Below are positions 1 through 64,000 of a stretch of 64,000 bases of DNA, in pieces; positions within the stretch are counted from its first letter, which is position 1, and every line of letters starts with the position of its first letter. The notes beneath the pieces are model-generated. The model was not told the origin of the DNA. It made no database searches and saw nothing but the letters and a program-made list of their open reading frames with translations. The stretch comes from Maridesulfovibrio salexigens DSM 2638 (GTDB lineage: Bacteria; Desulfobacterota; Desulfovibrionia; Desulfovibrionales; Desulfovibrionaceae). Both the position numbers and the translations under genes were made by a program. The stretch lies in the NCBI RefSeq assembly GCF_000023445.1, contig NC_012881.1:4047501-4111500 (forward strand), given 5' to 3'.

Positions 1-1
1 C

Positions 2-940
2 CTCTTTGTATCTTTCTTTCCACAGCTTGTGGCAGGACCTATCAGCTACCAGCAAGAAATCACCCCGCAATTCAATGCCGACAACGCCGGAAAAATAAAC
101 TTTCAAAATATCGGACAGGGTTTCTTCTTGTTCAGTATGGGCTTATTCAAAAAAATAGTCATCGCTGACTCACTGGCTCCTTATGTTGAAAACGGGTTTG
201 ATAAAGCGCTGGCCCTGCCCTTCTGGGATTCATGGGCAGTGAGCCTTGCGTATACCTGCCAGCTCTATTTTGATTTCAGCGGATATACAGACATGGCGTT
301 AGGACTTGGACTACTTTTCAACGTCAAACTGCCCAACAACTTCAATTCCCCATATCAGTCACTGAACATTCAGGACTTCTGGAGACGTTGGCACATCACA
401 CTCGGACGATTTGTTCGCGACTATATCTATTTTCCGTTAGGCGGGAGCCGCAAAGGAGCATACCGAACCCTTGAAAACCTTCTGATTTCATTCCTGCTTA
501 TCGGCTTCTGGCATGGCGCCGGATGGAATTTTATTCTCTGGGGCGCATTACATGGAACAGCCATGGTTATTCACCGTATCTGGCAGAATACCGGAAATAA
601 ACTACCTGCATATGCAGGCTGGCTGCTGACCTTCCTTTACGTCAACGCCTGTTGGGTGCTTTTCCGAGCCGAAACCACATTTGATGCTATCAAAATATAC
701 AAGGGAATGCTGGGGATGGTTAACATCGGATTTTCCACTGCCCTGACTTTTCGGGACGAATTCGTCCTACTGGGAATATGTATCGCTCTGATCGGATTTG
801 CGGCCAGATTCAATAATTCCGTAACCACTGCAGAAAACATGAAATTCTCACTCAAAGAATCCGTCATGGCTATAAGCATGTTCATGGTATCATTCGTACT
901 GCTCTACACCCATCAAACCTTTCTCTATTTTGATTTCTAA
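2..940 (+). CDS. MBOAT family O-acyltransferase (AlgI-like), 5' end outside window
   Basis: This membrane enzyme is expected to move acetyl groups across the inner membrane for O-acetylation of an exported polysaccharide. The reading frame is open from base 2, so the N-terminus lies outside the window; AlgI-type proteins are about 470-520 residues and 312 are seen here. The fragment opens with the family motif FFPQLVAGPI, followed by DFWRRWHITLGRF at fragment residue about 125 and the catalytic-type FWHGAGWNF with its histidine at about 171. Several hydrophobic segments follow. The next gene starts 2 bases after the stop and encodes an SGNH-like partner, the usual arrangement for alginate/DltB-DltD-type acetylation pairs. 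The family call is firm; the polymer acetylated is unknown. Confidence 0.9.
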   Translation, partial: LFVSFFPQLVAGPISYQQEITPQFNADNAGKINFQNIGQGFFLFSMGLFKKIVIADSLAPYVENGFDKALALPFWDSWAVSLAYTCQLYFDFSGYTDMALGLGLLFNVKLPNNFNSPYQSLNIQDFWRRWHITLGRFVRDYIYFPLGGSRKGAYRTLENLLISFLLIGFWHGAGWNFILWGALHGTAMVIHRIWQNTGNKLPAYAGWLLTFLYVNACWVLFRAETTFDAIKIYKGMLGMVNIGFSTALTFRDEFVLLGICIALIGFAARFNNSVTTAENMKFSLKESVMAISMFMVSFVLLYTHQTFLYFDF

Positions 941-942
941 TT

Positions 943-2505
943 ATGACAATACGTAAGTGGACCATACTGACAATTTCGACCCTTGCAGCCCTGATCTTTG
1001 CCCTGATTTTCACGGTCAATATCGTTATTGATCCTTACGGCGAATTTAGGCTGATTGAAGGTAAATATAACAAACTGAAATTCAAAAGCCTAAAAAGCAC
1101 TGCCCGTAATGTAGCTTCCAAACTTTACGAAGGTAAATACACCCTCGTGTTTGGCAGCAGCCGGACCATGCTTATTTCTGAAGAAATTCTTGGTGAGCCA
1201 GTCCTCAACTTCAGCACTTCAATTTACAACAATCCCGGTGATATTCTTGCCTTGCTGAACACACTGGACGAAAAGCAAGTCAAAAATATTCAACAGATAT
1301 ACTACCTGATTGATATCAATAGCTTTCATTATGAAAATTCAGCCCCGGAACTGTCCAGCAAATCGACACTTTTTCTCGAAAGCTTCCGCAATATAGGACC
1401 GGACAAAATTGCAGATGCGTGGAAATGCATAATTGACAACCTCGGACCGAAATCTGAGCAGCCTAACTTTATTGATGAATTTGGAGTATTACACAAAGAA
1501 GGCACGTCTTACAAAAACAATGCTGTAGTCTTTTCCAGTCACTCCGTGACTAATTATTACCTCGACAAACTTTCGAAAATCAATAATTTCTCCAAATCTC
1601 ATAACATTAAAACAATTTACTTTACCCTACCCTGGAAGGACAAATTACCCCCACTACAACAGGATAAGCTAGACACCATCTTTGGCATGATATCACATAT
1701 CATCTCGACCTATTATGACTTTAATAAAGATGAAAATTTAGGTCTCAACCAAAATTTCTTCTCAGATCCAACACACCTTAATAGTAAAGGACTTAAGAAA
1801 TTATTTAAGGGACAACATTGGACAAATCCAAAAACTACGGTTTTGAAAAAGTACACTCAACCTAATTTTAAAATAATAAATAAAAATGATTTTTTTAAAT
1901 ATATAGATGACAATCAGAATTCAATTAGCATCGATTTTGTAAACCAACTTCTCAGGCTTGGCCGTGACGACTTAGTGCTAGCTATTTATGACGAAAAAGT
2001 AACCACAGAAGCGTTCGTTAGAGAGTGTTTCTTTCTAAATAAAACTTCCTTATTAAAAACGCTTCTCTCTTCAGGAAGAAATTATAGCAAAAGCCCATAC
2101 ATGAACAACTTAGCACTTTACTTTGCAATAATGTCTGGCCAGCACTCTTCTGTTAAAGACGCAATATTGCTCGGGGCAGATGTCAACAACAACTTATTCA
2201 ACACTACACCTCTCTTGCATGCTATGGACTTTACAAAGAATACCGAAATTTTGTCTTTGCTATTGGGAAGTGGAGCAGACATAAATTATACCAACAAAAA
2301 CAGTAAAACGGACTTTAAACAATCCGTTTTCACTATCGCATTAGCAAAAAACAACCAGAAGCAACTGGACTTTCTGCTTTCCTATGCTCCAGACAGTCCT
2401 TTGGCTGAACATGCCCGCCTTGTGCTGGAACTAAAGAAAAATCCGAACAACGCAACCGCATACAAACGTTATTCAACGCTCCAGAATAAATATTACAGCA
2501 ACTAG
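943..2505 (+). CDS. SGNH-like acetylation protein with C-terminal ankyrin repeats
   Basis: This is probably the extracytoplasmic partner of the upstream MBOAT, completing acetyl transfer to a glycan (AlgJ/AlgX/DltD-like role, inferred). The protein has 520 residues. A single N-terminal membrane anchor lies at about residues 8-28. An SGNH block I-like GSSRT occurs at residues 71-75 and a block V-like DPTH at 275-278, supplying the Asp/His pair. From about residue 387 to 480 the sequence turns into ankyrin-type repeats (ILLGADVNNN, LLLGSGADINYTN). Fusion of an SGNH domain to ankyrin repeats is unusual. The 3' half of the gene is visibly richer in A+T than the 5' part, so the repeat part may have been added later. 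The stop overlaps a possible GTG start of the deacetylase gene. Confidence 0.7.
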   Translation: MTIRKWTILTISTLAALIFALIFTVNIVIDPYGEFRLIEGKYNKLKFKSLKSTARNVASKLYEGKYTLVFGSSRTMLISEEILGEPVLNFSTSIYNNPGDILALLNTLDEKQVKNIQQIYYLIDINSFHYENSAPELSSKSTLFLESFRNIGPDKIADAWKCIIDNLGPKSEQPNFIDEFGVLHKEGTSYKNNAVVFSSHSVTNYYLDKLSKINNFSKSHNIKTIYFTLPWKDKLPPLQQDKLDTIFGMISHIISTYYDFNKDENLGLNQNFFSDPTHLNSKGLKKLFKGQHWTNPKTTVLKKYTQPNFKIINKNDFFKYIDDNQNSISIDFVNQLLRLGRDDLVLAIYDEKVTTEAFVRECFFLNKTSLLKTLLSSGRNYSKSPYMNNLALYFAIMSGQHSSVKDAILLGADVNNNLFNTTPLLHAMDFTKNTEILSLLLGSGADINYTNKNSKTDFKQSVFTIALAKNNQKQLDFLLSYAPDSPLAEHARLVLELKKNPNNATAYKRYSTLQNKYYSN

Positions 2506-2516
2506 TGAGTCTAGCA

Positions 2517-3383
2517 ATGATACCAACACCACTCCTCCACCCCATAAAAAACAAATACATAGCTTTCCTACTCAGGAAAGCTATTCATTCTACATGTCCT
2601 GAGCAATATTTTACCCAGTTCATGAGGAAGCAGGACAATCCATGCGGGCAGGCCACCTATGTACTGACTTTTGACTTTGATTTTGAAAAAGACATTGATG
2701 CCTTTCCAGTTCTGCTGGATATGCTTAAAATGCACGACATCAAGGCCGGTTTCGCTGTCATTGGTAAATTTGTCGAAAAATACCCGGATATTCACAAACG
2801 GGCCGTGGATGAAGGACATGAAATCATCAACCACACCTATACCCACCCGGATAACCCCCACTGGGCACCGGACCGCTATTTCAACAAACTGTCGTACGCC
2901 GAACAGAAGGAAGAGGTGGAACGCGCGCACGAAGCTATCCATAAGATTCTGGGAGTTGAATGCGTAGGTTTTAGAACTCCTCACTATGGGAATCTACATA
3001 CAGAAAGCGTTTACCCGATCCTCGCTGAACTGGGTTACAGATACAGCAGCTCCACAGCTGCTTGCGGCTATAAAGGATTCGGAGCACCTTCGCTTCATTC
3101 CCACGGAATAATAGAGATTCCCACAGGATGCAGCCTGCATTTTCCTCTGGCTATTTTCGACTCATGGAACATGCTCCGTAAAAAGAATCCATTTCTTGGA
3201 GATGACCAGCTTTTCATTGAAGAGTTTGAAGCGACAATTAAAGTCATCAAAGAGCAGAACTTATTCCTTACTCACTACTTTGATCCTTACGACATTGTGG
3301 AAAACAGCAAACTTGAAAAGATTCTGAACACTCTTTCAAATCTCCAGATTTCGACAAAACTTTATAAAGATTTGCTCTCTTAA
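2517..3383 (+). CDS. Polysaccharide deacetylase (NodB homology domain, CE4)
   Basis: This enzyme is predicted to remove N-acetyl (or O-acetyl) groups from a polysaccharide or sugar. The NodB signatures are clear: TFDFD at residues 51-55 with the catalytic base and metal Asp, HTYTH at 106-110 with the two metal histidines, and RTPHYGN from 153. The protein of 288 residues has no convincing signal peptide, so a cytoplasmic or membrane-associated site is possible. A GTG at 2505 would extend it by four codons and overlap the previous stop; the ATG at 2517 is preferred, without a strong ribosome site for either. Tight linkage to the MBOAT/SGNH pair suggests all three modify the same glycan. Confidence 0.85.
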   Translation: MIPTPLLHPIKNKYIAFLLRKAIHSTCPEQYFTQFMRKQDNPCGQATYVLTFDFDFEKDIDAFPVLLDMLKMHDIKAGFAVIGKFVEKYPDIHKRAVDEGHEIINHTYTHPDNPHWAPDRYFNKLSYAEQKEEVERAHEAIHKILGVECVGFRTPHYGNLHTESVYPILAELGYRYSSSTAACGYKGFGAPSLHSHGIIEIPTGCSLHFPLAIFDSWNMLRKKNPFLGDDQLFIEEFEATIKVIKEQNLFLTHYFDPYDIVENSKLEKILNTLSNLQISTKLYKDLLS

Positions 3384-3406
3384 TTACCGTTATTCGCAAA
3401 GCTAAT

Positions 3407-3435
3407 TTGACAGTTTGTTCAGAATAACCTAACAA
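3407..3435 (+). promoter_or_regulatory. Putative sigma-70 promoter of the 3445 regulator
   Basis: A perfect TTGACA (3407-3412) is followed by a 17-base spacer and TAACAA (3430-3435). Transcription would begin around 3442, only a few bases before the ATG at 3445. The regulator also lacks a Shine-Dalgarno sequence, so a nearly leaderless transcript is possible. The call rests on pattern alone. Confidence 0.4.
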
Positions 3436-3444
3436 ACTCACACC

Positions 3445-3972
3445 ATGCTCAAAGAACTATTTACATCAAAGACCAGAATCAAACTGCTGCTCAAACTGTT
3501 CCTTAACCCTGATGTATCCTCATATCTCCGGGAATTAGCAGCAGAATTCGATGTTTCACCCAATGCCATGAAAGAAGAATTAGATGGATTGAGTGAGGCA
3601 GGCTACCTGAACAAAAAGAAAGAGGGGCGCTATATATATTACAATGCCAACTCTTCGCATCCATTTTTCCCTGAAATCAGCTCAATCGTCCGTAAGTATA
3701 TAGGGATCGACCAGATTCTTGAATACATTCTATCCACTATCGGAGATGTTGATTCTGTATATATTTTAGATGACTATGCCAAAGGCATAGACTCAGGAAT
3801 CATTGACGTTTTAATTATCGGTGATGATACAAATTCCGACCGTATCGGTGATCTGCGCACAAAAGCGGAAGATGCAATCAAACGCAAAATAAGACTCATG
3901 GTCCTCAACACCCAAGAGTTCGATAATACAAGTGATATTTATTTAAGACGACCGAACTGGAAGGTTGTCTAA
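3445..3972 (+). CDS. Winged-helix (ArsR-like) regulator with nucleotidyltransferase-like C-terminal domain
   Basis: A probable transcription regulator of the glycan cluster that begins just downstream. Residues 1-70 form a winged-helix DNA-binding domain (LRELAAEFDVSPNAMKEEL as recognition region, then a YIYYN wing). Residues about 95-165 resemble the core of MNT-type nucleotidyltransferases (YILDDYAKGIDSGIIDVLII), but the usual GS(Y/F)(A/G)RG plus two-Asp active site looks degraded, so that domain may only sense or bind. Proteins of this build are often found at the head of polysaccharide clusters. Ligand and operator are unknown. A TTGACA-17-TAACAA promoter lies immediately upstream. Confidence 0.65.
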   Translation: MLKELFTSKTRIKLLLKLFLNPDVSSYLRELAAEFDVSPNAMKEELDGLSEAGYLNKKKEGRYIYYNANSSHPFFPEISSIVRKYIGIDQILEYILSTIGDVDSVYILDDYAKGIDSGIIDVLIIGDDTNSDRIGDLRTKAEDAIKRKIRLMVLNTQEFDNTSDIYLRRPNWKVV

Positions 3973-4009
3973 CAAACATATAACTATTCATTTAATGGAG
4001 AACTAATCC

Positions 4010-5167
4010 ATGAATATTCCGTTTATTGACTTAAAAAAACAGTTTTCCCGGGTAGAAAAACAAGTCCGTGAAAACATGGATACCGTCCTTGATCACGGCG
4101 CATACATTATGGGCCCCGAAATTCCGGCCATTGAAGAAAAGCTGGCTGAATACTGCGGCACCAAACATGCGCTGGGCTGTGCATCCGGCACTGACGCCCT
4201 GACCCTCGCGCTCATGTCTCTGGATGTGAAACCCGGTGATGCCGTCTTCACAACTCCATTCACATTCTTTGCTACCGCTGAAACCATCGCTCTTACCGGG
4301 GCGACACCGGTTTTCGTAGATATTGACCCGGTTACTTTCAACATTGACCCTAAAAAATTGGACAAAACCATTGAAGCCCTGAAAGGAGCAGACAACGGTT
4401 GCGTTCTGCCCAAGGTAGACGGTCTCACCGCCAAGGGCATTATCTCTGTTGATATTTTCGGCCTTCCTGCCGATTACGAAGCAATCAAAGCCGTAGCCGA
4501 CAAGCATGACCTTTTCCTTATCGAAGATGCTGCTCAGAGCTTCGGCGGAGAATACAAAGGCAAACGCGCCTGCTCTCTCGGCGACATCACCTGCACATCC
4601 TTCTTCCCGGCTAAGCCTCTCGGCTGCTACGGTGACGGCGGCATGTGCTTCACTGACGATGATTACCTTATCGAGCGCCTGCGCTCCCACCGCATCCACG
4701 GTATGGGACCGGACAGGTACGACAATGTCAGACTCGGTATCACCGGACGTCTGGACTCATTGCAGGCAGCCATCCTGCTGGCAAAATTTGAAATCTTTCC
4801 CGAAGAAGTAGATCTGCGCGACAACGTAGCAGCTACCTATGCCAAACTTCTTGCGGATGTCGAAGGACTGACAGTTCCTACTGTTCCTGAAGGCTACCGT
4901 TCCGTATGGGCTCAGTACTGCCCGCTGGCAAAAGACGGCGAACACCGTGAACGCATCCAGAAAGCTCTGGGCGAGAAGAACATTCCTTCTCCCATCTACT
5001 ACCCCATCCCCATGCATTTACAGACCGCCTTTAAGGACCTCGGCTACAAAATGGGTGACTGCCCGATAAGCGAAGATGCGGCCAGCCGTATTTTTGCAAT
5101 CCCCATGCACCCTTACCTTGAAAGGGAACAGCAGGAATTCATCGCAGACATCATCAGGAATGCTTAG
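4010..5167 (+). CDS. DegT/DnrJ/EryC1/StrS aminotransferase, WbpE-like
   Basis: A PLP-dependent sugar aminotransferase of 385 residues that fits the nucleotide-3-keto-sugar aminotransferase WbpE (UDP-3-keto-GlcNAcA to the 3-amino sugar) along its whole length. The PLP lysine is K202 in CTSFFPAKPLGCYGDGG, and EDAAQSFGG supplies the cofactor Asp. A GGAG ribosome site precedes the ATG. It heads a run of tightly spaced plus-strand sugar genes. A WbpB-like Gfo/Idh/MocA dehydrogenase is encoded at about 22.4-23.4 kb, which could supply its keto substrate. Family assignment is firm; the precise substrate is inferred from similarity remembered for WbpE. Confidence 0.85.
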   Translation: MNIPFIDLKKQFSRVEKQVRENMDTVLDHGAYIMGPEIPAIEEKLAEYCGTKHALGCASGTDALTLALMSLDVKPGDAVFTTPFTFFATAETIALTGATPVFVDIDPVTFNIDPKKLDKTIEALKGADNGCVLPKVDGLTAKGIISVDIFGLPADYEAIKAVADKHDLFLIEDAAQSFGGEYKGKRACSLGDITCTSFFPAKPLGCYGDGGMCFTDDDYLIERLRSHRIHGMGPDRYDNVRLGITGRLDSLQAAILLAKFEIFPEEVDLRDNVAATYAKLLADVEGLTVPTVPEGYRSVWAQYCPLAKDGEHRERIQKALGEKNIPSPIYYPIPMHLQTAFKDLGYKMGDCPISEDAASRIFAIPMHPYLEREQQEFIADIIRNA

Positions 5168-5170
5168 TCA

Positions 5171-6316
5171 ATGAATAGCACCTTGCTAGTCATCATAACA
5201 GATCGCCTTTCCCATATAATCGGGAAAGGCGAACTGATTGACCGCTACTACAATCCGGGCGGGGTCTTTAGTGATGTCCATATCCTGATGACCAATGATG
5301 ACAGACCTGATATTCAAGCCCTGCAACGGACCGTAGGTGACGCTAAACTGACCCTGCATACCCTGCCTTCCGGCATGGGGTTACTGGCGAAGACTTTATG
5401 GCGTCCGTTCCTGCTGCGAAGCTGGGCGGATCAGGCAGTAGAGCTGGCCCGGGAAATTAATCCGGCCATGATCCGTTGCTACGGTAATTTTCTTAACGGA
5501 TACGTAGGCGCAAGAATCAAGGAAGAGCTGGGGATCCCACTCTTCGTATCCCTGCACACCCAGCCAGATCAGACCAGGGCCAATCCGGAAGTGGATTTCA
5601 AAACCAAGGTATTCTACGCTCTTTCCAAAGGAGTTGAAAAGTATACTCTGACAAGAGCGGATAAAGTTAGTTGCGTGTACGGTTCCATTCTGGATTATGC
5701 CCGCGACAAAGGCGCAACTAATCCGTTTGTAGCGTACAACGTAATCAATCCGGGCAAAATAGTACGTAAGGAAGAATACAGTTCTTCCGGGCCGATGAAA
5801 ATTTTATATGTAGGCCGGGTTATCCCTGCCAAAAACCCGGAAAACATCATCCGTGCCCTTAAATATTTTGATGCTGAGCTGACAATTGTGGGTAGCGGCT
5901 CCAAAGAACAGGAACTCGCTGAACTTGCAAACGAACTCAAGCTGAATGCAAGAATTCATTTCATCCCGGCCATGCCTAACGATGAACTCTGCCGGACCAT
6001 GCATGAATATGACCTTTTTGCCGGGCATTCCCAGTATAGCGAATTTCCTAAAACTGTACTGGAAGCTTCACTGTGTGGTTTGCCCATTCTTTTTAATTCG
6101 CGTAGGGGAACGCCTGTCCCTGAATTTGAAAATAACACAGCAAAGATGGTGGAAGATTCCCCAGCCGGATATCGTTCAGGGATTGAATTCTTTTCGAGCG
6201 AGGCGAGACGCAAGGAATTCGGCATTAATGCTGCGCGTCAGGCGGATGCGCACTGGGAACCCGCCCAAGCGGAAAAAATCTTTGCAGATATTCATAGGGA
6301 ATTGACTGGCAAATGA
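5171..6316 (+). CDS. Glycosyltransferase family 4
   Basis: A GT-B fold retaining glycosyltransferase of 381 residues, acting at the cytoplasmic face on a lipid-linked glycan (inferred). The donor-binding half is typical: MKILYVGRVIPAKNPENII at about residue 210, VGSGSKEQEL, then GHSQYSEFPKTVLEASLCGLPI with the E-x7-E-type motif of GT4. It starts 3 bases after the WbpE-like gene and overlaps the next glycosyltransferase by 4 bases, so the three are co-transcribed. Sugar donor and acceptor cannot be told from the sequence. Confidence 0.85.
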   Translation: MNSTLLVIITDRLSHIIGKGELIDRYYNPGGVFSDVHILMTNDDRPDIQALQRTVGDAKLTLHTLPSGMGLLAKTLWRPFLLRSWADQAVELAREINPAMIRCYGNFLNGYVGARIKEELGIPLFVSLHTQPDQTRANPEVDFKTKVFYALSKGVEKYTLTRADKVSCVYGSILDYARDKGATNPFVAYNVINPGKIVRKEEYSSSGPMKILYVGRVIPAKNPENIIRALKYFDAELTIVGSGSKEQELAELANELKLNARIHFIPAMPNDELCRTMHEYDLFAGHSQYSEFPKTVLEASLCGLPILFNSRRGTPVPEFENNTAKMVEDSPAGYRSGIEFFSSEARRKEFGINAARQADAHWEPAQAEKIFADIHRELTGK

Positions 6317-7491
6317 AAAAATCAATTCTTTTCATAACATACGATTTTCCACCAATCCTTTCTCCGGAATCGATTCAGGTACAACGTCGCGCCTTGACCT
6401 TGGCTCGCAACGGGCATCGGGTGCATGTGCTCACTAGTTGCGAGAACCCTGATTTCGAATTTCTGGACCAAAAATTAAGCAGGGACCATGAGAACCTGAC
6501 CATCCACCGTGTTAACAGGCTGCCCGGTGAGAAATGGCTGCACTATATCTGCGGTGGGTTTGAGATCACTGACCGCAAATTCTGGTGGAAATTTCCTGCG
6601 GCCAAAGCTGCTATCAAACTGATCAAAGAATTTCAAATAGATACACTTTACACCCATTCGACCCCGCTAGTGAACCATCTGGCCGGACTGGCGGTAAAGG
6701 AAACCGACCGCAACCTGCAATGGACTGCCCACTTTTCCGATCCGTGGACCCTGAACCCGTACCTATCGTACCGCACAGGAATCCAGCGTAAGATCAACAA
6801 GTTATATGAAAAAACAGTTATATCCAGAGCGGACAAAATAACTGTAACATCCGAAAAGACCAAAGATCTTTTTGTAAAAGGACTTGGTGCAGACAGCGAG
6901 AAGATCAAAGTTCTGCCTCATGTATTTGATCCCGACCTATACTCGCGCAGACAATCAGAACCGCTCAAAAAGATCATTGCCCATACCGGCAATATATACG
7001 GCTTGCGTTCAGCTGCTCCGCTTATTGAAGCAGTTAACAAGGTCAAGCCGCAGAATCTCGAATTTCACTTCTACGGACGAATGAAGGAAGAAGAAAGCCG
7101 TTTGGCTGAAGCAAAATGCCCGGACACAATTAAATTCTTTGATCCGGTGCCATATCTGGACTCCATTGAAGTCCTTTCCGAAGCGGATATCCTGTTGGTA
7201 ATTGACGCTCCGCTGAAGGATTCTCCCTTCTTCCCCTCCAAGCTCGCCGACTACATCGGGGCGGGCAAACCCGTGGTGGCCTTGAGTCCGCTCTCATCCA
7301 CCACAACCCAGATAGTGCGCGACATCCAGAAAGAACTGCTGGTAGCCGACAGTGCCGACGTTCCTTCCATTGCCGCCCTTGTACGTAGGTTGGACTCAAC
7401 GAAACTGGCTGAACTGCGTGAAGACGGTAAAGATTTTTACAACATGAACAATAGCTACGAAAACATACGTGAGGCCCTTTTCAATGAATAA
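6313..7491 (+). CDS. Glycosyltransferase (GT4-like, GT-B fold)
   Basis: A second GT-B glycosyltransferase of 392 residues. The N-terminus ILFITYDFPPILSPESIQ is typical of GT4 enzymes of O-antigen and N-glycan assembly, with the nucleotide-binding half carrying HTGNIYGLRSA (about residue 220) and ADILLVIDAP...PSKLADYIGAGKPVVALS (about 290-325). It overlaps the upstream transferase by ATGA and the downstream epimerase by 8 bases, evidence for translational coupling. It would add one residue of the repeat or oligosaccharide made by this cluster; its specificity is unknown. Confidence 0.82.
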   Translation: MKKSILFITYDFPPILSPESIQVQRRALTLARNGHRVHVLTSCENPDFEFLDQKLSRDHENLTIHRVNRLPGEKWLHYICGGFEITDRKFWWKFPAAKAAIKLIKEFQIDTLYTHSTPLVNHLAGLAVKETDRNLQWTAHFSDPWTLNPYLSYRTGIQRKINKLYEKTVISRADKITVTSEKTKDLFVKGLGADSEKIKVLPHVFDPDLYSRRQSEPLKKIIAHTGNIYGLRSAAPLIEAVNKVKPQNLEFHFYGRMKEEESRLAEAKCPDTIKFFDPVPYLDSIEVLSEADILLVIDAPLKDSPFFPSKLADYIGAGKPVVALSPLSSTTTQIVRDIQKELLVADSADVPSIAALVRRLDSTKLAELREDGKDFYNMNNSYENIREALFNE

Positions 7492-8443
7492 TGCCAGAGT
7501 ACTTGTGACCGGCGGCGCGGGAGCCATCGGACTGAATTTAATCGAAAGGATGCTTGCTGCCGGAGTAAGCAAGGTAATGGTTCTTGATGACTTGTCCTCC
7601 GGGTATAAAAACTACCTGCCCAATGACGAACGGATCACTTTTGTCAAAGCAGACATAGGACAGATTGAGACCTATCGTCAGGAAATGGAAGAATTCCTGC
7701 CGGAATACGTTTTTCATCTGGCTGCACATTTTGCCAACCAGAACTCAGTGGACCACCCCTTCAAAGATGTGCAGGCCAACATCATCGGTACCATGAACCT
7801 GCTGGAAATCTGCAAGGCAAACAAAGAGCTGAAGAAATTTGTCTACACCTCTTCTTCCTGCGTATACGGCAATGCAGAAATGATGAATGAAAAGGACTAC
7901 ATCTACCCGCACGAAACTCCGTATGCCATCAACAAGTACACAGCCGAACTCTACGTTAAGTATTATGCTTCCATGTTCCAGATCCCGGCTGTCTCCATAC
8001 GCGTATTTAATACTTACGGTCCTTACGAACCGCACGGGGCATATCGCAATGTAATCCCCAACTTCATTGTACGGGCTATTAAAGGCGAGCCACTCTTTAT
8101 TACTGGTGACGGCACTGAAACCCGCGACTTCACCTTTGTAGGCAATACTGCCCAGCTACTGACCTTAGCCGCCCTATCCGAGATAACTGACGGCGACATC
8201 TTTAACGGTGGAACCGGAAAACCCACTAAGATCATTGACCTTGCAAAAATGATCATAGAATACACCGGATCTTCTTCCGAAATTGTATTCAAAGAAAGAC
8301 GCAACTGGGATGCAGTCAAAGACCGCCTTTCCGACATTTCAAAATCATGGAAAGTACTCGGCTATGACCCGGAAGTTCCGCTGGAAGAAGGTCTGCGCAA
8401 AACCGTTGACTGGTACATGAACGACTACGAGATTGAAGATTAA
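7484..8443 (+). CDS. NAD-dependent epimerase/dehydratase (extended SDR, UDP-sugar 4-epimerase-like)
   Basis: An extended short-chain dehydrogenase of 319 residues acting on a nucleotide sugar. The NAD-binding motif is TGGAGAIG (residues 9-16); the catalytic Ser sits in YTSSSCVYGN and the catalytic pair is Y147 and K151 in YAINK. The architecture matches UDP-glucose/GlcNAc(A) 4-epimerases and related dehydratases. The ATG at 7484 is chosen because GAGG lies about 9 bases upstream and because the Rossmann strand then begins at residue 4; a GTG at 7469 would add five residues. It overlaps the preceding glycosyltransferase. Confidence 0.82.
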   Translation: MNNARVLVTGGAGAIGLNLIERMLAAGVSKVMVLDDLSSGYKNYLPNDERITFVKADIGQIETYRQEMEEFLPEYVFHLAAHFANQNSVDHPFKDVQANIIGTMNLLEICKANKELKKFVYTSSSCVYGNAEMMNEKDYIYPHETPYAINKYTAELYVKYYASMFQIPAVSIRVFNTYGPYEPHGAYRNVIPNFIVRAIKGEPLFITGDGTETRDFTFVGNTAQLLTLAALSEITDGDIFNGGTGKPTKIIDLAKMIIEYTGSSSEIVFKERRNWDAVKDRLSDISKSWKVLGYDPEVPLEEGLRKTVDWYMNDYEIED

Positions 8444-8461
8444 AAGGACCACACGGCTATC

Positions 8462-10171
8462 ATGATCAAAAAGATCAAAGGACTCCTGAACCCGGCTCAG
8501 AAAAAAAGTATTTTCGCGCTGGTTGTTCTGTCCATTCTTATATCGGGCATAGAAACCGTTGGTATTTCGGCTATTTTGCCATTTATTTCTGTTGCGAGTG
8601 ATTTTTCACTGGTAACAGGTAATAAATACTACAATTTTGCCTACACTTTTTTTGGGTTCAGCGATGCACAGTCCTTTGTCATCACTTTCGGCCTTGTTTT
8701 GATCGGATTTTACGTATCCAGAGGGTTTCTCAATCTCTGTTACATGTATTTTATTCAGAGATATTCACAAGGAATATTTCTATCCCTTGGAACTAAACTG
8801 TTTTCTAATTATGTGCATATCAAATATCAGGATATGACCACTCGAAACAGCTCAGATCTTTCCAAGAAACTGATCACTGAAACAAACAATGCAGCTCTTT
8901 TCTTTTATTCCTTACTGTTGCTGATTTCTGAACTTTTTGTATCTTCCTTTCTTTATACTGCATTACTGGTGGTCAACTGGAAGGTTACGCTGGCCCTTAC
9001 CGGTTTTCTCGGACTAATGGTCCTGCTGCTGATCAAAATTGTTTCCCGGCTGATCAAAAAAGAAGGGTTGAAACGAAACCAGTTTCAGGAAGTATACTAC
9101 CGCACCATTAGCGAAACCCTGAGCAACCTGAAATTCATTAAGCTCATGGCCGGAGAAAAAACAGCTATCAATGCTCTGCACAAGTCTGGAAAGGGATACG
9201 TTGATGCCATGGTAATGAACAACACCTATAATACAGTTCCCCGACTTTCTCTTGAAAGTATCGGATTCTCCATGCTTATCGCGGCCCTGATTCTGGCTTT
9301 ACAGAGCGGGCAGGCTATTTCATCGATTATCCCGGTCGTATCTCTTTTTGGTTTGGCAATGTACCGTATGCTGCCCTCTGTAAACCGCATCCTGAGCAGC
9401 TACAACAATATGCTTTACTACAATAAGAGTATTGACCTGCTCTATGAAGACTTTCACCTCGAGACTCATAGACTGGGCAATGACCCCATTAAATTCAAGG
9501 ACCAGATTAATATTCGAAACATGAGTTTCGGATATACTGAAGAATTGATCCTCAAAAATATTTCCCTGAACATCACAAAGGGTGAAAAAATAGCCCTTAT
9601 CGGTGAAAGCGGGGCAGGCAAAAGCACCCTCGCAGATATTATCATCGGAATGTACACTTCTTTTTCCGGAAATATCGATGTGGATGAGACCCCATTAACA
9701 GAAAAAAATATGCTCTCATGGCGGGAAAAAATTGGTTATATTCCGCAGTCCATTTATCTTTTTGATTCCACAGTGTCAGAAAACGTTGCTTTCGGGCGCA
9801 AATTTGATGAACAGAAGCTGAAAGAAGCACTCAACAAAGCTGAGCTGACTCCTTTTCTAGAACAGAATCAAGGGATCCATACACCTGTGGGTGAAGATGG
9901 GTCACAGCTTTCCGGAGGTCAAAAGCAGAGAATCGGAATAGCACGGGCCATTTACGGCAACCCTGATCTTCTGGTTCTTGATGAAGCCACATCAGCACTG
10001 GACAGCCAAACCGAACAGCGGATCATGGACAATATTTTTAAAGTCAGCGAAGGCAAGACATTAATTATAATCGCACACCGACTCTCTACTATCGAGCAGT
10101 GCGACAAAGTATATAGAATTGAAGACAAAGGCATCCGCCTTATTGAAGATAAAAACACCCTCAAGGGTTAA
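8462..10171 (+). CDS. ABC-type oligosaccharide flippase, PglK/WlaB-like
   Basis: A half-size ABC exporter (569 residues) with an N-terminal membrane domain (about residues 1-310) and a C-terminal ATPase: Walker A GESGAGKST at 381-389, signature LSGGQKQR from 483, and Walker B LVLDEA at 504-509. Both halves look like PglK of Campylobacter jejuni, the ATP-driven flippase for undecaprenyl-PP-linked heptasaccharide in N-glycosylation; the length is nearly the same (about 564). A role in flipping the glycan built by the surrounding transferases is inferred. No Wzx, Wzy or WaaL is seen nearby, which favours a PglK-type over a Wzy-type route. An AAGGA ribosome site precedes the ATG. Lipid-A exporter MsbA is the alternative, but the cluster context argues against it. 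Confidence 0.85.
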   Translation: MIKKIKGLLNPAQKKSIFALVVLSILISGIETVGISAILPFISVASDFSLVTGNKYYNFAYTFFGFSDAQSFVITFGLVLIGFYVSRGFLNLCYMYFIQRYSQGIFLSLGTKLFSNYVHIKYQDMTTRNSSDLSKKLITETNNAALFFYSLLLLISELFVSSFLYTALLVVNWKVTLALTGFLGLMVLLLIKIVSRLIKKEGLKRNQFQEVYYRTISETLSNLKFIKLMAGEKTAINALHKSGKGYVDAMVMNNTYNTVPRLSLESIGFSMLIAALILALQSGQAISSIIPVVSLFGLAMYRMLPSVNRILSSYNNMLYYNKSIDLLYEDFHLETHRLGNDPIKFKDQINIRNMSFGYTEELILKNISLNITKGEKIALIGESGAGKSTLADIIIGMYTSFSGNIDVDETPLTEKNMLSWREKIGYIPQSIYLFDSTVSENVAFGRKFDEQKLKEALNKAELTPFLEQNQGIHTPVGEDGSQLSGGQKQRIGIARAIYGNPDLLVLDEATSALDSQTEQRIMDNIFKVSEGKTLIIIAHRLSTIEQCDKVYRIEDKGIRLIEDKNTLKG

Positions 10172-10183
10172 GAGGAGAATATA

Positions 10184-11176
10184 ATGTTTAACGGAAAAAG
10201 TATTCTGATCACTGGCGGAACAGGTTCATTCGGCCATAAATGTGTTAAAATGATTCTGGAAAAATACTCTCCCAAAAGATTGATCATATACAGCCGTGAC
10301 GAATTCAAACAGTACGAAATGTCACGCAAATTCTCCGACAAAGAATTTCCCTGCATGCGCTACTTCATCGGTGATGTGCGCGATAAGGAAAGACTCTACC
10401 GGGCACTAAAAGGAGTTGACTTTCTGATCCATGCAGCAGCCATGAAACAGGTTCCAGCTTCAGAGTACAACCCATTTGAAGCCATCAAGACCAACATCAT
10501 CGGTGCCCAGAACCTTATTAACACTGCCATTGATGTCGGCGTAAAAAAAGTAATCGCGCTCAGCACCGATAAAGCTGTAAGCCCGGTCAACCTCTACGGT
10601 GCCACCAAGCTCTGTTCTGATAAACTTTTTGTGGCTGGAAACCTTTACGCCGGATCCGAGGACACCAAATTCAGCGTTGTCCGTTACGGAAACGTTGTTG
10701 GCAGCCGGGGCAGCGTTGTTCCCCTTTTCCAGAAACAAAAAGAAACTGGAACCTTGACCATCACTGATCCACGCATGACTCGCTTCTGGACCACTCTTGA
10801 TGATGCAGTACAATTCGTTCTTGACGGTTTTGAAAGAATGGTCGGCGGCGAAATCTTCGTCCAGAAAATTCCGAGCATGAAGATTACTGATCTGGCCAAA
10901 GCCATGGGACCGGATTGCGAACAGAAAATCATAGGCATCCGTCCCGGCGAAAAGCTGCATGAAATGATGATTTCCGCAGATGACGCCCGCAACACAGCTG
11001 AGTTCGACGAATATTATGTAATCAAACCCGACACCGGTTTTATGAACAGACAGGCTGAAATGATAGGCGGCAGCCCCGTTGTAGAAGGTTTTGAATACTC
11101 TTCAGACAGCAATGTAGACTGGGTTGACGAAAAAGGATTGATCAAAATGATTTCAACCATAGAGATAGACCATTAG
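10184..11176 (+). CDS. pseB: UDP-N-acetylglucosamine 4,6-dehydratase (inverting)
   Basis: First step of CMP-pseudaminic acid synthesis: it converts UDP-GlcNAc to UDP-2-acetamido-2,6-dideoxy-beta-L-arabino-hexos-4-ulose. The protein has 330 residues, the normal PseB/FlaA1 length. The N-terminus carries TGGTGSFG for NADP binding, then IIYSRDEFKQYEM, a stretch characteristic of PseB. The catalytic pair is Y138 and K142 in YGATK. It has a strong AGGAG site and is followed 9 bases later by pseC, so it starts a pse operon that shares a transcript with the upstream flippase gene. Confidence 0.93.
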   Translation: MFNGKSILITGGTGSFGHKCVKMILEKYSPKRLIIYSRDEFKQYEMSRKFSDKEFPCMRYFIGDVRDKERLYRALKGVDFLIHAAAMKQVPASEYNPFEAIKTNIIGAQNLINTAIDVGVKKVIALSTDKAVSPVNLYGATKLCSDKLFVAGNLYAGSEDTKFSVVRYGNVVGSRGSVVPLFQKQKETGTLTITDPRMTRFWTTLDDAVQFVLDGFERMVGGEIFVQKIPSMKITDLAKAMGPDCEQKIIGIRPGEKLHEMMISADDARNTAEFDEYYVIKPDTGFMNRQAEMIGGSPVVEGFEYSSDSNVDWVDEKGLIKMISTIEIDH

Positions 11177-11185
11177 AGGTTCACT

Positions 11186-12331
11186 GTGGGTAATTCTAAA
11201 AATATTCCATACGGTCGCCAGTCAATTGACGAACAGGATCTCAAAGCCGTTACTGATGCTCTTACCTCAGGGTGGCTGACAACCGGTCCGAAAGTGGCTG
11301 AGTTCGAACAAGCAATCGCCAAAATATCCGGCGTAGCCCACGGAGTGGCTGTAAACAGTGGTACCGCGGCCCTGCATGCTGCCATGTTCGCCTTTGAGGT
11401 AAAAGAAGGTGATGAGGTCATTGTTCCGCCGATGACCTTTGCTGCTTCTGCCAACTGCGTTGCCTACATGGGGGCAACCCCGGTATTTGCGGATGTTGAT
11501 CCTGACACCCTGCTCATCGATCCTGCTGAAGTGGAAAAGAAAATTACCTCCAAAACAAAAGGGATCATCGCAGTTGATTACGCGGGTCAGCCTTGTGATT
11601 ATGAAGCCTTGCGCAACATCGCGGACAAACATGGAATCTTCCTTGCCGCAGACGGTTGCCACTCCATCGGCGGAAGCCTGAACGGTAAACCTGTAGGTTC
11701 ACTGGCTGACATCACCCTGTACAGCTTTCACCCGGTCAAGCACATGACCACCGGGGAAGGCGGCATGGCTGTGACCGACAACGCTGAATACGATAAGCGC
11801 ATGCGCATTTTCCGGAACCACGGCATCACTGCCGATTTCAGGCAGCGTGACGGCTGGTTCTATGAAATGCAGGAACTGGGCTTCAACTACAGAATCACTG
11901 ATTTTCAATGTGCACTCGGTTTAAGCCAGCTTTCCAGACTTCCTGAATGGATTGCCCGAAGACGGGAAATTGCCGCCATATACGACAAAGAATTTGCCGC
12001 CATGGAAGGTATTGCTCCTCTCGGTAAACAGGAAGGGGCAAAACATGCATACCACCTCTACGTGATAAATCTGGAAGGTGAAAACCGCAGCGATAAGCGC
12101 AAAGCTGTATTCGACTACCTGCGCGGACACGGTCTAGGCGTACAGGTTCACTATATTCCGGTACATCTACACCCGTATTACAAAAACAACTTCGGAACCC
12201 ATGAAGGCATGTGCCCGGTTGCAGAAAAAGCTTATGAAGGCTTAATCTCGCTGCCCATGTTCCCGCTCATGGAAAATGAAGATATTGAATACGTTGTTGA
12301 AACCGTGCAGACAGCCTTAAGGCAAGGATAA
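11186..12331 (+). CDS. pseC: UDP-4-amino-4,6-dideoxy-N-acetyl-beta-L-altrosamine transaminase
   Basis: Second step of pseudaminic acid synthesis: a PLP enzyme that aminates C4 of the PseB product using glutamate. The 381-residue DegT-family protein begins with the PseC hallmark YGRQSIDEQDL and GWLTTGP. The PLP lysine is K185 in SFHPVKHMTTGEGG, and the cofactor aspartate lies in AADGCHS. The start is a GTG with an AGAGG site upstream. The gene sits between pseB and pseF. Confidence 0.93.
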   Translation: MGNSKNIPYGRQSIDEQDLKAVTDALTSGWLTTGPKVAEFEQAIAKISGVAHGVAVNSGTAALHAAMFAFEVKEGDEVIVPPMTFAASANCVAYMGATPVFADVDPDTLLIDPAEVEKKITSKTKGIIAVDYAGQPCDYEALRNIADKHGIFLAADGCHSIGGSLNGKPVGSLADITLYSFHPVKHMTTGEGGMAVTDNAEYDKRMRIFRNHGITADFRQRDGWFYEMQELGFNYRITDFQCALGLSQLSRLPEWIARRREIAAIYDKEFAAMEGIAPLGKQEGAKHAYHLYVINLEGENRSDKRKAVFDYLRGHGLGVQVHYIPVHLHPYYKNNFGTHEGMCPVAEKAYEGLISLPMFPLMENEDIEYVVETVQTALRQG

Positions 12332-12335
12332 ACCT

Positions 12336-13034
12336 ATGTGTATAGCCGTTATTCCGGCCCGTGGGGGAAGTAAGCGAATAAAAAACAAAAATATTAAGGA
12401 TTTCGCAAGCAAACCAATTCTCTACTATTCAATTACAGCCGCAATTGAAAGTGGACTATTCAGTCATGTCATAGTCTCAACCGACTCTGATGACATTGCT
12501 GAGGTGGCGGAAAAATACGGTGCCATTGCCCCGTTCAGACGCCCTGCCGAGCTTTCGGATGATTACACCCCCACGGCTCCAGTCTTGATGCACGCCATAG
12601 ACTGGGCCATGGAAAACGGGATTAATGCTAAACATGCATGCTGCATCTACCCCACAGCACCATTTGTACGTCCGGCAGACCTTAAGGAAGGGTTTGAACT
12701 CTTAACCTCAAAAGACGCGCACTCGGTTCTAGCAGTGACTACTTTCCCGTTTCCTATCCAGCGAGCACTTAGAATTAACAGCAAGGGATTTATGGAGATG
12801 TTCTGGCCTGAACATGAAATGACCCGATCACAGGATTTACCTGAAGCATACCATGATGCCGGACAATTCTGTTGGGTAAATTGTAAAAAATTTCGTAAAA
12901 ATAACAGGATGTATTCCGAAGAAACTATCCCTGTGACCTTACCTCGTAATTTAGTGCAGGACATCGATACACTTGAAGATTGGGAAGCAGCTGAAGTAAA
13001 ATTTGAAATACTAAAAAAACAATCCTTAATTTAA
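12336..13034 (+). CDS. pseF: Pseudaminic acid cytidylyltransferase
   Basis: Last step of the pathway: it activates pseudaminic acid with CTP to give CMP-Pse, the donor for glycosyltransferases. The 232-residue protein has the CMP-sialate synthetase signature IPARGGSKRIKNKN at residues 6-19 and the VIVSTDSDDIAEVA segment. The length suits PseF rather than the longer NeuA. An AAGGA site precedes the ATG, and the gene starts 4 bases after pseC. Local base composition begins to drift to A+T from here. Confidence 0.9.
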   Translation: MCIAVIPARGGSKRIKNKNIKDFASKPILYYSITAAIESGLFSHVIVSTDSDDIAEVAEKYGAIAPFRRPAELSDDYTPTAPVLMHAIDWAMENGINAKHACCIYPTAPFVRPADLKEGFELLTSKDAHSVLAVTTFPFPIQRALRINSKGFMEMFWPEHEMTRSQDLPEAYHDAGQFCWVNCKKFRKNNRMYSEETIPVTLPRNLVQDIDTLEDWEAAEVKFEILKKQSLI

Positions 13035-13065
13035 GCATAATCGACAGCAAGCACAAAGACGCAAA

Positions 13066-14133
13066 ATGGAAATGAAAACAGAAGACCTCTTGGGAAAAGA
13101 TAAAACTCTTATCATAAGGGCTGATGCTAATTCCAAAATCGGAATTGGCCATGTTATGCGGTGCCTCGCTCTCGCTCAAGAGTGGATGGACAGAGGGGGA
13201 CGAGCTATTGTTGTCGGAAAAATTGCTAATACTACTTTAGTTAAAAAAATTCGTAATCTTGGACTAGAATATGAGCCAATAGACGTTTCATATCCTGATT
13301 CTGAGAACGATGCACAAATATTACTCCAAGTTGCGAAGTCTGCACCGGCAGGCAGTTGGATTGTATTGGACGGCTATTTTTTAGATACTATATACCAGAA
13401 GCGAATAAGGAAAAATCATCCCAATACTCTGGTTATCGATGATTGCCATCATCTCAAAAAATATGATGCAGCAGTAATTCTGAATCAGAACCTCGGCGCT
13501 GAAACGATAGTTTATAATGTGAATGAGAACGCTATAGTTTTGGCTGGCTCTAAATATGTCCTGTTAAGAAAAGAATTTAGGACAAGCACAGCAAAACACC
13601 CTGTCACGGCAAATGACGGCCACATCAGTGTTTTGGTTAGTATGGGAGGAGCCGACGCTCTTAATGTGTCTTTAACAATTCTCCAAGCCTTACAAGCTTT
13701 AGGCAACAAGATAGAATTAACACTTGTTGTGGGGCCAGCTTACCCGCATAGACATTCTTTAGATCATTTTGCTCAGAATTCGACATTTAATTTTAACATT
13801 AAATCAAATGTTGAAAATATGGCTGAGCTGATAGCTGAAAATGATATCATAATAGGAGCCGGCGGTTCCTCCTGCTGGGAAGTTTGCAGCATTGGCAGAC
13901 CCTTAGTAATAATTACAACCGCTGATAACCAAATTAGGATTTCAGAAAAGCTGGAAGAAGCCGCTGCCGCTGTTTATTTGGGAAGTGCTGAAAAGATTGA
14001 TCACGAAACAATATATCATGCTGTAAAGTTTCTTGTAAAAGATACAGGTAAAAGACAAGAGCTGTCGCGCAAAGCACTTGAAATATTTGACAATAAAGGC
14101 GTCTCAAGAGTTGTGGACATTCTGGTTGAATAA
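13066..14133 (+). CDS. pseG: UDP-2,4-diacetamido-2,4,6-trideoxy-beta-L-altropyranose hydrolase
   Basis: This GT-B-like enzyme removes UDP from the diacetylated sugar to give 2,4-diacetamido-altropyranose, the substrate of PseI. It is recognised by RADANSKIGIGHVMRCLALAQ-type N-terminus (IGIGHVMRC carries the catalytic-type histidine, about residue 28) and by VSMGGAD and IIGAGGSSCWE in the second half. At 355 residues it is longer than the C. jejuni enzyme (about 274) because of an N-terminal extension and divergence, but it does not contain the GNAT domain seen in PseG-PseH fusions. An ATG two codons downstream could also serve. Confidence 0.85.
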   Translation: MEMKTEDLLGKDKTLIIRADANSKIGIGHVMRCLALAQEWMDRGGRAIVVGKIANTTLVKKIRNLGLEYEPIDVSYPDSENDAQILLQVAKSAPAGSWIVLDGYFLDTIYQKRIRKNHPNTLVIDDCHHLKKYDAAVILNQNLGAETIVYNVNENAIVLAGSKYVLLRKEFRTSTAKHPVTANDGHISVLVSMGGADALNVSLTILQALQALGNKIELTLVVGPAYPHRHSLDHFAQNSTFNFNIKSNVENMAELIAENDIIIGAGGSSCWEVCSIGRPLVIITTADNQIRISEKLEEAAAAVYLGSAEKIDHETIYHAVKFLVKDTGKRQELSRKALEIFDNKGVSRVVDILVE

Positions 14134-14274
14134 ATTATTTGACCCTACTTATATTTTGTTCTCAACTGAGAACTAGTAACTACTCCGACATTTTGGATTT
14201 AAGCAAATTAAGGATGTTATCAGCTGATATCTAAATAAAATTTATCTTCGCTAACTATAAAAAAAGAGAAAAAC

Positions 14275-15345
14275 ATGCCTTACAATAAAAATGTTTATGT
14301 GGAAATTAATGGACAAATGATTGGCCCTGGAAAACGCCCCTTTATTGTGGCGGAGATGTCAGGAAATCATAACGGAGATATCCAAAGAGCGTTTCGAATA
14401 ATTGATGCCGCAAAGCAAGCCGGGGCAGATGCCGTTAAAATTCAAACCTATCGTCCAGATACTATCACGATAAACCATGACAGCCCTGATTTCATGATAA
14501 ACGAAGGGCTTTGGGCTGGATACCGATTGTACGATCTCTATGAGAAAGCACATACGCCTTGGGAGTGGCATAAGCCTCTTTTTGAATATGCCCAAAAAAT
14601 TGGTATAACTCTGTTTTCCGCTCCTTTTGATCACACTGCAGTTGATCTCCTTGAGCAATTAAATACCCCTGCATATAAAATTGCCTCTCCAGAATTGATC
14701 GACTTGCCACTCATTCAAAAAGTTGCCCGAACAGGCAAACCAATCGTGATGTCGACTGGTATGGCGACGCTGGAAGAGATTGAAGAAGCAGTAGAAGCCG
14801 CTCGGAGTGCCGGGGCACAAGACATCATATTACTCCATTGCACTGCAGCCTACCCAACTCCACCGGAAGAAGCTAACCTATCCACAATCAAAGAACTTTC
14901 TGACCGTTTCGGTGTAATGGCAGGCTTATCTGATCATTCGATGGGGACTACAATACCTATTTTAGCTGCAGGACTTGGTGCAGTAATAATTGAGAAACAC
15001 TTCACTCTTTCTCGCAAAGAGGGAGGAGTAGACAGTGCCTTTTCCTTGGAAACTGAAGAATTGACTCAACTGACTGCGGCAGTAAAAGAAGCTCATACAG
15101 CATTAGGTTCTCCCGCTTTTTCTCCTACTAATTCCGAAATGTTGGTGCTTAAGAACCGACGTTCATTGTATGTTGTAAAACCAGTCGTAAAAGGCGAAGC
15201 TCTCACAGAAATGAATATTCGGTCAATTCGACCAGGCAACGGTCTTAAACCCAAATTCTACAACAAGATTATCGGAAAAAAGGCAACTCGTGATCTCAAT
15301 TTCGGAGAACCTCTTGACGCAACTATGATTGAAGGTGGGATTTAG
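14275..15345 (+). CDS. pseI: Pseudaminic acid synthase
   Basis: It condenses the free 2,4-diacetamido-altrose with phosphoenolpyruvate to form pseudaminic acid. The 356-residue protein is a NeuB-family enzyme: N-terminal TIM barrel with IVAEMSGNHNGD, ADAVKIQTY and GLSDHSMG, followed by the SAF/antifreeze domain at the C-terminus (NRRSLYVVK...IRSIRPGNGLKP). A 141-bp A+T-rich gap separates it from pseG; this is where pseH is often found in related clusters, but no reading frame is present there. PseI rather than NeuB/LegI is preferred because of the linked PseB, C, F and G. Confidence 0.9.
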   Translation: MPYNKNVYVEINGQMIGPGKRPFIVAEMSGNHNGDIQRAFRIIDAAKQAGADAVKIQTYRPDTITINHDSPDFMINEGLWAGYRLYDLYEKAHTPWEWHKPLFEYAQKIGITLFSAPFDHTAVDLLEQLNTPAYKIASPELIDLPLIQKVARTGKPIVMSTGMATLEEIEEAVEAARSAGAQDIILLHCTAAYPTPPEEANLSTIKELSDRFGVMAGLSDHSMGTTIPILAAGLGAVIIEKHFTLSRKEGGVDSAFSLETEELTQLTAAVKEAHTALGSPAFSPTNSEMLVLKNRRSLYVVKPVVKGEALTEMNIRSIRPGNGLKPKFYNKIIGKKATRDLNFGEPLDATMIEGGI

Positions 15346-15423
15346 TCCACGGTTAACTTTGTTGAACATTGAGAAATGTTCGATCTGACTGTATTTAATT
15401 TTTTAAATTACAAGGAGTACACA

Positions 15424-16179
15424 ATGTCGCAGAAAGAAACGTTTAGCACTCGAGTAGGTTCAACAAATACTGAAGTTGATCGAAAACACGAAACAGCTCA
15501 ACGGCTGAGAGCCTCTTCAATTCCTAATTCAGAATTACTCGATAATTTAGGATTATACCTTACACGTCAAAATTTATCACGAATCAACTTCATGCAAATG
15601 TTGTATCAAAAAATAGTTCCTGTGCATGGAGTCATAATGGAATTTGGTGTCAGATGGGGGCAAAACATGGCCCTTTTTTCCACTTTACGAGGAATCCATG
15701 AACCATACAATTACAATCGCAAAGTTATTGGTTTTGATACTTTTAGTGGATTTCCATCTGTAAGTGCTCAAGATGGCGAACATGTAGGGATTGGTGATTA
15801 CGGAGTCACAACAGGCTGGTACGATGAGCTTAATGAACTGCTCGACTTTCATAATCAAAACGCACCTATTCCACATAAAAAAAAATATGAATTAGTCAAA
15901 GGCGATGCTTCAGAAACACTACCGGGATATCTTAAGTCAAACCCTGAAACCATCGTAGCGCTCGCATATTTTGATTTCGATATTTATCAACCGACTCATG
16001 ATTGCCTTAGCGCTATATTACCTTATCTCACCAAAGGTAGTATTTTAGCTTTTGATGAACTTAACGTTCCAGACTTTCCAGGTGAAACCATTGCTCTCAA
16101 AGAAATTCTCGGATTATCTAAATATGCTATTAGAAGAGATCCATCAAATCCTCTCACTTCATATATTGTTATTGAATAA
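15424..16179 (+). CDS. TylF/macrocin O-methyltransferase family protein
   Basis: A class I SAM-dependent methyltransferase of 251 residues that probably O-methylates a sugar of the glycan. Recognisable TylF-family segments are IMEFGVRWGQNM (SAM site), VIGFDTFSGFP, LVKGDASETLPGYL and the metal-binding ALAYFDFDIYQPT, with FDELNVPDFPGE near the C-terminus. The ATG at 15424 is chosen because AAGGAG lies 7 bases upstream; the frame stays open 16 codons further up without such a site. It follows pseI, so methylation of a pseudaminic-type residue is a reasonable but unproven guess. Confidence 0.78.
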   Translation: MSQKETFSTRVGSTNTEVDRKHETAQRLRASSIPNSELLDNLGLYLTRQNLSRINFMQMLYQKIVPVHGVIMEFGVRWGQNMALFSTLRGIHEPYNYNRKVIGFDTFSGFPSVSAQDGEHVGIGDYGVTTGWYDELNELLDFHNQNAPIPHKKKYELVKGDASETLPGYLKSNPETIVALAYFDFDIYQPTHDCLSAILPYLTKGSILAFDELNVPDFPGETIALKEILGLSKYAIRRDPSNPLTSYIVIE

Positions 16180-16194
16180 GCATAAGTATGACCA

Positions 16195-16280
16195 TGCTCA
16201 AAGAGGCTCACGTAGGAAGGATAAGATCAGCGAAATGTAGCTCTTTTTGAGCAGAGAGATAGCGGTATAGCACACCGCTA
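16195..16280. repeat. Two adjacent inverted repeats between tylF-like and ATP-grasp genes
   Basis: A long imperfect inverted repeat pairs 16195-16208 with 16239-16253 (TGCTCAAAGAGGCT against AGCTCTTTTTGAGCA). A second hairpin, TAGCGGT at 16260-16266 and ACCGCTA at 16274-16280, follows directly. Neither ends in a T tract, so they are not simple terminators; they may be mRNA processing or stability elements. Function not known. Confidence 0.3.
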
Positions 16281-16304
16281 TACAATTTGATGGAGTAATG
16301 AAGG

Positions 16305-17306
16305 ATGAACAGTAAACGTTTTAGTGTGGCTCACGAAATAATTACAGTCCCAGTAGGAAATGTATTGGTTACTTCCGTATCTCGGAAAGCTCCACTAGTT
16401 CAGGCTATGAAAACTGCCTTGAAACGGATATCCAAAGAAGCACAAGTTATTGCTGGAGACATAGACCCTGATGCTCCTGCGCAGCATGTAGCGGATGCTT
16501 TTTGGATCATGCCTAGGCTGACTAGCAAGGTGCTACCAGATTTGATTCAAGGTTGCCGAGAACGCGGTATCTCAGTTATTCTACCATCTCGCGATGGAGA
16601 ATTGCCTTTCTGGGCGCATCACCGGAAAAAATTTGCCGAAGCAGGTATTGCGATTTTAGTTTCTGAAGAAAAATCAGTAAATCTTTGCTTAGACAAACTT
16701 GAATTTGCCAAGTTCGGAAAGACGGCACATCTTTCTGTTATTAATGCAGCTAAAAAGCCAGGACACGTTGGGACCGGACCGTATGTCGTGAAAGAACGAT
16801 TCGGCGCTGGTTCTAAAAAAATTGGCCTCTCCCTATCCTTAGATGAAGCATTGGCACACGCAAAAACTCTTAAGAATCCTATCTACCAACCCCATATAAC
16901 AGGTCCTGAAATCAGTATTGATGGCTGGGTAAATCAACATGGTGTTGTTATCGGAGTGGTACTACGTCGAAGAGATCGAATAATCGCTGGGGAATCTCAG
17001 GTAACAACCACATTTCGTGACGAAAAACTGGAACGTGAAGCTTCTCTTATATTGAAGCAATATAATTTACGCGGCCCAGTCGTAATGCAGGCTATTATTT
17101 CAAATAATACTATGCACATGATAGAATGCAATCCCCGCTTTGGAGGCGCTTCAACAACATCAATTGCCGCTGGATTAGACTCCCTTTATTGGAGCCTTAT
17201 CGAAGTTTTCGGGCAGGACAAGCCTACTGTTTTCAAACGTACTGCCGACAATGTTAAGCAAGTTAGACTGCCGGTTGACATGGTGTTTTATGATACTGAT
17301 ATTTGA
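16305..17306 (+). CDS. ATP-grasp domain protein (carbamoyl-phosphate synthase large subunit-like)
   Basis: A 333-residue ATP-grasp enzyme, a fold that forms an acyl-phosphate and ligates it to an amine or other nucleophile. Features visible are the N-terminal pre-ATP-grasp Rossmann part (VLVTSVSRKAPLVQAMK, AGDIDPDAPAQHVADAF), the ATP-binding KERFGAGSKKIGLS, and the metal-binding MIECNPRFGGASTTS at about residues 270-290. Such proteins occur inside glycan clusters and are thought to modify amino sugars, but the substrate here is unknown. The gene overlaps the HAD phosphatase gene by 17 bases, suggesting a shared pathway. Ribosome site GGAG lies 11 bases upstream. Confidence 0.75.
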   Translation: MNSKRFSVAHEIITVPVGNVLVTSVSRKAPLVQAMKTALKRISKEAQVIAGDIDPDAPAQHVADAFWIMPRLTSKVLPDLIQGCRERGISVILPSRDGELPFWAHHRKKFAEAGIAILVSEEKSVNLCLDKLEFAKFGKTAHLSVINAAKKPGHVGTGPYVVKERFGAGSKKIGLSLSLDEALAHAKTLKNPIYQPHITGPEISIDGWVNQHGVVIGVVLRRRDRIIAGESQVTTTFRDEKLEREASLILKQYNLRGPVVMQAIISNNTMHMIECNPRFGGASTTSIAAGLDSLYWSLIEVFGQDKPTVFKRTADNVKQVRLPVDMVFYDTDI

Positions 17307-17976
17307 CCTTGATGACACTCTCTATGATGAAATGAGCTTTGTTACGAGTGGCCTTCATGCCGTTGCCAAACACGGAGAGACCGCTTTTGGGCTAAATGCT
17401 GAGCAGTCATATCTCGACTTAATTAAAATATTAAATGAGCAAGGACGGGGACGAGTCTTTAACTTATGGCTTGACTCGCATGGGATTATGTCTAAAGGGC
17501 GAGTCTCCGAATGCATTAAAATATACCGTCACCATAAACCAAAGCTGACACTGTTTCCACAGGCACAAGCATTACTAAGTAAATATCATGGAGTAACACC
17601 TCTCTACCTCGTAACTGATGGGCACAAAGTAGTTCAACATAACAAAGTCAAAGCACTCGGTTTAGAATCAAAATTCAAACGTATTTTTATTACGCATCGT
17701 TTCGGCATCAAAAACGCTAAACCTTCAACTTATTGTTTTGAGCTTATTCGCCGCTCAGAGGGATGTGATTGGTCTGATATGATCTATGTTGGGGACAATC
17801 CGAGTAAGGATTTTGTTAACCTCAATAAAGTCGGGATGCTAACTGTTAGAGTGCTCACTGGTGGACACCGCCATGTTGAAGCCAAGCATGGCTATGATGC
17901 AAAAATTGTTATTAAAGATCTTCACGAATTTAATAAACAGATATTCACGTCTATTTTGGGAGCTGGAAATGAATAA
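17290..17976 (+). CDS. HAD-superfamily hydrolase (phosphatase-like)
   Basis: A small-molecule phosphatase of the haloacid dehalogenase superfamily, 228 residues. Motif I is FDLDDTLYDE with nucleophile D6 and acid D8; motif II is LVTDG; the motif III lysine is in KNAKPSTYCFE; motif IV is YVGDNPSKDF. The ATG at 17290 puts motif I at the very N-terminus as usual; an in-frame ATG at 17251 would add an unlikely 13-residue extension inside the upstream gene. It probably dephosphorylates a sugar intermediate made in this cluster. Confidence 0.82.
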   Translation: MILIFDLDDTLYDEMSFVTSGLHAVAKHGETAFGLNAEQSYLDLIKILNEQGRGRVFNLWLDSHGIMSKGRVSECIKIYRHHKPKLTLFPQAQALLSKYHGVTPLYLVTDGHKVVQHNKVKALGLESKFKRIFITHRFGIKNAKPSTYCFELIRRSEGCDWSDMIYVGDNPSKDFVNLNKVGMLTVRVLTGGHRHVEAKHGYDAKIVIKDLHEFNKQIFTSILGAGNE

Positions 17977-19390
17977 ACATACCATATTGTTTATGAGTCG
18001 CGAAAGATGCGATGATTTTTTTATACCTATGGTAAAAGAGCTTAAAAAGAACTTTAATATCGTTGTTACAGTAACAAAGAACAATAAGGAACTCTATTCT
18101 GGGATAGAAGGGATCACTATTGAAGAGTTTCATGACCATGAAACCATGATAACACTTAGCAAGCATATAACTTCTCAACAATTAGAAAAAGTTAAATTAA
18201 TTGAAAATGATCTAGATTTAAACTGCTATAATTTTGACATAAATTATCTTTTATACGAAAAGTTTGTAAACAGGTATCATGGAAAAACAATTCTTGGCTC
18301 TTTAAACAAAGTAATCCCTCAAAGGTTACTACTTGACTATATATTTTTGAACTCCATTATAAAAAAACATAATGTAGAATATGCTTTTTTTGAAACACTC
18401 GACCTTACGGGGACAATGATTCTTGATGCCATGGCCCGGAAGAAGATCATCAAGCAAGCTTTTGCGCAGCAGTGCCACCCTTTTGGTGGAGAACTGCGAA
18501 TAAGAATAACAAGTGGAAGTAAGCGTGAAAGTCGTATGATAGACTATATTTACAACTCAGGAAATATTAATATCGAAAGCATACGTTGGGCAGAAAAAGC
18601 CATTAATCGATACGAAAAAGAAAAACCTACTACAAAATACGACTCTCAACAGGCTGCTCTCGGAAGAATTATACCAAGATACAGCTTGGCTCAAATAATA
18701 GATAAAGCTAAACGCATGTTAGAAGGTGATTCATTAGCGCCTGCATTAATTAAGCTTAAAAACAGGATACTATCAGCTAAATACCTAACTACTGAAGTGC
18801 CTGAAGGAAATATTATTTCGTATTTTCTCCAGCTGACTCCTGAAGCTACGACCTGTGCGCAAACTCCCGAATTCGCAAATCAGGAACACATGCTCGAGCA
18901 AATCGCCATTCACGGAAAATATGGCTACACTGTGGTGATTAAAGAACACCCTGCATGTTATGGCAATCGAGATCCTAAATTTTATAAAGAATTAACAGCA
19001 TTGCCCAATGTGGTCATATTATCACCTTCAGTCCCTACAAGGGACATCATACTGAGAAGTAAAGCAGTTGTAGTAACAACCGCGACATCTGTGGCGATAG
19101 AATGTCTTGCAACAAGAATCCCTGTCATTTGCTTAGGAAAACCATTCATCAATATTTGTAAAAACACCGTCACTGTTGATAAGCCCCATGAAGTCTGGGA
19201 TATAATTGATAGCGTGAAGGCTAATAAAGATGAAGCTATCAAATTCTTGGCTGCTATGTATCAAGGAACCTATGGTAATCCGCAATATAGCCACGTCATA
19301 ACTCATGATGAAATCATAGAAAGAGGCAAGCTAACAGGCAAAGCACTTAAAGACGAAATAGAATTTTATGAAAATATACTTTTGAACTAA
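17969..19390 (+). CDS. Capsule polysaccharide biosynthesis-type transferase (KpsS/LipB-like)
   Basis: A 473-residue cytoplasmic protein whose C-terminal half resembles the Capsule_synth family (GT-B fold, includes Kdo transferases KpsC/KpsS): ISYFLQLTPEATT, NQEHMLEQI, VVIKEHPACYGNRDPKFY, then SKAVVVTTATSVAIECLATRIPVICLG. The N-terminal half is A+T-rich and poorly conserved. It may transfer a pseudaminic or other ulosonic acid from its CMP donor, which would suit the pse genes upstream; that is inference. The ATG at 17969 has GGGAG upstream and overlaps the HAD gene by 8 bases. It is the last plus-strand gene before the IS element. Confidence 0.65.
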   Translation: MNKHTILFMSRERCDDFFIPMVKELKKNFNIVVTVTKNNKELYSGIEGITIEEFHDHETMITLSKHITSQQLEKVKLIENDLDLNCYNFDINYLLYEKFVNRYHGKTILGSLNKVIPQRLLLDYIFLNSIIKKHNVEYAFFETLDLTGTMILDAMARKKIIKQAFAQQCHPFGGELRIRITSGSKRESRMIDYIYNSGNINIESIRWAEKAINRYEKEKPTTKYDSQQAALGRIIPRYSLAQIIDKAKRMLEGDSLAPALIKLKNRILSAKYLTTEVPEGNIISYFLQLTPEATTCAQTPEFANQEHMLEQIAIHGKYGYTVVIKEHPACYGNRDPKFYKELTALPNVVILSPSVPTRDIILRSKAVVVTTATSVAIECLATRIPVICLGKPFINICKNTVTVDKPHEVWDIIDSVKANKDEAIKFLAAMYQGTYGNPQYSHVITHDEIIERGKLTGKALKDEIEFYENILLN

Positions 19391-19409
19391 TCGATTGACA
19401 TGCACGTAT

Positions 19410-19421
19410 TGACGTCTTCCC
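19410..19421 (+). repeat. Left terminal inverted repeat of the IS3-family element
   Basis: TGACGTCTTCCC matches the right end at 20624-20635 in inverted orientation without mismatch. The weak continuation AAGCTGGACC corresponds to ATTCTGTACC at the other end. Confidence 0.85.
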
Positions 19422-19490
19422 AATAAGCTGGACCATTTAAAAATAGAGATTTTTGGCAAACCAACCTATTGTCACAGTAAGGAGTTTGCC

Positions 19491-19757
19491 GTGAAGAAAA
19501 GTAAATTTACCGATGAACAGATTGCATTTGCACTACGTCAGGCCGAAACGGGCACAAAGGTCAACGAAGTCTGTCGCAAGATGGGGATATCCGAAGCTAC
19601 TTTTTACAACTGGAAAAAGAAATACGGTGGTCTTGGCGTAAGCGAGCTGCGCCGCTTGAAACAGCTTGAAGAAGAAAACCGCCAATTAAAGAAACTGGTT
19701 GCCGATCTGAGTTTGGACAAGCAAATGCTTCAGGATGTTTTGACAAAAAAGCTTTGA
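19491..19757 (+). CDS. IS3-family transposase OrfA
   Basis: The 88-residue DNA-binding part of the transposase. It has a helix-turn-helix (AFALRQAETGTKVNEVCRKM, then GISEATFYNWKKKYGG) and a C-terminal leucine zipper (LRRLKQLEEENRQLKKLVAD) for oligomerisation. The composition is that of the IS407 group OrfA. Its stop codon lies 4 bases into the orfB frame, and the frames are joined by a -1 slippery site to yield the active OrfAB fusion. An AAGGAG site stands before the GTG/ATG region at 19491. Confidence 0.92.
   Translation: MKKSKFTDEQIAFALRQAETGTKVNEVCRKMGISEATFYNWKKKYGGLGVSELRRLKQLEEENRQLKKLVADLSLDKQMLQDVLTKKL
19745..19751 (+). other. Programmed -1 ribosomal frameshift heptamer A AAA AAG
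   Basis: In the orfA frame the bases read A-AAA-AAG, the best-known bacterial slippery heptamer. Slipping by -1 here enters the orfB frame without meeting a stop, so OrfAB can be made as one protein. This is the normal expression mode of IS3-family transposases. Confidence 0.8.
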
Positions 19758-20623
19758 AGCCTGCCCAGTTGATCAAATTTGCTGAATATTTGGAGCAGGC
19801 TTACCTAGTCAGCATTCGCAGAAGATGTTCAGTTCTATGTCTTGGAAGATCGAGCTACTATTATAAGTCGGTGCGCAAGGACGATACCCCCTTACGACTC
19901 CGTATCAGGGATATTGCTGAAAGCCGTGTGCGCTACGGTTGCCATAGAATATATATCCTGTTGAGAAGAGAAGGCTGGTATGTGAACCACAAGAAGGTGC
20001 ATCGCATATATTGCGAAGAAGGCTTGAACCTACGCTCTAAACGGCCAAGACGACATATCTCAGCAGCACGCCGAATGGATCGACCAGAACTCTCCACTAT
20101 TGATCAGTGCTGGTCGATGGATTTTGTGGCTGATAATCTGTACAATGGCCGAAGAATCAGAGCATTAACTGTGGTCGATAATTTTAGTCGTGAATGCTTG
20201 GATATTTACGTAGATTCCTCGATAAAAGGTGATAAAGTCGTTGCCAGATTGGAATGGCTACGTGTCATCTCAGGTAGGAAGCCAATACGCATCCAAGTAG
20301 ATAACGGCAGTGAATTTATTTCTAAAGCGCTTGATAAATGGGCTTATGAAAATGAAGTAGTTCTGGATTTTTCTAGGCCCGGAAAACCAACAGATAATCC
20401 GTTTATTGAATCTTTCAACGGAAGTTTTCGGGACGAGTGCTTGAATACACATTGGTTTTTATCTGTTTCAGACGCTCGAACCAGAATTGAAACATGGCGC
20501 AAGGAGTATAATGAATTTCGTCCGCATTCTTCATTGGGAGATCAGACGCCAAACGATTGTGCCCTTGCCCATAAGACGCCCTCAGAAGGCCGAATTTATC
20601 TATATTTGACCGGTACAGAATAA
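19754..20623 (+). CDS. IS3-family transposase OrfB (DDE integrase domain)
   Basis: The 289-residue catalytic part, normally made as the OrfAB fusion by -1 frameshifting. The HTH_21 helix region (YGCHRIYILLRREGW) precedes the rve integrase core with the DDE triad: Asp in CWSMDFVAD, Asp in QVDNGSEF and Glu in NPFIESFNGSFRDECL. The C-terminus carries the usual WRKEYNEFRPHSSLGDQTP. The TTG at 19754 is only a nominal start. Confidence 0.92.
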   Translation: MKPAQLIKFAEYLEQAYLVSIRRRCSVLCLGRSSYYYKSVRKDDTPLRLRIRDIAESRVRYGCHRIYILLRREGWYVNHKKVHRIYCEEGLNLRSKRPRRHISAARRMDRPELSTIDQCWSMDFVADNLYNGRRIRALTVVDNFSRECLDIYVDSSIKGDKVVARLEWLRVISGRKPIRIQVDNGSEFISKALDKWAYENEVVLDFSRPGKPTDNPFIESFNGSFRDECLNTHWFLSVSDARTRIETWRKEYNEFRPHSSLGDQTPNDCALAHKTPSEGRIYLYLTGTE

Positions 20624-20635
20624 GGGAAGACGTCA
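20624..20635 (+). repeat. Right terminal inverted repeat of the IS3-family element
   Basis: GGGAAGACGTCA, exact inverted copy of the left end at 19410-19421. It begins directly after the orfB stop codon, so the element carries no spare sequence on this side. Confidence 0.85.
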
Positions 20636-20653
20636 GTAACAATTAACTAAGCC

Positions 20654-21199
20654 CTAAATTTTAATCCCAGAATAAATTCTCCATTGCGACCGGAGCATTA
20701 GTACCCCGCGCGGAATAAAATGCCATACAGCACGCTTTAAAGGATTCTGAGGCGGGTTATTGATAATTTTGTCTATTACAAAATTATTAAAGCCCGCTTT
20801 TTTATATCTGGCAGCATATTCATCTTCCGAGAAGGCGTGCCATGCTTCATCCTGAGTGGCAACCTGATGAGCTAAATTCTCTTGCTTGTAGGTTGCAATA
20901 ATAAGCCTTCCACCCTTTTTAAGAACCCTCTGACATTCTGCCAGCATGGCTTCATGGTCCTCTACGTAATAATCAACAGCAACCATGAAAATCATATCAA
21001 AAGACTCGTTCTTAAACGGCAGGCTAGATCCTGTGGTCAATAAATCAAGCCCCTTAAGATTCTCGATATTGCTCTCAATATGAATAACGCTATGATGGGC
21101 AAAGGCGTAGCAACCGGGTCTCGATCCAATTTCCAGTACGGATGAATTTTTACCGGCATATTCATTTAATAAATCTTCTAATTCGCGGTACTTAATCAT
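20654..21199 (-). CDS. Class I SAM-dependent methyltransferase
   Basis: A 181-residue small-molecule methyltransferase of the Methyltransf_11 type. Visible are the SAM motif VLEIGSRPG at about residue 20, the acidic strand end VIHIESN, the SLPFKNESFDMIFMVAV region, and the CQRVLKKGGRLIIAT post-motif. The N-terminal lid is short. It is 6 bases downstream of the FemAB-like gene, so both are one transcript, most likely modifying the same surface molecule. The substrate is unknown. The end of the gene is 18 bp from the IS element, with no sign of truncation. Confidence 0.75.
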   Translation of the reverse strand: MIKYRELEDLLNEYAGKNSSVLEIGSRPGCYAFAHHSVIHIESNIENLKGLDLLTTGSSLPFKNESFDMIFMVAVDYYVEDHEAMLAECQRVLKKGGRLIIATYKQENLAHQVATQDEAWHAFSEDEYAARYKKAGFNNFVIDKIINNPPQNPLKRAVWHFIPRGVLMLRSQWRIYSGIKI

Positions 21200-21205
21200 C
21201 GAAAC

Positions 21206-22225
21206 CTACTTCTTTCTTGCCTGATATTGTTGTTGGAGCTGCTTTCTGTACGCATTGCTGAATTGGATCCCCTGAACCAACTTTGATTTCAAAAAATTAA
21301 TGTCTTTGTCGTATTGATTATATGAAACGAGCTCTCCGCCCCAAGACAGCTTAAATTTCATGATATTAATCTTTTTAGGATCACCTGAATCAGGCTCAGC
21401 CCCGACATAGTCGAACCACTTGACTTCGCGCCTGATTGCTTCCTTGATGATGTGCCATTGCAATGCATAGTTGGCAAAGCGCTTCTTCTTATCGTACCTG
21501 GCAGCAGGAGCGGTGGTGATACCTTCAACATACCCCACTTCTTTCCCCCATGTGGCTCCTGACCATGCTAAGGGCTCACCATCAAGAACAGCTACAAAAT
21601 ATGAATAATTTTCATTATCCTGTGCAGCTATATTATTAATTCTGCGAGTATCAATTGTGCTTTTCCGGCCTTTAATATCCTGCCAGAGCTCAATGTGCTC
21701 TTTCTTTTTCAAATCAACAATTTTAATATCTGTCTCGGCAACCCTGCGAACACTTCGACGCGTCTCATATTTCAACTTTTTGAATATGGCCTCTTCACCC
21801 TGAGCAATATCCAATACAACTGTGTGCTTTTTAGTTCTGGTAAACCCTGCAGAAGTGAAAACAGAGTCATAATCATCCGCAAGAGCAGGATTGTCAAAAA
21901 AATTATAATAGGGGGGCATGACTGAAATTGATGTAGCTCTCACTGCATCAGAAAGACTCAATAGGTATTCACACCAATTTTCGAGTTTTTGCTTCTCAAA
22001 ATTTTCGCAAACAGGACCATGAAGTATACGTAGCTGATAGGCAGACAAAAACTTGGTTATCGCCAGCCCGACCTCGGAAGAATAGCAGAAAAAAGGATCA
22101 AGCTGGGCTACTCCGAAGCAATCACAACAATCGATCTTAAAGGTCGGAGCGTAAGCTGTTTTTAAAAAATTCTGATCCGGAGTATCGTGCCAATAAGTTA
22201 ATGCATTATATTGTGTCTGGTTCAC
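21206..22225 (-). CDS. FemAB/GNAT-fold acyl- or aminoacyltransferase-like protein
   Basis: A 339-residue protein with the split pattern of FemAB-like or BioF2-like acetyltransferases: a conserved KLKYETRRSVRRVAETD at about residue 170, YFVAVLDGEPLAWSGATW, and a C-terminal ANYALQWHIIKEAIRREVKWFDYVG. Family members attach amino acids or acyl groups to cell-wall or sugar substrates. The GTG at 22225 is preferred because GGAG lies 6 bases upstream; a TTG at 22279 would extend it by 18 residues. It is a candidate for an unusual N-acylation of an amino sugar in this locus, but it is not a recognisable PseH. Confidence 0.6.
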   Translation of the reverse strand: MNQTQYNALTYWHDTPDQNFLKTAYAPTFKIDCCDCFGVAQLDPFFCYSSEVGLAITKFLSAYQLRILHGPVCENFEKQKLENWCEYLLSLSDAVRATSISVMPPYYNFFDNPALADDYDSVFTSAGFTRTKKHTVVLDIAQGEEAIFKKLKYETRRSVRRVAETDIKIVDLKKKEHIELWQDIKGRKSTIDTRRINNIAAQDNENYSYFVAVLDGEPLAWSGATWGKEVGYVEGITTAPAARYDKKKRFANYALQWHIIKEAIRREVKWFDYVGAEPDSGDPKKINIMKFKLSWGGELVSYNQYDKDINFLKSKLVQGIQFSNAYRKQLQQQYQARKK

Positions 22226-22358
22226 AGTTGACTCCAAGCGTAGACATTTATGCAGCTCACAAAATGGTGTAAAAAACAAGTTTACACTCTCAAGAATTCC
22301 ATGTGTACTATATGGCTACAGGCCATACGATAAATTTTCTATAAATAGGTAAAATTTA

Positions 22359-22392
22359 GCGGCTGAATCACTCGTGAGTGTGACCCAGCCGC
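22359..22392 (-). terminator. Possible rho-independent terminator after the WbpB-like gene
   Basis: GCGGCTG (22359-22365) pairs with CAGCCGC (22386-22392), enclosing a second small palindrome CACTCGTGAGTG. On the minus strand the hairpin is followed only by TAAATTTTA, so the T tract is poor. It lies 24 bp downstream of the oxidoreductase stop codon. Confidence 0.4.
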
Positions 22393-22415
22393 AAAACAGA
22401 GAATTAAAAGCCGAA

Positions 22416-23423
22416 CTAACTGTTATCAATTTTCTTGCACCCGCAATTGTAATTACAATCGACAATTTTGAGAGCAAGATTAAGTGCTTCAAGTCCATCT
22501 TCACCTGTTACGAGCGGGGAAGAATTATCCCTGCAGCATTCCAGAAAAGATTCAATCTCGACACGAAGGGGTTCGCGCTTTTCTACACGAAAACGTGTGA
22601 AATCACCTTCTGCTACTCCGAATTTAGCTTTGAACCAATCACTCTGGTTTTCATTCTGCTCGGCAGCATAGTTGGAGTTGAAGGTAAGATTCTGGTTAAG
22701 GTAATCAACGGTAAACATACCGTTTTCACCGGTCACAGAAATTTCCCTTATCTTAGTCGGAGTTACCCAGTTTACGTCCAAGATACCGAGAATTTGGTTT
22801 TCAAAACGTAGAAGACCAAAAACGATATCTTCGTTATCAGTATTCATGACTTTGGATATTTCAGCAGTCATGGAGTGCACTTCAGACTGTGCAATATAAC
22901 GCATCATATCGAGTTCATGTGTTGCAAGGTCACTTGCTACACCAACATCAGTAATTCGTCCGGGATACGGAGACTGACGTCTGGAATGAATGGTAAAAAT
23001 ACGTCCTAACTGACCATCAGCAAGTCTTTCCTTCAGCTGTGTTACGGCAGGGTTAAAACGTTCAATATGTCCGACTTTAAGTACCCGATTCACTTCTTTA
23101 GCTTTCGCGATCATTTCGCGCGCTTGATCAACAGTCTTCGCAATAGGCTTTTCAACCATCACGTGAATGCCTGCATCGAGGCAATCCATAGTAGCCTGAT
23201 GATGATAAGAGGTGGGTAAAGCGATGGTTACTGCATCAGGCTTTTCTTTATCAAGCATCTCACGGTAATCAGTATAGGCACGACCACCGTAAAGGGCGCA
23301 AAGCCTGTCAGTCTGCGCAGTGTTATGGTCAACTACTCCGACAAGCTCCGAACCGGCAATATCTGAATATAGACGCACATGGTGCTGGCCCATAGCGCCT
23401 GTTCCAATAACTGCTGTTTTCAT
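22416..23423 (-). CDS. Gfo/Idh/MocA-family sugar-nucleotide oxidoreductase, WbpB-like
   Basis: An NAD-dependent dehydrogenase of 335 residues. The Rossmann motif is VIGTGAMGQHH at residues 5-15, the catalytic-type motif is VEKPIAKT, and GHIERFNPAV follows. WbpB/WlbA enzymes oxidise C3 of UDP-GlcNAc-uronate, giving the substrate of WbpE-type aminotransferases such as the one encoded at 4.0-5.2 kb, so the two may work together. The ATG at 23423 is chosen because GGAAAGG precedes it; an ATG five codons upstream lacks a ribosome site. No WbpA or WbpD is in the window, so the complete pathway cannot be shown. Confidence 0.75.
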   Translation of the reverse strand: MKTAVIGTGAMGQHHVRLYSDIAGSELVGVVDHNTAQTDRLCALYGGRAYTDYREMLDKEKPDAVTIALPTSYHHQATMDCLDAGIHVMVEKPIAKTVDQAREMIAKAKEVNRVLKVGHIERFNPAVTQLKERLADGQLGRIFTIHSRRQSPYPGRITDVGVASDLATHELDMMRYIAQSEVHSMTAEISKVMNTDNEDIVFGLLRFENQILGILDVNWVTPTKIREISVTGENGMFTVDYLNQNLTFNSNYAAEQNENQSDWFKAKFGVAEGDFTRFRVEKREPLRVEIESFLECCRDNSSPLVTGEDGLEALNLALKIVDCNYNCGCKKIDNS

Positions 23424-23614
23424 TTTTTTCCTTTCCATTATTTTTATTTAAAGAGGCCGGAATTTGTAGCATAGAATCTTCCGGCAGCTAAATTTCGCGC
23501 TCTAATGAGTCACTTTTTAGTTAACTTGAAGAGCAATGGCAATACAAGTTCAGCTCATTTGTAAAAAACAAATCTATACACAATCACATCTCACTTAAAT
23601 TAATCAGAATATTC

Positions 23615-25648
23615 CTAATTAACTTCTAAGGGATTCCCAAAAGCATCAAGCCAAGCTTTCCCAAGGGCGACCGCACCATCATAATTCAAATGATTGCTAT
23701 CTGCATACAGAGGAACCCCATCAAGAACAGGGTTAAACTGACCATTCTTAGTCAGTCTTTTTAGTAGGTCTTTTGGATCAATTACAATTACACTAGGGTA
23801 CTCAAGCTTAATCTTGTCTATGACTGAATCCTCAAAGCTATGCCGCTTCTCAATATCATTCCAATTAGCAGAAGTATGCAGGTCTGAATTAAAAAGAATA
23901 TTTTTCACATAATTTTGTGAAAGAGGCTCGCGGACATAGGGAATATCTTTAAAAAGAACAGGGGTAACACCATTTTTAACAAGAAATTTTATAGCATCAT
24001 ATAAGCCCAATTCGAAACTAACCTTGTTATCTGAAATGATATCAGAACTTGGCTCTACATTTTCATGCAACATTCGTTCAGGCTTATTCGCGTTTGAATA
24101 AATTCTAGAAGAATAAAACGCCGCAATGAAGACGTACTTCACTTTTCCCTGCGTTACCAATTTACGCCAATATTCATTCATTTCCCGCTTGTCAGCACGT
24201 AATTCCAAATTACCTTGAACATCGCGGTCATAAAAATCTACATTTAATAAAAACGGGGTGCTATCACGAGCAACCTGTAATCCCTTTATTGCATAGGGAG
24301 CACAAATCAACTCTACAAACGGACGTATGGCAGTCGAATGAGAATCACCCAGCAATAAAGCCTGAACGGGGCCGGAGGAATCCATATTCCACATGCTGTT
24401 AGCATTTTCAATATGAGAGTCTGTTGGGGACCCTTTACCAAGCTGGGCCCCCAGATATGGCCTTTCAATACTGCTGACAGCATGTATCGCCTTTCTTTCA
24501 TCCTCTGTGTAACGAGTCATGTAACCATCATCATTGTAAGCACCGTATAAATATATACCGCTTAGACAAATAGGGAGTAAAACGAATGAGCAAAAGGCTG
24601 CCTTGAAGGATATATTTGCTTTTCTGAACGGCTTTTCGATTAGCTTATAAGACAATACAGATAATCCAAGACTCAAACATAAGGCCGGAATTCTGTACTT
24701 AACTACTGAGTGACCAGTATATGCGAGCAACGAAAATACAGGCCAATGCCAAAGATACAAAGAGTAAGAAATCTTTCCCATCCCGCGGAATATAGATGTC
24801 GAAAAAAGATTGGCTATCGGCGAAGCAGACCAACGAAATGGTAGCAGCAGTAAAAATGTACCTAAGCAGGGAATAAAAGCATCCAACCCGGGATATGGGA
24901 GGCCTTCTTTGTAAAAAAAACTTGCATATAAAATTAATGAAAGCCCGGTTATATGGACAAAATTTACAGTCTTTTTCTCAATTATAGGATCTAAAGCGAT
25001 AGGCTTTCGAAACAAAAGCGCTCCCATAGCTCCGAGAAACATCTCAAAAAAACGAGCCGGAATCATGTAGAAGGCAAACTCAGGAAACTTGACTAAGTAC
25101 TGGGAAAGCAGAAGGAGAAGGATAAAAACACTGAAAAGAATTCTAGCATGAAATTTCTTGGGAATAAAACGATAGGCTAACAGAAGAAAGGCAGGCCACA
25201 GGTAGTAAAACTGTTCTTCTACAGAAAGTGACCAAGTATGTGTTAACGGAAACTCTTTAGAATATCCTCTCCAATATCCGCCGAAATATCTCCACAGAAA
25301 GAAATTCGAACACGAGGCAAGAGTAGCAAACTGCGCCTTTGCATAACTAAGCAAAAGGCCCGGCAGAAGTAATTTGTGCGCAACATATGTTGTACCTCCA
25401 AGCACTACTAATAAAGCCGGTAGAAGTCTTCTAATTCTGCGCAGATAAAATATCTTAAAACTGAAAACACCTTGATCAATCTCGTTAACCATAATTGATG
25501 TAATCAAATAGCCCGAGATAACGAAAAAAACATCAACCCCGACAAAACCTCCTTCAAAAAGGGGAAATTGCGCATGCGAGAAAACTACAAGCAGAACAGC
25601 AACAGCGCGCAGCCCATCTATATCTTTTCTATAGGGAATAACACTCAT
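23615..25648 (-). CDS. Acyltransferase 3 / SGNH fusion O-acetyltransferase (OafA-like)
   Basis: An integral membrane O-acetyltransferase of 677 residues that acetylates an extracytoplasmic glycan such as LPS. The N-terminal Acyl_transf_3 domain (about residues 8-350, roughly ten membrane helices) starts with DIDGLRAVAVLLVVFSHAQ, in which the histidine is catalytic, and contains VFFVISGYLIT and HTWSLSVEEQFYYLWP. The C-terminal SGNH domain has ALLLGDSHST (nucleophile Ser) and YADSNHLNYDG (Asp/His). This two-domain layout matches OafA of enteric bacteria. It lies between the WbpB-like gene and the glycoprotein locus, with its own likely promoter. Confidence 0.9.
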   Translation of the reverse strand: MSVIPYRKDIDGLRAVAVLLVVFSHAQFPLFEGGFVGVDVFFVISGYLITSIMVNEIDQGVFSFKIFYLRRIRRLLPALLVVLGGTTYVAHKLLLPGLLLSYAKAQFATLASCSNFFLWRYFGGYWRGYSKEFPLTHTWSLSVEEQFYYLWPAFLLLAYRFIPKKFHARILFSVFILLLLLSQYLVKFPEFAFYMIPARFFEMFLGAMGALLFRKPIALDPIIEKKTVNFVHITGLSLILYASFFYKEGLPYPGLDAFIPCLGTFLLLLPFRWSASPIANLFSTSIFRGMGKISYSLYLWHWPVFSLLAYTGHSVVKYRIPALCLSLGLSVLSYKLIEKPFRKANISFKAAFCSFVLLPICLSGIYLYGAYNDDGYMTRYTEDERKAIHAVSSIERPYLGAQLGKGSPTDSHIENANSMWNMDSSGPVQALLLGDSHSTAIRPFVELICAPYAIKGLQVARDSTPFLLNVDFYDRDVQGNLELRADKREMNEYWRKLVTQGKVKYVFIAAFYSSRIYSNANKPERMLHENVEPSSDIISDNKVSFELGLYDAIKFLVKNGVTPVLFKDIPYVREPLSQNYVKNILFNSDLHTSANWNDIEKRHSFEDSVIDKIKLEYPSVIVIDPKDLLKRLTKNGQFNPVLDGVPLYADSNHLNYDGAVALGKAWLDAFGNPLEVN

Positions 25649-25685
25649 ATCAAACTTACTTATGCAAACATCTTTTGCCGACTAT

Positions 25686-25717
25686 AAAAAAGAGAGCCGA
25701 CCCTAAGGCCGGCCCTC
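25686..25717 (-). terminator. Strong rho-independent terminator of the CTERM glycoprotein gene
   Basis: On the minus strand an 11-bp stem (two G-T wobbles) with a TTAG loop is followed by six Ts (A6 at 25686-25691 on plus). It lies 39 bp past the stop codon of the sequon-rich protein, isolating it from the acyltransferase gene downstream. Confidence 0.85.
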
Positions 25718-25756
25718 TATATTTATCTACGTGGATATAATCCAGTAGTCTGGTGC

Positions 25757-27859
25757 TTACTTAAAGCGGCTACGTACGATAGCAACCATGGGAGCAAGCA
25801 TCAGGAGCAGCCATTCCAGACCGAAACCAGCTGCGGGGTTGAATACACAACCGGAGGAGCTGGAGGAGGAACCTGCGATACCGAGAACAACCGGGTCAAC
25901 AATACCACCATCGATGGTATTGTTGGTGTCGTATGAGCCATTATCTTTAACGACCCAGTTTACGACTACTTCATCAGTTGCATCAAGAACAGAGTTAGGT
26001 CCGAGGTAACCGCTACCGTCAGCTCTGGAAATCCACCATGCACCATCGGTGGTGGTAGCTTCGTTTTCAGCGTAGGTAAGGAGATGAGCAGAAGAGCCAT
26101 CGATCATTACCTTGTAGAGAGCGAGGTCGGAAACTCTACCAGCAACACCAGTCATTACGAACTTAGCGGTATAGTAGAAGTCTTTACCGGGACCCATTTT
26201 ACCGGAGCTAGTCAGAGTGTAACCCTTAACATCGGTCAAAGGTACGAAATCAGATGCGATACCGGTCCAGTTAGCAAGAAGTTCAGTCTTGGTGTAACCT
26301 GTGCTGTTTCTGCTGTAGTTAGTACCGGAAGTAGTGGTCATGGATGCGTTAGTCTGATAGTTCGCAGCAGCACCGGTAATCACAGTGGTGGTAGCTGCAG
26401 TCGGAATCAGGAAAGCAAGAGAACGGTATGCAATGCTTGTGTCACGGAAGTCTTTGTTTACATAACTTTCGTAGATACCTACAGAGAAGACATCGTCAGA
26501 AGATCTTTTACCGTAGAAGTGACCGATAACGTTACCGTTGACATCTTTAAAGGTAGCATTGGTCTGGGCAATTTTAAACTGAGAAGTAGAAGTTACGTCA
26601 ACAGTGTACTGATCAAGATCAGTTTCATCTCTGTCAATGTTCTGCAGAGAACCGATAGCACTATCAACAAACCAGTCGTGAGCAGAACCAGTCAGCTCCA
26701 TGTTACCATCAACACGGAACTGCATGAGACCAGCAGTTGCGTTACCTTTTTCCTGACCAGCTCTACCGGAACCAGTAGTAACTGCAGTGAAACCTTTGTT
26801 CATGAGGTAAGAGTTAGAAAGGTCGGAACCATTCTTAACCATTACAGCAAAAAGCTGTTTACCAGCAGTTCTTACGAAACCGGTAACCATGTTTTTGTCA
26901 ACGTTGATGGTGGAGTTCTCGAAAAGGGTAATGTAGTCGGTATCATCTCTTTCAAGAGCAACGTTACCACCAGCAGCTGCCTTGTAGGTAGTTGCGTTAT
27001 AATAAGCCCAGTCAGACTTGTCTACAGTGTCAGTGCTGTTAACCAGAAAGTATCTAGCCTGAGCGTTACCGGTAGTGGAAGTAGAATCGTAAGCAGAGTT
27101 AATCTGAACCTGACCGAAAACAACAACGGGGTCATTCTTCACAACACCGTATGCGTAGTAATCCCAAGTAGCACCGTCAGCGATATCTTTAAAAGTACCG
27201 TTCTGGTAAAGCATGCTCATGGAGATACCGGAACCTTCCTGAGATTCCTCTTTGGTATCAGCACCAACATCAGCAGTGCCGGTCATGTTGGAAGTAGCAT
27301 TTGTAATACCTACCATCAACTGGTATCCTGCAGCAGGAACAAAGTAAGTTGTAGCGTTCAGAGTTCCGTTACCTCTACCAAGAGTAACAAGACCGCCAAT
27401 CTGGTTGGTGGAACCGGCTGTAACATCATAAGTCAGGTAATTACCGATGTTTTCGCCGGCTCTGGTGTTATCGTATGCAGTATCGGCAAGACTTCTGGTT
27501 ACTGTTTCAGCAGCAGCTGTGCCGTTTGTGTATACAATGGTACCGTTAAGGTAACCACCATAAGTTGCACCAAGAGTTGCGTTGATCAAAAAAAGGTCGC
27601 TTTTGGATGCGGCTGTCACAATTTCAGAGCGGAACATGTTCATTCTACCCTGAGTTTTAGAGGTAGCAGCAGCAACTGTACCGGATGCGTTCACGCCAAA
27701 ACCTGTAAGGAATAACTGAGTAGCATTTGCTGTATCAGTCCCGGCAGCGTAACCTGCAATAGTCCCGTTGTAGTACGCAGGATATTCAGCGGTCAGTGCG
27801 AATGCACTGGAAGCGCAAAACACGAGCAGTACTGTAAAAATACCGATAAGTTTTTTCAT
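25757..27859 (-). CDS. Secreted multi-sequon protein with C-terminal sorting signal (Synerg-CTERM-like), predicted N-glycoprotein
   Basis: A 700-residue exported protein of unknown fold. A signal peptide (MKKLIGIFTVLLVFCASSAFA) is followed by about 640 residues rich in Thr, Ser, Ala, Gly and Asn. I count 23 N-X-S/T sequons (mostly NGT, NAT, NAS, NST) among 47 asparagines, spread along the chain. The C-terminus is a six-Ser run, Gly, Cys-671, an AAGFG turn, a hydrophobic helix and the basic tail RSRFK, like Synerg-CTERM sorting signals. The ATG at 27859 has GGAGAG upstream. The gene directly follows the oligosaccharyltransferase gene and ends in a strong terminator. Inference: an abundant surface glycoprotein, cell-surface anchored through the Cys region. 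No enzymatic motif is seen. Confidence 0.75.
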   Translation of the reverse strand: MKKLIGIFTVLLVFCASSAFALTAEYPAYYNGTIAGYAAGTDTANATQLFLTGFGVNASGTVAAATSKTQGRMNMFRSEIVTAASKSDLFLINATLGATYGGYLNGTIVYTNGTAAAETVTRSLADTAYDNTRAGENIGNYLTYDVTAGSTNQIGGLVTLGRGNGTLNATTYFVPAAGYQLMVGITNATSNMTGTADVGADTKEESQEGSGISMSMLYQNGTFKDIADGATWDYYAYGVVKNDPVVVFGQVQINSAYDSTSTTGNAQARYFLVNSTDTVDKSDWAYYNATTYKAAAGGNVALERDDTDYITLFENSTINVDKNMVTGFVRTAGKQLFAVMVKNGSDLSNSYLMNKGFTAVTTGSGRAGQEKGNATAGLMQFRVDGNMELTGSAHDWFVDSAIGSLQNIDRDETDLDQYTVDVTSTSQFKIAQTNATFKDVNGNVIGHFYGKRSSDDVFSVGIYESYVNKDFRDTSIAYRSLAFLIPTAATTTVITGAAANYQTNASMTTTSGTNYSRNSTGYTKTELLANWTGIASDFVPLTDVKGYTLTSSGKMGPGKDFYYTAKFVMTGVAGRVSDLALYKVMIDGSSAHLLTYAENEATTTDGAWWISRADGSGYLGPNSVLDATDEVVVNWVVKDNGSYDTNNTIDGGIVDPVVLGIAGSSSSSSGCVFNPAAGFGLEWLLLMLAPMVAIVRSRFK

Positions 27860-27881
27860 AATGAAAAACTCTCCATTTTTA

Positions 27882-27899
27882 TTTGCGAACACCCGCAAA
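27882..27899 (-). promoter_or_regulatory. 5'-leader hairpin of the CTERM glycoprotein mRNA
   Basis: TTTGCG (27882-27887) and CGCAAA (27894-27899) form a short stem just upstream of the ribosome site of the 25757-27859 gene. Leader stems of this kind can stabilise mRNA of abundant surface proteins. The remaining 120 bp upstream to the oligosaccharyltransferase gene shows no convincing promoter boxes. Confidence 0.3.
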
Positions 27900-27979
27900 C
27901 CCTATGTTTACGGCATGTAGCGCAATTTCATAGTAAAGCATTACAAGAAATCACTTAAAAAAACAACCCTAAACATCTA

Positions 27980-30097
27980 TCAAAGTACTTCATATATTCT
28001 GATCATCGGAAATCCTTCATAAACCAGCTTAAATCGGCCATTAATCTCAGGGGCGGCAGGATCCATCAATAGTAGTCGAAATAAAAGACTGTTTTTAGCC
28101 AGATCATCTACAAGATATCCATAATTAAGATAGCTATTGTAAACGAGAAAAGGTCCTGCAGACTGGGGATAAATATTACTTTCCCCTACCCCTAGTGAAG
28201 CTACGGCATATCCGGAAAGAGGAAGAGCATTGCCATCATCAAATGTTACCCTCCCTACCTCTCTATCCAGATTAAATCCTGATCTGACCGCAGAAATATT
28301 CGGATGCACTCCTTGTCCATTCAACAAATTGCAAGATCCATAGTACAATATCCAGTACGCCAGTCTTACATCAGCCCAACTGGCTATTATATATTGTTTA
28401 GGTGTATCCTTGAATTCATAATTCTTAAAACCAAAACTACGAACAAGATTCACTACATCTTTAACATCCATTTTGTTCCAAGCGGTAGCTGGAACTCCAT
28501 TATGCGATGCAGAGTATTTAATAAACTGATTAGCCTGCATAAATGAAGGCGTAGTGTAAGCAAAAGCCAAAGGAAACAGAGTAGTTCCACCATGATTACT
28601 ACCATCGGCAAATGATTTTTTGCCAGTATAGTACATAGTTACGTACCCCCAATCCCACCAGGTCCAAAAAGTACTCTCCGCAGGAGAAATTGTGGACATC
28701 GCCTTCAAAGCTCTTGCATGCTCCTGATAAATAATCGGAGTAGGCATGGCCCTTTTATACTGTGGAAAAACGTTTAACATTAACAGAGCTATTAAAAAAA
28801 TTGGTGCTATAGCTGCGCAAACCCTCTGCTTCTTACCTAACGTTAAAAAACTAACCATGAGCCAATATAAAAAGTAGCTCCCTCCAAGACCAAGCACTAC
28901 CCCACCAAACATGGCAAAACGACCGCCTAACTTGACCGCAGCTGCGGTCATTAAGGCAAAAGGCAATAACAATAAAACATAGGGACGCTTAGCCAAAAGA
29001 AATAAAAATCCCAGAAGCCCAAAGCAGGATAAATACATACTGCCGGTCAAATCGCCTAGCAACGCTACCAATTTGACATTTTGGACCTCGATAACACTCT
29101 GACCAATGCTTGGATAATGAATTTGGGCTGCACTCTTTACGACGACATCTGACACAGGTTTGAGGTATGACTGAATTTTACTCCACAAGAATATAAACTT
29201 AACCCCTGCATCACTAAAAATCAGCACCAGAAAAATGACTAAGAGATAAAGATAGATACTTCCTAAAAACCTATGGCATTTAAACTCTTTTTTCTCAGAA
29301 AAAATAATCAAAAAAACCGACAGCAGTATTCCTACCCAGCCCAACATTGCTGCCAAGCTAAAAGCTGTTATGCCCTTCAATAAAGTAGCCTTGCTCTCTT
29401 TATATCCACAAAGAAGAACAAGAAATATTGAAGCAAAGAGGGCGAAGAGCCCAAACAAAAAGACATCCCCGTGCCACAGTCGCCCGTAGCTGACACAGCC
29501 CCCCGCAACAATTGGAATGATGTATTCGGAAATGGAAGGCTGGAATGAGTCTGTTTTGGTAGTACTGGGGAGCCAGCTATTTCTAATCCCTCTACTGACC
29601 CAGTAAGCCAACAGAACAGAGATCAACAACGGAAATAAGAGAGTTACCAGATCCGTGTCATAATAGCTCAAGCGTGTTCGGAAATAAAACAGTGGAATTG
29701 AAGTGGCAAACACACCGGCACATAGTCCTATCCACGGCCCGGCAACAAGCATCCCCCAAGAAAAAGCGGCTATTGCTGTAAATCCAGCAAACACAGCAGG
29801 AAGCCAGAAAGCAATATTTCCATACGGCGCTCCAGTAAGCTCCCCTATTGTTTTAACGAGGCCTGCCATGGGGTTGCTTACCGCTCTACCGACTCCCTTT
29901 GCACCTGCCAGCCATGCATATGCATCATGGGTTCCCAAAATGTATTCGCCATCAATCATAAATGCGGGATTATCCCATTTAGGCAAGTCAACACATCTCA
30001 ACGCAAAAGCAAAAAGAAAGGACATCAATGCGAATAAGACATAAGCCTTCCAGCCGGAAAAACAGTCTGCCTTAGAGGATTCAGCGTGAGTATTCAT
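27980..30097 (-). CDS. STT3/PglB-type oligosaccharyltransferase
   Basis: Transfers a preassembled oligosaccharide from a polyprenyl carrier to asparagine of N-X-S/T sequons in the periplasm. The 705-residue membrane protein has the three diagnostic elements of bacterial and archaeal STT3: Asp-58 in the first external loop (GTHDAYAW, equivalent to PglB D56), Y145-Y146-D147-T148-D149 (metal site and catalytic loop), and WWDWG at residues 480-484 at the start of the periplasmic domain. About 12 hydrophobic segments precede that domain. The ATG at 30097 has AGGTG upstream and lies 40 bp after gspE. No acidic residue requirement can be predicted, but the neighbouring acceptor's sequons lack D/E at -2, suggesting relaxed specificity. 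Confidence 0.93.
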   Translation of the reverse strand: MNTHAESSKADCFSGWKAYVLFALMSFLFAFALRCVDLPKWDNPAFMIDGEYILGTHDAYAWLAGAKGVGRAVSNPMAGLVKTIGELTGAPYGNIAFWLPAVFAGFTAIAAFSWGMLVAGPWIGLCAGVFATSIPLFYFRTRLSYYDTDLVTLLFPLLISVLLAYWVSRGIRNSWLPSTTKTDSFQPSISEYIIPIVAGGCVSYGRLWHGDVFLFGLFALFASIFLVLLCGYKESKATLLKGITAFSLAAMLGWVGILLSVFLIIFSEKKEFKCHRFLGSIYLYLLVIFLVLIFSDAGVKFIFLWSKIQSYLKPVSDVVVKSAAQIHYPSIGQSVIEVQNVKLVALLGDLTGSMYLSCFGLLGFLFLLAKRPYVLLLLPFALMTAAAVKLGGRFAMFGGVVLGLGGSYFLYWLMVSFLTLGKKQRVCAAIAPIFLIALLMLNVFPQYKRAMPTPIIYQEHARALKAMSTISPAESTFWTWWDWGYVTMYYTGKKSFADGSNHGGTTLFPLAFAYTTPSFMQANQFIKYSASHNGVPATAWNKMDVKDVVNLVRSFGFKNYEFKDTPKQYIIASWADVRLAYWILYYGSCNLLNGQGVHPNISAVRSGFNLDREVGRVTFDDGNALPLSGYAVASLGVGESNIYPQSAGPFLVYNSYLNYGYLVDDLAKNSLLFRLLLMDPAAPEINGRFKLVYEGFPMIRIYEVL

Positions 30098-30137
30098 AAC
30101 AATACACCTATGAGTCTTTGGCGAAAAATTAATTGGA

Positions 30138-31619
30138 TTAAAGCTTAGTAACTCGAACAACTTCTTCAAGAGTGGTAACACCTTCACGAACAAGACGAAT
30201 ACCATGATCGACCATAGTTTCACGGCCCATTTCTTTAGCGTAAGCCTTGATCTGGTCTGAAGAAGCAACTTCCATAATCAGCCCGCGCATATCCTCTGTA
30301 ACCGGGATAAGCTCGTAAACACCGCGACGCCCGCTGAAGCCAGTGAAGTTACAATGCTCGCATCCGGCACCGGCTGTCTGAGTGGAAGGAAGACCAGCTG
30401 TCTCCTCAAAAAGCTTATAGGTATTCTCGGACACTTCTACTTTTCTGGAACAATGTTTACAATTAACGCGAACCAAACGCTGACCAAGCACAAGAGAAAG
30501 AGAAGATGCCAACAGAAAGGGCTCAATTCCCATATCGAGCATTCTGGTGACTGCAGTGGCTGCATCGTTAGTATGCAAGGTGGACAAAACAAGGTGACCG
30601 GTAAGTGAAGCCTGAACCGCAGTGCTTGCAGTTTCCTGATCTCGAATCTCACCTACAAGGATAATGTCCGGGTCCTGTCTAAGGAAGGAACGAATGGTAG
30701 TCGCAAAGGTCATGCCTGCAGCCTTATTGACCTGAACCTGATTGACCCCGGAAAGTTGGTATTCAACGGGATCTTCTACGGTAACAATATTCTTGTCATC
30801 ACGTGGAAGCTCACTTAGACCGGCATATAAACTGGTAGTTTTACCAGAACCAGTCGGCCCGGTAACAAGCACGATACCGTGGGGCTGGGCAAGAACTTTT
30901 CTGAACAACTCAAGATCTGGGCCTTTGAGGCCAAGGTCTTCAAGGTTAAGAATATTTTTAGAGCGATCCAGTACACGAAGGACAGCCTTTTCCCCACTCA
31001 TGGTAGGAATTGTGGAAACACGGACATCAACTTCCTTCTGTCCGAGTTTGAGAAAAATACGTCCATCCTGCGGCTTGCGGCTCTCGGCCACATCCATCTC
31101 ACCCATAACCTTAATACGGGCAATAACAGTAGGTTGAAGCCCCTTATCTAAGCGTTTTACAGCTTTAAGCACTCCATCTTGACGATAACGGACAACAAAA
31201 CCATTGCCCTGACCCTCGAAATGGATATCACTGGCACCAGTGGAAATGGCCTGATGCAAAGTCTTGTTAACTAGTCGGACGATGGGAGCATCGTCATGAG
31301 ACCAGCCTAACAAATCCTGCCCATCTTCGCCTTCGGAGTCATCGGAATCAGACTCAATAGCACTCTCTTCTTCCCAGACAGTAAGAGCCTGTTCAAGTAG
31401 CGGAAAGAACTCTTCCTCGGATACAATTTCAGAAACAACATTTTTTCCCAGCTTCCATGACAAAAAGTCTGCCATAGGCAAAGAAGCCTCGTTCTGAAGG
31501 AGCACTTTGATTTGTTTATCCCTGACTTCAACGGGTATAAACTCATTACGCTGAGGAAAGGTCAAAAAAAGGTCCACTACTTCTCGTGGGACTAAATTGA
31601 GATCATATATATTACTCAA
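30138..31619 (-). CDS. gspE: Type II secretion system ATPase GspE
   Basis: A 493-residue secretion ATPase that powers the pseudopilus of the type II system at the inner membrane. An N-terminal GspE_N domain (about 1-110) precedes the ATPase core: Walker A GPTGSGKT at residues 254-261, Asp box and VEDPVEYQL, Walker B ILVGEIRD, His box STLHTNDA, then a zinc tetracysteine module (CKHC ... CEHC) typical of GspE. It follows gspD by 9 bases. No gspC, F, G-M genes are in the window; in this group they may lie elsewhere. PilB is a possible alternative but the linked secretin and zinc motif favour GspE. Confidence 0.9.
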   Translation of the reverse strand: MSNIYDLNLVPREVVDLFLTFPQRNEFIPVEVRDKQIKVLLQNEASLPMADFLSWKLGKNVVSEIVSEEEFFPLLEQALTVWEEESAIESDSDDSEGEDGQDLLGWSHDDAPIVRLVNKTLHQAISTGASDIHFEGQGNGFVVRYRQDGVLKAVKRLDKGLQPTVIARIKVMGEMDVAESRKPQDGRIFLKLGQKEVDVRVSTIPTMSGEKAVLRVLDRSKNILNLEDLGLKGPDLELFRKVLAQPHGIVLVTGPTGSGKTTSLYAGLSELPRDDKNIVTVEDPVEYQLSGVNQVQVNKAAGMTFATTIRSFLRQDPDIILVGEIRDQETASTAVQASLTGHLVLSTLHTNDAATAVTRMLDMGIEPFLLASSLSLVLGQRLVRVNCKHCSRKVEVSENTYKLFEETAGLPSTQTAGAGCEHCNFTGFSGRRGVYELIPVTEDMRGLIMEVASSDQIKAYAKEMGRETMVDHGIRLVREGVTTLEEVVRVTKL

Positions 31620-31628
31620 CTTTACGCT

Positions 31629-33644
31629 CTATAAACCATCTGAGATAGAAGGTGTTTTATCATCGGATTTTTTAGAATCGCTACCAAGAGTGCTAAACTC
31701 TTCATCAATGAAATTACTAATTCGATTACGCTGATTTCTGTATTTATCCATTTTGGCTTTACTCAAGGCTTCAAGACCTTCAGTGGTCTGTATAATGCGT
31801 GCGGAAAGAAAAACCATCAGTGTATTCTTATTTCCGCTGTTACTAGTAGTCTTGAAAAGCCAACCCAATAAAGGCAAATCAGAAAGATAGGGAACTCCTG
31901 CCTCAGTACGGGTATGGTCAGCTCTGATCAATCCACCGATAACCATGGTCGAACCATCAGCCAAGAGTACTGTAGTGTCGGTCTTACGGTCATTTGTAAT
32001 CGGCAACTCTGTAGTACTGGCCTCAGAGACAGTATTATAAGTCTGATAGACTTTCAGCTTAACCAACCCATCTTCACGATTGATTCTCGGAGTGATCTTA
32101 AGCTTGATACCAACATCCTTATATTCGTAAGTTGAAACAACCGCATCACCGCTGGTCGAACTTTGCCCTGTTTTGTATGGTCTATTCTGACCGACGAAAA
32201 TTTCGGCTTCAGCGTTATCCAGAGTCATGATCTGAGGAGCAGATATAAGATTAAAATCAGTGGCAGACTTGGTAAAGTTCACCAAAGCTCCAATAGTGGG
32301 AAAGCTTCTACCTGCATAAGAGATGGTATCGCCCAAAACCCCCATGGAATACCCACCAGGAACATTCGAAGGGTTAGACGCGTAAGCGGAAAGATTACTA
32401 TCCTTTGCTTTAGTATATCCCAAAGTAGCGACACTCCCCCCAAGATCAATTCCGCCCTGCCATTCAACCCCGAATTCCTTAGCATGATCTAAAGTCGTCT
32501 CAAGAACAAGAGCTTCAATATAAACTTGGTCTTGTGCCTGGTCCAGTTGCTCTACAAAGTTATCAATTTGGGAAAGTTGATCCGTTGGAGCCATAACAAT
32601 AAGAGTATTTGTTGCTTCATCTGCGGAGACCTGAACTCCTCCGGAATCGTTGGAAGAGGCCGAGCTTGTGTCCCTGCTGGAAGAACTTTTCGCGGCAGAA
32701 TCACCTGCTACTGAATTCTTTGAATTTCCCTCCGAAGGAATTCCTCCACCAGAAATAAGACTTTTCAATACCTCACCAGCAACAACGGCTTCAATATTAT
32801 GAAGCCTATATATTTTCATCTTGGAATAGGATTCACTGGTCCGATCAAGTTTTCCTATAAGGCTTTTGATCGTATCTATCTGGTCGCTAGAACCAGAAAC
32901 AAGAAGACTATTGGCCCAATCAAGAGATTCAATTACAGGTGGAGCACCTGTTTTTCCAGAAGTAAAAAGTTTCTTATAAAAAGAGGTCAATTTTGTAGCC
33001 ACAGTCTTGGAATTGCTCTTTTCAAGCTCAATAAGTGTATGTTCCTGCTGCGCCCCTGCTCTTTTCAAGATACCCAGTAGTTTTTTCATCTTATTAACAT
33101 TATCTTGCAAATCCATAACCATAACCGCATCGGCCATTGGGACAGAAGTTACCGTTCCTATACGAGACTTTACCTGAGTCAGGACAGCCTGAACTTTTGC
33201 CGGGTCCATCTTGCCTGCAAGCTGAAAAACTGAAGTAATTATCTCTTCACCATTCCCTTTCGATGGAGCAGCCTTAATTTCTGGTGAGATTGTTTTGGCA
33301 TCTCTGATGGGCAAAACATAAGTGACATTGTCTCTGGTCACGGCATGAAAACCAGACCCACTCAACACCTGCTGAAATACGGCCATAAGCTCTGGCTCGG
33401 TAAGAGACTGACCTGCGTAAATGCTTACAAAAGTCCTTGGTAATGATTCTTTATTGAAAACTATATTGCGCCCTGTATAACGCCCTACAAATTTCACAAA
33501 CTCATCCAAAGCGATACTTTCAAGGTTGGCGTGAACACCATCACCACCTTCAGGCTGAGCCGCGGCAGCGGAAACCATGAGAAACATGGATAAGAACAGG
33601 ACCACAAAAAACTTACAAAATTTATTCAGCATATTCAGCGCCAT
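31629..33644 (-). CDS. gspD: Type II secretion system secretin GspD
   Basis: The outer-membrane channel subunit, 671 residues with a signal peptide ending near AAAAQPEG (about residue 30). It has N0 and N-domains (VFNKESLPRTFVSIYAGQSL; repeated KH-like segments such as IYRLHNIEAVVAGEVL), a Ser-rich insert in N3, and the C-terminal secretin core with VGQNRPYKTG, VGIKLKITPRIN and VPYLSDLPLLGWLF. The ATG at 33644 follows CGGAG by five bases. It is the promoter-proximal gene of the string gspD-gspE-oligosaccharyltransferase-CTERM protein. Confidence 0.92.
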   Translation of the reverse strand: MALNMLNKFCKFFVVLFLSMFLMVSAAAAQPEGGDGVHANLESIALDEFVKFVGRYTGRNIVFNKESLPRTFVSIYAGQSLTEPELMAVFQQVLSGSGFHAVTRDNVTYVLPIRDAKTISPEIKAAPSKGNGEEIITSVFQLAGKMDPAKVQAVLTQVKSRIGTVTSVPMADAVMVMDLQDNVNKMKKLLGILKRAGAQQEHTLIELEKSNSKTVATKLTSFYKKLFTSGKTGAPPVIESLDWANSLLVSGSSDQIDTIKSLIGKLDRTSESYSKMKIYRLHNIEAVVAGEVLKSLISGGGIPSEGNSKNSVAGDSAAKSSSSRDTSSASSNDSGGVQVSADEATNTLIVMAPTDQLSQIDNFVEQLDQAQDQVYIEALVLETTLDHAKEFGVEWQGGIDLGGSVATLGYTKAKDSNLSAYASNPSNVPGGYSMGVLGDTISYAGRSFPTIGALVNFTKSATDFNLISAPQIMTLDNAEAEIFVGQNRPYKTGQSSTSGDAVVSTYEYKDVGIKLKITPRINREDGLVKLKVYQTYNTVSEASTTELPITNDRKTDTTVLLADGSTMVIGGLIRADHTRTEAGVPYLSDLPLLGWLFKTTSNSGNKNTLMVFLSARIIQTTEGLEALSKAKMDKYRNQRNRISNFIDEEFSTLGSDSKKSDDKTPSISDGL

Positions 33645-33803
33645 AAGCTCCGCCGGTTATCCGGTAAAAATCATTTTTATCTGCATAGAATTTTCGACTA
33701 TCCAGCCGACAATCCCTAAAATTCTAACAACTAAAAAAGTTATATCTCAGCAAACATCCTACACTTGCAAAAGCCAGTCAAGTTTTCCCTGCTCCGGCCA
33801 AGA

Positions 33804-34268
33804 TTACATAAACTGATAAAACAAAAATGCATTATAGGCAAAATGGATTAGGGTAACCGAAACAATACTACGGTATCTCTGCCATATATATCCAAAAGCC
33901 AAGGACGGAAAAAAAGTAAGCAAAGCCCAATGGGGAGGTTGATGTATTAAGTGCACACAAGCAAACGTCAACGATGCCGAAAAGTTAGCCAGACTTAATG
34001 GCCCCAGTCTCCACCGATACTTAAAAAGTCGGTCAATTCCTTCCTGCAGCAAAAACCTGAAAAAAAACTCCTCAAACAAAGCTTTCAAGAACAACAGGTT
34101 CAAAGAAAGTTGAAGATCCGGCTCAGGAACATATAGACCTACAAAACCGAAAGAAAGAAACAAATAGAAAATCGGATCGGTAAGGCTGTATGCCCCCCAT
34201 TTGAATTGACACCAAATCCCTTTCAAGATTCGGTTTACGAAAAACTCATAAACCATACGCTTTGTCAT
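33804..34268 (-). CDS. CPBP-family glutamic intramembrane protease, short form
   Basis: A small membrane protease of 154 residues from the CPBP (CAAX protease and bacteriocin-processing) superfamily. The catalytic motif EEFFFR is at residues 66-71 (E66 and E67), followed by the conserved histidines in ACVHLIHQP and in LIHFAYNAF near the C-terminus. Short CPBP enzymes have been proposed as sorting proteases for MYXO-, JDVT- and Synerg-CTERM proteins, so this one, 160 bp upstream of gspD and in the locus of a CTERM-bearing protein, is a good candidate for processing that signal. The link is inference; the protease family is clear. Confidence 0.78.
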   Translation of the reverse strand: MTKRMVYEFFVNRILKGIWCQFKWGAYSLTDPIFYLFLSFGFVGLYVPEPDLQLSLNLLFLKALFEEFFFRFLLQEGIDRLFKYRWRLGPLSLANFSASLTFACVHLIHQPPHWALLTFFPSLAFGYIWQRYRSIVSVTLIHFAYNAFLFYQFM

Positions 34269-34349
34269 CTACCCATTTATTCAATTATTAAAGCACTTGA
34301 AAAGGATAAGTCCCAACTTTCCACTCAAGAGAATCCTCTTGTAGCAGGT

Positions 34350-35381
34350 TTACACTCTATCTAAAACCCTTAAAAGAACATCTTCAGGCAGAACTTTCGT
34401 CAGGCAGGCCAAATCACCCCGATCACACTTCTCTTTGCCGCAAGGCTCACACTCAATACCAGCAACAACCTCTTCGTGTTCAGGTGAAGGAAAAATCCAA
34501 CTTCCAGAAGAACCGGGCATAACTATACTTTGTGTACCGACAGCAACAGCAAAATGCCTCGGAGCAGAACAATTACCTATATGCAAAACCGCCCGCTCAA
34601 TTAAGGCAGCCATGAGTCTCAAAGACCCCGGTTTGTCAACCATGACACACTTATCGGCCACCCCGGACTCTTCCATTACCTTAATGGCAACATCTTTTTC
34701 GCCAGGGCCATAAAGCAGAAAAAACTTAAAATTTGGACGTTGCTCCGCGATTAGTCGGATTAACTTTCCGTAATACTCTTCAGGCCATTTACGGGTATGC
34801 CTTCTGTGGGATGCATCAATTGTAATCAACGGTTCATCATCAGCTACACCAAGCATATCAAGACAGTCTTTTGCCTCAGCACGCTCTTCATCTGAAGTAT
34901 AAATTTTTGGACGCTCTGAATTCCACTCAATACCAAGCGGTTTGAGCACTCCGGCTTTGTACATAGCTGCGTAGCCCCCCGGAATATATTCAGGCCAATT
35001 GGTATACAGCCAACGGTTATACCATGGCGGCATATCGGCGAGTTTAACCGGGGCGTCACTGAACAACACAACCCACCGGCAACGGGGAAGCTGCTGAAAA
35101 TCTACAATAAGGTCATATCCGGATCGACCAACTCTCCAATAAAAGGCCAAGGCCTTCAACGGATTACGAAGCTTCTTTTTATCAATAGCCCAGACATGGC
35201 TGACTGCCGGATTATTATCAAATACTTGAGTGCACTTGCCCTCTGTCAGGACATGAATTTCAGCATCAGGATATTTTTTTTGGAGAAGGGAAACAGATGG
35301 GGTAGCCAACACAACATCGCCAATCTGGCGCAACTGACAGACAAGTATTTTCTTAGGATTAATTGATGATATATCTTTCAC
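34350..35381 (-). CDS. Glycosyltransferase family 9 (LPS heptosyltransferase-like)
   Basis: A GT-B enzyme of 343 residues that adds a heptose or related sugar to a lipopolysaccharide core (family function). Characteristic segments are KILVCQLRQIGDVVLATPS at the N-terminus, DLIVDFQQLPR, TIDASHRRHTRKWP for donor binding, and HIGNCSAPRHFAVAVGTQSI with the usual GNxSAPxH acceptor-side motif. A C-terminal Cys cluster (CEPCGKEKCDRGDLACL) is common in GT9 proteins. It ends 80 bp before the CPBP protease gene and might be its co-transcribed neighbour. Confidence 0.88.
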   Translation of the reverse strand: MKDISSINPKKILVCQLRQIGDVVLATPSVSLLQKKYPDAEIHVLTEGKCTQVFDNNPAVSHVWAIDKKKLRNPLKALAFYWRVGRSGYDLIVDFQQLPRCRWVVLFSDAPVKLADMPPWYNRWLYTNWPEYIPGGYAAMYKAGVLKPLGIEWNSERPKIYTSDEERAEAKDCLDMLGVADDEPLITIDASHRRHTRKWPEEYYGKLIRLIAEQRPNFKFFLLYGPGEKDVAIKVMEESGVADKCVMVDKPGSLRLMAALIERAVLHIGNCSAPRHFAVAVGTQSIVMPGSSGSWIFPSPEHEEVVAGIECEPCGKEKCDRGDLACLTKVLPEDVLLRVLDRV

Positions 35382-35584
35382 TTTAAAAAGCTCACAAATC
35401 TTGTTTCAAACGATCATGACTGCCAAAAGGCACGGAAATAGAGCACACCCACCCTATAAAGTCCAGACTAAGTAAACAGGAAATAACGACCACCCCCAAA
35501 ATACTCACAGCCAGCTTGCAATTAAACCAGCACGTAGCCCCGGTCAAGTTTTCGCATCAAGACAGACTCTCCAGAAAAACAACT

Positions 35585-35613
35585 TTGACAAAAACAACGT
35601 AGATCAATTAAAT
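35585..35613 (+). promoter_or_regulatory. Putative sigma-70 promoter of the 35666 gene
   Basis: TTGACA at 35585-35590, a 17-base spacer, and TTAAAT at 35608-35613. It is the only good match in the 284-bp gap between the divergent GT9 and 35666 genes and would give a leader of about 45 bases. The rest of that gap holds nothing I can name. Confidence 0.45.
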
Positions 35614-35665
35614 TGATACTAAGTACATTTTCACAACCAGAACACCAAATAACACGGGAGAAACC

Positions 35666-36250
35666 ATGAGCAAAAAGACTCTGTATTTAGTGACTCTACT
35701 CTTAATCATTTTTGTTTGCCCCAATACAGGTCTTTCCGACGACACAAAAATGAAAGACACAACACTTCAATTATCCTACAAGCCGATTGATATTGATGTC
35801 CCACCTTGTCACGTCAAAATCGCGGTTGTAAAATTTACAGAAAGCAAGCCTATCAAGCAAATTGGTCAAAGCAAACTTTTTACGTACTACCCTTCAATAG
35901 ACATTGGAACCTGGATGGGACAGTCGCTCTACAAACAGCTCAAAGCTGAAGGTCTGGATGTAGAATATTTTGAAACCATGGATGAAGCGGGAGACCTTTT
36001 CATCATCACCGGTATCGCTAACAAGGTTTATATCAACCGCCCCGGTCAGCTTGAAATGAATTACAAAGTCCGTCTGGATGGCATGGTCACTAAGAATAAC
36101 AAACTGCTTTACGCCAAAAACTATACATCCAAACAAAAAAAAGACATGAGCAATACAGGCGACAATGCTGGGAAGCTAATGGCCGGACTTCATGATATTT
36201 TCTCTATATTCCTTCCAAACGCAATTAAGACAATCAACGAAAGCCAATAA
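35666..36250 (+). CDS. Exported protein of unknown function
   Basis: A 194-residue protein with a clear signal peptide (LYLVTLLLIIFVCPNTGLSD, cleavage near residue 25) and no membrane helix after it, so it is periplasmic or secreted. The core (VKIAVVKFTESKP, WMGQSLYKQLKAEGLDVEYF, DLFIITGIANKVYI) looks like an alternating beta-alpha fold as in YajG-like and related lipoprotein domains, but there is no lipobox. Ribosome site GGGAG is strong. It is a single-gene unit with its own promoter and a perfect 13-bp hairpin behind it. I do not recognise a specific family. Confidence 0.65.
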   Translation: MSKKTLYLVTLLLIIFVCPNTGLSDDTKMKDTTLQLSYKPIDIDVPPCHVKIAVVKFTESKPIKQIGQSKLFTYYPSIDIGTWMGQSLYKQLKAEGLDVEYFETMDEAGDLFIITGIANKVYINRPGQLEMNYKVRLDGMVTKNNKLLYAKNYTSKQKKDMSNTGDNAGKLMAGLHDIFSIFLPNAIKTINESQ

Positions 36251-36278
36251 TTACCTGCATTACAGACACCTATTATAT

Positions 36279-36314
36279 ATGTCCGGCATATTATTGATAT
36301 GCCGGACATTTTAT
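36279..36314 (+). terminator. Rho-independent terminator after the 35666 gene
   Basis: A perfect 13-bp inverted repeat (ATGTCCGGCATAT, 36279-36291; ATATGCCGGACAT, 36297-36309) with a five-base loop, followed by TTTAT. It lies 29 bp after the stop codon. The T tract is short, so efficiency is uncertain. Confidence 0.55.
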
Positions 36315-36470
36315 GTACACCAGAGAAGGTATATTATTTTGCCCTGTAAGCTTGCCTAGCATATAAAATCTCGCTATTAGAAGCATCCCCGGCCTATTTC
36401 ATACCCGATACTACTTTATCCTTAACTACCTTCTTTTGAAGACAACAAGCGCAATACAGTTGCAAGAGCA

Positions 36471-37445
36471 ATGAACAGCTTTATCAATAATATAGAATAC
36501 TATCTCCCTGAAAATATCATCGACTGCCATGAACTGGATAAAACCAAACCTCACTGGCATGTCAGCAATTCACTGCCCAAAACAGGTGTGCGCTACCTGC
36601 ACCACTCAGCTAAAGACGAAACCACCATGCAGCTGGCCCACAAAGCCGCGTCAAAAGTTTTGTCCGGGCTGTCAGACGAAGAACTTCCGGATACACTGAT
36701 CGTCTGTACCCAGACCCCGGACCAACTGCTACCCCATGTTTCCGCCTGTCTGCAACACGAACTCGGTCTTCCTTCATCGACCAAATGCTTTGATGTAAGC
36801 CTCGGCTGTAGCGGCTATTGTTACGGACTTTCCATTGCCTACGGCTACTTGGCTGCCGGAATATCTGAACGGGTTCTCTTTGTAACTGTCGACAATTACT
36901 CCAAAACAATTGCCCCGGAAAACAAGACATCTTTCCTTATATTCTCAGACGGTGCAGCTGCGACAATTATCGATAAGCCCGAAACAGCCCCGTCATTTCT
37001 CTTTGGAACTGACGGAAGCCGCAGTGAATCAATACGCTGTCTCAATTCCGGAATCAGCGTTGTAACAGGTAAAGACCCCGATGCTCCTATCGCTAAGCCA
37101 GACATGCAGATGGATGGATTTAAGGTTTTTCAATTCACAGTGAAAACCATTCCGGCTGAAATCAGGAAACTTGCAGATCAGGCCGGAACAGGCATGGATG
37201 GAATCGACCTTTTCGTCTTCCATCAGGCCAGCAATAAGGTTCTTGAATCTCTTACGGACAAACTAGATATCCCGGAAGAGAAAATGATCATAGACCTTTA
37301 TGAAGTAGGCAACACCACCTCCTCCACCATACCCATTACCCTTAAGCGGGCCGAAGCAAGCGGCAAGCTGAAACGAGGAGACACGATCATGCTCTTCGGC
37401 TTCGGGATCGGACTGAGTTGGTCCGGAGCTGTAATTAAGTACTAA
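36471..37445 (+). CDS. 3-oxoacyl-ACP synthase III family protein (FabH-like)
   Basis: A thiolase-fold condensing enzyme of 324 residues. The catalytic triad of KAS III is present: C113 in SLGCSGYCYG, H251 in VFHQASNKV and N281 in EVGNTTSSTIP. KAS III starts fatty acid chains from acetyl-CoA and malonyl-ACP; divergent paralogues like this one, away from the fab cluster, can transfer acyl groups to amino sugars or make specialised lipids. The gene is monocistronic, with a strong terminator shared with cysC. It could help provide the acyl group for a nearby sugar, but nothing in the sequence proves it. Confidence 0.82.
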   Translation: MNSFINNIEYYLPENIIDCHELDKTKPHWHVSNSLPKTGVRYLHHSAKDETTMQLAHKAASKVLSGLSDEELPDTLIVCTQTPDQLLPHVSACLQHELGLPSSTKCFDVSLGCSGYCYGLSIAYGYLAAGISERVLFVTVDNYSKTIAPENKTSFLIFSDGAAATIIDKPETAPSFLFGTDGSRSESIRCLNSGISVVTGKDPDAPIAKPDMQMDGFKVFQFTVKTIPAEIRKLADQAGTGMDGIDLFVFHQASNKVLESLTDKLDIPEEKMIIDLYEVGNTTSSTIPITLKRAEASGKLKRGDTIMLFGFGIGLSWSGAVIKY

Positions 37446-37450
37446 AAAGA

Positions 37451-37488
37451 AACTCCCCGTGATAATATCGCGGGGAGTTTCTTTTTTT
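37451..37488 (+). terminator. Rho-independent terminator between KAS III and cysC genes
   Basis: AACTCCCCG (37451-37459) pairs with CGGGGAGTT (37471-37479), then CTTTTTTT. It ends the plus-strand KAS III transcript and, given the A-rich 5' side, may also stop the converging cysC transcript. Confidence 0.8.
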
Positions 37489-37503
37489 CATAATCTTTGC
37501 CGA

Positions 37504-38103
37504 TTAAAAACTGATCTTACCTAGAATAAACTCTTTTACCCTTCCAACTGACTCTTCAAGAGTTTCCTTATCTGTATCAATTACCAAATCGGGGGCTTCC
37601 GGTGTTTCATACGATGCTGATATACCCGTATAATTCTTAATTTTACCCTCACGGGCCAATTTGTAATACCCCTTTACATCCCGTCTCTCGCAAACTTCCA
37701 GTGGACAGGTTATATAAATTTCATAAAAATCCATTTTCCCAATAATCTCGCGGGCCATCTGGCGATATTTTTTTAGTGGGGAAATGAATGCGCACATGCA
37801 GATTGTCCCATTCTCTGTAAACAGTTTCGAGACTTCTGCAATACGCCTGATATTCTCTGTTCGGGCAGCCGGAGAAAAGCTTAAATCTCCACATAATCCG
37901 TGACGAACATTGTCACCATCAAAAACATAAGCCCTCATGGACAGGTCAAAGAGTTTTTTTTCCACCTCATGGGCAATGGTAGATTTCCCGGAACCGGAAA
38001 GACCTGTGAACCAAAAAACCGCAGACCGATGACCGTTAAGTTTCTCTCTATCTCCCCTAAAAACTTTTCCGCGATACTTCAGGACATTTCTTTCACTACT
38101 CAT
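37504..38103 (-). CDS. cysC: Adenylylsulfate kinase (APS kinase)
   Basis: Phosphorylates APS to PAPS with ATP. The 199-residue protein shows the P-loop FTGLSGSGKST, VFDGDNVRHGL for APS binding, and RRIAEVSKLF plus FISPLKKYRQMAR typical of CysC. The ATG at 38103 has GAGGA nine bases upstream; an upstream in-frame start inside the mscS gene is unlikely. In a sulfate-reducing host APS is a respiratory intermediate, so PAPS made here would serve sulfation of macromolecules rather than assimilation (inference). The start lies 4 bases beyond the mscS stop, so the two are co-transcribed. Confidence 0.9.
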   Translation of the reverse strand: MSSERNVLKYRGKVFRGDREKLNGHRSAVFWFTGLSGSGKSTIAHEVEKKLFDLSMRAYVFDGDNVRHGLCGDLSFSPAARTENIRRIAEVSKLFTENGTICMCAFISPLKKYRQMAREIIGKMDFYEIYITCPLEVCERRDVKGYYKLAREGKIKNYTGISASYETPEAPDLVIDTDKETLEESVGRVKEFILGKISF

Positions 38104-38107
38104 GGAG

Positions 38108-39754
38108 TTAATCCTCGACCTTATGTAGATACACATCCTGCTGTGGAAACGGAATTACGATTCCTTCAGCATTGAAAGTCTTATAAATATCACGACTGAG
38201 TTCATGGATCAGCCTCCCCCGGTCATGGGGACGTGCGGCCCAGCAAAGCAACTCAAACTCAAGTGCTGAATCACCAAACTTGCGGAAACGGACCCGAGGA
38301 GCAGGCTCGTTGATAGTCAGCGCGTTTTTCTCCGCTGACATCATCAGTAACTCTTCAACCTTATCAACATCGCTACCGTATGCTACGCCGAGTTTAATGC
38401 GTACCCTGAAATGCGGATGGGGACGACTTTGGTTCACCACCTTACCATTGGTGATAACCGAGTTTGGTATTGTGATCATTATGTCATCACGGGTTTGAAT
38501 CCGTGTACTGCGCATGCCGACAGCTTTAACTTCCCCGCGATCCCCGTTATCTAGGACAATATAATCTCCCGCCCTGAAAGGGCGGTCCAGAAAGATGGAA
38601 ACTCCGCCGAAAAAGTTAGCCAAAGTTTCTCGGGCAGCAAGGGCTACAGCAACACCGGCAATACCTGCCGAAGCAAAAATAGCCGTAACCGGAATACCGA
38701 AATAGCTACCCGCATTGTAGAAAAGCACAAACACAAGTCCGAATGTAACCAGTCGACACCCAAGCCTGATCACATCAGCATCGAGAGCCTCTTCCTTGAT
38801 CTTGGAAGTATGGATAATGCCGCGCATAACCACATCACCACCTATAATGATGGCTACACCCGCGAATATGGCAAAAAGGAACTTCAACATCATGGATACC
38901 CATGAAAGCACATCGCCCGTAATATTGATCTGCTCATCTATGATGTACTCAAGTACAACACAGATGAACATGGCATAAAGCGGAAACAACAATCTTTCCC
39001 ATCGCCAATTCCACTTACGGACCCTGCCTTTCTGTTTCTTATGCCATAGCCAAACGAACCACATGCTGAGGTCTCCCAGCACAAGAATGGTTACCATTGC
39101 AATCCATTGCCAGACAGCCTGTCCCAGATAACCATCCTTCATCCATTCAGGCAGTTTCTTTAAAAATCCATCCGGTATCATCCAGCCGGACGAATAAATA
39201 TATTGCTCATAAAACCCAGTATAATTTTCACCCTTATCACTACGGTAAGGGAGATGGCTCACTTCATCGTAATATTCTTCTAAACGCCTAACCGTTTCAG
39301 GAGTGAACAAATAGGAACCCATACGAGGGCCGTCCGGGCAACGTCCGATAGTGATTTCTGTATGGGGGAGACGCCAAAGCAGAATATTCTGTTTCTTTAC
39401 TTCCGATTTATCAGGGACATCGGCAAGGTCCGGCAATTCGATGCGATCCAGAATCTCCCTCAGCCTGAGTACAGACTCGACACTCACATCACTAAGAAGA
39501 CTAGGCGGGACCGTGCTGAAATCAAAACACCGCTCAGCACGCTGCATAAACTCTCTTTCAAGAAACAAATCTTCCTCGGCAGCCGTAGCCGCTTCGTAAA
39601 GCTTATCAGTATAGTGGATAAAGCTGGAAAAAGTTGCCCTAGGGCTTGATGTGTCCGGCGGTTCCAGCGGAAAAATACTGGAGGCAAAAACCGATTTGCT
39701 AAGCAGAACCAAAAACATCAATGAAGCAATAACACAACGAACACTGGATGGCAT
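38108..39754 (-). CDS. MscS-family mechanosensitive ion channel
   Basis: A 548-residue inner-membrane channel that opens under osmotic down-shock. A signal peptide (CVIASLMFLVLLSKSVFAS) and a periplasmic domain of about 190 residues precede several membrane helices and the MscS core: pore helix AGIAGVAVALAARETLANFFGG, then FRAGDYIVLDNGDRGEVKAVGMRST-type beta domain (split here as FRAGDYIV and GEVKAVGMRSTRI), TIPNSVITNGKVVN and a C-terminal alpha/beta domain. The ATG at 39754 is chosen because GGGG lies upstream and the signal peptide then begins at the N-terminus. Confidence 0.88.
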   Translation of the reverse strand: MPSSVRCVIASLMFLVLLSKSVFASSIFPLEPPDTSSPRATFSSFIHYTDKLYEAATAAEEDLFLEREFMQRAERCFDFSTVPPSLLSDVSVESVLRLREILDRIELPDLADVPDKSEVKKQNILLWRLPHTEITIGRCPDGPRMGSYLFTPETVRRLEEYYDEVSHLPYRSDKGENYTGFYEQYIYSSGWMIPDGFLKKLPEWMKDGYLGQAVWQWIAMVTILVLGDLSMWFVWLWHKKQKGRVRKWNWRWERLLFPLYAMFICVVLEYIIDEQINITGDVLSWVSMMLKFLFAIFAGVAIIIGGDVVMRGIIHTSKIKEEALDADVIRLGCRLVTFGLVFVLFYNAGSYFGIPVTAIFASAGIAGVAVALAARETLANFFGGVSIFLDRPFRAGDYIVLDNGDRGEVKAVGMRSTRIQTRDDIMITIPNSVITNGKVVNQSRPHPHFRVRIKLGVAYGSDVDKVEELLMMSAEKNALTINEPAPRVRFRKFGDSALEFELLCWAARPHDRGRLIHELSRDIYKTFNAEGIVIPFPQQDVYLHKVED

Positions 39755-39824
39755 AAAAATCCCCTTTTTCAATTTCTGCCGTACCTTAACACGAGCACCC
39801 ATGATTTTTCCATTGTTTAAACAA

Positions 39825-39859
39825 CGAAAAAAACCGCTCCTGAACATCAGGAGCGGGTT
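39825..39859 (-). terminator. Rho-independent terminator after wecB
   Basis: On the minus strand AACCCGCTCCTGA and TCAGGAGCGGTT form a stem of about 12 bp with a three-base loop, followed by seven Ts (A7 at 39827-39833 on plus). It lies 27 bp past the wecB stop codon. Confidence 0.82.
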
Positions 39860-39886
39860 CACTTTATAACTTACAACAAAATCTAA

Positions 39887-40984
39887 TTAGCTGAGGAAAT
39901 CCAGCAGGACTTTCCAGATACGCTCGGAAGCATGACCATCCCAGCCATCAATCTTCGGAGCCGGATTACCGGTCTTCTTCAGGGCGTTTTCGGTTTCTCG
40001 CAAGATGTTCTCACCGGAAATTCCGGCCAGCACGTTGGTACCTTTCTCAATTGTGACAGGCCGTTCGGTATTCTTACGAACGGTTACACAAGGCACGCCA
40101 AGAGCAGTTGTCTCTTCCTGCAATCCACCGCTGTCGGTAATAACCACCTGCGCGTCTTTCCACAGGAACAGGGATTCCCTGAAAGAAAGGGGAGGAAAGG
40201 TATGCACGTTTTCAGAAAAAGAGACCCCGAAATGGGCCATCATCTTCTCGGTACGTGGATGGATGGGGAAAAGCAGGGGTAAATCTTCGGCAATCTTATT
40301 CAGAGCCTCGACAATACCTTCCAAAACCTCACGGTTATCGACATTGGAGGGACGATGCATGGTCATGAAACCATAACGCCCGATCTTCTCCTTCAACTCG
40401 CGGCTCTGGTAGTCAGCGACGACCTCAGGTCCCAAGCGGTCCACATTGTGGAAAAGGTTATCGATCATAACGTTGCCGACATGAAAGATCGTATCCGCAT
40501 CCTTACCTTCACGGAGCAGGTTTTCCCGGCCGTGATCTTCAGTGGTAAAAAACAGATTGCTGATGGAATCTGTAACCATGCGGTTGATTTCTTCAGGCAT
40601 GTCCATATCACCGCTGCGAAGTCCGGCTTCCACATGGGCCACCGGAATATGCAGTTTACGCGCAGTCACCGAGCAGGCCAGAGTGGAATTAACATCCCCC
40701 ACAACAACCACAAGGTCCGGTTTTTCTTCCATGCACATTTTCTCGAAAGCGATCATAATCGCTCCGGTCTGCTCAGCATGGGTTCCGGTGGATTTGCCCA
40801 TATTAAATTTGGGCTTAGGAATGTCCAAGTCCTCAAAAAAGACCTGCGACATCTGGCGGTCATAATGTTGCCCGGTATAGACCATCTGGCATTCAACGCC
40901 CTCAAGATCACGGGCTGCACGGAAAATCGGTGCAACTTTCATCAAATTGGGTCTAGCCCCAGCAACCAAAAATACTTTTTTCAT
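39887..40984 (-). CDS. wecB: UDP-N-acetylglucosamine 2-epimerase (non-hydrolysing)
   Basis: Interconverts UDP-GlcNAc and UDP-ManNAc for surface polysaccharide synthesis. The 365-residue GT-B-like protein carries the family signatures VAGARPNLMKVAPI, VYTGQHYDRQMS, VVGDVNSTLA, HVEAGLRSGDMDMPEE and TDSGGLQEE near the C-terminus. Length is normal. It starts 17 bases after radA, an odd functional partner, so the pairing may be a historical accident. It could feed the glycan cluster in the first 25 kb; a WbpI-type substrate is less likely but not excluded. Confidence 0.92.
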   Translation of the reverse strand: MKKVFLVAGARPNLMKVAPIFRAARDLEGVECQMVYTGQHYDRQMSQVFFEDLDIPKPKFNMGKSTGTHAEQTGAIMIAFEKMCMEEKPDLVVVVGDVNSTLACSVTARKLHIPVAHVEAGLRSGDMDMPEEINRMVTDSISNLFFTTEDHGRENLLREGKDADTIFHVGNVMIDNLFHNVDRLGPEVVADYQSRELKEKIGRYGFMTMHRPSNVDNREVLEGIVEALNKIAEDLPLLFPIHPRTEKMMAHFGVSFSENVHTFPPLSFRESLFLWKDAQVVITDSGGLQEETTALGVPCVTVRKNTERPVTIEKGTNVLAGISGENILRETENALKKTGNPAPKIDGWDGHASERIWKVLLDFLS

Positions 40985-41001
40985 AGAATTTCCTAAATAG
41001 C

Positions 41002-42321
41002 TTATTCAGGACCGAACAACTTTGCCTGCAACTCATCTAAAGTCCGGCAAGTCTCTGACTGAAAAATAGGTCCGTAGCCCAATCGTTGAGCCTGCTTGAG
41101 CCTTGTTTCCCCGCCTGATGCAGGCCGAATGCGGCCGTTTAAATCCACCTCACCCCAGAAAACAGCTCCGGGTTGCAAAGGACGGTCATAAAACGAGGAC
41201 AAAACTGATGCCACCACACCCAGATCCAATCCGGGATCGCGCATGGCAAGGCCGCCGCCGATCTTGGCATAAATATCCAGCTGACCCAAGTTCAAATTTA
41301 ACCGTTTTTCCAGCACAGCCAGAATAAGGTTCAACCTGTTGGTATCAAAGCCTAATGCAGTCCGGCGCGGGATAGAAAGCACGGTACGGCTGGCAAGGGC
41401 CTGTACTTCCACAGCAAAGGGCTTATGTCCGTCCATTGCCATGACCACAGCAGCACCGGAACAGGAATCATCACGGTCGCCAAGAAAAAGAGTCGAAGGA
41501 TCTTCAACAATCTCCATACCGGACTGGCGCATAGAAAAGACAACAAGCTCGTCACTGGGACCGAATCTGTTCTTAAGAACCCGCATGATACGCATCATGT
41601 GCTTGCGGTCGCCCTCAAGGTACAACACCGTATCCACCATGTGTTCCAGCAGCTTCGGTCCGGCAATCTGCCCATCCTTTGTCACGTGCCCCACAATCAC
41701 TAAGGTAGTGCTGGTCTTCTTGGCTGCTTCCACAAGCTCGGAGGAAACCGCCCGTACCTGACTGACACTTCCGGGGATTCCGTCCGCCCTTGGAGATGTC
41801 AAAGTCTGCACCGAATCAATGATCATCAGATCAGGCTTTTCCGGAGCCTCCAAAATAGACAGAGCTTCTTCCGCATTGGTAGAAGCCACCGCCATAAGGC
41901 CGGATTGCAATACACCCAGACGATCCGCCCTGCCCCGAATCTGGGCCAAAGATTCCTCGCCGGAAAAATAGACCGCCTTGTTACCCATGCGGCACTGCTC
42001 CGCCGCCAGCTGCAACAGCAGAGTGGACTTACCGATCCCCGGTTCACCGCCCACAAGTACAGCTCCGCCCGGAACAAAGCCCTTACCAAGCACAGTATCA
42101 AGAGGCTTGAATCCGGTTGAACGTGCTTCGGTATGTTCTACAGGGATATCCGCCAAAGCAACAGCCAAGGAATTGGCAGGAGCATGACTTACGCCACCCT
42201 TGCGGCGTACAACCACCTTCTCCTGCAAAGTGTTCCACTCTCCGCAGCGAGGGCACTGGCCCTGCCATTTCAAGGCCTGCGCTCCGCAATTAGTACAAAC
42301 AAAAACGTCTTTAGTTTTCAT
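41002..42321 (-). CDS. radA: DNA repair protein RadA
   Basis: A RecA-related ATPase that helps branch migration in recombination. The 439-residue protein begins with the C4 zinc finger (CTNCGAQ, CPRCGEW), has Walker A GGEPGIGKST, the RadA-specific KNRFG motif in VLKNRFGPSDE, and a C-terminal Lon-like domain (AVEVQALAS, GGLAMRDPGLDLGVV). Full length, with no anomaly. A terminator of the upstream operon stands just before it, and wecB follows on the same transcript. Confidence 0.95.
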   Translation of the reverse strand: MKTKDVFVCTNCGAQALKWQGQCPRCGEWNTLQEKVVVRRKGGVSHAPANSLAVALADIPVEHTEARSTGFKPLDTVLGKGFVPGGAVLVGGEPGIGKSTLLLQLAAEQCRMGNKAVYFSGEESLAQIRGRADRLGVLQSGLMAVASTNAEEALSILEAPEKPDLMIIDSVQTLTSPRADGIPGSVSQVRAVSSELVEAAKKTSTTLVIVGHVTKDGQIAGPKLLEHMVDTVLYLEGDRKHMMRIMRVLKNRFGPSDELVVFSMRQSGMEIVEDPSTLFLGDRDDSCSGAAVVMAMDGHKPFAVEVQALASRTVLSIPRRTALGFDTNRLNLILAVLEKRLNLNLGQLDIYAKIGGGLAMRDPGLDLGVVASVLSSFYDRPLQPGAVFWGEVDLNGRIRPASGGETRLKQAQRLGYGPIFQSETCRTLDELQAKLFGPE

Positions 42322-42350
42322 AGGTGAATACCCTAAATTTAATTCACATA

Positions 42351-42392
42351 TAAAAAGGCGGGAGATTTAGCCTCAAAAGCAAATCTCCCGCC
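42351..42392 (-). terminator. Rho-independent terminator after the zinc-ribbon/DUF3426 gene
   Basis: GGCGGGAGATTT (42357-42368) and AAATCTCCCGCC (42381-42392) form a perfect 12-bp stem. On the minus strand it is followed by five Ts. It closes the TlpA-GNAT-hpt-zinc-ribbon operon. Confidence 0.85.
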
Positions 42393-42417
42393 ATTAATTC
42401 ATTCCGAACAGGCAAAA

Positions 42418-43872
42418 CTATTTCTTAGGCGGATTCTTGGCGTCTACTACGTTGATGACATACTCTTTAACTGCGGGCGAGGGCTTGAAGAAAACGACCA
42501 TAAAAGGCGTATCCATACCCGGCTTGAGCAGAGTGTTGTTGGAGAGTATGCCGACCTTGGAGCCAAGTCCGGCCTCTATTTCTTCTTTGGACTGCACTTC
42601 CAGCTGGAACAGGGAAAGTGTGTTTCCACAAAGCAGACGCTTGGAATCAAGAACCTGTCCCTTATCATCAAAAAGCTGTGCTTCAACTTCAATCAGCTCT
42701 TTGGGCTGGCTGAAATTGTTAACAACCTTACCTTCGATGATAAACAACTGTCCGGCCTTGTCATTATTGACGTAGAACTGGCGCAGATCCTTAAATGAGA
42801 ACTTACTGAACCTCTTGGAAGGCGGTTCGTTCGAATCGGTTGTTCCGGCATCGTCAGAGGAGACAAAGGGGATACTGAAAGGCAGGCTTTCCCAAAGTTT
42901 GAGATACCATGCGGCTCCTGCGCCACCGGCAAAAAGGATCAGGATAATCAGAGTAATGATCAGCCCTTTTTTACCTTTCTTCTCATTTTTCTTGGATGCG
43001 GGAGAGTCGAGATTGTCATCGAGATCAAAACCGGTAGCTTCATCATCAAGGTCAAACCCGGCTATTTCGCCATCATCAAGTGCGAGGCCGTCATCTTCTT
43101 CCAGATCATCATCGGCGAAGTCCTCTTCTTCGAAATCTTCACCGTCTTCAAAATCTTCCTCTTCAAAGGTGCCATCGTCTTCCTCAACCTTTTCATCATC
43201 ATCGAAAAGATTGTCTTCGGTAAGATCAGCACCGTCATCCTCATCGCCGAACAGATCATCATCGTCAAAGAGGTCATCACTTTCCTCTTCGGCTTCTGCA
43301 CTGGCTGCGGGAACGGAATCTTCTTCGGCATCATCATCGCTGCCGAACAACTCATCGTCTATATCAAAATCATCTCCTTCCGCAGGAGCTTCCTCGGCGG
43401 CAGGCTCTGCAAAAGGATCATCATCGTCATCAAAAAGGTCGGCCCCGATTTCAGCATCAGCGGAATTATCATCAGAACCGAAAAGGTCATCTTCAAGGTC
43501 GTCAGAATCATCTGCGGAAGTTTCACCAGCCTCGTCAGTGCCGATATCACCGAACGGATCTTCGCCAAGCTCTTCACTCAATTCATCAGCAGCCTCATCA
43601 AAGAGGTCATCCAAATCAGGCTCTGGCTCCGGTTCGGGTTCTGGCTCAGGTTCTGGCTCAGGTTCAGGCTTGGGTTCCGGTTTCGGTTCCGGTGCAGTTT
43701 TCGGCTGCTCCTCTTCAAGCATGGACTCAACTTCATCCTCCGGCTCGGCGGCGGGAGGAGTTACCTTAAAAATATTTCCGCATTTGGAGCATTTAACCTT
43801 AGCTCCACCTGCCGGAATCTTACTTTCCGGTAAATTGAATTTGGTCTCGCAATTTGAACACGTAATAATCAT
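42418..43872 (-). CDS. Zinc-ribbon (MJ0042) acidic membrane protein with DUF3426 domain
   Basis: A 484-residue protein of unknown role. Residues 1-40 form an MJ0042-type zinc ribbon (two CxxC pairs: ITCSNCETKF and VKCSKCGNIF). A Pro-Glu repeat (about 61-90) and a very acidic, Asp/Glu-rich stretch to about 300 follow, then KKNEKKGKK, one membrane helix (GLIITLIILILFAGGAGAAW) and a periplasmic DUF3426-like domain (FYVNNDKAGQLFIIEGKVVNN). The ribbon would lie in the cytoplasm. The acidic region is expected to be disordered and might bind metal ions or a basic partner. Similar proteins are common in delta-proteobacteria. Confidence 0.75.
   Translation of the reverse strand: MIITCSNCETKFNLPESKIPAGGAKVKCSKCGNIFKVTPPAAEPEDEVESMLEEEQPKTAPEPKPEPKPEPEPEPEPEPEPEPEPDLDDLFDEAADELSEELGEDPFGDIGTDEAGETSADDSDDLEDDLFGSDDNSADAEIGADLFDDDDDPFAEPAAEEAPAEGDDFDIDDELFGSDDDAEEDSVPAASAEAEEESDDLFDDDDLFGDEDDGADLTEDNLFDDDEKVEEDDGTFEEEDFEDGEDFEEEDFADDDLEEDDGLALDDGEIAGFDLDDEATGFDLDDNLDSPASKKNEKKGKKGLIITLIILILFAGGAGAAWYLKLWESLPFSIPFVSSDDAGTTDSNEPPSKRFSKFSFKDLRQFYVNNDKAGQLFIIEGKVVNNFSQPKELIEVEAQLFDDKGQVLDSKRLLCGNTLSLFQLEVQSKEEIEAGLGSKVGILSNNTLLKPGMDTPFMVVFFKPSPAVKEYVINVVDAKNPPKK
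43619..43692 (-). repeat. Six-base tandem repeat coding for Pro-Glu
   Basis: Degenerate copies of GGTTCT/GGCTCA (plus strand) follow one another for about 74 bases and encode the (Pro-Glu/Lys)n run of the zinc-ribbon protein. The unit is a whole number of codons, so length change would not shift the frame. Confidence 0.7.
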
Positions 43873-43947
43873 GGACCACTATACCTGCCATTGAATAGGT
43901 TTAACCGACTCTATTTATTACAACTTTAAGAACAAGAGACCTAAAAA

Positions 43948-44472
43948 CTAGGCATTCTCGAGTTCATACACTGCACTTAAATACCTGTATTTTTCAGCAT
44001 AGTCCATTCCGTATCCCACAAGAAAGCCATGATCGAGGACAAAACCGGGAAATTCTACTTCCAGATCAATCTCACGACGCTCTCTTTTATCAATCAGAGC
44101 GCAGGTTTTCACGCTAAGCGGGTTACGTTTTTCAAACACATGCTTGAGGAACTCAACAGAGTGTCCGGTATCAACGATATCTTCGATGATCAGCACATGC
44201 TTGTCTGCAATGGATACTTCAAGATCCTTGGAAAAATTCATATTTCCGGTACGGCTGGTTCCTGTGCCGTAGCTGGAAAGACGTACGAAATCTATTTCAG
44301 GATCGGAGGACAGGGCGCGGGTGATGTCAGCAAAAAAGAGGTAAGCCCCTTTAAGTACGCATACGCAAACCAGCGGTTCCTGACCGTAGGTTTCGGAGAT
44401 TTCTTTACCTAAAACCTTGATTCTTTCAGCAATTATTTCTTTGGAATAAACTTCTTTAAGGCTATGGCCCAT
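43948..44472 (-). CDS. hpt: Hypoxanthine phosphoribosyltransferase
   Basis: Purine salvage: converts hypoxanthine or guanine with PRPP to IMP or GMP. The 174-residue protein has the PRPP motif VLIIEDIVDTGHSVEF, the upstream SSYGTGTSRTG flexible loop and VCVLKGAYLFFADI, in the order normal for bacterial Hpt. It lies 15 bases behind the GNAT gene and leads into the zinc-ribbon gene after 75 bases. Confidence 0.93.
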   Translation of the reverse strand: MGHSLKEVYSKEIIAERIKVLGKEISETYGQEPLVCVCVLKGAYLFFADITRALSSDPEIDFVRLSSYGTGTSRTGNMNFSKDLEVSIADKHVLIIEDIVDTGHSVEFLKHVFEKRNPLSVKTCALIDKRERREIDLEVEFPGFVLDHGFLVGYGMDYAEKYRYLSAVYELENA

Positions 44473-44487
44473 GATAGTTTTCCTTGT

Positions 44488-44949
44488 TTATTTCAGTTTC
44501 ATGATCATTGGAATTTCATCACAATCCGGAAACTGGGGACAGTTGATGCAATCGGCCCAGATTTTCTGGGGCAGCACATGCTTATCTGTTTCCACAAATC
44601 CTAGTTTTGCAAAGAACTTCTCAATATTAGTCAACACAAATACGTCGCAAACACCCAGTTCACGCGCTTCCTGAAGACAGGATTCCACCATCTGTGCACC
44701 CAGATTGGAACCTCGTGCTTCAGGCACAACAACCAAAGACCGCACTTCTGCCAGACAATCCCAGCTTATGGCAAGTGCACAACAGCCGATAATTTGGCCG
44801 TCTTCATCTTCAGCCACAAAAAAATCTCGCAGATGTCCATAAATGGAGTTCAAGGGCCGGGGCAGAACCATTGCGTCCCTTGTCCGGTCTTTGATGATGG
44901 AATGGATGTGCTTGGCATCTCCCATCAGAGCTTTTCTAATCTTAAACAT
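44488..44949 (-). CDS. GNAT acetyltransferase, N-acetylglutamate synthase-like (short ArgA type)
   Basis: A 153-residue GNAT enzyme. The acetyl-CoA site is VRSLVVVPEARGSNLGAQMV (motif A, with the R/Q-x-x-G-x-G/A loop), after GCCALAISWDCLAEV. Stand-alone GNAT domains of this subtype act as N-acetylglutamate synthases in arginine synthesis in many bacteria lacking the kinase-fused form, so that is the first guess. The C-terminal Cys-rich end (CINCPQFPDCDE) is typical of the subtype. Six bases separate it from the thioredoxin-like gene upstream. Confidence 0.78.
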   Translation of the reverse strand: MFKIRKALMGDAKHIHSIIKDRTRDAMVLPRPLNSIYGHLRDFFVAEDEDGQIIGCCALAISWDCLAEVRSLVVVPEARGSNLGAQMVESCLQEARELGVCDVFVLTNIEKFFAKLGFVETDKHVLPQKIWADCINCPQFPDCDEIPMIMKLK

Positions 44950-44955
44950 CCGCGT

Positions 44956-45441
44956 CTACCGATCCTTTAACATCTTATTAATATATCTTTCAAACATGGT
45001 TCCGGGGTAGCTTCCTTCCTTATCGAAAACACGCTGCCCCGCAGGATCGTAAAGCATGGTTCTGGGAATAGACTGAATCCTGAAGGCTGCGCCCACATCT
45101 TCAGCGGCAAAATAAACCGGATAATTAAACTTTGCGCTTTTGAGCATAAATTCATCAACGGCAGCGCTGTCCTGATCCACCGAAACGCCGATTATTACCA
45201 GATCATCATCAGAGAATTTCTTGCGCAATTCGATGAGTTCAGGAATCTCCGCACGGCAGGGAGGACACCATGTAGCCCAGAAATTAACCAGCACAACCTT
45301 GCCCTTGTTTTTGGCGATAATATCCTGAATCCCCTGAGCATTAACAGTGTCGACACCCTCAGCGGTTTCCGCCTTGTTACATCCGGCTACAAGCACCAGC
45401 AACAGAGCAATCAATATGCTTAATTTATTAAATATCTTCAT
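44956..45441 (-). CDS. TlpA/ResA-like thiol-disulfide oxidoreductase lipoprotein
   Basis: An extracytoplasmic reductant of disulfides, for example in cytochrome c maturation. The 161-residue protein has a lipobox (LLVLVAGC, cysteine at about residue 21) and a thioredoxin fold with active site WCPPC (C59 and C62) in FWATWCPPCRAEIP. The AhpC/TSA-type middle (IGVSVDQDSAAVDEF) and the cis-Pro segment (IQSIPRTMLYD) are intact. First gene of the operon that runs through GNAT and hpt. Confidence 0.9.
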   Translation of the reverse strand: MKIFNKLSILIALLLVLVAGCNKAETAEGVDTVNAQGIQDIIAKNKGKVVLVNFWATWCPPCRAEIPELIELRKKFSDDDLVIIGVSVDQDSAAVDEFMLKSAKFNYPVYFAAEDVGAAFRIQSIPRTMLYDPAGQRVFDKEGSYPGTMFERYINKMLKDR

Positions 45442-45531
45442 ATATTTCCTCTAACCGAACCTAGAGTTCAGTAAGTTATAAACAATCCACTAGCAGATTC
45501 CATGAAATAATTCAAAAATCCGCATCCTGCC

Positions 45532-47952
45532 TTACTGCAGCAGGTTTTTGGCAACTTTAACCGCAGCCACTGCATCGGTAGACCAGCCGTCTGCCCCAAT
45601 GGAATCGCAGAATCCACCGGTAATAACCGCGCCGCCGATCATAACCTTGATATCAAGGTTGCGTTCTTTGATCAGATTGATGGTGTCTTCCATGCGAACC
45701 ATGGTGGTGGTCATCAGTGCGGAGAGCCCTACAATCTTGGCTCCATGCTCTTCAGCTGCATTAACGATAGTTTCAGCTGGAACATCTTTACCAAGGTCAA
45801 TTACGTTATAGCCGTGGTTTTTGAGCATCAGGCAGACAATGTTCTTACCGATATCGTGGATATCGCCTTCAACAGTTGCCATGATGATGGTTGCCTTTTC
45901 CTCCATATCACCGGAGGCCTCAAGCAGAGGTTTGATCTTTTCAAAACCCTTCTGCAAAGTTTCTGCGGACTGAAGAAGCTGGGGCAGGAAATATTCCTTA
46001 CGCTCGTACTTTTCACCCACTTCCATGATTGCCGGGATGAGATCTTCATTGACCATGGCAAAAGGTTCGCGCCCACCTTCAAGATCACGCTCTACGAGTG
46101 CGACAATGGAACCGCGGTCACCCTTGACCACAGCATCGAAAAGGTTTTCCGCCCCGGACTTGTCTGCTTTTTTACCGCCTCCTGCTGCACCGGACTGACC
46201 TCCGTCACCGGAGGGAGTCCAATCGGCATAACGCTCGATATACTGTTCAGCCTGCGGATCGCGGCAAAGCATAACTTCGTTGGCGTAAAGAGCTTCACGC
46301 AAACGCACAGAGTTGGGATTCGAAATAAAAGCAGCCATACCCTGTCCCTGACAAAGGGTCAGGAAACTGGAGTTAAGCAGTTCGCGGGCCGGGAGACCGA
46401 AAGAAATATTGGAGAGGCCCAGCACTGTGGGAAGATTCCATTCCTCTTTGCAGTGCTTGATGAAATCAAGGCAATGACGTGCAGCCATAGGCTTGGAAGA
46501 TACGGTCAGAGCCAACGCGTCAACCATGATCAGTCTGCGCGGGATTCCCAGATCATCAGCCTGCTTGAGCAGTTCGGAGACAACCTCAACTTTCTCTGCA
46601 CAAGTGATCGGCAGCTTGCTTCCTACGATGGGCAGCAGGATGAACGGAGCACCGAACTTCTTACACAGCGGTCCGAGACGTTCCATGCGGCCGGGTTCAC
46701 CACTGATAGAGTTAACCAGCGGAGAGCCGGGGTATTCCCAGAGAGCTGCTTCAACGGCATCAGGGTTGGTGGAATCAATTGAAAGCGGTGCGGAATGCTG
46801 GGCAAAAATCTCTTTAACCAGCGCGGGCAGAATTTCTACCTCGTTAACCATGGGAGCGCCGACGTTTACATCAAGAACAGGTGCCCCGACAGCGATCTGC
46901 TCTTCAGCAAATTTCATGGCTTCGGTAAACTGGCCTTTCTGAAGTTCCGCGATGAGCTGCTTCTTACCGGTAGGGTTGATGCGCTCACCGATGATAACAC
47001 CGCGCTGCTCAAATCCGATCTTTACAGACTGAGAGCGGGAGGTCAGCACCATCTGGCAATCTTCCTGAGGCACAGCGCGCTTCCACTTGGCACCGTCTAC
47101 TTTATTGCGCAGAGCACGAATATGGTCCGGGCCTGTTCCGCAGCAACCACCGATAAATTTAGCACCGACATCCACAAACTTAGCAGACTGCTCGGCAAAA
47201 GGTTCGGGCTGAAGACGGAAAACGGTATTGCGGTTCTCGTCCAGTTCGGGCAGTCCGGCATTGGCCTCTACCAGCAGAGGAGAGCAAAGGCGGGGCTGCA
47301 TGTTTTCCAGCACTTCCAGAATCTGCTCCGGTCCGGCGGAGCAGTTGGTACCCATGAGTTCAACACCCATGTTCTGCATGGTGTCGATAAAAGTTGCGGG
47401 AGATGTTCCGGTCAAACAGGCTGACGGAGACTCAAAAGTCATAGATAAGGCCACGGGCAGATCGCAAACTTCACGGGCGGCAATAACCACGGCCCGTGCT
47501 TCGGCGAGGTCAAAATGAGTTTCACCGAGGATCAGGTCAACTCCACCTTCCACAAGACCGGTGATCTGCTCCTTGTAGATTTCGACCATTTCCTTAAAGG
47601 TCATCTCACCCAAAGGCTGTACAAAATGTCCGGTGGGACCTACACTACCGGCAATAAATACATTATCCCCGCCGACAGAGCGGGCAAGAAGAGCCATTTC
47701 ACGGTTCAAACCGATTACATCAACATCTGCGCCGAGCTTGGGCCTGCTGCCGCCGAATGTGTTGGTGGTCAACACATTGGCTCCGGCATCGACGTAATCT
47801 TTATGTACGGATTTAATTACCTCGGGGCTCTGGAGGCCAAACAGCTCAGGAGACATGCCTGCGGGAAGTCCACGGCTCTGCAAAAAGGTTCCGTAACCTC
47901 CATCAAAGAAATAGATTTTATCGTCACTGAGGGCTTTGCGAAAATCAGGCAT
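45532..47952 (-). CDS. metH: Cobalamin-dependent methionine synthase, short form without AdoMet domain
   Basis: Transfers the methyl of methyltetrahydrofolate through cobalamin to homocysteine. The 806-residue protein contains an S-methyltransferase domain with zinc cysteines (GTNCSAGPEQ; GGCCGTGPDH), a pterin-binding domain (IIGERINPTGKKQL), the cap (about 595-680) and the B12-binding Rossmann domain with ligand H699 in GDIHDIGKNI. It ends after GGAVITGGFCDSIGADGW..., so the C-terminal reactivation domain of the roughly 1230-residue E. coli enzyme is missing. This short form is common in anaerobes. Reactivation must use another protein or be rarely needed in low-potential cytoplasm. Confidence 0.92.
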   Translation of the reverse strand: MPDFRKALSDDKIYFFDGGYGTFLQSRGLPAGMSPELFGLQSPEVIKSVHKDYVDAGANVLTTNTFGGSRPKLGADVDVIGLNREMALLARSVGGDNVFIAGSVGPTGHFVQPLGEMTFKEMVEIYKEQITGLVEGGVDLILGETHFDLAEARAVVIAAREVCDLPVALSMTFESPSACLTGTSPATFIDTMQNMGVELMGTNCSAGPEQILEVLENMQPRLCSPLLVEANAGLPELDENRNTVFRLQPEPFAEQSAKFVDVGAKFIGGCCGTGPDHIRALRNKVDGAKWKRAVPQEDCQMVLTSRSQSVKIGFEQRGVIIGERINPTGKKQLIAELQKGQFTEAMKFAEEQIAVGAPVLDVNVGAPMVNEVEILPALVKEIFAQHSAPLSIDSTNPDAVEAALWEYPGSPLVNSISGEPGRMERLGPLCKKFGAPFILLPIVGSKLPITCAEKVEVVSELLKQADDLGIPRRLIMVDALALTVSSKPMAARHCLDFIKHCKEEWNLPTVLGLSNISFGLPARELLNSSFLTLCQGQGMAAFISNPNSVRLREALYANEVMLCRDPQAEQYIERYADWTPSGDGGQSGAAGGGKKADKSGAENLFDAVVKGDRGSIVALVERDLEGGREPFAMVNEDLIPAIMEVGEKYERKEYFLPQLLQSAETLQKGFEKIKPLLEASGDMEEKATIIMATVEGDIHDIGKNIVCLMLKNHGYNVIDLGKDVPAETIVNAAEEHGAKIVGLSALMTTTMVRMEDTINLIKERNLDIKVMIGGAVITGGFCDSIGADGWSTDAVAAVKVAKNLLQ

Positions 47953-48305
47953 GTCGAACGCTCCACTTTTTTATTAAATTTTAATCTCAGCCAAAAGGCT
48001 GATCATCATTTTACTTTTTGATGAGTATAGTCCTGTAGAATAGTCCCAAGCAGCAACATGTCCACTGATAATTGGCATGAACTGGCTGTGCCGCTCTGAC
48101 CTTGAATTAATTATTTTGAAAAAAGATACAAAAAATAGTTCCTGAGAACTCCAAAAGAAGGGCATAATGCGTTGAAAACGCTTCTACTTAAAAACATTGA
48201 AAAGGACAAATAAAAACTATACCCTTACAAGTTACAGATTAGAACTTTTGTTTACAATAAAATATTCAAATAATTTCAGTAGAACAGGAAAATATAAACT
48301 GGCCA
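47953..48305. other. 353-bp divergent intergenic region between metH and rpoH
   Basis: A+T-rich and without a convincing coding frame. It holds the start regions of two divergent genes. On the metH side I see a perfect 6-bp hairpin (47987-48002) and no sequence resembling the B12-box or SAM-riboswitch cores. On the rpoH side a TTGAAA at 48197-48202 has no good -10 partner at 16-18 bases. No heat-shock-type promoter is obvious. Confidence 0.5.
47987..48002 (-). promoter_or_regulatory. Hairpin in the metH leader
   Basis: TCAGCC-AAAA-GGCTGA on plus gives the minus-strand stem TCAGCC-TTTT-GGCTGA about 35 bases before the metH ATG. No T tract follows, so it is not a clean attenuator. Possible mRNA structure; function unknown. 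Confidence 0.25.
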
Positions 48306-49274
48306 ATGTCATCAAAAGAAGAACCGTTAGAGCTTGAACCTGTTGAAAATGAAGAGGTAAAACTGCCGCCCAAGGACGATTTTCTGCCCACGCCCCGCGC
48401 TAAGGGTGAAGTCGCAACCAAGGACCCTCTTCACTTGTATTTACAGGAAATCAGCCGTTTTCCCCTATTGGAGCCGGACGAAGAATTCCGACTTGCCAAG
48501 CAGGTGCAGGAAAACGGAGACCAACAAGCGGCCTTCAGGCTGGTATCCTCGCATCTCAGGCTGGTGGTTAAGATCGCCATGGACTTCCAGCGCCGCTGGA
48601 TGCAGAATGTGCTTGACCTTATTCAGGAAGGCAACGTGGGCCTGATGAAAGCCGTTAATAAATTCGATCCCGACAAAGGCATCAAGTTCTCATACTATGC
48701 TGCCTTCTGGATCAAGGCTTACATCCTTAAATACATCATGGATAACTGGCGCATGGTTAAAATCGGGACCACCCAGACCCAGCGCAAACTTTTTTACAAT
48801 CTGAACAAAGAACGCCAGAGATTACAGGCTCTCGGCTTTGATCCAACCACCTCCGAGCTTTCAAAAAAACTGAATGTCAGCGAAGAGGAAATTACTGAGA
48901 TGGACCAGCGTCTGGCCAAGAATGACCTCTCCCTGAACCTGAAGTTCGGCGAGGATTCCGAAGCCACACGAATGGATTTTCTGCCTGATCTTGGCCCCGG
49001 GGTAGAAGAAACCCTTGCCAACAAGGAGATTTCCACATTACTGCTTGACCAGCTCAGGGCAATTGTTCCAAATCTCAATGAAAAGGAACAAGTGATCCTG
49101 AACGACCGCCTTCTCTCCGATTCCCCCAGAACACTGCGGGAAATCGGTGAAGAGTTCGGGGTAACGAGGGAAAGAGTTCGCCAGATTGAAGCAAGACTGC
49201 TGAAAAAATTGAGGGAACATCTGGCTGAATCAGTTAAAGACTTTTCACAGGACTGGATACCTGAAAATGAATAA
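48306..49274 (+). CDS. rpoH: RNA polymerase sigma factor RpoH (sigma-32-like)
   Basis: An alternative sigma factor of 322 residues for heat-shock genes. Region 1.2 begins at DPLHLYLQEISRFPLL, region 2 has VLDLIQEGNVGLMKAVNKFDP and FSYYAAFWIKAYILKYIM, and the RpoH-specific box QRKLFYNLN lies at about residue 159. Region 4 ends with the helix-turn-helix LREIGEEFGVTRERVRQIE. RpoS/RpoD are excluded by the RpoH box and the lack of region 1.1. It overlaps the HD-domain gene by 8 bases and so leads a four-gene operon. Confidence 0.9.
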   Translation: MSSKEEPLELEPVENEEVKLPPKDDFLPTPRAKGEVATKDPLHLYLQEISRFPLLEPDEEFRLAKQVQENGDQQAAFRLVSSHLRLVVKIAMDFQRRWMQNVLDLIQEGNVGLMKAVNKFDPDKGIKFSYYAAFWIKAYILKYIMDNWRMVKIGTTQTQRKLFYNLNKERQRLQALGFDPTTSELSKKLNVSEEEITEMDQRLAKNDLSLNLKFGEDSEATRMDFLPDLGPGVEETLANKEISTLLLDQLRAIVPNLNEKEQVILNDRLLSDSPRTLREIGEEFGVTRERVRQIEARLLKKLREHLAESVKDFSQDWIPENE

Positions 49275-50055
49275 GCTGCTTACCGATCTTAAAAAAGAAG
49301 CAAAGGCAATGGCTTCGGCCCTGCCTGTACCGGTTTTTTACCGAGATCTGGAAACCCAGATTGAATTTGCAAGGGATATGTTTTTCGATCACCCGCTGAT
49401 CATCAGGCTGCAGGAAGACGTTCTACCCTTTCTTTATGATGAATATGCCCACGGCATCTACCATTCTAAAAAGGTAGCTATCGAAGCCGGAGCCATCATC
49501 CTTAAGGAAGGAGATGAAATGGACGGAGACCGCGTCCGTGAGCTGGTCCTGCTGGCCCAGTTCGGCGGCCTGCTCCACGACTGCTGTCGCCTTGACGAAA
49601 ACCACGCCATCCGTGGTTCTGAGACCTCAAAGGTAATCCTTAACAATTACCCCCTTTCCGAACGCAGCAAGGAACTCATTGCCGAGTCTATTGCCCGCCA
49701 TGAAGCTTTCAAACCGGAAAAACCCATCGAAAACGATCCGGAGCTGGCTCTTTTGAGCGGAGCTCTTTACGATGCTGATAAATTCCGCTGGGGACCTGAC
49801 AACTTTTCCACCACCCTGTGGGAAATCTGCGACTACGAAGACTGGACAGTGGAAGAAATCATTGAAAAATTTCCCAAGGGACTTGAAATCATCAAATCCA
49901 TTGAATCCACCTTCCGCACTGAAACCGGAAAGGAATACGGACCGGAAATGATCGCACAGGGCATTAATATCGGATCCGCAATCTACGAAAAACTGGTTGA
50001 ATATTCCAAAGACCCCAAATACCTCCCGCAGGAAGAACCAGAAAGGCTTTTATGA
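49267..50055 (+). CDS. HD-domain metal-dependent phosphohydrolase
   Basis: A 262-residue cytoplasmic hydrolase of the HD superfamily. The metal-binding residues are visible in GIYHSKKVAIEAG (first His), LLHDCCRLDENHAIRG (HD pair) and SIARHEAFKPE, then LYDADKFRWGPDNF. The substrate could be a nucleotide, but no extra domain tells which. It overlaps rpoH upstream and the TPR lipoprotein downstream by 4 bases, so translation is coupled. Confidence 0.75.
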   Translation: MNKLLTDLKKEAKAMASALPVPVFYRDLETQIEFARDMFFDHPLIIRLQEDVLPFLYDEYAHGIYHSKKVAIEAGAIILKEGDEMDGDRVRELVLLAQFGGLLHDCCRLDENHAIRGSETSKVILNNYPLSERSKELIAESIARHEAFKPEKPIENDPELALLSGALYDADKFRWGPDNFSTTLWEICDYEDWTVEEIIEKFPKGLEIIKSIESTFRTETGKEYGPEMIAQGINIGSAIYEKLVEYSKDPKYLPQEEPERLL

Positions 50056-51803
50056 TACAAACTACCGGCTCATCACGCTGCCCGCTGAAGGTTGTTGCCG
50101 CAACAACCCTTCTGGTCCTGCTCATGCTGCAGGGCTGCGCAACCAAGAATACTGCCCTACCTGAATTTCAGCTCCCGCTGAGTCCTGAAGCGCAGTTAAC
50201 ATACGATTATCTGGTCTACATGGATTACCGCACCCGGCTGGCTCAAGCCTATAGCGGACTGAAGACACCTCAGACAATCAATGAAGTTGCGAAGCTGCAA
50301 AATGAGGCTTTGACCGTTTTAAACCGGATCATTGCCGCTGAGCCGCAGGAAAAGCTTTATCTGGACAAATTCGCCTTATACTGGACTTCACAGCAGATTG
50401 ATGAAGCAAGAGCCACCCTTAAGGAGGCTCTTGCCTTATATCCCGACAGCCGAGACCTGAACATCAGCCTTGCCAACACCTATCTGGTGGACAACCGCAA
50501 TGCTGACGCAGAAGCCGTGCTCAAGGAATACCTGCTTAAGAATCCGGAAGATCTCATAGTTACGGGACATCTGGCCCGTATCTACCTCGAGCAAAACAAA
50601 TTTGCGCAGGCCCTTGATATTCTCAAGGTCATCCCCAAGGATAAACGGACCGCGCAAATCCACTATCTGCACGCCAAATCCAGTGCCGGACTGGGGCTGA
50701 CCAGACAAGCTATCCGCAGCCTGAGAAAGGCTGTTGAAGTCAAACCTGATTTCATTGAAGCATGGGGCGAATTAGCCTACATGCATGAATTGGAGAAGGA
50801 TTACGACTCCGCGGAACAAATCTACACCAAGATGCTTGAGTTCCCGGATGTATCCAATCATATCCGACTGCGGTTAATGGAACTCTGTCTCAAGCTGAAC
50901 AATCCTGAACGGGCATTAAAGCTGGCCATCGAAGGTCCGCGCAGCAAAGCTTTCCTGCTTGAAGCAGCCCAGTTGTTCATCAGCGGCAAATTCTATGGAC
51001 AGGCATCCATCCTGCTGGATCTTTTCGCCCAGCAGAAATCAATCCCTGACTCCTACTATTTTTTCAAAGCATCCATTGCCTTTGAAGGAGAGGACGATCC
51101 GGGCAAGGCTCTGGGCTACCTCAATAAAATTTCTCCGCAAAGCGAACATTACGATCGCAGCCTGCAATTCCGGGCTCATCTGCTTATGGACCTCAAGCGC
51201 AATAAAGAAGCCCTTGAGATTATCAGAATAGGCGAAGAAAAATTTCCCGAAGAGGCCAATTTCTATCTGCTTGAAGCAGGACTTCATTCCGAAGCCGGCG
51301 ACAGCAAGGCAGCAAAAGATGCCCTGCTTCGCGGAAACACAAACATCCCCGGCCATACGCAGATTCTTTTTCAGCTTGGTGTAATGGAAGAACAGGAAGG
51401 TAATCTGGACCAGACCCTTAAGTACATGGAACAGATCATCTCCGGCTCCCCGGACCATGCTGATGCACTAAATTTCATTGGCTACATACTGGCTGACCGC
51501 AATGAACAGCTCGACCGGGCCATGGTCCTGATCAGCAGGGCCAACAGGCTTGAGCCTGACAACGGCTACATTCTCGACTCTCTGGCCTGGGTCAATTACC
51601 GTATGGGTAACTTTGAGGAGGCTTGGAAAATAATCAAACGGGCCATCTCACTTAGACCAAAACAGCCGGAACTCTGGGATCACTACGGCGACATTGCCGC
51701 TGCACTCGGTAAAAAGAAATCCGCTGCAAAAGGATATCGCAAGGCCCTTGAATTAAAACCCGAAAATGCTGAGCAGATCCGCAAGAAACTGGAAGAATTA
51801 TGA
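50052..51803 (+). CDS. Tetratricopeptide-repeat lipoprotein
   Basis: A 583-residue outer-membrane-associated lipoprotein: a hydrophobic signal ending in LMLQGC (Cys at about 28), then a super-helical array of TPR units covering nearly the whole protein (for instance AEAVLKEYLLKNPEDLIVTG, LEQNKFAQALDILKVIP, IGYILADRNEQLDRAMVLIS, and a C-terminal ALGKKKSAAKGYRKALELKP). Such proteins scaffold secretion, polysaccharide export or outer-membrane assembly. It is coupled to the following lipoprotein by a 4-base overlap. Confidence 0.85.
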   Translation: MIQTTGSSRCPLKVVAATTLLVLLMLQGCATKNTALPEFQLPLSPEAQLTYDYLVYMDYRTRLAQAYSGLKTPQTINEVAKLQNEALTVLNRIIAAEPQEKLYLDKFALYWTSQQIDEARATLKEALALYPDSRDLNISLANTYLVDNRNADAEAVLKEYLLKNPEDLIVTGHLARIYLEQNKFAQALDILKVIPKDKRTAQIHYLHAKSSAGLGLTRQAIRSLRKAVEVKPDFIEAWGELAYMHELEKDYDSAEQIYTKMLEFPDVSNHIRLRLMELCLKLNNPERALKLAIEGPRSKAFLLEAAQLFISGKFYGQASILLDLFAQQKSIPDSYYFFKASIAFEGEDDPGKALGYLNKISPQSEHYDRSLQFRAHLLMDLKRNKEALEIIRIGEEKFPEEANFYLLEAGLHSEAGDSKAAKDALLRGNTNIPGHTQILFQLGVMEEQEGNLDQTLKYMEQIISGSPDHADALNFIGYILADRNEQLDRAMVLISRANRLEPDNGYILDSLAWVNYRMGNFEEAWKIIKRAISLRPKQPELWDHYGDIAAALGKKKSAAKGYRKALELKPENAEQIRKKLEEL

Positions 51804-52594
51804 TTTCCCGTTCATGCCGCACGGCTTTGATTCTGCTGTCCATTTTGGTTGCAATCAGCGGATGTTCCACTCGTTCCGCGATCAAAACAGATCCAGACGA
51901 TATCTATAATTCATTTCGCAATGAATACGGGAATTGCAACGCCACGGGCTTAAAGGCCAAAGCCAGCCTCTACTACACTTCAAAAGGCTCAGGACACCGC
52001 ACTACAATGTCCCTGTGGGGAGATTACGCAACTCCCCTGCGTCTTGATGTACGCGCGGGCATAGGAGCCTACATCGCCCATATACGCGAAGATGAGTCTG
52101 GGCTGACTGCGTTCTACCCCGACCAGAAAACAGCATACTCGCATTCATCCCCGGTCCGTGCAGTCCATTTGCTCGGTCTGCCCTTTCCATTCTCCCTGAA
52201 AGACCTTGCAGGACTTATCTCCGGCTGTTATCCCAACCTGATACCAAAATCATACGACACCGCAGTTCCTGAAAACGGAAATCTGCGTTTTACCTTTGAC
52301 AACGGACCCGTCAGTTCAATCGTGCTGACGGAACAGGGAACCCCGATGGAAATATCGGGACGGGGCGAAATTCCATGGCGCATGGAGTTGTCCTCATACG
52401 AAGAAGACAACTCAGGCAAACTGCTGCCGGAAAAAATAGCCGTATACACAGAGCTGGGAGACAAAGCCCTGCTGCGTATAAAATCCCGGACACTCACGGC
52501 GAAACCGTGGCTGGCGAAAGCTCTTGAGCTCAAGCTGCCCGAGGGTTCCGAGGAAATCCGTCTCGACCGGAACGGGTATGTCAGAATCGATTAA
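51800..52594 (+). CDS. Outer-membrane lipoprotein (LolB/DUF4292-like)
   Basis: A 264-residue lipoprotein with lipobox VAISGC (Cys at 22). The rest is a beta-rich domain (ATGLKAKASLYYTSKG, RTTMSLWGDYATPLRLDV, LTAFYPDQKTAY, GLPFPFSLKDLAGLISG) resembling the half-barrel of LolB and LolA-like carriers and DUF4292 proteins. A role in lipoprotein insertion or glycolipid handling is suggested by fold only. Its pairing with a TPR lipoprotein is a common arrangement in delta-proteobacteria. Confidence 0.7.
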   Translation: MISRSCRTALILLSILVAISGCSTRSAIKTDPDDIYNSFRNEYGNCNATGLKAKASLYYTSKGSGHRTTMSLWGDYATPLRLDVRAGIGAYIAHIREDESGLTAFYPDQKTAYSHSSPVRAVHLLGLPFPFSLKDLAGLISGCYPNLIPKSYDTAVPENGNLRFTFDNGPVSSIVLTEQGTPMEISGRGEIPWRMELSSYEEDNSGKLLPEKIAVYTELGDKALLRIKSRTLTAKPWLAKALELKLPEGSEEIRLDRNGYVRID

Positions 52595-52624
52595 AATGTT
52601 AAGCTTTTCATAACGGAGGGAAGT

Positions 52625-52948
52625 ATGAGCGGGCAGGATTTTAATTCTAATGAAAAAAGTAGTGGACTTCTTGAAAACTTTAAACTAGGTCTCGATGTCT
52701 GGCTGGCGGAGATGAAAGGAATCGTTTCAAGACTGCTTGGAAATTTCGAAGTCTCACAGCTGGAAAAACGTCTTGAAAAAGAATATGCGCTTCTTGGGAA
52801 AATCACTACTGGTGATGTTGACGGAAACGCAGAACTGTGTAAAAAGCAGATCGAATTTTTCAAAGATGAAATCAGCAGGCTTGAAAAAGAGCAGGCTGCC
52901 AAACGCGATGTTAAATATCGCGATAATGAACGTAAAATGGATATCTAA
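52625..52948 (+). CDS. Small cytoplasmic coiled-coil protein of unknown function
   Basis: A 107-residue soluble protein without a signal or membrane helix. Two helical, charged segments are visible (VSQLEKRLEKEYALLGKI and CKKQIEFFKDEISRLEKEQA), consistent with a short coiled coil. The ribosome site GGAGGG is strong. It follows the rpoH operon after 30 bases and precedes tRNA-Tyr. No family recognised. Confidence 0.65.
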   Translation: MSGQDFNSNEKSSGLLENFKLGLDVWLAEMKGIVSRLLGNFEVSQLEKRLEKEYALLGKITTGDVDGNAELCKKQIEFFKDEISRLEKEQAAKRDVKYRDNERKMDI

Positions 52949-52971
52949 CCGGTAACGGTTTCATATAGAGT

Positions 52972-53056
52972 GGTGGGGTTCCCGAGTGGCCAAAGGGAAC
53001 AGACTGTAAATCTGTCGGCAACGCCTTCGGAGGTTCGAATCCTCCCCCCACCACCA
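52972..53056 (+). tRNA. tRNA-Tyr (anticodon GTA)
   Basis: An 85-base cloverleaf including the encoded CCA end. Acceptor stem GGTGGGG/CCCCACC, anticodon stem ACAGA/TCTGT with loop CTGTAAA (anticodon GTA at 53006-53008), a long variable arm typical of bacterial tRNA-Tyr, and T arm GGAGG-TTCGAAT-CCTCC. Discriminator A. A terminator lies 80 bp downstream. No integrated element is attached to its 3' end. Confidence 0.96.
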
Positions 53057-53135
53057 CTTTGAATCCTCGGTTGATTCCAAAAAAACCAAAAGTACAGGGT
53101 GTTACAAACAGAGTTGAGCACGGCCTGATCAATAT

Positions 53136-53172
53136 AGTTCTGCGGGAAAGTTCTCGACAGAACTGTTTTTTT
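53136..53172 (+). terminator. Rho-independent terminator after tRNA-Tyr
   Basis: AGTTCTG (53136-53142) pairs with CAGAACT (53158-53164), followed by G and seven Ts. It separates the tRNA transcript from rpiB, whose promoter must lie in the remaining 50 bases or upstream of the hairpin. Confidence 0.75.
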
Positions 53173-53221
53173 GTTGTGCTTCTGACTGTTTTTTTACACA
53201 TCCTGCGCGGGAGATCTGGAT

Positions 53222-53653
53222 ATGGCCGGTAAAGTTGTAATCGGTTCGGACCACGGAGGGTTCACCCTCAAAGCATTCGCCATCAAACTGCTCAGCGACA
53301 TGGGTTATGATGTAATCGATGCCGGACCTGAAGAAGCTGTCAGCTGCGACTATCCTGTTTACGCCGAAAAAGTAGCCGAAATGGTTACCGGGGAAGATAT
53401 TCCCGGCATCCTGATTTGCGGAACCGGACTGGGAATGTCCATGGCTGCAAACAAAATCAAGGGCATCCGTGCTGCCATGTGTACTAATGAGTACATGGCC
53501 AAGATGGCCCGTGCGCACAACAATGCGAACATCCTCTGCCTCGGTGAACGAGTGATCGGGCCCGGATTGGCGGAAGAAATTATCCGCGCCTTCATGACTT
53601 CCGAATTTGAAGGTGATCGGCACCTGCGCAGAATCAATCTTTTCGATAAATAG
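53222..53653 (+). CDS. rpiB: Ribose-5-phosphate isomerase B
   Basis: Interconverts ribose 5-phosphate and ribulose 5-phosphate in the pentose phosphate pathway. The 143-residue protein has IGSDHGGFTLK at the N-terminus, the active-site ICGTGLGMSMAANK with the catalytic cysteine of the B type, and HNNANILCLGERVIG. Linked to tkt, the next gene, in the same direction, forming a small non-oxidative pentose-phosphate pair. Confidence 0.95.
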   Translation: MAGKVVIGSDHGGFTLKAFAIKLLSDMGYDVIDAGPEEAVSCDYPVYAEKVAEMVTGEDIPGILICGTGLGMSMAANKIKGIRAAMCTNEYMAKMARAHNNANILCLGERVIGPGLAEEIIRAFMTSEFEGDRHLRRINLFDK

Positions 53654-53658
53654 TAGAT

Positions 53659-53695
53659 ATCCCGTCAGCATTATTGCCGGCGGGATTCTTTAATT
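53659..53695 (+). terminator. Probable terminator between rpiB and tkt
   Basis: ATCCCGTCAGC (53659-53669) and GCCGGCGGGAT (53676-53686) form an 11-bp stem with one mismatch and one G-T pair, followed by TCTTTAATTT. It is moderately T-rich, so partial read-through into tkt is possible. Confidence 0.5.
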
Positions 53696-53790
53696 TATAA
53701 CATTAGACAGCATTCTCCAGGGAAGTGGGGCGGTTAGCCGCCAAGCTTGAATGCTGAATAAAATATCATCACTAATAGGGGACTCAAAAA

Positions 53791-55770
53791 ATGAGTAACA
53801 ACCAGTTGGACCAGAAAGCGGTCAACGTTGTAAAAGGTTTGATCATGGACTCCATCCGCAAGGCCAATTCCGGCCATCCCGGTGGCTCCATGTCTTCCGC
53901 GGACTTCGCCTACGTCCTGTACAAGGACTTCCTTAAATTCGATCCCAGCAATCCCGAGTGGGCTGACCGCGACCGTTTCGTAATGGCTGCAGGTCACGAA
54001 TCCCCGCTGCTCTACTCCATCCTGCATCTCTGCGGATTCCTGACCATCGAAGACCTCAAGCAGTTCCGCCAGCTGGATTCCATCACCCCCGGCCATCCCG
54101 AACACGACATGACTCCCGGCGTTGAAGCCACTTCCGGCCCTCTGGGTCAGGGTTTCTGCGTCGGTGTAGGTATGGCTACCGCTGAGGCTTTCCTCAACGC
54201 CAACACCAACGATGACGTTGTAGATCACTACACCTACGTTCTCTCCTCCGACGGTGACTTTCAGGAGCCTGTAGCACTCGGCGCTGCTACCCTCGCCGGT
54301 CTCTGGGGACTTGGCAAACTCATCGTTTACTACGATTCCAACGACATCCAGCTCGCAGGCCCCACCAGCAAGTGCGACTGCACCGACTTCAAAAAAGTTT
54401 TCGAAGCTATGTGCTGGCACGTTGTAGAAATCGACGGTCACGACCACGAAGCTATCCGCGCAGCTGTAAAAGCTGGCCAGGCTGAAACTTCCAAGCCGAC
54501 CATCATCATAGGTAAGACCGTAATGGCGAAAGGTGCCGCTACCTGCGAAGGCAGCCACTCCACCCACGGTTCTCCCCTTTCTCACGAAGAAATTGAAGCA
54601 ACCAAGAAATGCTTCGGTCTTCCCGAAAAAGAAACTTTCTACGTACCCGAAGATGTTGTTGAACATTTTCAGGCTCGTTTCCCCGATCTCAAAGCACTGG
54701 CAGCCCAGTGGAAAGAGAAATCCGATGCAGCCCTCGCTGCTGACGAAAAAATCGCTGCTTTCTGGGCACAGGCCAACACTCCCCGTGGCGCGATCAAACT
54801 CGAACTGCCTGAATTCGAAGCAGGCCAGTCCATTGCTACCCGTAAGGCCTGGGGCGCATGCCTCGATGCTATCACCGATTCTTTGCCCACTCTCGTGGGT
54901 GGTTCCGCGGACCTCGATCCCTCCAACCAGACTGCAAACTTCCGCAAAAAAGTTGGCGACTTCGCTATCGACGGCAAAACCGCACGTAACCTTGCTTTCG
55001 GTGTTCGTGAGTTCCCCATGTCCGTTATCCTCAACGGTATGGCTCTCCACGGCGGCGTAATCCCCTTCGGTGCGACATTCCTGACCTTCTCCGACTACTG
55101 CCGTAACGGTATGCGCATGTCTGCTCTGCAGCACCTGCCCGTTATCTACATCTACACCCACGATTCTTTCTACGTAGGTGAAGACGGCCCGACCCACCAG
55201 CCCATCGAGCACGTAGCATCCCTGCGTCTCATCCCGAACATGCTGGTGCTTCGTCCCGCAGATGCACGCGAAACCGCAGCATGCCTCGAAATCGCCATGG
55301 CTCAGGAAAAACGTCCTTCCTCCCTCATGCTCACCCGTCAGGGACTGCCCGTCCTCGACAAAGATGAGTACCCGCAGGTAGAAGAAGGCGTTAAACGCGG
55401 CGGTTACATCGTAAAAGATTGCGACGGCACCCCGGACATGATCGCTATTGCCGCAGGTTCCGAAGTATCCATGGCTATCGAAGCCGCTTCCATGATCGAA
55501 GGCAAAAAGATCCGCGTGGTCTCCATGCCTTCCGTAGAACTCTTCGAAGAGCAGGATCAGGAATACAAGGATTCCGTACTTGATCCCAACGTACGCACCC
55601 GCATCGCAGCAGAAGCTGGCCGTCCCGAAGGCTGGTACAAATACGTCGGCATGGACGGCGCAGTACTCGGCATCGACCACTTCGGCGCATCCGCACCCGC
55701 AGCTCAGCTCGCAGAGAAATACGGTTTCACCGCCGCCAACCTCGCTGAGATGATGAAGAAACAGTTCTAG
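53791..55770 (+). CDS. tkt: Transketolase
   Basis: TPP-dependent transfer of two-carbon units in the pentose phosphate pathway. The 659-residue protein shows IRKANSGHPGGSMSSAD, the TPP/Mg motif SSDGDFQEP followed by IVYYDSNDIQLAG, HSTHGSPLS, the central pyrimidine-binding FGVREFPMSVILNGMALHGG and TFLTFSDYCRNGMR, and the C-terminal domain. Codon use is strongly biased (AAC, GGT, CGT, CTC), a sign of high expression; the opposite strand therefore shows a long spurious open frame. AGGGGAC precedes the ATG. Confidence 0.96.
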   Translation: MSNNQLDQKAVNVVKGLIMDSIRKANSGHPGGSMSSADFAYVLYKDFLKFDPSNPEWADRDRFVMAAGHESPLLYSILHLCGFLTIEDLKQFRQLDSITPGHPEHDMTPGVEATSGPLGQGFCVGVGMATAEAFLNANTNDDVVDHYTYVLSSDGDFQEPVALGAATLAGLWGLGKLIVYYDSNDIQLAGPTSKCDCTDFKKVFEAMCWHVVEIDGHDHEAIRAAVKAGQAETSKPTIIIGKTVMAKGAATCEGSHSTHGSPLSHEEIEATKKCFGLPEKETFYVPEDVVEHFQARFPDLKALAAQWKEKSDAALAADEKIAAFWAQANTPRGAIKLELPEFEAGQSIATRKAWGACLDAITDSLPTLVGGSADLDPSNQTANFRKKVGDFAIDGKTARNLAFGVREFPMSVILNGMALHGGVIPFGATFLTFSDYCRNGMRMSALQHLPVIYIYTHDSFYVGEDGPTHQPIEHVASLRLIPNMLVLRPADARETAACLEIAMAQEKRPSSLMLTRQGLPVLDKDEYPQVEEGVKRGGYIVKDCDGTPDMIAIAAGSEVSMAIEAASMIEGKKIRVVSMPSVELFEEQDQEYKDSVLDPNVRTRIAAEAGRPEGWYKYVGMDGAVLGIDHFGASAPAAQLAEKYGFTAANLAEMMKKQF

Positions 55771-55784
55771 TAGCTACATCTATA

Positions 55785-55834
55785 TCAATAAAAATGCCCC
55801 GTAACTCAATTGAGTTACGGGGCATTTTTATTGA
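55785..55834. terminator. Bidirectional terminator between tkt and the histidine kinase gene
   Basis: A perfect 50-base palindrome centred between 55809 and 55810, with A-rich left and T-rich right ends (AAAAATGCCCCG / CGGGGCATTTTT). It can stop both converging transcripts. Confidence 0.88.
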
Positions 55835-55846
55835 CTAATCCCTTAC

Positions 55847-58222
55847 TTAAACCTGTTTGCCAGAAAACACCTTATTTAAAATTTCGCAAAGATTTCTTCT
55901 GAGGTATGGCTTACGTATGTATTCGCTAAATCCAACCTCTTTAACCAAAGCAAACTCCTCTTCGTTTGCAAAGCCTGAAGCCAAGACTCCCCTGATATTA
56001 GGATTAATTTTACGCATGGCCTTAAAACTATCTACTCCGTTCATTCGTGGCATCACCATATCTATCAATACAAGATCAATATCTTCAGCGTGTTCTTTAA
56101 ATTTTATTACACCCTCTGCTCCGTCCTCAGCAATAAGGACTTCAAATCCCATATCCATCAGCAAGGCTTCAGCTGTCACCCTTACTATCGGTTCATCATC
56201 AACAAGAAGAACAAGCCCGCTCCCCTGACAATCTTCTTGTTGTTCTGAAACAAAAACCTCGGCCCCATCATCTGCGATTGGAAAGAAAAGATGAAAACAA
56301 GTCCCAACTCCTTCTTCACTGTACACATTAATCGCACCCTCATGCTGTTGAACAGTTCCATAAACAGAGGCAAGCCCTAATCCTGTTCCTTTACCCTGTT
56401 CCTTGGTTGTAAAAAAAGGCTCAAATATATGAGGGAGAACATCCTTGGGAATACCTGTCCCTGAATCACAAAATTCAACATCCAGAAAAACTCCAGGTGA
56501 AACTTCAAATGGACTGACCTCACAATAAACAGGGTCAAGATCAACCGTTTTACATTCAATATTAATCGTGCCTCCATCAGGCATTGCATGGGAAGCATTA
56601 ATACCCAAATTAATAAAGAGCGACTGAATCATGGAGGGATCGCCAATAATCATCATTGGCTCAGAATTGCTGATAATATTGATATCAATACGACGGTCTA
56701 TTGTTTTCTTCAAAATCTCAACTGCAGCCAAAATTGAATCATGCGCATTTATAGCCGTTGAAACGGCGGGCTGCTTCCGTGCAAATGACAATAATTTATG
56801 GGTAAGATCGGCTGAGCGTTTTGAGGCGTCAAAAATAAGATCCAGATATTTCCTCACCTTGGGATCTTCCGGTAGCTTTCGCCTCAATAATTCCACAGAG
56901 GAGAATATACCACTAAGCATATTATTAAAATCGTGTGCAACCCCACCCGCCAACTGGCCGATTGCTTCCATTTTAGAAGTTTGCATAGATTGATCCATGA
57001 GTCTGCGCTCTTCGGTTATATCCCTAAAAACGAGTATGGCTCCTAGCAACTCTTCATTATCCCCTGTGATTGGCGCTGCTGAAGATGAAATTAAATATTT
57101 ATTTTGATTTTTTGAAACTAGAAAATAGTCCTTTCTTCGTGAACTTCCCCCTAGATCTATTTCCAGTATTTTTTTGGCAGGAACTTCACGTTCATCCTGA
57201 GAAACAATATGGAATGTATCGTCAAGTGGCTTACCAACACTTTCAGCCACTTTATAACCTGTAAGTTCCTCTGCGACAGGATTCATTATTGTAACTATGT
57301 CATTAATATCTGTCGCAATGACTGCATCGCCTATCGAATTCAATGTGATCTGTAACCAATCTTTATTCCTTCTCAATTCTGTTTCTACTCGTTCCCGCTC
57401 ATGAATTTCCTTGGTCTTCTCCTTAAGCGAAATATTAAGATCACCTACAGCCTTCTTCTGAAATTTAATAATGGTCAACAACAACGCCAAGACTAAAAAA
57501 AATGACCACGCAAACAAAACACGTAATGTTTGATTAATCGAGTCGAGTGAATCCTGATGCACCTCAACCTCTGCCGCGGTTCTTTTATTTAGCACACCTA
57601 TAAAATCATCAATAGCTAACATTATTTTCTTTTTGGAATCATGATACTCCTTTCCGTACAAAAGCTGTAAAGCGTACTCCCTACCTTGATCATTATCCGC
57701 TGTAGAACTTCCACTCATTGCTTTGATTGCTTTTTCTTCCAGCTCAACAAGCTCATCTGAAAGCCTTTTGGCTTTTGTCAGAAAAGCAAATTCTTCATCA
57801 GTAAAACCCTGCTCAAGCAACTGTTTTCTCATCGACTTGCCGGGACCGACGGCTGGCTCAAAAATATTCTCCTCAGCTACCTTATAATCCCAGAAAAAAC
57901 CTTCATACTTTTCAGGACGCTTAACCTTGCCATCGCGAATATCTAGAATTGCATAAAAATATTTCAGAAACCTAGTATCACCAGTCGCAGCATAAGAACG
58001 AATCATTTTCGTTAAATCATCAGAACTGTCACGCAATTGCTCTGCCAACCGAAGAGATTCCTCACGATTTGCGACAACAACATCAAGCTGTTTACGGGCA
58101 TCATTTTGAAAGACAAAAGCATACATTGTTAAAACAATTAAACATGTTAGGAGCAAAATCTCTAATCCAATCATTATGCTATAACGTGGATATTTTCGTA
58201 GATATCCGAATGTGTCTTTCAT
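55847..58222 (-). CDS. Hybrid sensor histidine kinase with PAS and receiver domains
   Basis: A 791-residue membrane sensor kinase. Order: membrane helix (about 18-38), a periplasmic domain of about 190 residues rich in helices, a second helix (about 233-252), PAS/PAC (about 285-405), HisKA with phospho-His at about 429 in GGVAHDFNNMLS, HATPase (DPSMIQSLFINLGINASHAMP, DSGTGIPKDVLPHIFEPF, KGTGLGLASVYG) and a C-terminal receiver with phospho-acceptor near residue 720 in LVLIDMVMPRMNG. The N-box is present, so it should be active. The signal is unknown. No cognate response regulator with a DNA-binding domain is adjacent. Confidence 0.9.
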   Translation of the reverse strand: MKDTFGYLRKYPRYSIMIGLEILLLTCLIVLTMYAFVFQNDARKQLDVVVANREESLRLAEQLRDSSDDLTKMIRSYAATGDTRFLKYFYAILDIRDGKVKRPEKYEGFFWDYKVAEENIFEPAVGPGKSMRKQLLEQGFTDEEFAFLTKAKRLSDELVELEEKAIKAMSGSSTADNDQGREYALQLLYGKEYHDSKKKIMLAIDDFIGVLNKRTAAEVEVHQDSLDSINQTLRVLFAWSFFLVLALLLTIIKFQKKAVGDLNISLKEKTKEIHERERVETELRRNKDWLQITLNSIGDAVIATDINDIVTIMNPVAEELTGYKVAESVGKPLDDTFHIVSQDEREVPAKKILEIDLGGSSRRKDYFLVSKNQNKYLISSSAAPITGDNEELLGAILVFRDITEERRLMDQSMQTSKMEAIGQLAGGVAHDFNNMLSGIFSSVELLRRKLPEDPKVRKYLDLIFDASKRSADLTHKLLSFARKQPAVSTAINAHDSILAAVEILKKTIDRRIDINIISNSEPMMIIGDPSMIQSLFINLGINASHAMPDGGTINIECKTVDLDPVYCEVSPFEVSPGVFLDVEFCDSGTGIPKDVLPHIFEPFFTTKEQGKGTGLGLASVYGTVQQHEGAINVYSEEGVGTCFHLFFPIADDGAEVFVSEQQEDCQGSGLVLLVDDEPIVRVTAEALLMDMGFEVLIAEDGAEGVIKFKEHAEDIDLVLIDMVMPRMNGVDSFKAMRKINPNIRGVLASGFANEEEFALVKEVGFSEYIRKPYLRRNLCEILNKVFSGKQV

Positions 58223-58309
58223 ATTGTGATCACCTGTTTGATAATAAATTGCTAGTACTGCGCAGATTACTCACGACTCTTGATATTAATAGAGACACAC
58301 AATAAAAAC

Positions 58310-58393
58310 AATTCATATTAATTAAATTTGGATATCTTTTACCCAACTCGAAATTGGAAATCCCCCCGGAACGGTTGTTCCGGGGGGATTTTT
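58310..58393 (+). ncRNA. Candidate small RNA ending in an orphan terminator
   Basis: A perfect 15-bp stem (58358-58372 with 58377-58391) with GGTT loop and a five-T tract has no plus-strand gene in front of it; the preceding gene is on the minus strand. A promoter-like TTGATA-17-TAAAAA sits about 70 bp upstream, which would make an RNA of roughly 80 bases. The evidence is only this spacing, so confidence is low. Confidence 0.3.
58358..58393 (+). terminator. Strong rho-independent terminator without an upstream plus-strand gene
   Basis: AAATCCCCCCGGAAC pairs completely with GTTCCGGGGGGATTT around a GGTT loop and is followed by TTT. It is one of the strongest hairpins in the window. Confidence 0.75.
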
Positions 58394-58567
58394 CGTGACT
58401 GCAAGTTTACGGTCTCAACACCGGAAGAACTTGCAACAAAAGTTCAAAATTGCTAGGTACAGCTAACTATAATTTAACCCGAAGTTTATTGCATTATGTC
58501 CTATACAAATAAAAAAATGCAGCTTTTGCAAGACGACTAAATAACAAAGATAATAATTAGCATAGCC

Positions 58568-60385
58568 ATGAATATCGCACACAAATTTCTTGATTTCGAC
58601 GTCGAAAATTACGTTAAAGAAAAATACTCTAATATATCCAAAAGTGACCTTACCGCTTTCTTAATAACTCTATTCCTCGGTTTTTGTATCCATGGCGCCG
58701 CAATGGTGAATTTCTTTATTAATGAAGACTTTCAATTAAGCGGATACATCGACCTGTTAATATCTGGTAGATTTTTGTACGGCCCTGTATACAATATAAC
58801 AAATAGTTATCCATTGCAGTTTCTGCATACATTCATATTTATTTTTCTAGCATCACTATCTGGGACAATTATTGCTAAACTTTTATCTGCAAAGACAACT
58901 TTTATTAAAGTTTTGATTGCAGTTATTTTTTTATCCTACCCCGCTTTTGCAATAGCAATGACATACAACTTAGCAATACTTGTCTATGCTGTATCTTCCT
59001 TTACTTCTGTATTAGCAGTATATTTTGCAAACAAAGAAGGAAAAACAAATTTCTTTTGCGGAGCGCTAATTCTATCGCTATCGTTGGCCATATACCAAAC
59101 TTACCTCTGCGTAAGCGCTAGCCTCTGCACTGCAATTCTCTTGAAATTTGCTATCGACAATAATCTCGGCGATAATCCCATCCTTAAACTCTTTTTTAAA
59201 AAAGCAGTAAGATTCATAGCATTTGGAATTAGCGCAGGTCTCATATACATAGTACTCGTAAAAACAATCACCTACATAGACGGAACACCTTTATCCACCT
59301 ATCAGGGCGCAGACCAGATGGGAGCCCTTTCTCTTTCAATTTTTTCCTTACAAAAAATATTCGCATGCTATTCCGCACTGCTGAATAATTCATTTTTTAA
59401 ATTTCAATCTTTATTACAACCCTCTATCTGGGTAATATCTTTAATAGCATGCGCAACAGTTCTATATAAGCAACGTCTATACAAATCCATTAAGGATATC
59501 ACAGTTAATTTATCCATTATTGTTGTTGTTTTTGTTACTACTCTCATCGCAGCAATAATTATCCCTATCGTTGCTCCTTTCTCAGATATTACGTATATGC
59601 AGACCTATGGAGCCGTAATAGTATTGTGCGCAACCATCGCGATTGCAGCTGATGATTTTAAATTATCAAAAAATATTACAATTCTAATGAGTATCATTAT
59701 TGTCGTCTGCTTCACCACCAGAACAAATGCTCAATACTACAGAGCTCATTTGATAACTCAAGCATCTACCCAAACAGTCAGCAGAATATTTTCCAGAATA
59801 GAAGAAACTCCAGGTTTCTCAAGTGACAAAAAACTGGCTATAATCGGCAATCTTCCCAACCAATACTTCAAGACTGAAACAGCCCCTCCATTCTCCAATG
59901 AAGGCAACTCCGGATATTCAGGCAATTTCGTCGGATTAAGTAGAGCAAATCAAAGCCACAAATTCACAACAATCCTCTCTGTTTTAGGCTACAAAATTGC
60001 ACCTATTCTGGACCAAAAGGATGTGCTTGAGGCATCAACAATAGCTCTCAGGATGCCCACCTATCCACAAAAAGGATCTATTATAACCACCGATAAATTA
60101 ATCGTGGTTAAACTGAACGACCCTCTTTTGGTTATCTCTCCCACTTCACTTGGCAAGAGCAAATATACATTTAAGTTCACGCCTTTTGACCAAAGTGGGA
60201 ACTTAGAAATTGTCTGGCAAGTAATTGCTAGAGGATCTCAAGGACAAACAATTCAAACCCCAACTCCAGAATTAAGCATAACTCTGGACAAACCAGGCGA
60301 AACATACTGCGTAATTGCCCACTATCGAAAAAGGGGAATGAAAGAGTTTACTCACTCCAAACCACACTGGTTTATTGCCAACTAA
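58568..60385 (+). CDS. GtrII-like membrane glycosyltransferase
   Basis: A 605-residue integral membrane protein with about ten hydrophobic helices up to residue 390 and a periplasmic C-terminal domain with a beta-rich end. The N-terminal region (FFINEDFQLSGYIDLLISGR) matches the general look of GtrII/GT-C glucosyltransferases, which decorate O-antigen in the periplasm from a bactoprenol-linked donor. The bactoprenol donor enzyme, GtrB-like, is encoded next at 60460. The island of this and the next two genes is clearly richer in A+T than its neighbours, a sign of transfer. The sugar and acceptor are unknown. Confidence 0.6.
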   Translation: MNIAHKFLDFDVENYVKEKYSNISKSDLTAFLITLFLGFCIHGAAMVNFFINEDFQLSGYIDLLISGRFLYGPVYNITNSYPLQFLHTFIFIFLASLSGTIIAKLLSAKTTFIKVLIAVIFLSYPAFAIAMTYNLAILVYAVSSFTSVLAVYFANKEGKTNFFCGALILSLSLAIYQTYLCVSASLCTAILLKFAIDNNLGDNPILKLFFKKAVRFIAFGISAGLIYIVLVKTITYIDGTPLSTYQGADQMGALSLSIFSLQKIFACYSALLNNSFFKFQSLLQPSIWVISLIACATVLYKQRLYKSIKDITVNLSIIVVVFVTTLIAAIIIPIVAPFSDITYMQTYGAVIVLCATIAIAADDFKLSKNITILMSIIIVVCFTTRTNAQYYRAHLITQASTQTVSRIFSRIEETPGFSSDKKLAIIGNLPNQYFKTETAPPFSNEGNSGYSGNFVGLSRANQSHKFTTILSVLGYKIAPILDQKDVLEASTIALRMPTYPQKGSIITTDKLIVVKLNDPLLVISPTSLGKSKYTFKFTPFDQSGNLEIVWQVIARGSQGQTIQTPTPELSITLDKPGETYCVIAHYRKRGMKEFTHSKPHWFIAN

Positions 60386-60459
60386 AAACGATCTGGCGCA
60401 ATACCAACTTTATATATTTAAACAGCCTTCACAAACAAGGGACAACCAGTCATTTTAAT

Positions 60460-61428
60460 ATGCAAGAAAACACTTTTGACATAAAAACAAAAAAAATCAG
60501 TGTAGTAGTTCCTGTTCTTAATGAAGAACAAAATGTCCCTTTAATATGTGGCAGAATAACAGAAGTTCTAAATAATTTTAACTTTGAAATCATCTTCGTT
60601 GATGATGGAAGCACAGATGGAACCCTCGAACAACTAATGAGCTTAAGTGCAAAACACGCAAATATAAATTTCATATCCCTCTCAAGAAACTGGGGACATC
60701 AATGTGCACTTAAGGCTGGTCTTGATCATGCAACCGGAGACTGCGTAATCTCTATAGATGGGGATTTACAGCACCCACCTGAATTAATGCTCACCTTCAT
60801 CGACAAATGGGCTCAAGGGGCAGATATTGTTCACTCAGTTCGAAAAGAAGACCCAAATCTTCCTTTTCTTAAAAAATTCACATCAAGCACATTCTATAAA
60901 ATAATCAACAAGATTTCTAATTTGAATATCAAACCAGGCACCGCTGATTTCAGACTTTTAGATCGTAAAGTAGTAGAAGCGTGTCGAAATTTAAATGAAG
61001 ATGTATATTTTTGGCGTGGAATAATCCCATGGCTGGGTTTTACACAAGAGTACATTGAATATGAACCTAACAGCAGACAATACGGAAAGAGCAAATACAA
61101 TTTGAAAAAAATGCTAGGCTTAGCAATTAATGGTGTAGCCTCTTTTAGTCTTATTCCACTACGGGCGGCATCATTAATCGGGTCTGGAATTCTACTTATC
61201 GCTCTTGTTTACTTAGCGTATATCATTATCCAATTCTTAATTGGAAACACTGTCCCCGGATGGTCTTCCATCATGGCTGCTATACTTATCTTAGGCGCGA
61301 TACAGCTTATTTTCCTTGGGACTATTGGCGAATATGTTGGTAAAACATACTTAGGGAGCAAAAAACGCCCTACTTACTTTATTAAAAAGATGAATGCCGA
61401 ATTGCTAAACAACAATCTACCTAAGTAA
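60460..61428 (+). CDS. Polyprenyl-phosphate glycosyltransferase, GtrB/DPM1-like (GT2)
   Basis: Charges undecaprenyl phosphate with a sugar for periplasmic glycosylation. The 322-residue GT2 protein has SVVVPVLNEEQNVPLICGRI, the acidic VDDGSTDGT and DGDLQHPPE, and the GtrB-type catalytic region ADFRLLDRKVVEACR. Two C-terminal membrane helices (about 230-255 and 265-295) anchor it. With the upstream GtrII-like protein it forms a two-part decoration module. The flipping protein GtrA is not present in the window. Confidence 0.85.
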   Translation: MQENTFDIKTKKISVVVPVLNEEQNVPLICGRITEVLNNFNFEIIFVDDGSTDGTLEQLMSLSAKHANINFISLSRNWGHQCALKAGLDHATGDCVISIDGDLQHPPELMLTFIDKWAQGADIVHSVRKEDPNLPFLKKFTSSTFYKIINKISNLNIKPGTADFRLLDRKVVEACRNLNEDVYFWRGIIPWLGFTQEYIEYEPNSRQYGKSKYNLKKMLGLAINGVASFSLIPLRAASLIGSGILLIALVYLAYIIIQFLIGNTVPGWSSIMAAILILGAIQLIFLGTIGEYVGKTYLGSKKRPTYFIKKMNAELLNNNLPK

Positions 61429-61490
61429 TCGCAACAAAAACATTCATTCACTTAAAATATAATATAATCCAATAAAGGATCGAAAATTTT

Positions 61491-62183
61491 ATGAGTAATA
61501 TTTTAAATAAATTCCCTAAAAAAAGACCGCCTCTCTCTGATGAAATGCAAAAAATCTATCACGAGCATTACAAAGCAAATCGGGAAGGAGATACAGCAGC
61601 TTCATTTGTAGCCACAACTTTAGAAAAATGGATGCATATAAAAATAGCAGAATTGAAAACAGAAGGGAACATTCTTGAAATTGGGGCAGGTACACTCAAT
61701 CACATCCCATATGAAAATAATTTTACATCATATGATATAGTAGAGCCATATGAAGGGCTCTACAAAGGAAGTGGCAACCTAAAGCATGTAAGAAACATTT
61801 ATAGCAACATTAATGAGCTACCAGAGACACAATACGATCGTATTCTAAGCGTTGCTGCATTTGAACATATATGTGAGCTACCAGATCTCGTTAGCCAGTG
61901 TCGCAACCTCCTTAAACCTGACGGAGTACTGCAAGTAGCCATCCCCAGTGAGGGGACTCCCCTTTGGTACTTAGCCCAATTGATAGGTACTGGCCTCGAA
62001 TTCAGGCTTAAATATAAATTGGACTACTTCGAATTAATCCGCCATGAGCATGTCAATACAGCAAAAGAAATAACGGAAGTTTTAAGCCATTATTTTAATG
62101 ACATTAAAATTAAAACTTTTGGTGTCTGCCCATACCTATCTCTCTATCAATACCTGGAATGTCGTAATACTCCAGAAAACTAA
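61491..62183 (+). CDS. SAM-dependent methyltransferase (class I)
   Basis: A 230-residue cytoplasmic methyltransferase: SAM motif ILEIGAGTLNHIPYE at about residue 65, the acidic YDIVEPYEG, RILSVAAFEHICELPDLV as motif II region, and CRNLLKPDGVLQVAIPSEG. It is the third gene of the A+T-rich gtr island, with AAGGA before the ATG. It may methylate the sugar used by the transferases, which would explain the linkage. Confidence 0.75.
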   Translation: MSNILNKFPKKRPPLSDEMQKIYHEHYKANREGDTAASFVATTLEKWMHIKIAELKTEGNILEIGAGTLNHIPYENNFTSYDIVEPYEGLYKGSGNLKHVRNIYSNINELPETQYDRILSVAAFEHICELPDLVSQCRNLLKPDGVLQVAIPSEGTPLWYLAQLIGTGLEFRLKYKLDYFELIRHEHVNTAKEITEVLSHYFNDIKIKTFGVCPYLSLYQYLECRNTPEN

Positions 62184-62201
62184 TTAGCTCCCACAAACAA
62201 A

Positions 62202-62236
62202 AACAATAAAGCCGTCGAAACCTAGTTACGACGGCT
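62202..62236 (-). terminator. Terminator downstream of the 62258 gene
   Basis: AGCCGTCG (62210-62217) pairs with CGACGGCT (62229-62236). On the minus strand it is followed by TTATTGTTTTTG. It probably ends the transcript of the small minus-strand gene and may also stop the converging methyltransferase transcript. Confidence 0.55.
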
Positions 62237-62257
62237 CTATTACTGAAATGAGATCCC

Positions 62258-62539
62258 CTACCCCACAATAGCATCCGCAACAGCAACACAAACTGCCAAT
62301 GCCGCGTGATCACTCTGCCCGGCAAACTCTTTGCCGTCTTTCTTGAGAGTTGCGCGCCAATCGGTTTCAGTCATGCTGCCGCGGCTTAAATCTTCGAGCT
62401 GAAATTTCCAGCCATCTTCTTCCATCTTTTCGGTGATCTTCAGGGCCTTGTGGATATCTTCCATTGCTCCTTCGGGCATGGCGTCGCCGATCCTTTCCTT
62501 GAGCAGTGCTTCCAGACTTTCGTATGTATATTCAGCCAT
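62258..62539 (-). CDS. Small conserved-looking protein of unknown function
   Basis: A 93-residue cytoplasmic protein, acidic, without membrane segments. The sequence ALLKERIGDAMPEGAMEDIH and a C-terminal FAGQSDHAALAVCVAVADAI look folded (alpha plus some beta), and GGAGG just upstream of the ATG shows it is translated. Codon use is like that of the housekeeping genes rather than the adjacent A+T-rich island. No family recognised. Confidence 0.65.
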   Translation of the reverse strand: MAEYTYESLEALLKERIGDAMPEGAMEDIHKALKITEKMEEDGWKFQLEDLSRGSMTETDWRATLKKDGKEFAGQSDHAALAVCVAVADAIVG

Positions 62540-62621
62540 TTTATTTCCTCCAAATGGTTCGGTTATTCGAAAGTCTCAATGAACCACTGAACCAACCGCA
62601 AGTCAATTTCCATACCCTGCA

Positions 62622-62658
62622 TAAAAGAAAACCGCCGGACCAAACGGACCGACGGTTT
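62622..62658 (-). terminator. Terminator after the small lipoprotein gene
   Basis: A 13-bp stem with one mismatch and one wobble on the minus strand (AAACCGTCGGTCC ... GGTCCGGCGGTTT), followed by TTCTTTTAT. It lies 31 bp beyond the stop codon of the 62690 gene. Confidence 0.65.
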
Positions 62659-62689
62659 TAAAGAATCGTAATATAGCAGCCGGTTATGA

Positions 62690-62905
62690 CTAGTTATCCA
62701 TAGCCTCGTCAGCTTTCTTTTTCAGATCATCAAATGCACTTTTTGCATCATCACCCATATCATCCATCTTATCCTTAGCCTGATCCATAGCCTCATCAAT
62801 TTTCTTTCCTGCCTTTTCCGCAGGCCCTTCCTCACTGCAACCGGACATTGCACCGAGAAGTGCTACTAAACACAAAACATAAGCCATTTTTTTTAACCAA
62901 GACAT
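62690..62905 (-). CDS. Small lipoprotein
   Basis: A 71-residue lipoprotein: signal CLVALLGAMSGC (Cys at 23) and a mature part of about 48 residues that is a highly charged helix with repeating Asp/Lys/Ala (EKAGKKIDEAMDQAKDKMDD, then KSAFDDLKKKADEAMD). This build recalls Lpp-like and entericidin-like proteins, though no family is certain. A GGAGAG site precedes the ATG. It follows the DUF748 gene by 54 bases and may be co-transcribed with it. Confidence 0.8.
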   Translation of the reverse strand: MSWLKKMAYVLCLVALLGAMSGCSEEGPAEKAGKKIDEAMDQAKDKMDDMGDDAKSAFDDLKKKADEAMDN

Positions 62906-62959
62906 ATTTTCTCTCCTTTTTTGCTTAATTTATATATGAAACTCTCAAAACAAACATTA

Positions 62960-64000
62960 TTATTGCAACCCAAGCTCAACACGCGGGCCAGTTCCCTTTC
63001 CGGTGGCTGACATTCCCTTAAGGAAAACCCTTTCGGGGGCAATACCGGACTGCTCCACCAAAAAGGTACGCACCAGCTCAGACCTGCGCCGCGCCAGATC
63101 AGCCAGCTGCGTATCAGTGACCTTAATGTGATCACGCAGAGCCTTTTCCATATCTGGAACAGGCTGGGCAACCACGATGCCAAGGAAGTTGGTCGGTCTT
63201 TCAAAAGTAGCATCCTTGTAGGCAGCTTCCAGATATTCGGGATACTCTTCTTCGGTAATAACGACATCATCAACAGACTTGGGCGCATTCTCATCGCCTT
63301 CAAGCTCAAGGAACTTGGGCATGGCAACCTGCCTGCGGAACTCGGCTTCTTCCATGGCCGGAATATCCTCTGGCGCAGTGAAGCCGCTGACCTCCAGCTT
63401 AAGCCCCGGACGATCCTGCATGGCCTTGGCAACAGACTCCATCTTGGACTGCTCGCCTTCCTTGAAACCGACCTTGCCAGCTTCAAAAGCCATAACATCC
63501 ATATCCTCGCCACCACCAACCAGAGCACCGATCAGAGCAAAAGGCGAAGTGACAGCCTTGACCAGCAGATTGACGATAGCCCGTGCTATGACTTTACCCA
63601 ACTTGAACTGGGGATCGGAAAGGTCGCCCTCTACGGGGATATCGAGCCTGATATTACCGCTGCTGTCCCTGAGCAGCGCCAATCCAAGACCGATTGGGAT
63701 GTTGGGCGCATCAGGATTGTCCACCTTCTTACCGACTTCGAACTGATAAATATCGAAAACATTATTCACAGCAATGAACTTGCCGCGCAACTTCACACAC
63801 ACATCAGAGCTGAGCATCCCGGTACTTACCGGATAAGCAATGAACTTCTCGGTGTAGGGCGAAAGCTGAGTCATATCCAAATTTGCGACGGAAACATTGA
63901 TATCAGTATCCGCCCCTTCAACTGTAGGTTGCAGATACCCTTCTGCCACCAATGGAGATTGCCTATCAAGGGTAGCATTAAATGAAATGTCCGTGCGTTC
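62960..64000 (-). CDS. DUF748 (AsmA-like) envelope protein, N-terminal part outside window
   Basis: The C-terminal 346 residues of a large envelope protein; the frame is open to the window end. DUF748 proteins belong to the AsmA-like group, thought to bridge inner and outer membrane and help lipid transport. Visible are the beta-strand-rich repeats (GYLQPTVEGADTDINVSV, LRGKFIAVNNVFDIYQFEVG), LDIPVEGDLSDPQFKLGKVI, the helix-rich membrane-proximal FALIGALVGGG, and an OmpA-like end (MESVAKAMQDRPGLKLEVSG ... RRSELVRTFLVEQSGIAPER). That last part resembles the peptidoglycan-associated OmpA fold seen at the end of several DUF748 proteins. Confidence 0.8.
   Translation of the reverse strand, partial: ERTDISFNATLDRQSPLVAEGYLQPTVEGADTDINVSVANLDMTQLSPYTEKFIAYPVSTGMLSSDVCVKLRGKFIAVNNVFDIYQFEVGKKVDNPDAPNIPIGLGLALLRDSSGNIRLDIPVEGDLSDPQFKLGKVIARAIVNLLVKAVTSPFALIGALVGGGEDMDVMAFEAGKVGFKEGEQSKMESVAKAMQDRPGLKLEVSGFTAPEDIPAMEEAEFRRQVAMPKFLELEGDENAPKSVDDVVITEEEYPEYLEAAYKDATFERPTNFLGIVVAQPVPDMEKALRDHIKVTDTQLADLARRRSELVRTFLVEQSGIAPERVFLKGMSATGKGTGPRVELGLQ

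Follow-up and report, generated by a model that had tools for sequence, protein, structure and literature searches.

A conserved Maridesulfovibrio locus joins an oligosaccharyltransferase to a sequon-dense exported protein, an MrtJ-type protease and secretion genes

In Maridesulfovibrio salexigens DSM 2638, the genes of an STT3/PglB-type oligosaccharyltransferase (OST), a sequon-packed exported protein (here termed the acceptor), a sorting protease and secretion parts lie together, which suggests a purpose-built route for a sugar-coated surface protein. The locus probably serves as an assembly line dedicated to a single, heavily N-glycosylated protein of the cell surface: the gene set, its conserved order, the tail of the acceptor and the excess and conservation of its sequons were read directly from the genomes compared, and glycosylation, cleavage and location, like every other biochemical step, are what we infer from them.

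Gene content and order

The window analysed is a stretch of 64,000 nucleotides (NC_012881.1, positions 4,047,501 to 4,111,500; Table 1). The first-pass annotation had given the coordinates and order of the OST and acceptor genes and the 120-bp gap between them correctly; the gspE-like, gspD and MrtJ-protease genes upstream, and the sorting-type tail of the acceptor, had been overlooked. Among 17 genomes of the genus, the OST was found in all, the acceptor gene lay directly 3' of it in 15, and the order mrtJ-gspD-gspE-OST-acceptor was likewise kept in 15/17. A GT9 heptosyltransferase-like gene was present upstream of mrtJ in 8/8 further genus loci; the acyltransferase-3/SGNH gene adjoins the acceptor in some relatives only. 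A plasmid collection gave no match (blastn), and no description of the gene unit was found in the open-access literature, searched at the level of titles and abstract openings.

Table 1. Features of the locus and of its surroundings, in window positions
Feature	Position	Strand	Basis
PglK-like ABC exporter, possible flippase for lipid-linked glycans	8462..10171	+	NF050066 591.9 bits, below cut-off 1000
UDP-GlcNAc 3-dehydrogenase-like oxidoreductase	22416..23438	-	NF040723 330 bits, below cut-off 450
Acyltransferase-3 carrying an SGNH domain, 3' of acceptor	23615..25648	-	PF01757 and PF19040
Hyper-sequon exported acceptor protein, 700 aa, start MKKLIG	25757..27859	-	23/47 Asn in N-X-S/T; no Pfam family
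C-terminal sorting-type tail, residues 664-700 (Ser run, GC, NPAA, hydrophobic helix, Arg/Lys end)	25760..25870	-	nearly invariant in orthologs
Sequon-bearing ectodomain, residues 31-648	25916..27769	-	sequon positions; alignment of 14 orthologs
Predicted Sec signal peptide, ~21 residues	27797..27859	-	residues 1-21 read by eye; cleavage site putative
Intergenic leader of acceptor gene	27860..27979	-	conserved TTG and TA blocks, invariant GGAGA ribosome site; 15-genome alignment
Hairpin in leader	27893..27913	-	compensatory changes, 15 sequences
STT3/PglB-type OST, 705 aa	27980..30097	-	PF02516 and PF21436 above cut-off; motifs; aligns with PglB-type PDB chains
GspE/PilB-type secretion ATPase	30138..31619	-	PF00437 461 bits; best NCBIfam match GspE, 567.1 bits, below cut-off 630
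Type II secretin GspD	31629..33644	-	TIGR02517 426.9 bits, cut-off 351
MrtJ-type glutamic intramembrane protease, 154 aa	33804..34268	-	NF033192 81.2 bits, cut-off 75; EEFFFR and HFAYN motifs
GT9 heptosyltransferase-like gene, upstream of mrtJ	34350..35381	-	PF01075

Enzymes of the STT3/PglB type carry a catalytic Asp, an SVIE-type Glu and a WWDWG motif. The earlier assignment of the OST to this type is borne out by its Pfam scores (STT3 33.5 versus a cut-off of 24.5 bits; STT3/PglB core 52.2 versus 23 bits) and by the motifs HDAY (57), DTD (147), SVIE (334) and WWDWG (480). The score for the Campylobacter-type PglB equivalog (NF050801) was 77.8 bits versus a cut-off of 1300. Where C. lari PglB has R331, nine aligned genus members have D, N or Q; Arg is found there in the OST of genome G024, the acceptor of which has an acid at -2 in 1/25 sequons, and in the aligned copy of G023. 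Loss of the R331 equivalent as the cause of relaxed sites fits the genus, but was rejected in view of the Arg in G024, in G023 and in D. gigas PglB, for which it is given in the accessible part of PMC4894442.

The two motifs of the MrtJ-type protease correspond to EExxxR and HxxxN, the motifs given for MrtX in the accessible text of PMC11980579. In a 149-genome family sample, in which proximity was compared by hand, mrtJ scoring over the cut-off lay at most 10 kb from a clear OST (E <1e-30) in 10 of the 13 genomes with both; in the wider phylum mrtJ was rare (9/297 genomes at E 1e-15). The assignment of the secretion genes to a type II secretion system (T2SS) is one that we infer, because the ATPase remains below the GspE cut-off (PilB: 527 versus 676), matches to GspC, F, G and K are situated ~50 kb outside the cluster (G000:C1:4016-4025 kb; GspG 177 bits, cut-off 88.85; GspC 126, GspF 297 and GspK 62, below cut-off), and two further T2SSF-type genes occur in the genome.

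The tail of the acceptor has a tripartite layout of Cys signature, transmembrane helix and basic end, with SSSSSSGCVFNPAAGFGLEWLLLMLAPMVAIVRSRFK nearly invariant in orthologs. It was not matched by the JDVT-CTERM model (NF033191) up to E 0.1; in three of ten proteins scanned the model scored the tails of tagged relatives, that is, proteins with a similar C-terminal tail, below its cut-off of 27 bits (17.1, 18.5 and 21.8 bits). No Pfam family was detected in 7/7 members, and no PDB sequence relative of the acceptor up to E 1. The leader hairpin exhibits at least one kept double change in seven of its eight pairs, each pair being broken or gapped in 2-5 of 15 sequences; a consensus promoter scan of the leader gave no minus-strand site. 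The codon bias of the acceptor gene is far above that of its operon neighbours. The previous description of the acceptor as main and abundant is only hinted at by this codon bias and the conserved leader; its proposed surface location gains support from the MrtJ/GspD/GspE context, which that description lacked.

Sequon excess and conservation

The earlier hand count proved exact (47 Asn, 23 of them in N-X-S/T with X not Pro; S plus T 20%) and comprises 18 NxT and 5 NxS. About ten sequons had been estimated for chance; shuffling the mature sequence gave 9.3 on average (sd 2.7, at most 20), none of 20,000 shuffles reaching 23. In a sample of 398 own-genome ORFs of at least 100 aa, sequons match composition (621 observed, 630 expected), and the acceptor is the top outlier (z 5.2; runner-up 3.2); the sample covers 20 stretches and 454 kb, 17 stretches being evenly spaced, two picked for tagged relatives and one for a second, weak STT3 match of the genome. 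Chance from composition was therefore rejected as the source of the sequons. A repeat origin was likewise rejected: the sequons are spread (4, 6, 3, 3, 1, 4 and 2 per 100 residues), and no repeat array was visible by eye.

The 14 intact linked acceptors of the genus hold 307 sequons versus 148 expected (2.07-fold; the G093 acceptor, split into two ORFs with 2 and 18 sequons, is excluded). Each is in excess (z 2.2 to 5.7), with shuffle p <=0.006 in 13 and 0.025 in G150. Pooled, 29 tagged relatives showed no excess (210 sequons versus 236 expected, mean z -0.28); they are from the genus only, where 27 of 35 loci gave the 29 proteins passing the tail filter and eight gave none, and they include the OST-linked tagged protein of G117. 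The outcome that would have spoken against the first-pass annotation, linked orthologs no richer in sequons than composition predicts, was thus not observed. Across the 14 acceptors the excess is confined to spacing +2 (2.05; 0.83-1.05 at +1 and +3 to +8), specific to Asn (Asp at the same place 1.14, Gln 0.79), carried by NxT (3.02) and absent for NxS (0.92). At the middle position Ala, rather than Gly, is most frequent (34%), and an acid at -2 occurs in 10/307 sequons.

Conservation of the gene pair and of sequon positions, which had been named as a check, was found in both respects: the pair is present in 15/17 genomes, and the sequon Asn is about twice as conserved as other Asn (66% versus 31%, counted over sequence pairs, not independent events; difference 0.354, maximum of 2000 permutations 0.114). 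Nine alignment columns bear a sequon in 13 or 14 of the 14 orthologs. Both N and the S/T at +2 are conserved well above background, the middle residue being near it (0.47 versus 0.42), and sequon losses, again counted as sequence pairs and not as independent events, affected N and S/T together in 44 cases, N alone in 15, a gap in one and S/T alone in none.

Alternative explanations and wider occurrence

It is unlikely that the N-X-T excess is structural, reflecting turns or strand edges in an exported protein rich in beta structure and not glycosylation: the tagged relatives lack it, its middle residue is mostly Ala and not Gly, Asp is hardly enriched at the same place (1.14, versus 1.39 in an AsmA-like family and 1.24 in tagged relatives), N and the S/T at +2 are conserved well above background with the middle residue near it, and no loss kept N without S/T. 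The structural explanation draws on N-G-T at repeat-like sites in a propeller-like tagged G024 protein, and on the AsmA-like envelope protein at the window edge, which is enriched 2.24-fold in the genus (NxT 3.49) and in 17/17 members, two covered only in part. Homologs of the latter, several of them incomplete, are enriched in other OST-bearing genera (49 versus 23.2; 7 proteins, 6 genomes) and also in five genomes without detected OST (33 versus 17.7). Such excess alone is therefore no proof of glycosylation, and the AsmA-like protein was dropped as proof of a second glycoprotein.

The earlier claim of a dedicated acceptor paired with the OST stands as regards the excess in 14/14 linked orthologs; its exclusivity has evidence against it. 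In G117 the OST is followed by a tagged 1226-aa protein without excess (13 versus 12.7 expected), and G105 has the OST and mrtJ with the acceptor absent; the OST therefore has other work. Outside the genus the gene pair is rare: an OST match (E 0.001) was obtained in 74/140 sampled family genomes and an acceptor match in only five, long in three. Three further genera have tagged, sequon-enriched homologs of the acceptor, in G024 (25 versus 10.0) and, ~7 kb from an OST, in G023 (28 versus 12.6) and G065 (20 versus 9.2); the latter two, hidden behind antisense ORFs in the first gene calling, were recovered by an ORF scan (>=250 aa, >=8 sequons, z >=3; the G156 acceptor, z 2.7, falls below). Other tagged proteins from outside the genus are mixed, some at chance and some sequon-rich (G024 15 versus 4.8, G027 14 versus 5.4), and an unrelated secreted 1042-aa protein of G023, ~4 kb from an OST, has 39 versus 17. 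A 37-sequon protein of G027 was set aside, its N-D-S/T stemming from an RTX-like repeat (GGxGND), as was a G044 ORF that begins like it. An N-glycosylation system of general scope, the acceptor being merely the richest of its many substrates, would account for the sequon-rich tagged and secreted proteins of other genera, for the OSTs without linked acceptor and for the N-glycan at TANGT of D. gigas HmcA (accessible part of PMC4894442); we nevertheless consider it improbable, given that the exported-like ORFs of the own-genome sample have no overall excess (164 versus 161 expected; 79 ORFs, acceptor included) and that the acceptor gene is tied to that of the OST in 15/17 genomes. A general system and a dedicated acceptor are compatible, as one main acceptor plus minor ones. 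Less probable still is an N-glycosylated acceptor that stays in the inner membrane or exits otherwise, mrtJ-gspD-gspE serving other tagged proteins: several of these per genome would need MrtJ and T2SS anyway, and G117 has mrtJ-gspD-gspE away from its OST, but the nearly invariant tail and the position of the acceptor gene within the same run in 15/17 genomes argue otherwise.

Proposed route and related systems

On the preferred reading, a dedicated production line, the acceptor would cross the inner membrane via Sec and be held there by its C-terminal helix. The OST would move lipid-linked glycans onto many of its N-X-T sites, mostly N-A-T, N-G-T and N-S-T, with no acid needed at -2. MrtJ, a CPBP protease, may then act at the invariant Cys of the GC-NP tail, or close to it, once that Cys is lipidated, on the model of myxosortase. 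The T2SS (secretin and GspE-like ATPase in the cluster) would carry the glycoprotein, already folded, across the outer membrane and leave it anchored there.

The OST substrates of C. jejuni are many and of low density. The haloarchaeal S-layer glycoprotein (AglB, archaeosortase A), like the acceptor as proposed here, is exposed on the surface, bears N-glycans at high density and ends in a sorting tail; that system differs in being archaeal, in having no outer membrane or T2SS and in its unrelated sorting protease. In the present locus, TIGR04154 scores 28.8 versus a cut-off of 450. The Campylobacter pgl and Desulfovibrio PglB systems share the STT3/PglB-type single-subunit OST, and the tested Desulfovibrio enzymes accept a minimal N-X-T with no acid at -2, the relaxed acceptance that the sequons here would need; in contrast to the present locus, no sequon-dense acceptor beside the OST is described in the accessible part of that report (PMC4894442). 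In Haemophilus, one exported protein, the adhesin HMW1 of a two-partner secretion system, is likewise multiply N-glycosylated by the transferase of its own cluster, but HMW1C is cytoplasmic and adds hexoses without a lipid donor, whereas in the present locus the OST is a membrane enzyme and is accompanied by T2SS-type genes and a sorting protease (PMC2877744, accessible part). Sorting by myxosortase/MYXO-CTERM and MrtJ/JDVT-CTERM shares the CPBP intramembrane protease, the Cys-TM-Arg tail, MrtJ beside its target and, as proposed here, T2SS-dependent surface anchoring; according to the accessible portion of PMC11980579, which makes no mention of glycosylation, MrtJ there forms a two-gene pair in beta- and gammaproteobacteria, whereas in the present locus an OST and gspD/gspE accompany it.

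A further-reaching proposal, which we hold tentatively and regard as somewhat doubtful, is that the outer membrane is coated by this MrtJ-anchored, T2SS-exported, hyper-N-glycosylated protein as a Gram-negative equivalent of the S-layer glycoprotein of archaea, the OST, sorting protease and secretin having evolved as one unit and the acceptor being the main task of the OST. To our knowledge, what makes bacteria retain STT3-type OSTs is understood in few lineages; a conserved unit in which an OST, a sorting protease and a secretin accompany a single sequon-dense substrate would offer a concrete, testable physiological purpose for a bacterial OST. For glycoengineering, it may provide an acceptor with many native N-X-T sites together with the OST that matches it, and for the Gram-negative bacterium itself the unit would connect N-glycosylation with type II secretion and with sorting to the surface by a C-terminal tail.

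Sequon load of the acceptor and its orthologs

The unusual density of N-glycosylation sequons (N-X-S/T, X not Pro) claimed by the first-pass annotation for the exported protein encoded beside the STT3/PglB-type oligosaccharyltransferase (OST), hereafter the acceptor, was borne out: 23 of its 47 Asn lie within sequons, and 20,000 shuffles of the mature chain yielded 9.3 +/- 2.7 with a maximum of 20. In a 454-kb genome sample of 398 ORFs (20 stretches plus the window; two picked for relatives with a C-terminal Cys/helix/Arg sorting-type tail, termed tagged, and one for a second STT3 match), 621 sequons were observed versus 630 expected, and the exported-like ORFs, chosen with a crude hydrophobicity rule, held 164 versus 161 (n=79, acceptor counted in). 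The acceptor was the highest outlier of this sample (z 5.2; runner-up 3.2).

Features of the acceptor locus and of related or compared loci
Feature	Position	Strand	Remark
GT9 transferase	34350-35381	-	first in transcription order
mrtJ	33804-34268	-	after GT9 gene
gspD	31629-33644	-	after mrtJ
gspE-like gene	30138-31619	-	after gspD
STT3/PglB-type OST	27980-30097	-	after gspE-like gene
Leader hairpin	27893-27913
Acceptor gene	25757-27859	-	120 bp after OST
PseB, PseC, PseF, PseI	10184-15345		above cut-offs
PglK-like exporter	8462-10171		score under its cut-off
AsmA-like envelope protein, 1228 aa	62960-64000, continuing as L155:2460-6146	-	weak TIGR03545 match
G093 split acceptor	L067:10756-12863		two reading frames
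G117 tagged protein, 1226 aa	L069:10544-14224		after OST
G023 secreted protein, 1042 aa	L128:10927-14055	+	untagged
Tagged propeller-like protein	L135:4893-8114	+	repeats bear N-G-T

The window spans positions 4,047,501-4,111,500 of a genome made up of one contig of 4,289,847 bp. Its gene order mrtJ-gspD-gspE-OST-acceptor recurred in 15 of the 17 genomes of the genus sample (the window, six and eight further loci). In the 149-genome family sample, mrtJ lay at most 10 kb from the OST gene in 10 of 13 genomes having both (mrtJ above cut-off, OST E below 1e-30, two result lists matched by hand); the genes were unlinked in G117 and on different contigs in G027 and G073. The window also holds, by profile match, a pseudaminic acid pathway with an adjoining PglK-like exporter, which could serve flagellin, O-antigen or N-glycan.

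All 17 genus members possess the OST, and the acceptor follows directly downstream in all except G105 and G117, its aligned part being 39-65% identical to that of the window. The G093 acceptor is split by a real break or a sequencing error, the remaining gene run being intact; it was excluded, leaving 14 intact acceptors including that of the window. Ortholog counts no higher than composition predicts had been named beforehand as the outcome that would speak against the first-pass reading; the intact acceptors instead carried 16 to 26 sequons apiece (z 2.2 to 5.7), in sum 307 versus 148 expected, with a shuffle p of 0.025 in the weakest (G150) and of 0.006 or less in the other 13. The control set of 29 tagged genus proteins (protein obtained from 27 of 35 loci) revealed no such excess (210 versus 236 expected, mean z -0.28, maximum 2.0). 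One member of this set, the 1226-aa protein encoded after the OST in G117, was at chance level (13 versus 12.7); in G117, mrtJ-gspD-gspE lie ~310 kb from the OST. Acceptor relatives occur also on 'Desulfovibrio sp.' and Desulfovibrionales metagenome assemblies.

Conservation of the sites and OST specificity

Among the 14 acceptors, only S/T at +2 of Asn showed an excess (2.05), compared with 0.83 to 1.05 at spacings +1 and +3 to +8, though S/T at five residues before Asn reached 1.38; D-X-S/T and Q-X-S/T reached 1.14 and 0.79, and NxT 3.02 versus 0.92 for NxS. The middle residue was mostly A (34%), G (25%) or S (18%). In pairwise comparisons, Asn was identical in 66% of sequon versus 31% of non-sequon positions, a difference (0.354) larger than in all 2000 relabelled sets (maximum 0.114); the S/T at +2 was identical in 74% versus 47% elsewhere, the middle A/G/S in 47% versus 42%. 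Nine alignment columns (residues 57, 112, 187, 220, 288, 373, 434, 504 and 518 of the window acceptor) bear a sequon in 13 or all 14 acceptors. Sequons occur in at least 7 of 14 at 19 columns; the sequences lacking one there differ in N together with S/T (44 cases) or in N only (15), never in S/T only, with one gap.

An acid at -2 was present in 10 of 307 sequons. Arg-331 of PglB, proposed to bind this acid, corresponds to Asp-349 in the window OST (alignment to PDB PglB chains, which we take to be those of C. lari); the position is D, N or Q in nine aligned genus OSTs and R in the G024 OST and the aligned G023 copy. According to PMC4894442, three Desulfovibrio PglBs glycosylate minimal N-X-T, the D. 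gigas enzyme doing so though its Arg is retained, and D. gigas HmcA carries glycan at TANGT. The acceptor sequons agree with the specificity described there.

Sequon-rich proteins elsewhere

Outside the genus, 74 of 140 family genomes gave an OST match at E 0.001 and only five any acceptor match; the pair is thus largely particular to this genus. Three of these genomes encode a long homolog in sequon excess: G023 (684 aa, 28 versus 12.6) and G065 (716 aa, 20 versus 9.2), each ~7 kb from an OST, and G024 (666 aa, 25 versus 10.0), on a contig other than that of the OST. This OST of G023, which has a second one, is preceded by gspD, gspE and a GspF-like gene. Within ~10 kb per side, contig permitting, no such protein was found near the OST of G015, G027, G028, G122 and G024 or the second OST of G023, and the G044 neighbourhood showed an RTX-like ORF only. 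An unrelated secreted protein of G023, ~4 kb from the OST, carried 39 versus 17 sequons; its N-terminal part presumably resembles a C10-type peptidase with altered Cys position. Tagged propeller-like proteins of G024 and G027 were sequon-rich, other tagged proteins of these genera were not; in one propeller-like protein, the repeats bear N-G-T in place of the D-G-T usual for such repeats. Where other genera show a sequon load, it is therefore spread over more proteins.

The AsmA-like protein (our own label; its match to TIGR03545 is weak) weakens any argument from sequon number. It was enriched in all 17 genus members (14 versus 5.4 in the window genome, weakest in G156 with 12 versus 8.3), including G105, which lacks the acceptor (30 versus 9.5). 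Its homologs were enriched both in OST-bearing genomes (49 versus 23.2; seven proteins, six genomes) and in five genomes without detected OST (33 versus 17.7). Either these five hold a divergent OST or part of the excess is structural; in consequence, sequon excess by itself is weak evidence. The case of the acceptor rests rather on its OST linkage, the tagged relatives as controls and the conservation of its sites.

Sorting, expression and interpretation

The 154-aa product of the gene before gspD is a CPBP-type glutamic intramembrane protease (Rce1-like match; MrtJ 81.2 bits, cut-off 75) with EEFFFR and HFAYN motifs. PMC11980579 proposes MrtJ as the protease acting together with JDVT-CTERM tails and describes a related enzyme, myxosortase, which cleaves MYXO-CTERM tails, composed of an invariant Cys, a helix and an Arg-rich end, for surface anchoring dependent on type II secretion (T2SS). 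The acceptor C-terminus, SSSSSSGCVFNPAAGFGLEWLLLMLAPMVAIVRSRFK, is almost invariant among orthologs; it gave no match to the JDVT-CTERM model, which matched below cut-off in three of ten scanned proteins, all tagged relatives. Matches to GspC, F, G and K (only GspG above cut-off) lie ~50 kb from the locus and two other T2SSF-type loci occur elsewhere in the genome, so that we only infer that gspD and gspE belong with this distant set.

In the acceptor gene, C-ending codons make up a fraction of 0.64 (counted over Ile and five two-fold NNY sets; rank 47 of 351), compared with 0.20 to 0.32 in the neighbouring gspE, gspD, mrtJ, OST and AT3; the acceptor tops its locus in six of seven ortholog loci. 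In its 120-bp leader, TTG and TA blocks are conserved and GGAGA is invariant (15 sequences). A consensus promoter scan found no site on the acceptor's strand. A leader hairpin recurs in many of the 15 relatives; double changes are retained in seven of its eight pairs, although every pair fails in two to five of the sequences. It is possibly a transcript-stability or regulatory element. Codon bias and conserved leader suggest that the acceptor is expressed separately and more strongly than its neighbours, which does not yet prove the abundance assumed in the first-pass annotation.

Its further reading, a dedicated surface N-glycoprotein of the adjoining OST, is partly supported: the linkage, the excess in 14 acceptors and the site conservation speak for it, the OST without acceptor in G105 and G117 against it. 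Widened to include MrtJ and T2SS, the interpretation most likely to apply is that of a dedicated multi-site N-glycoprotein which would be anchored at the cell surface via both.
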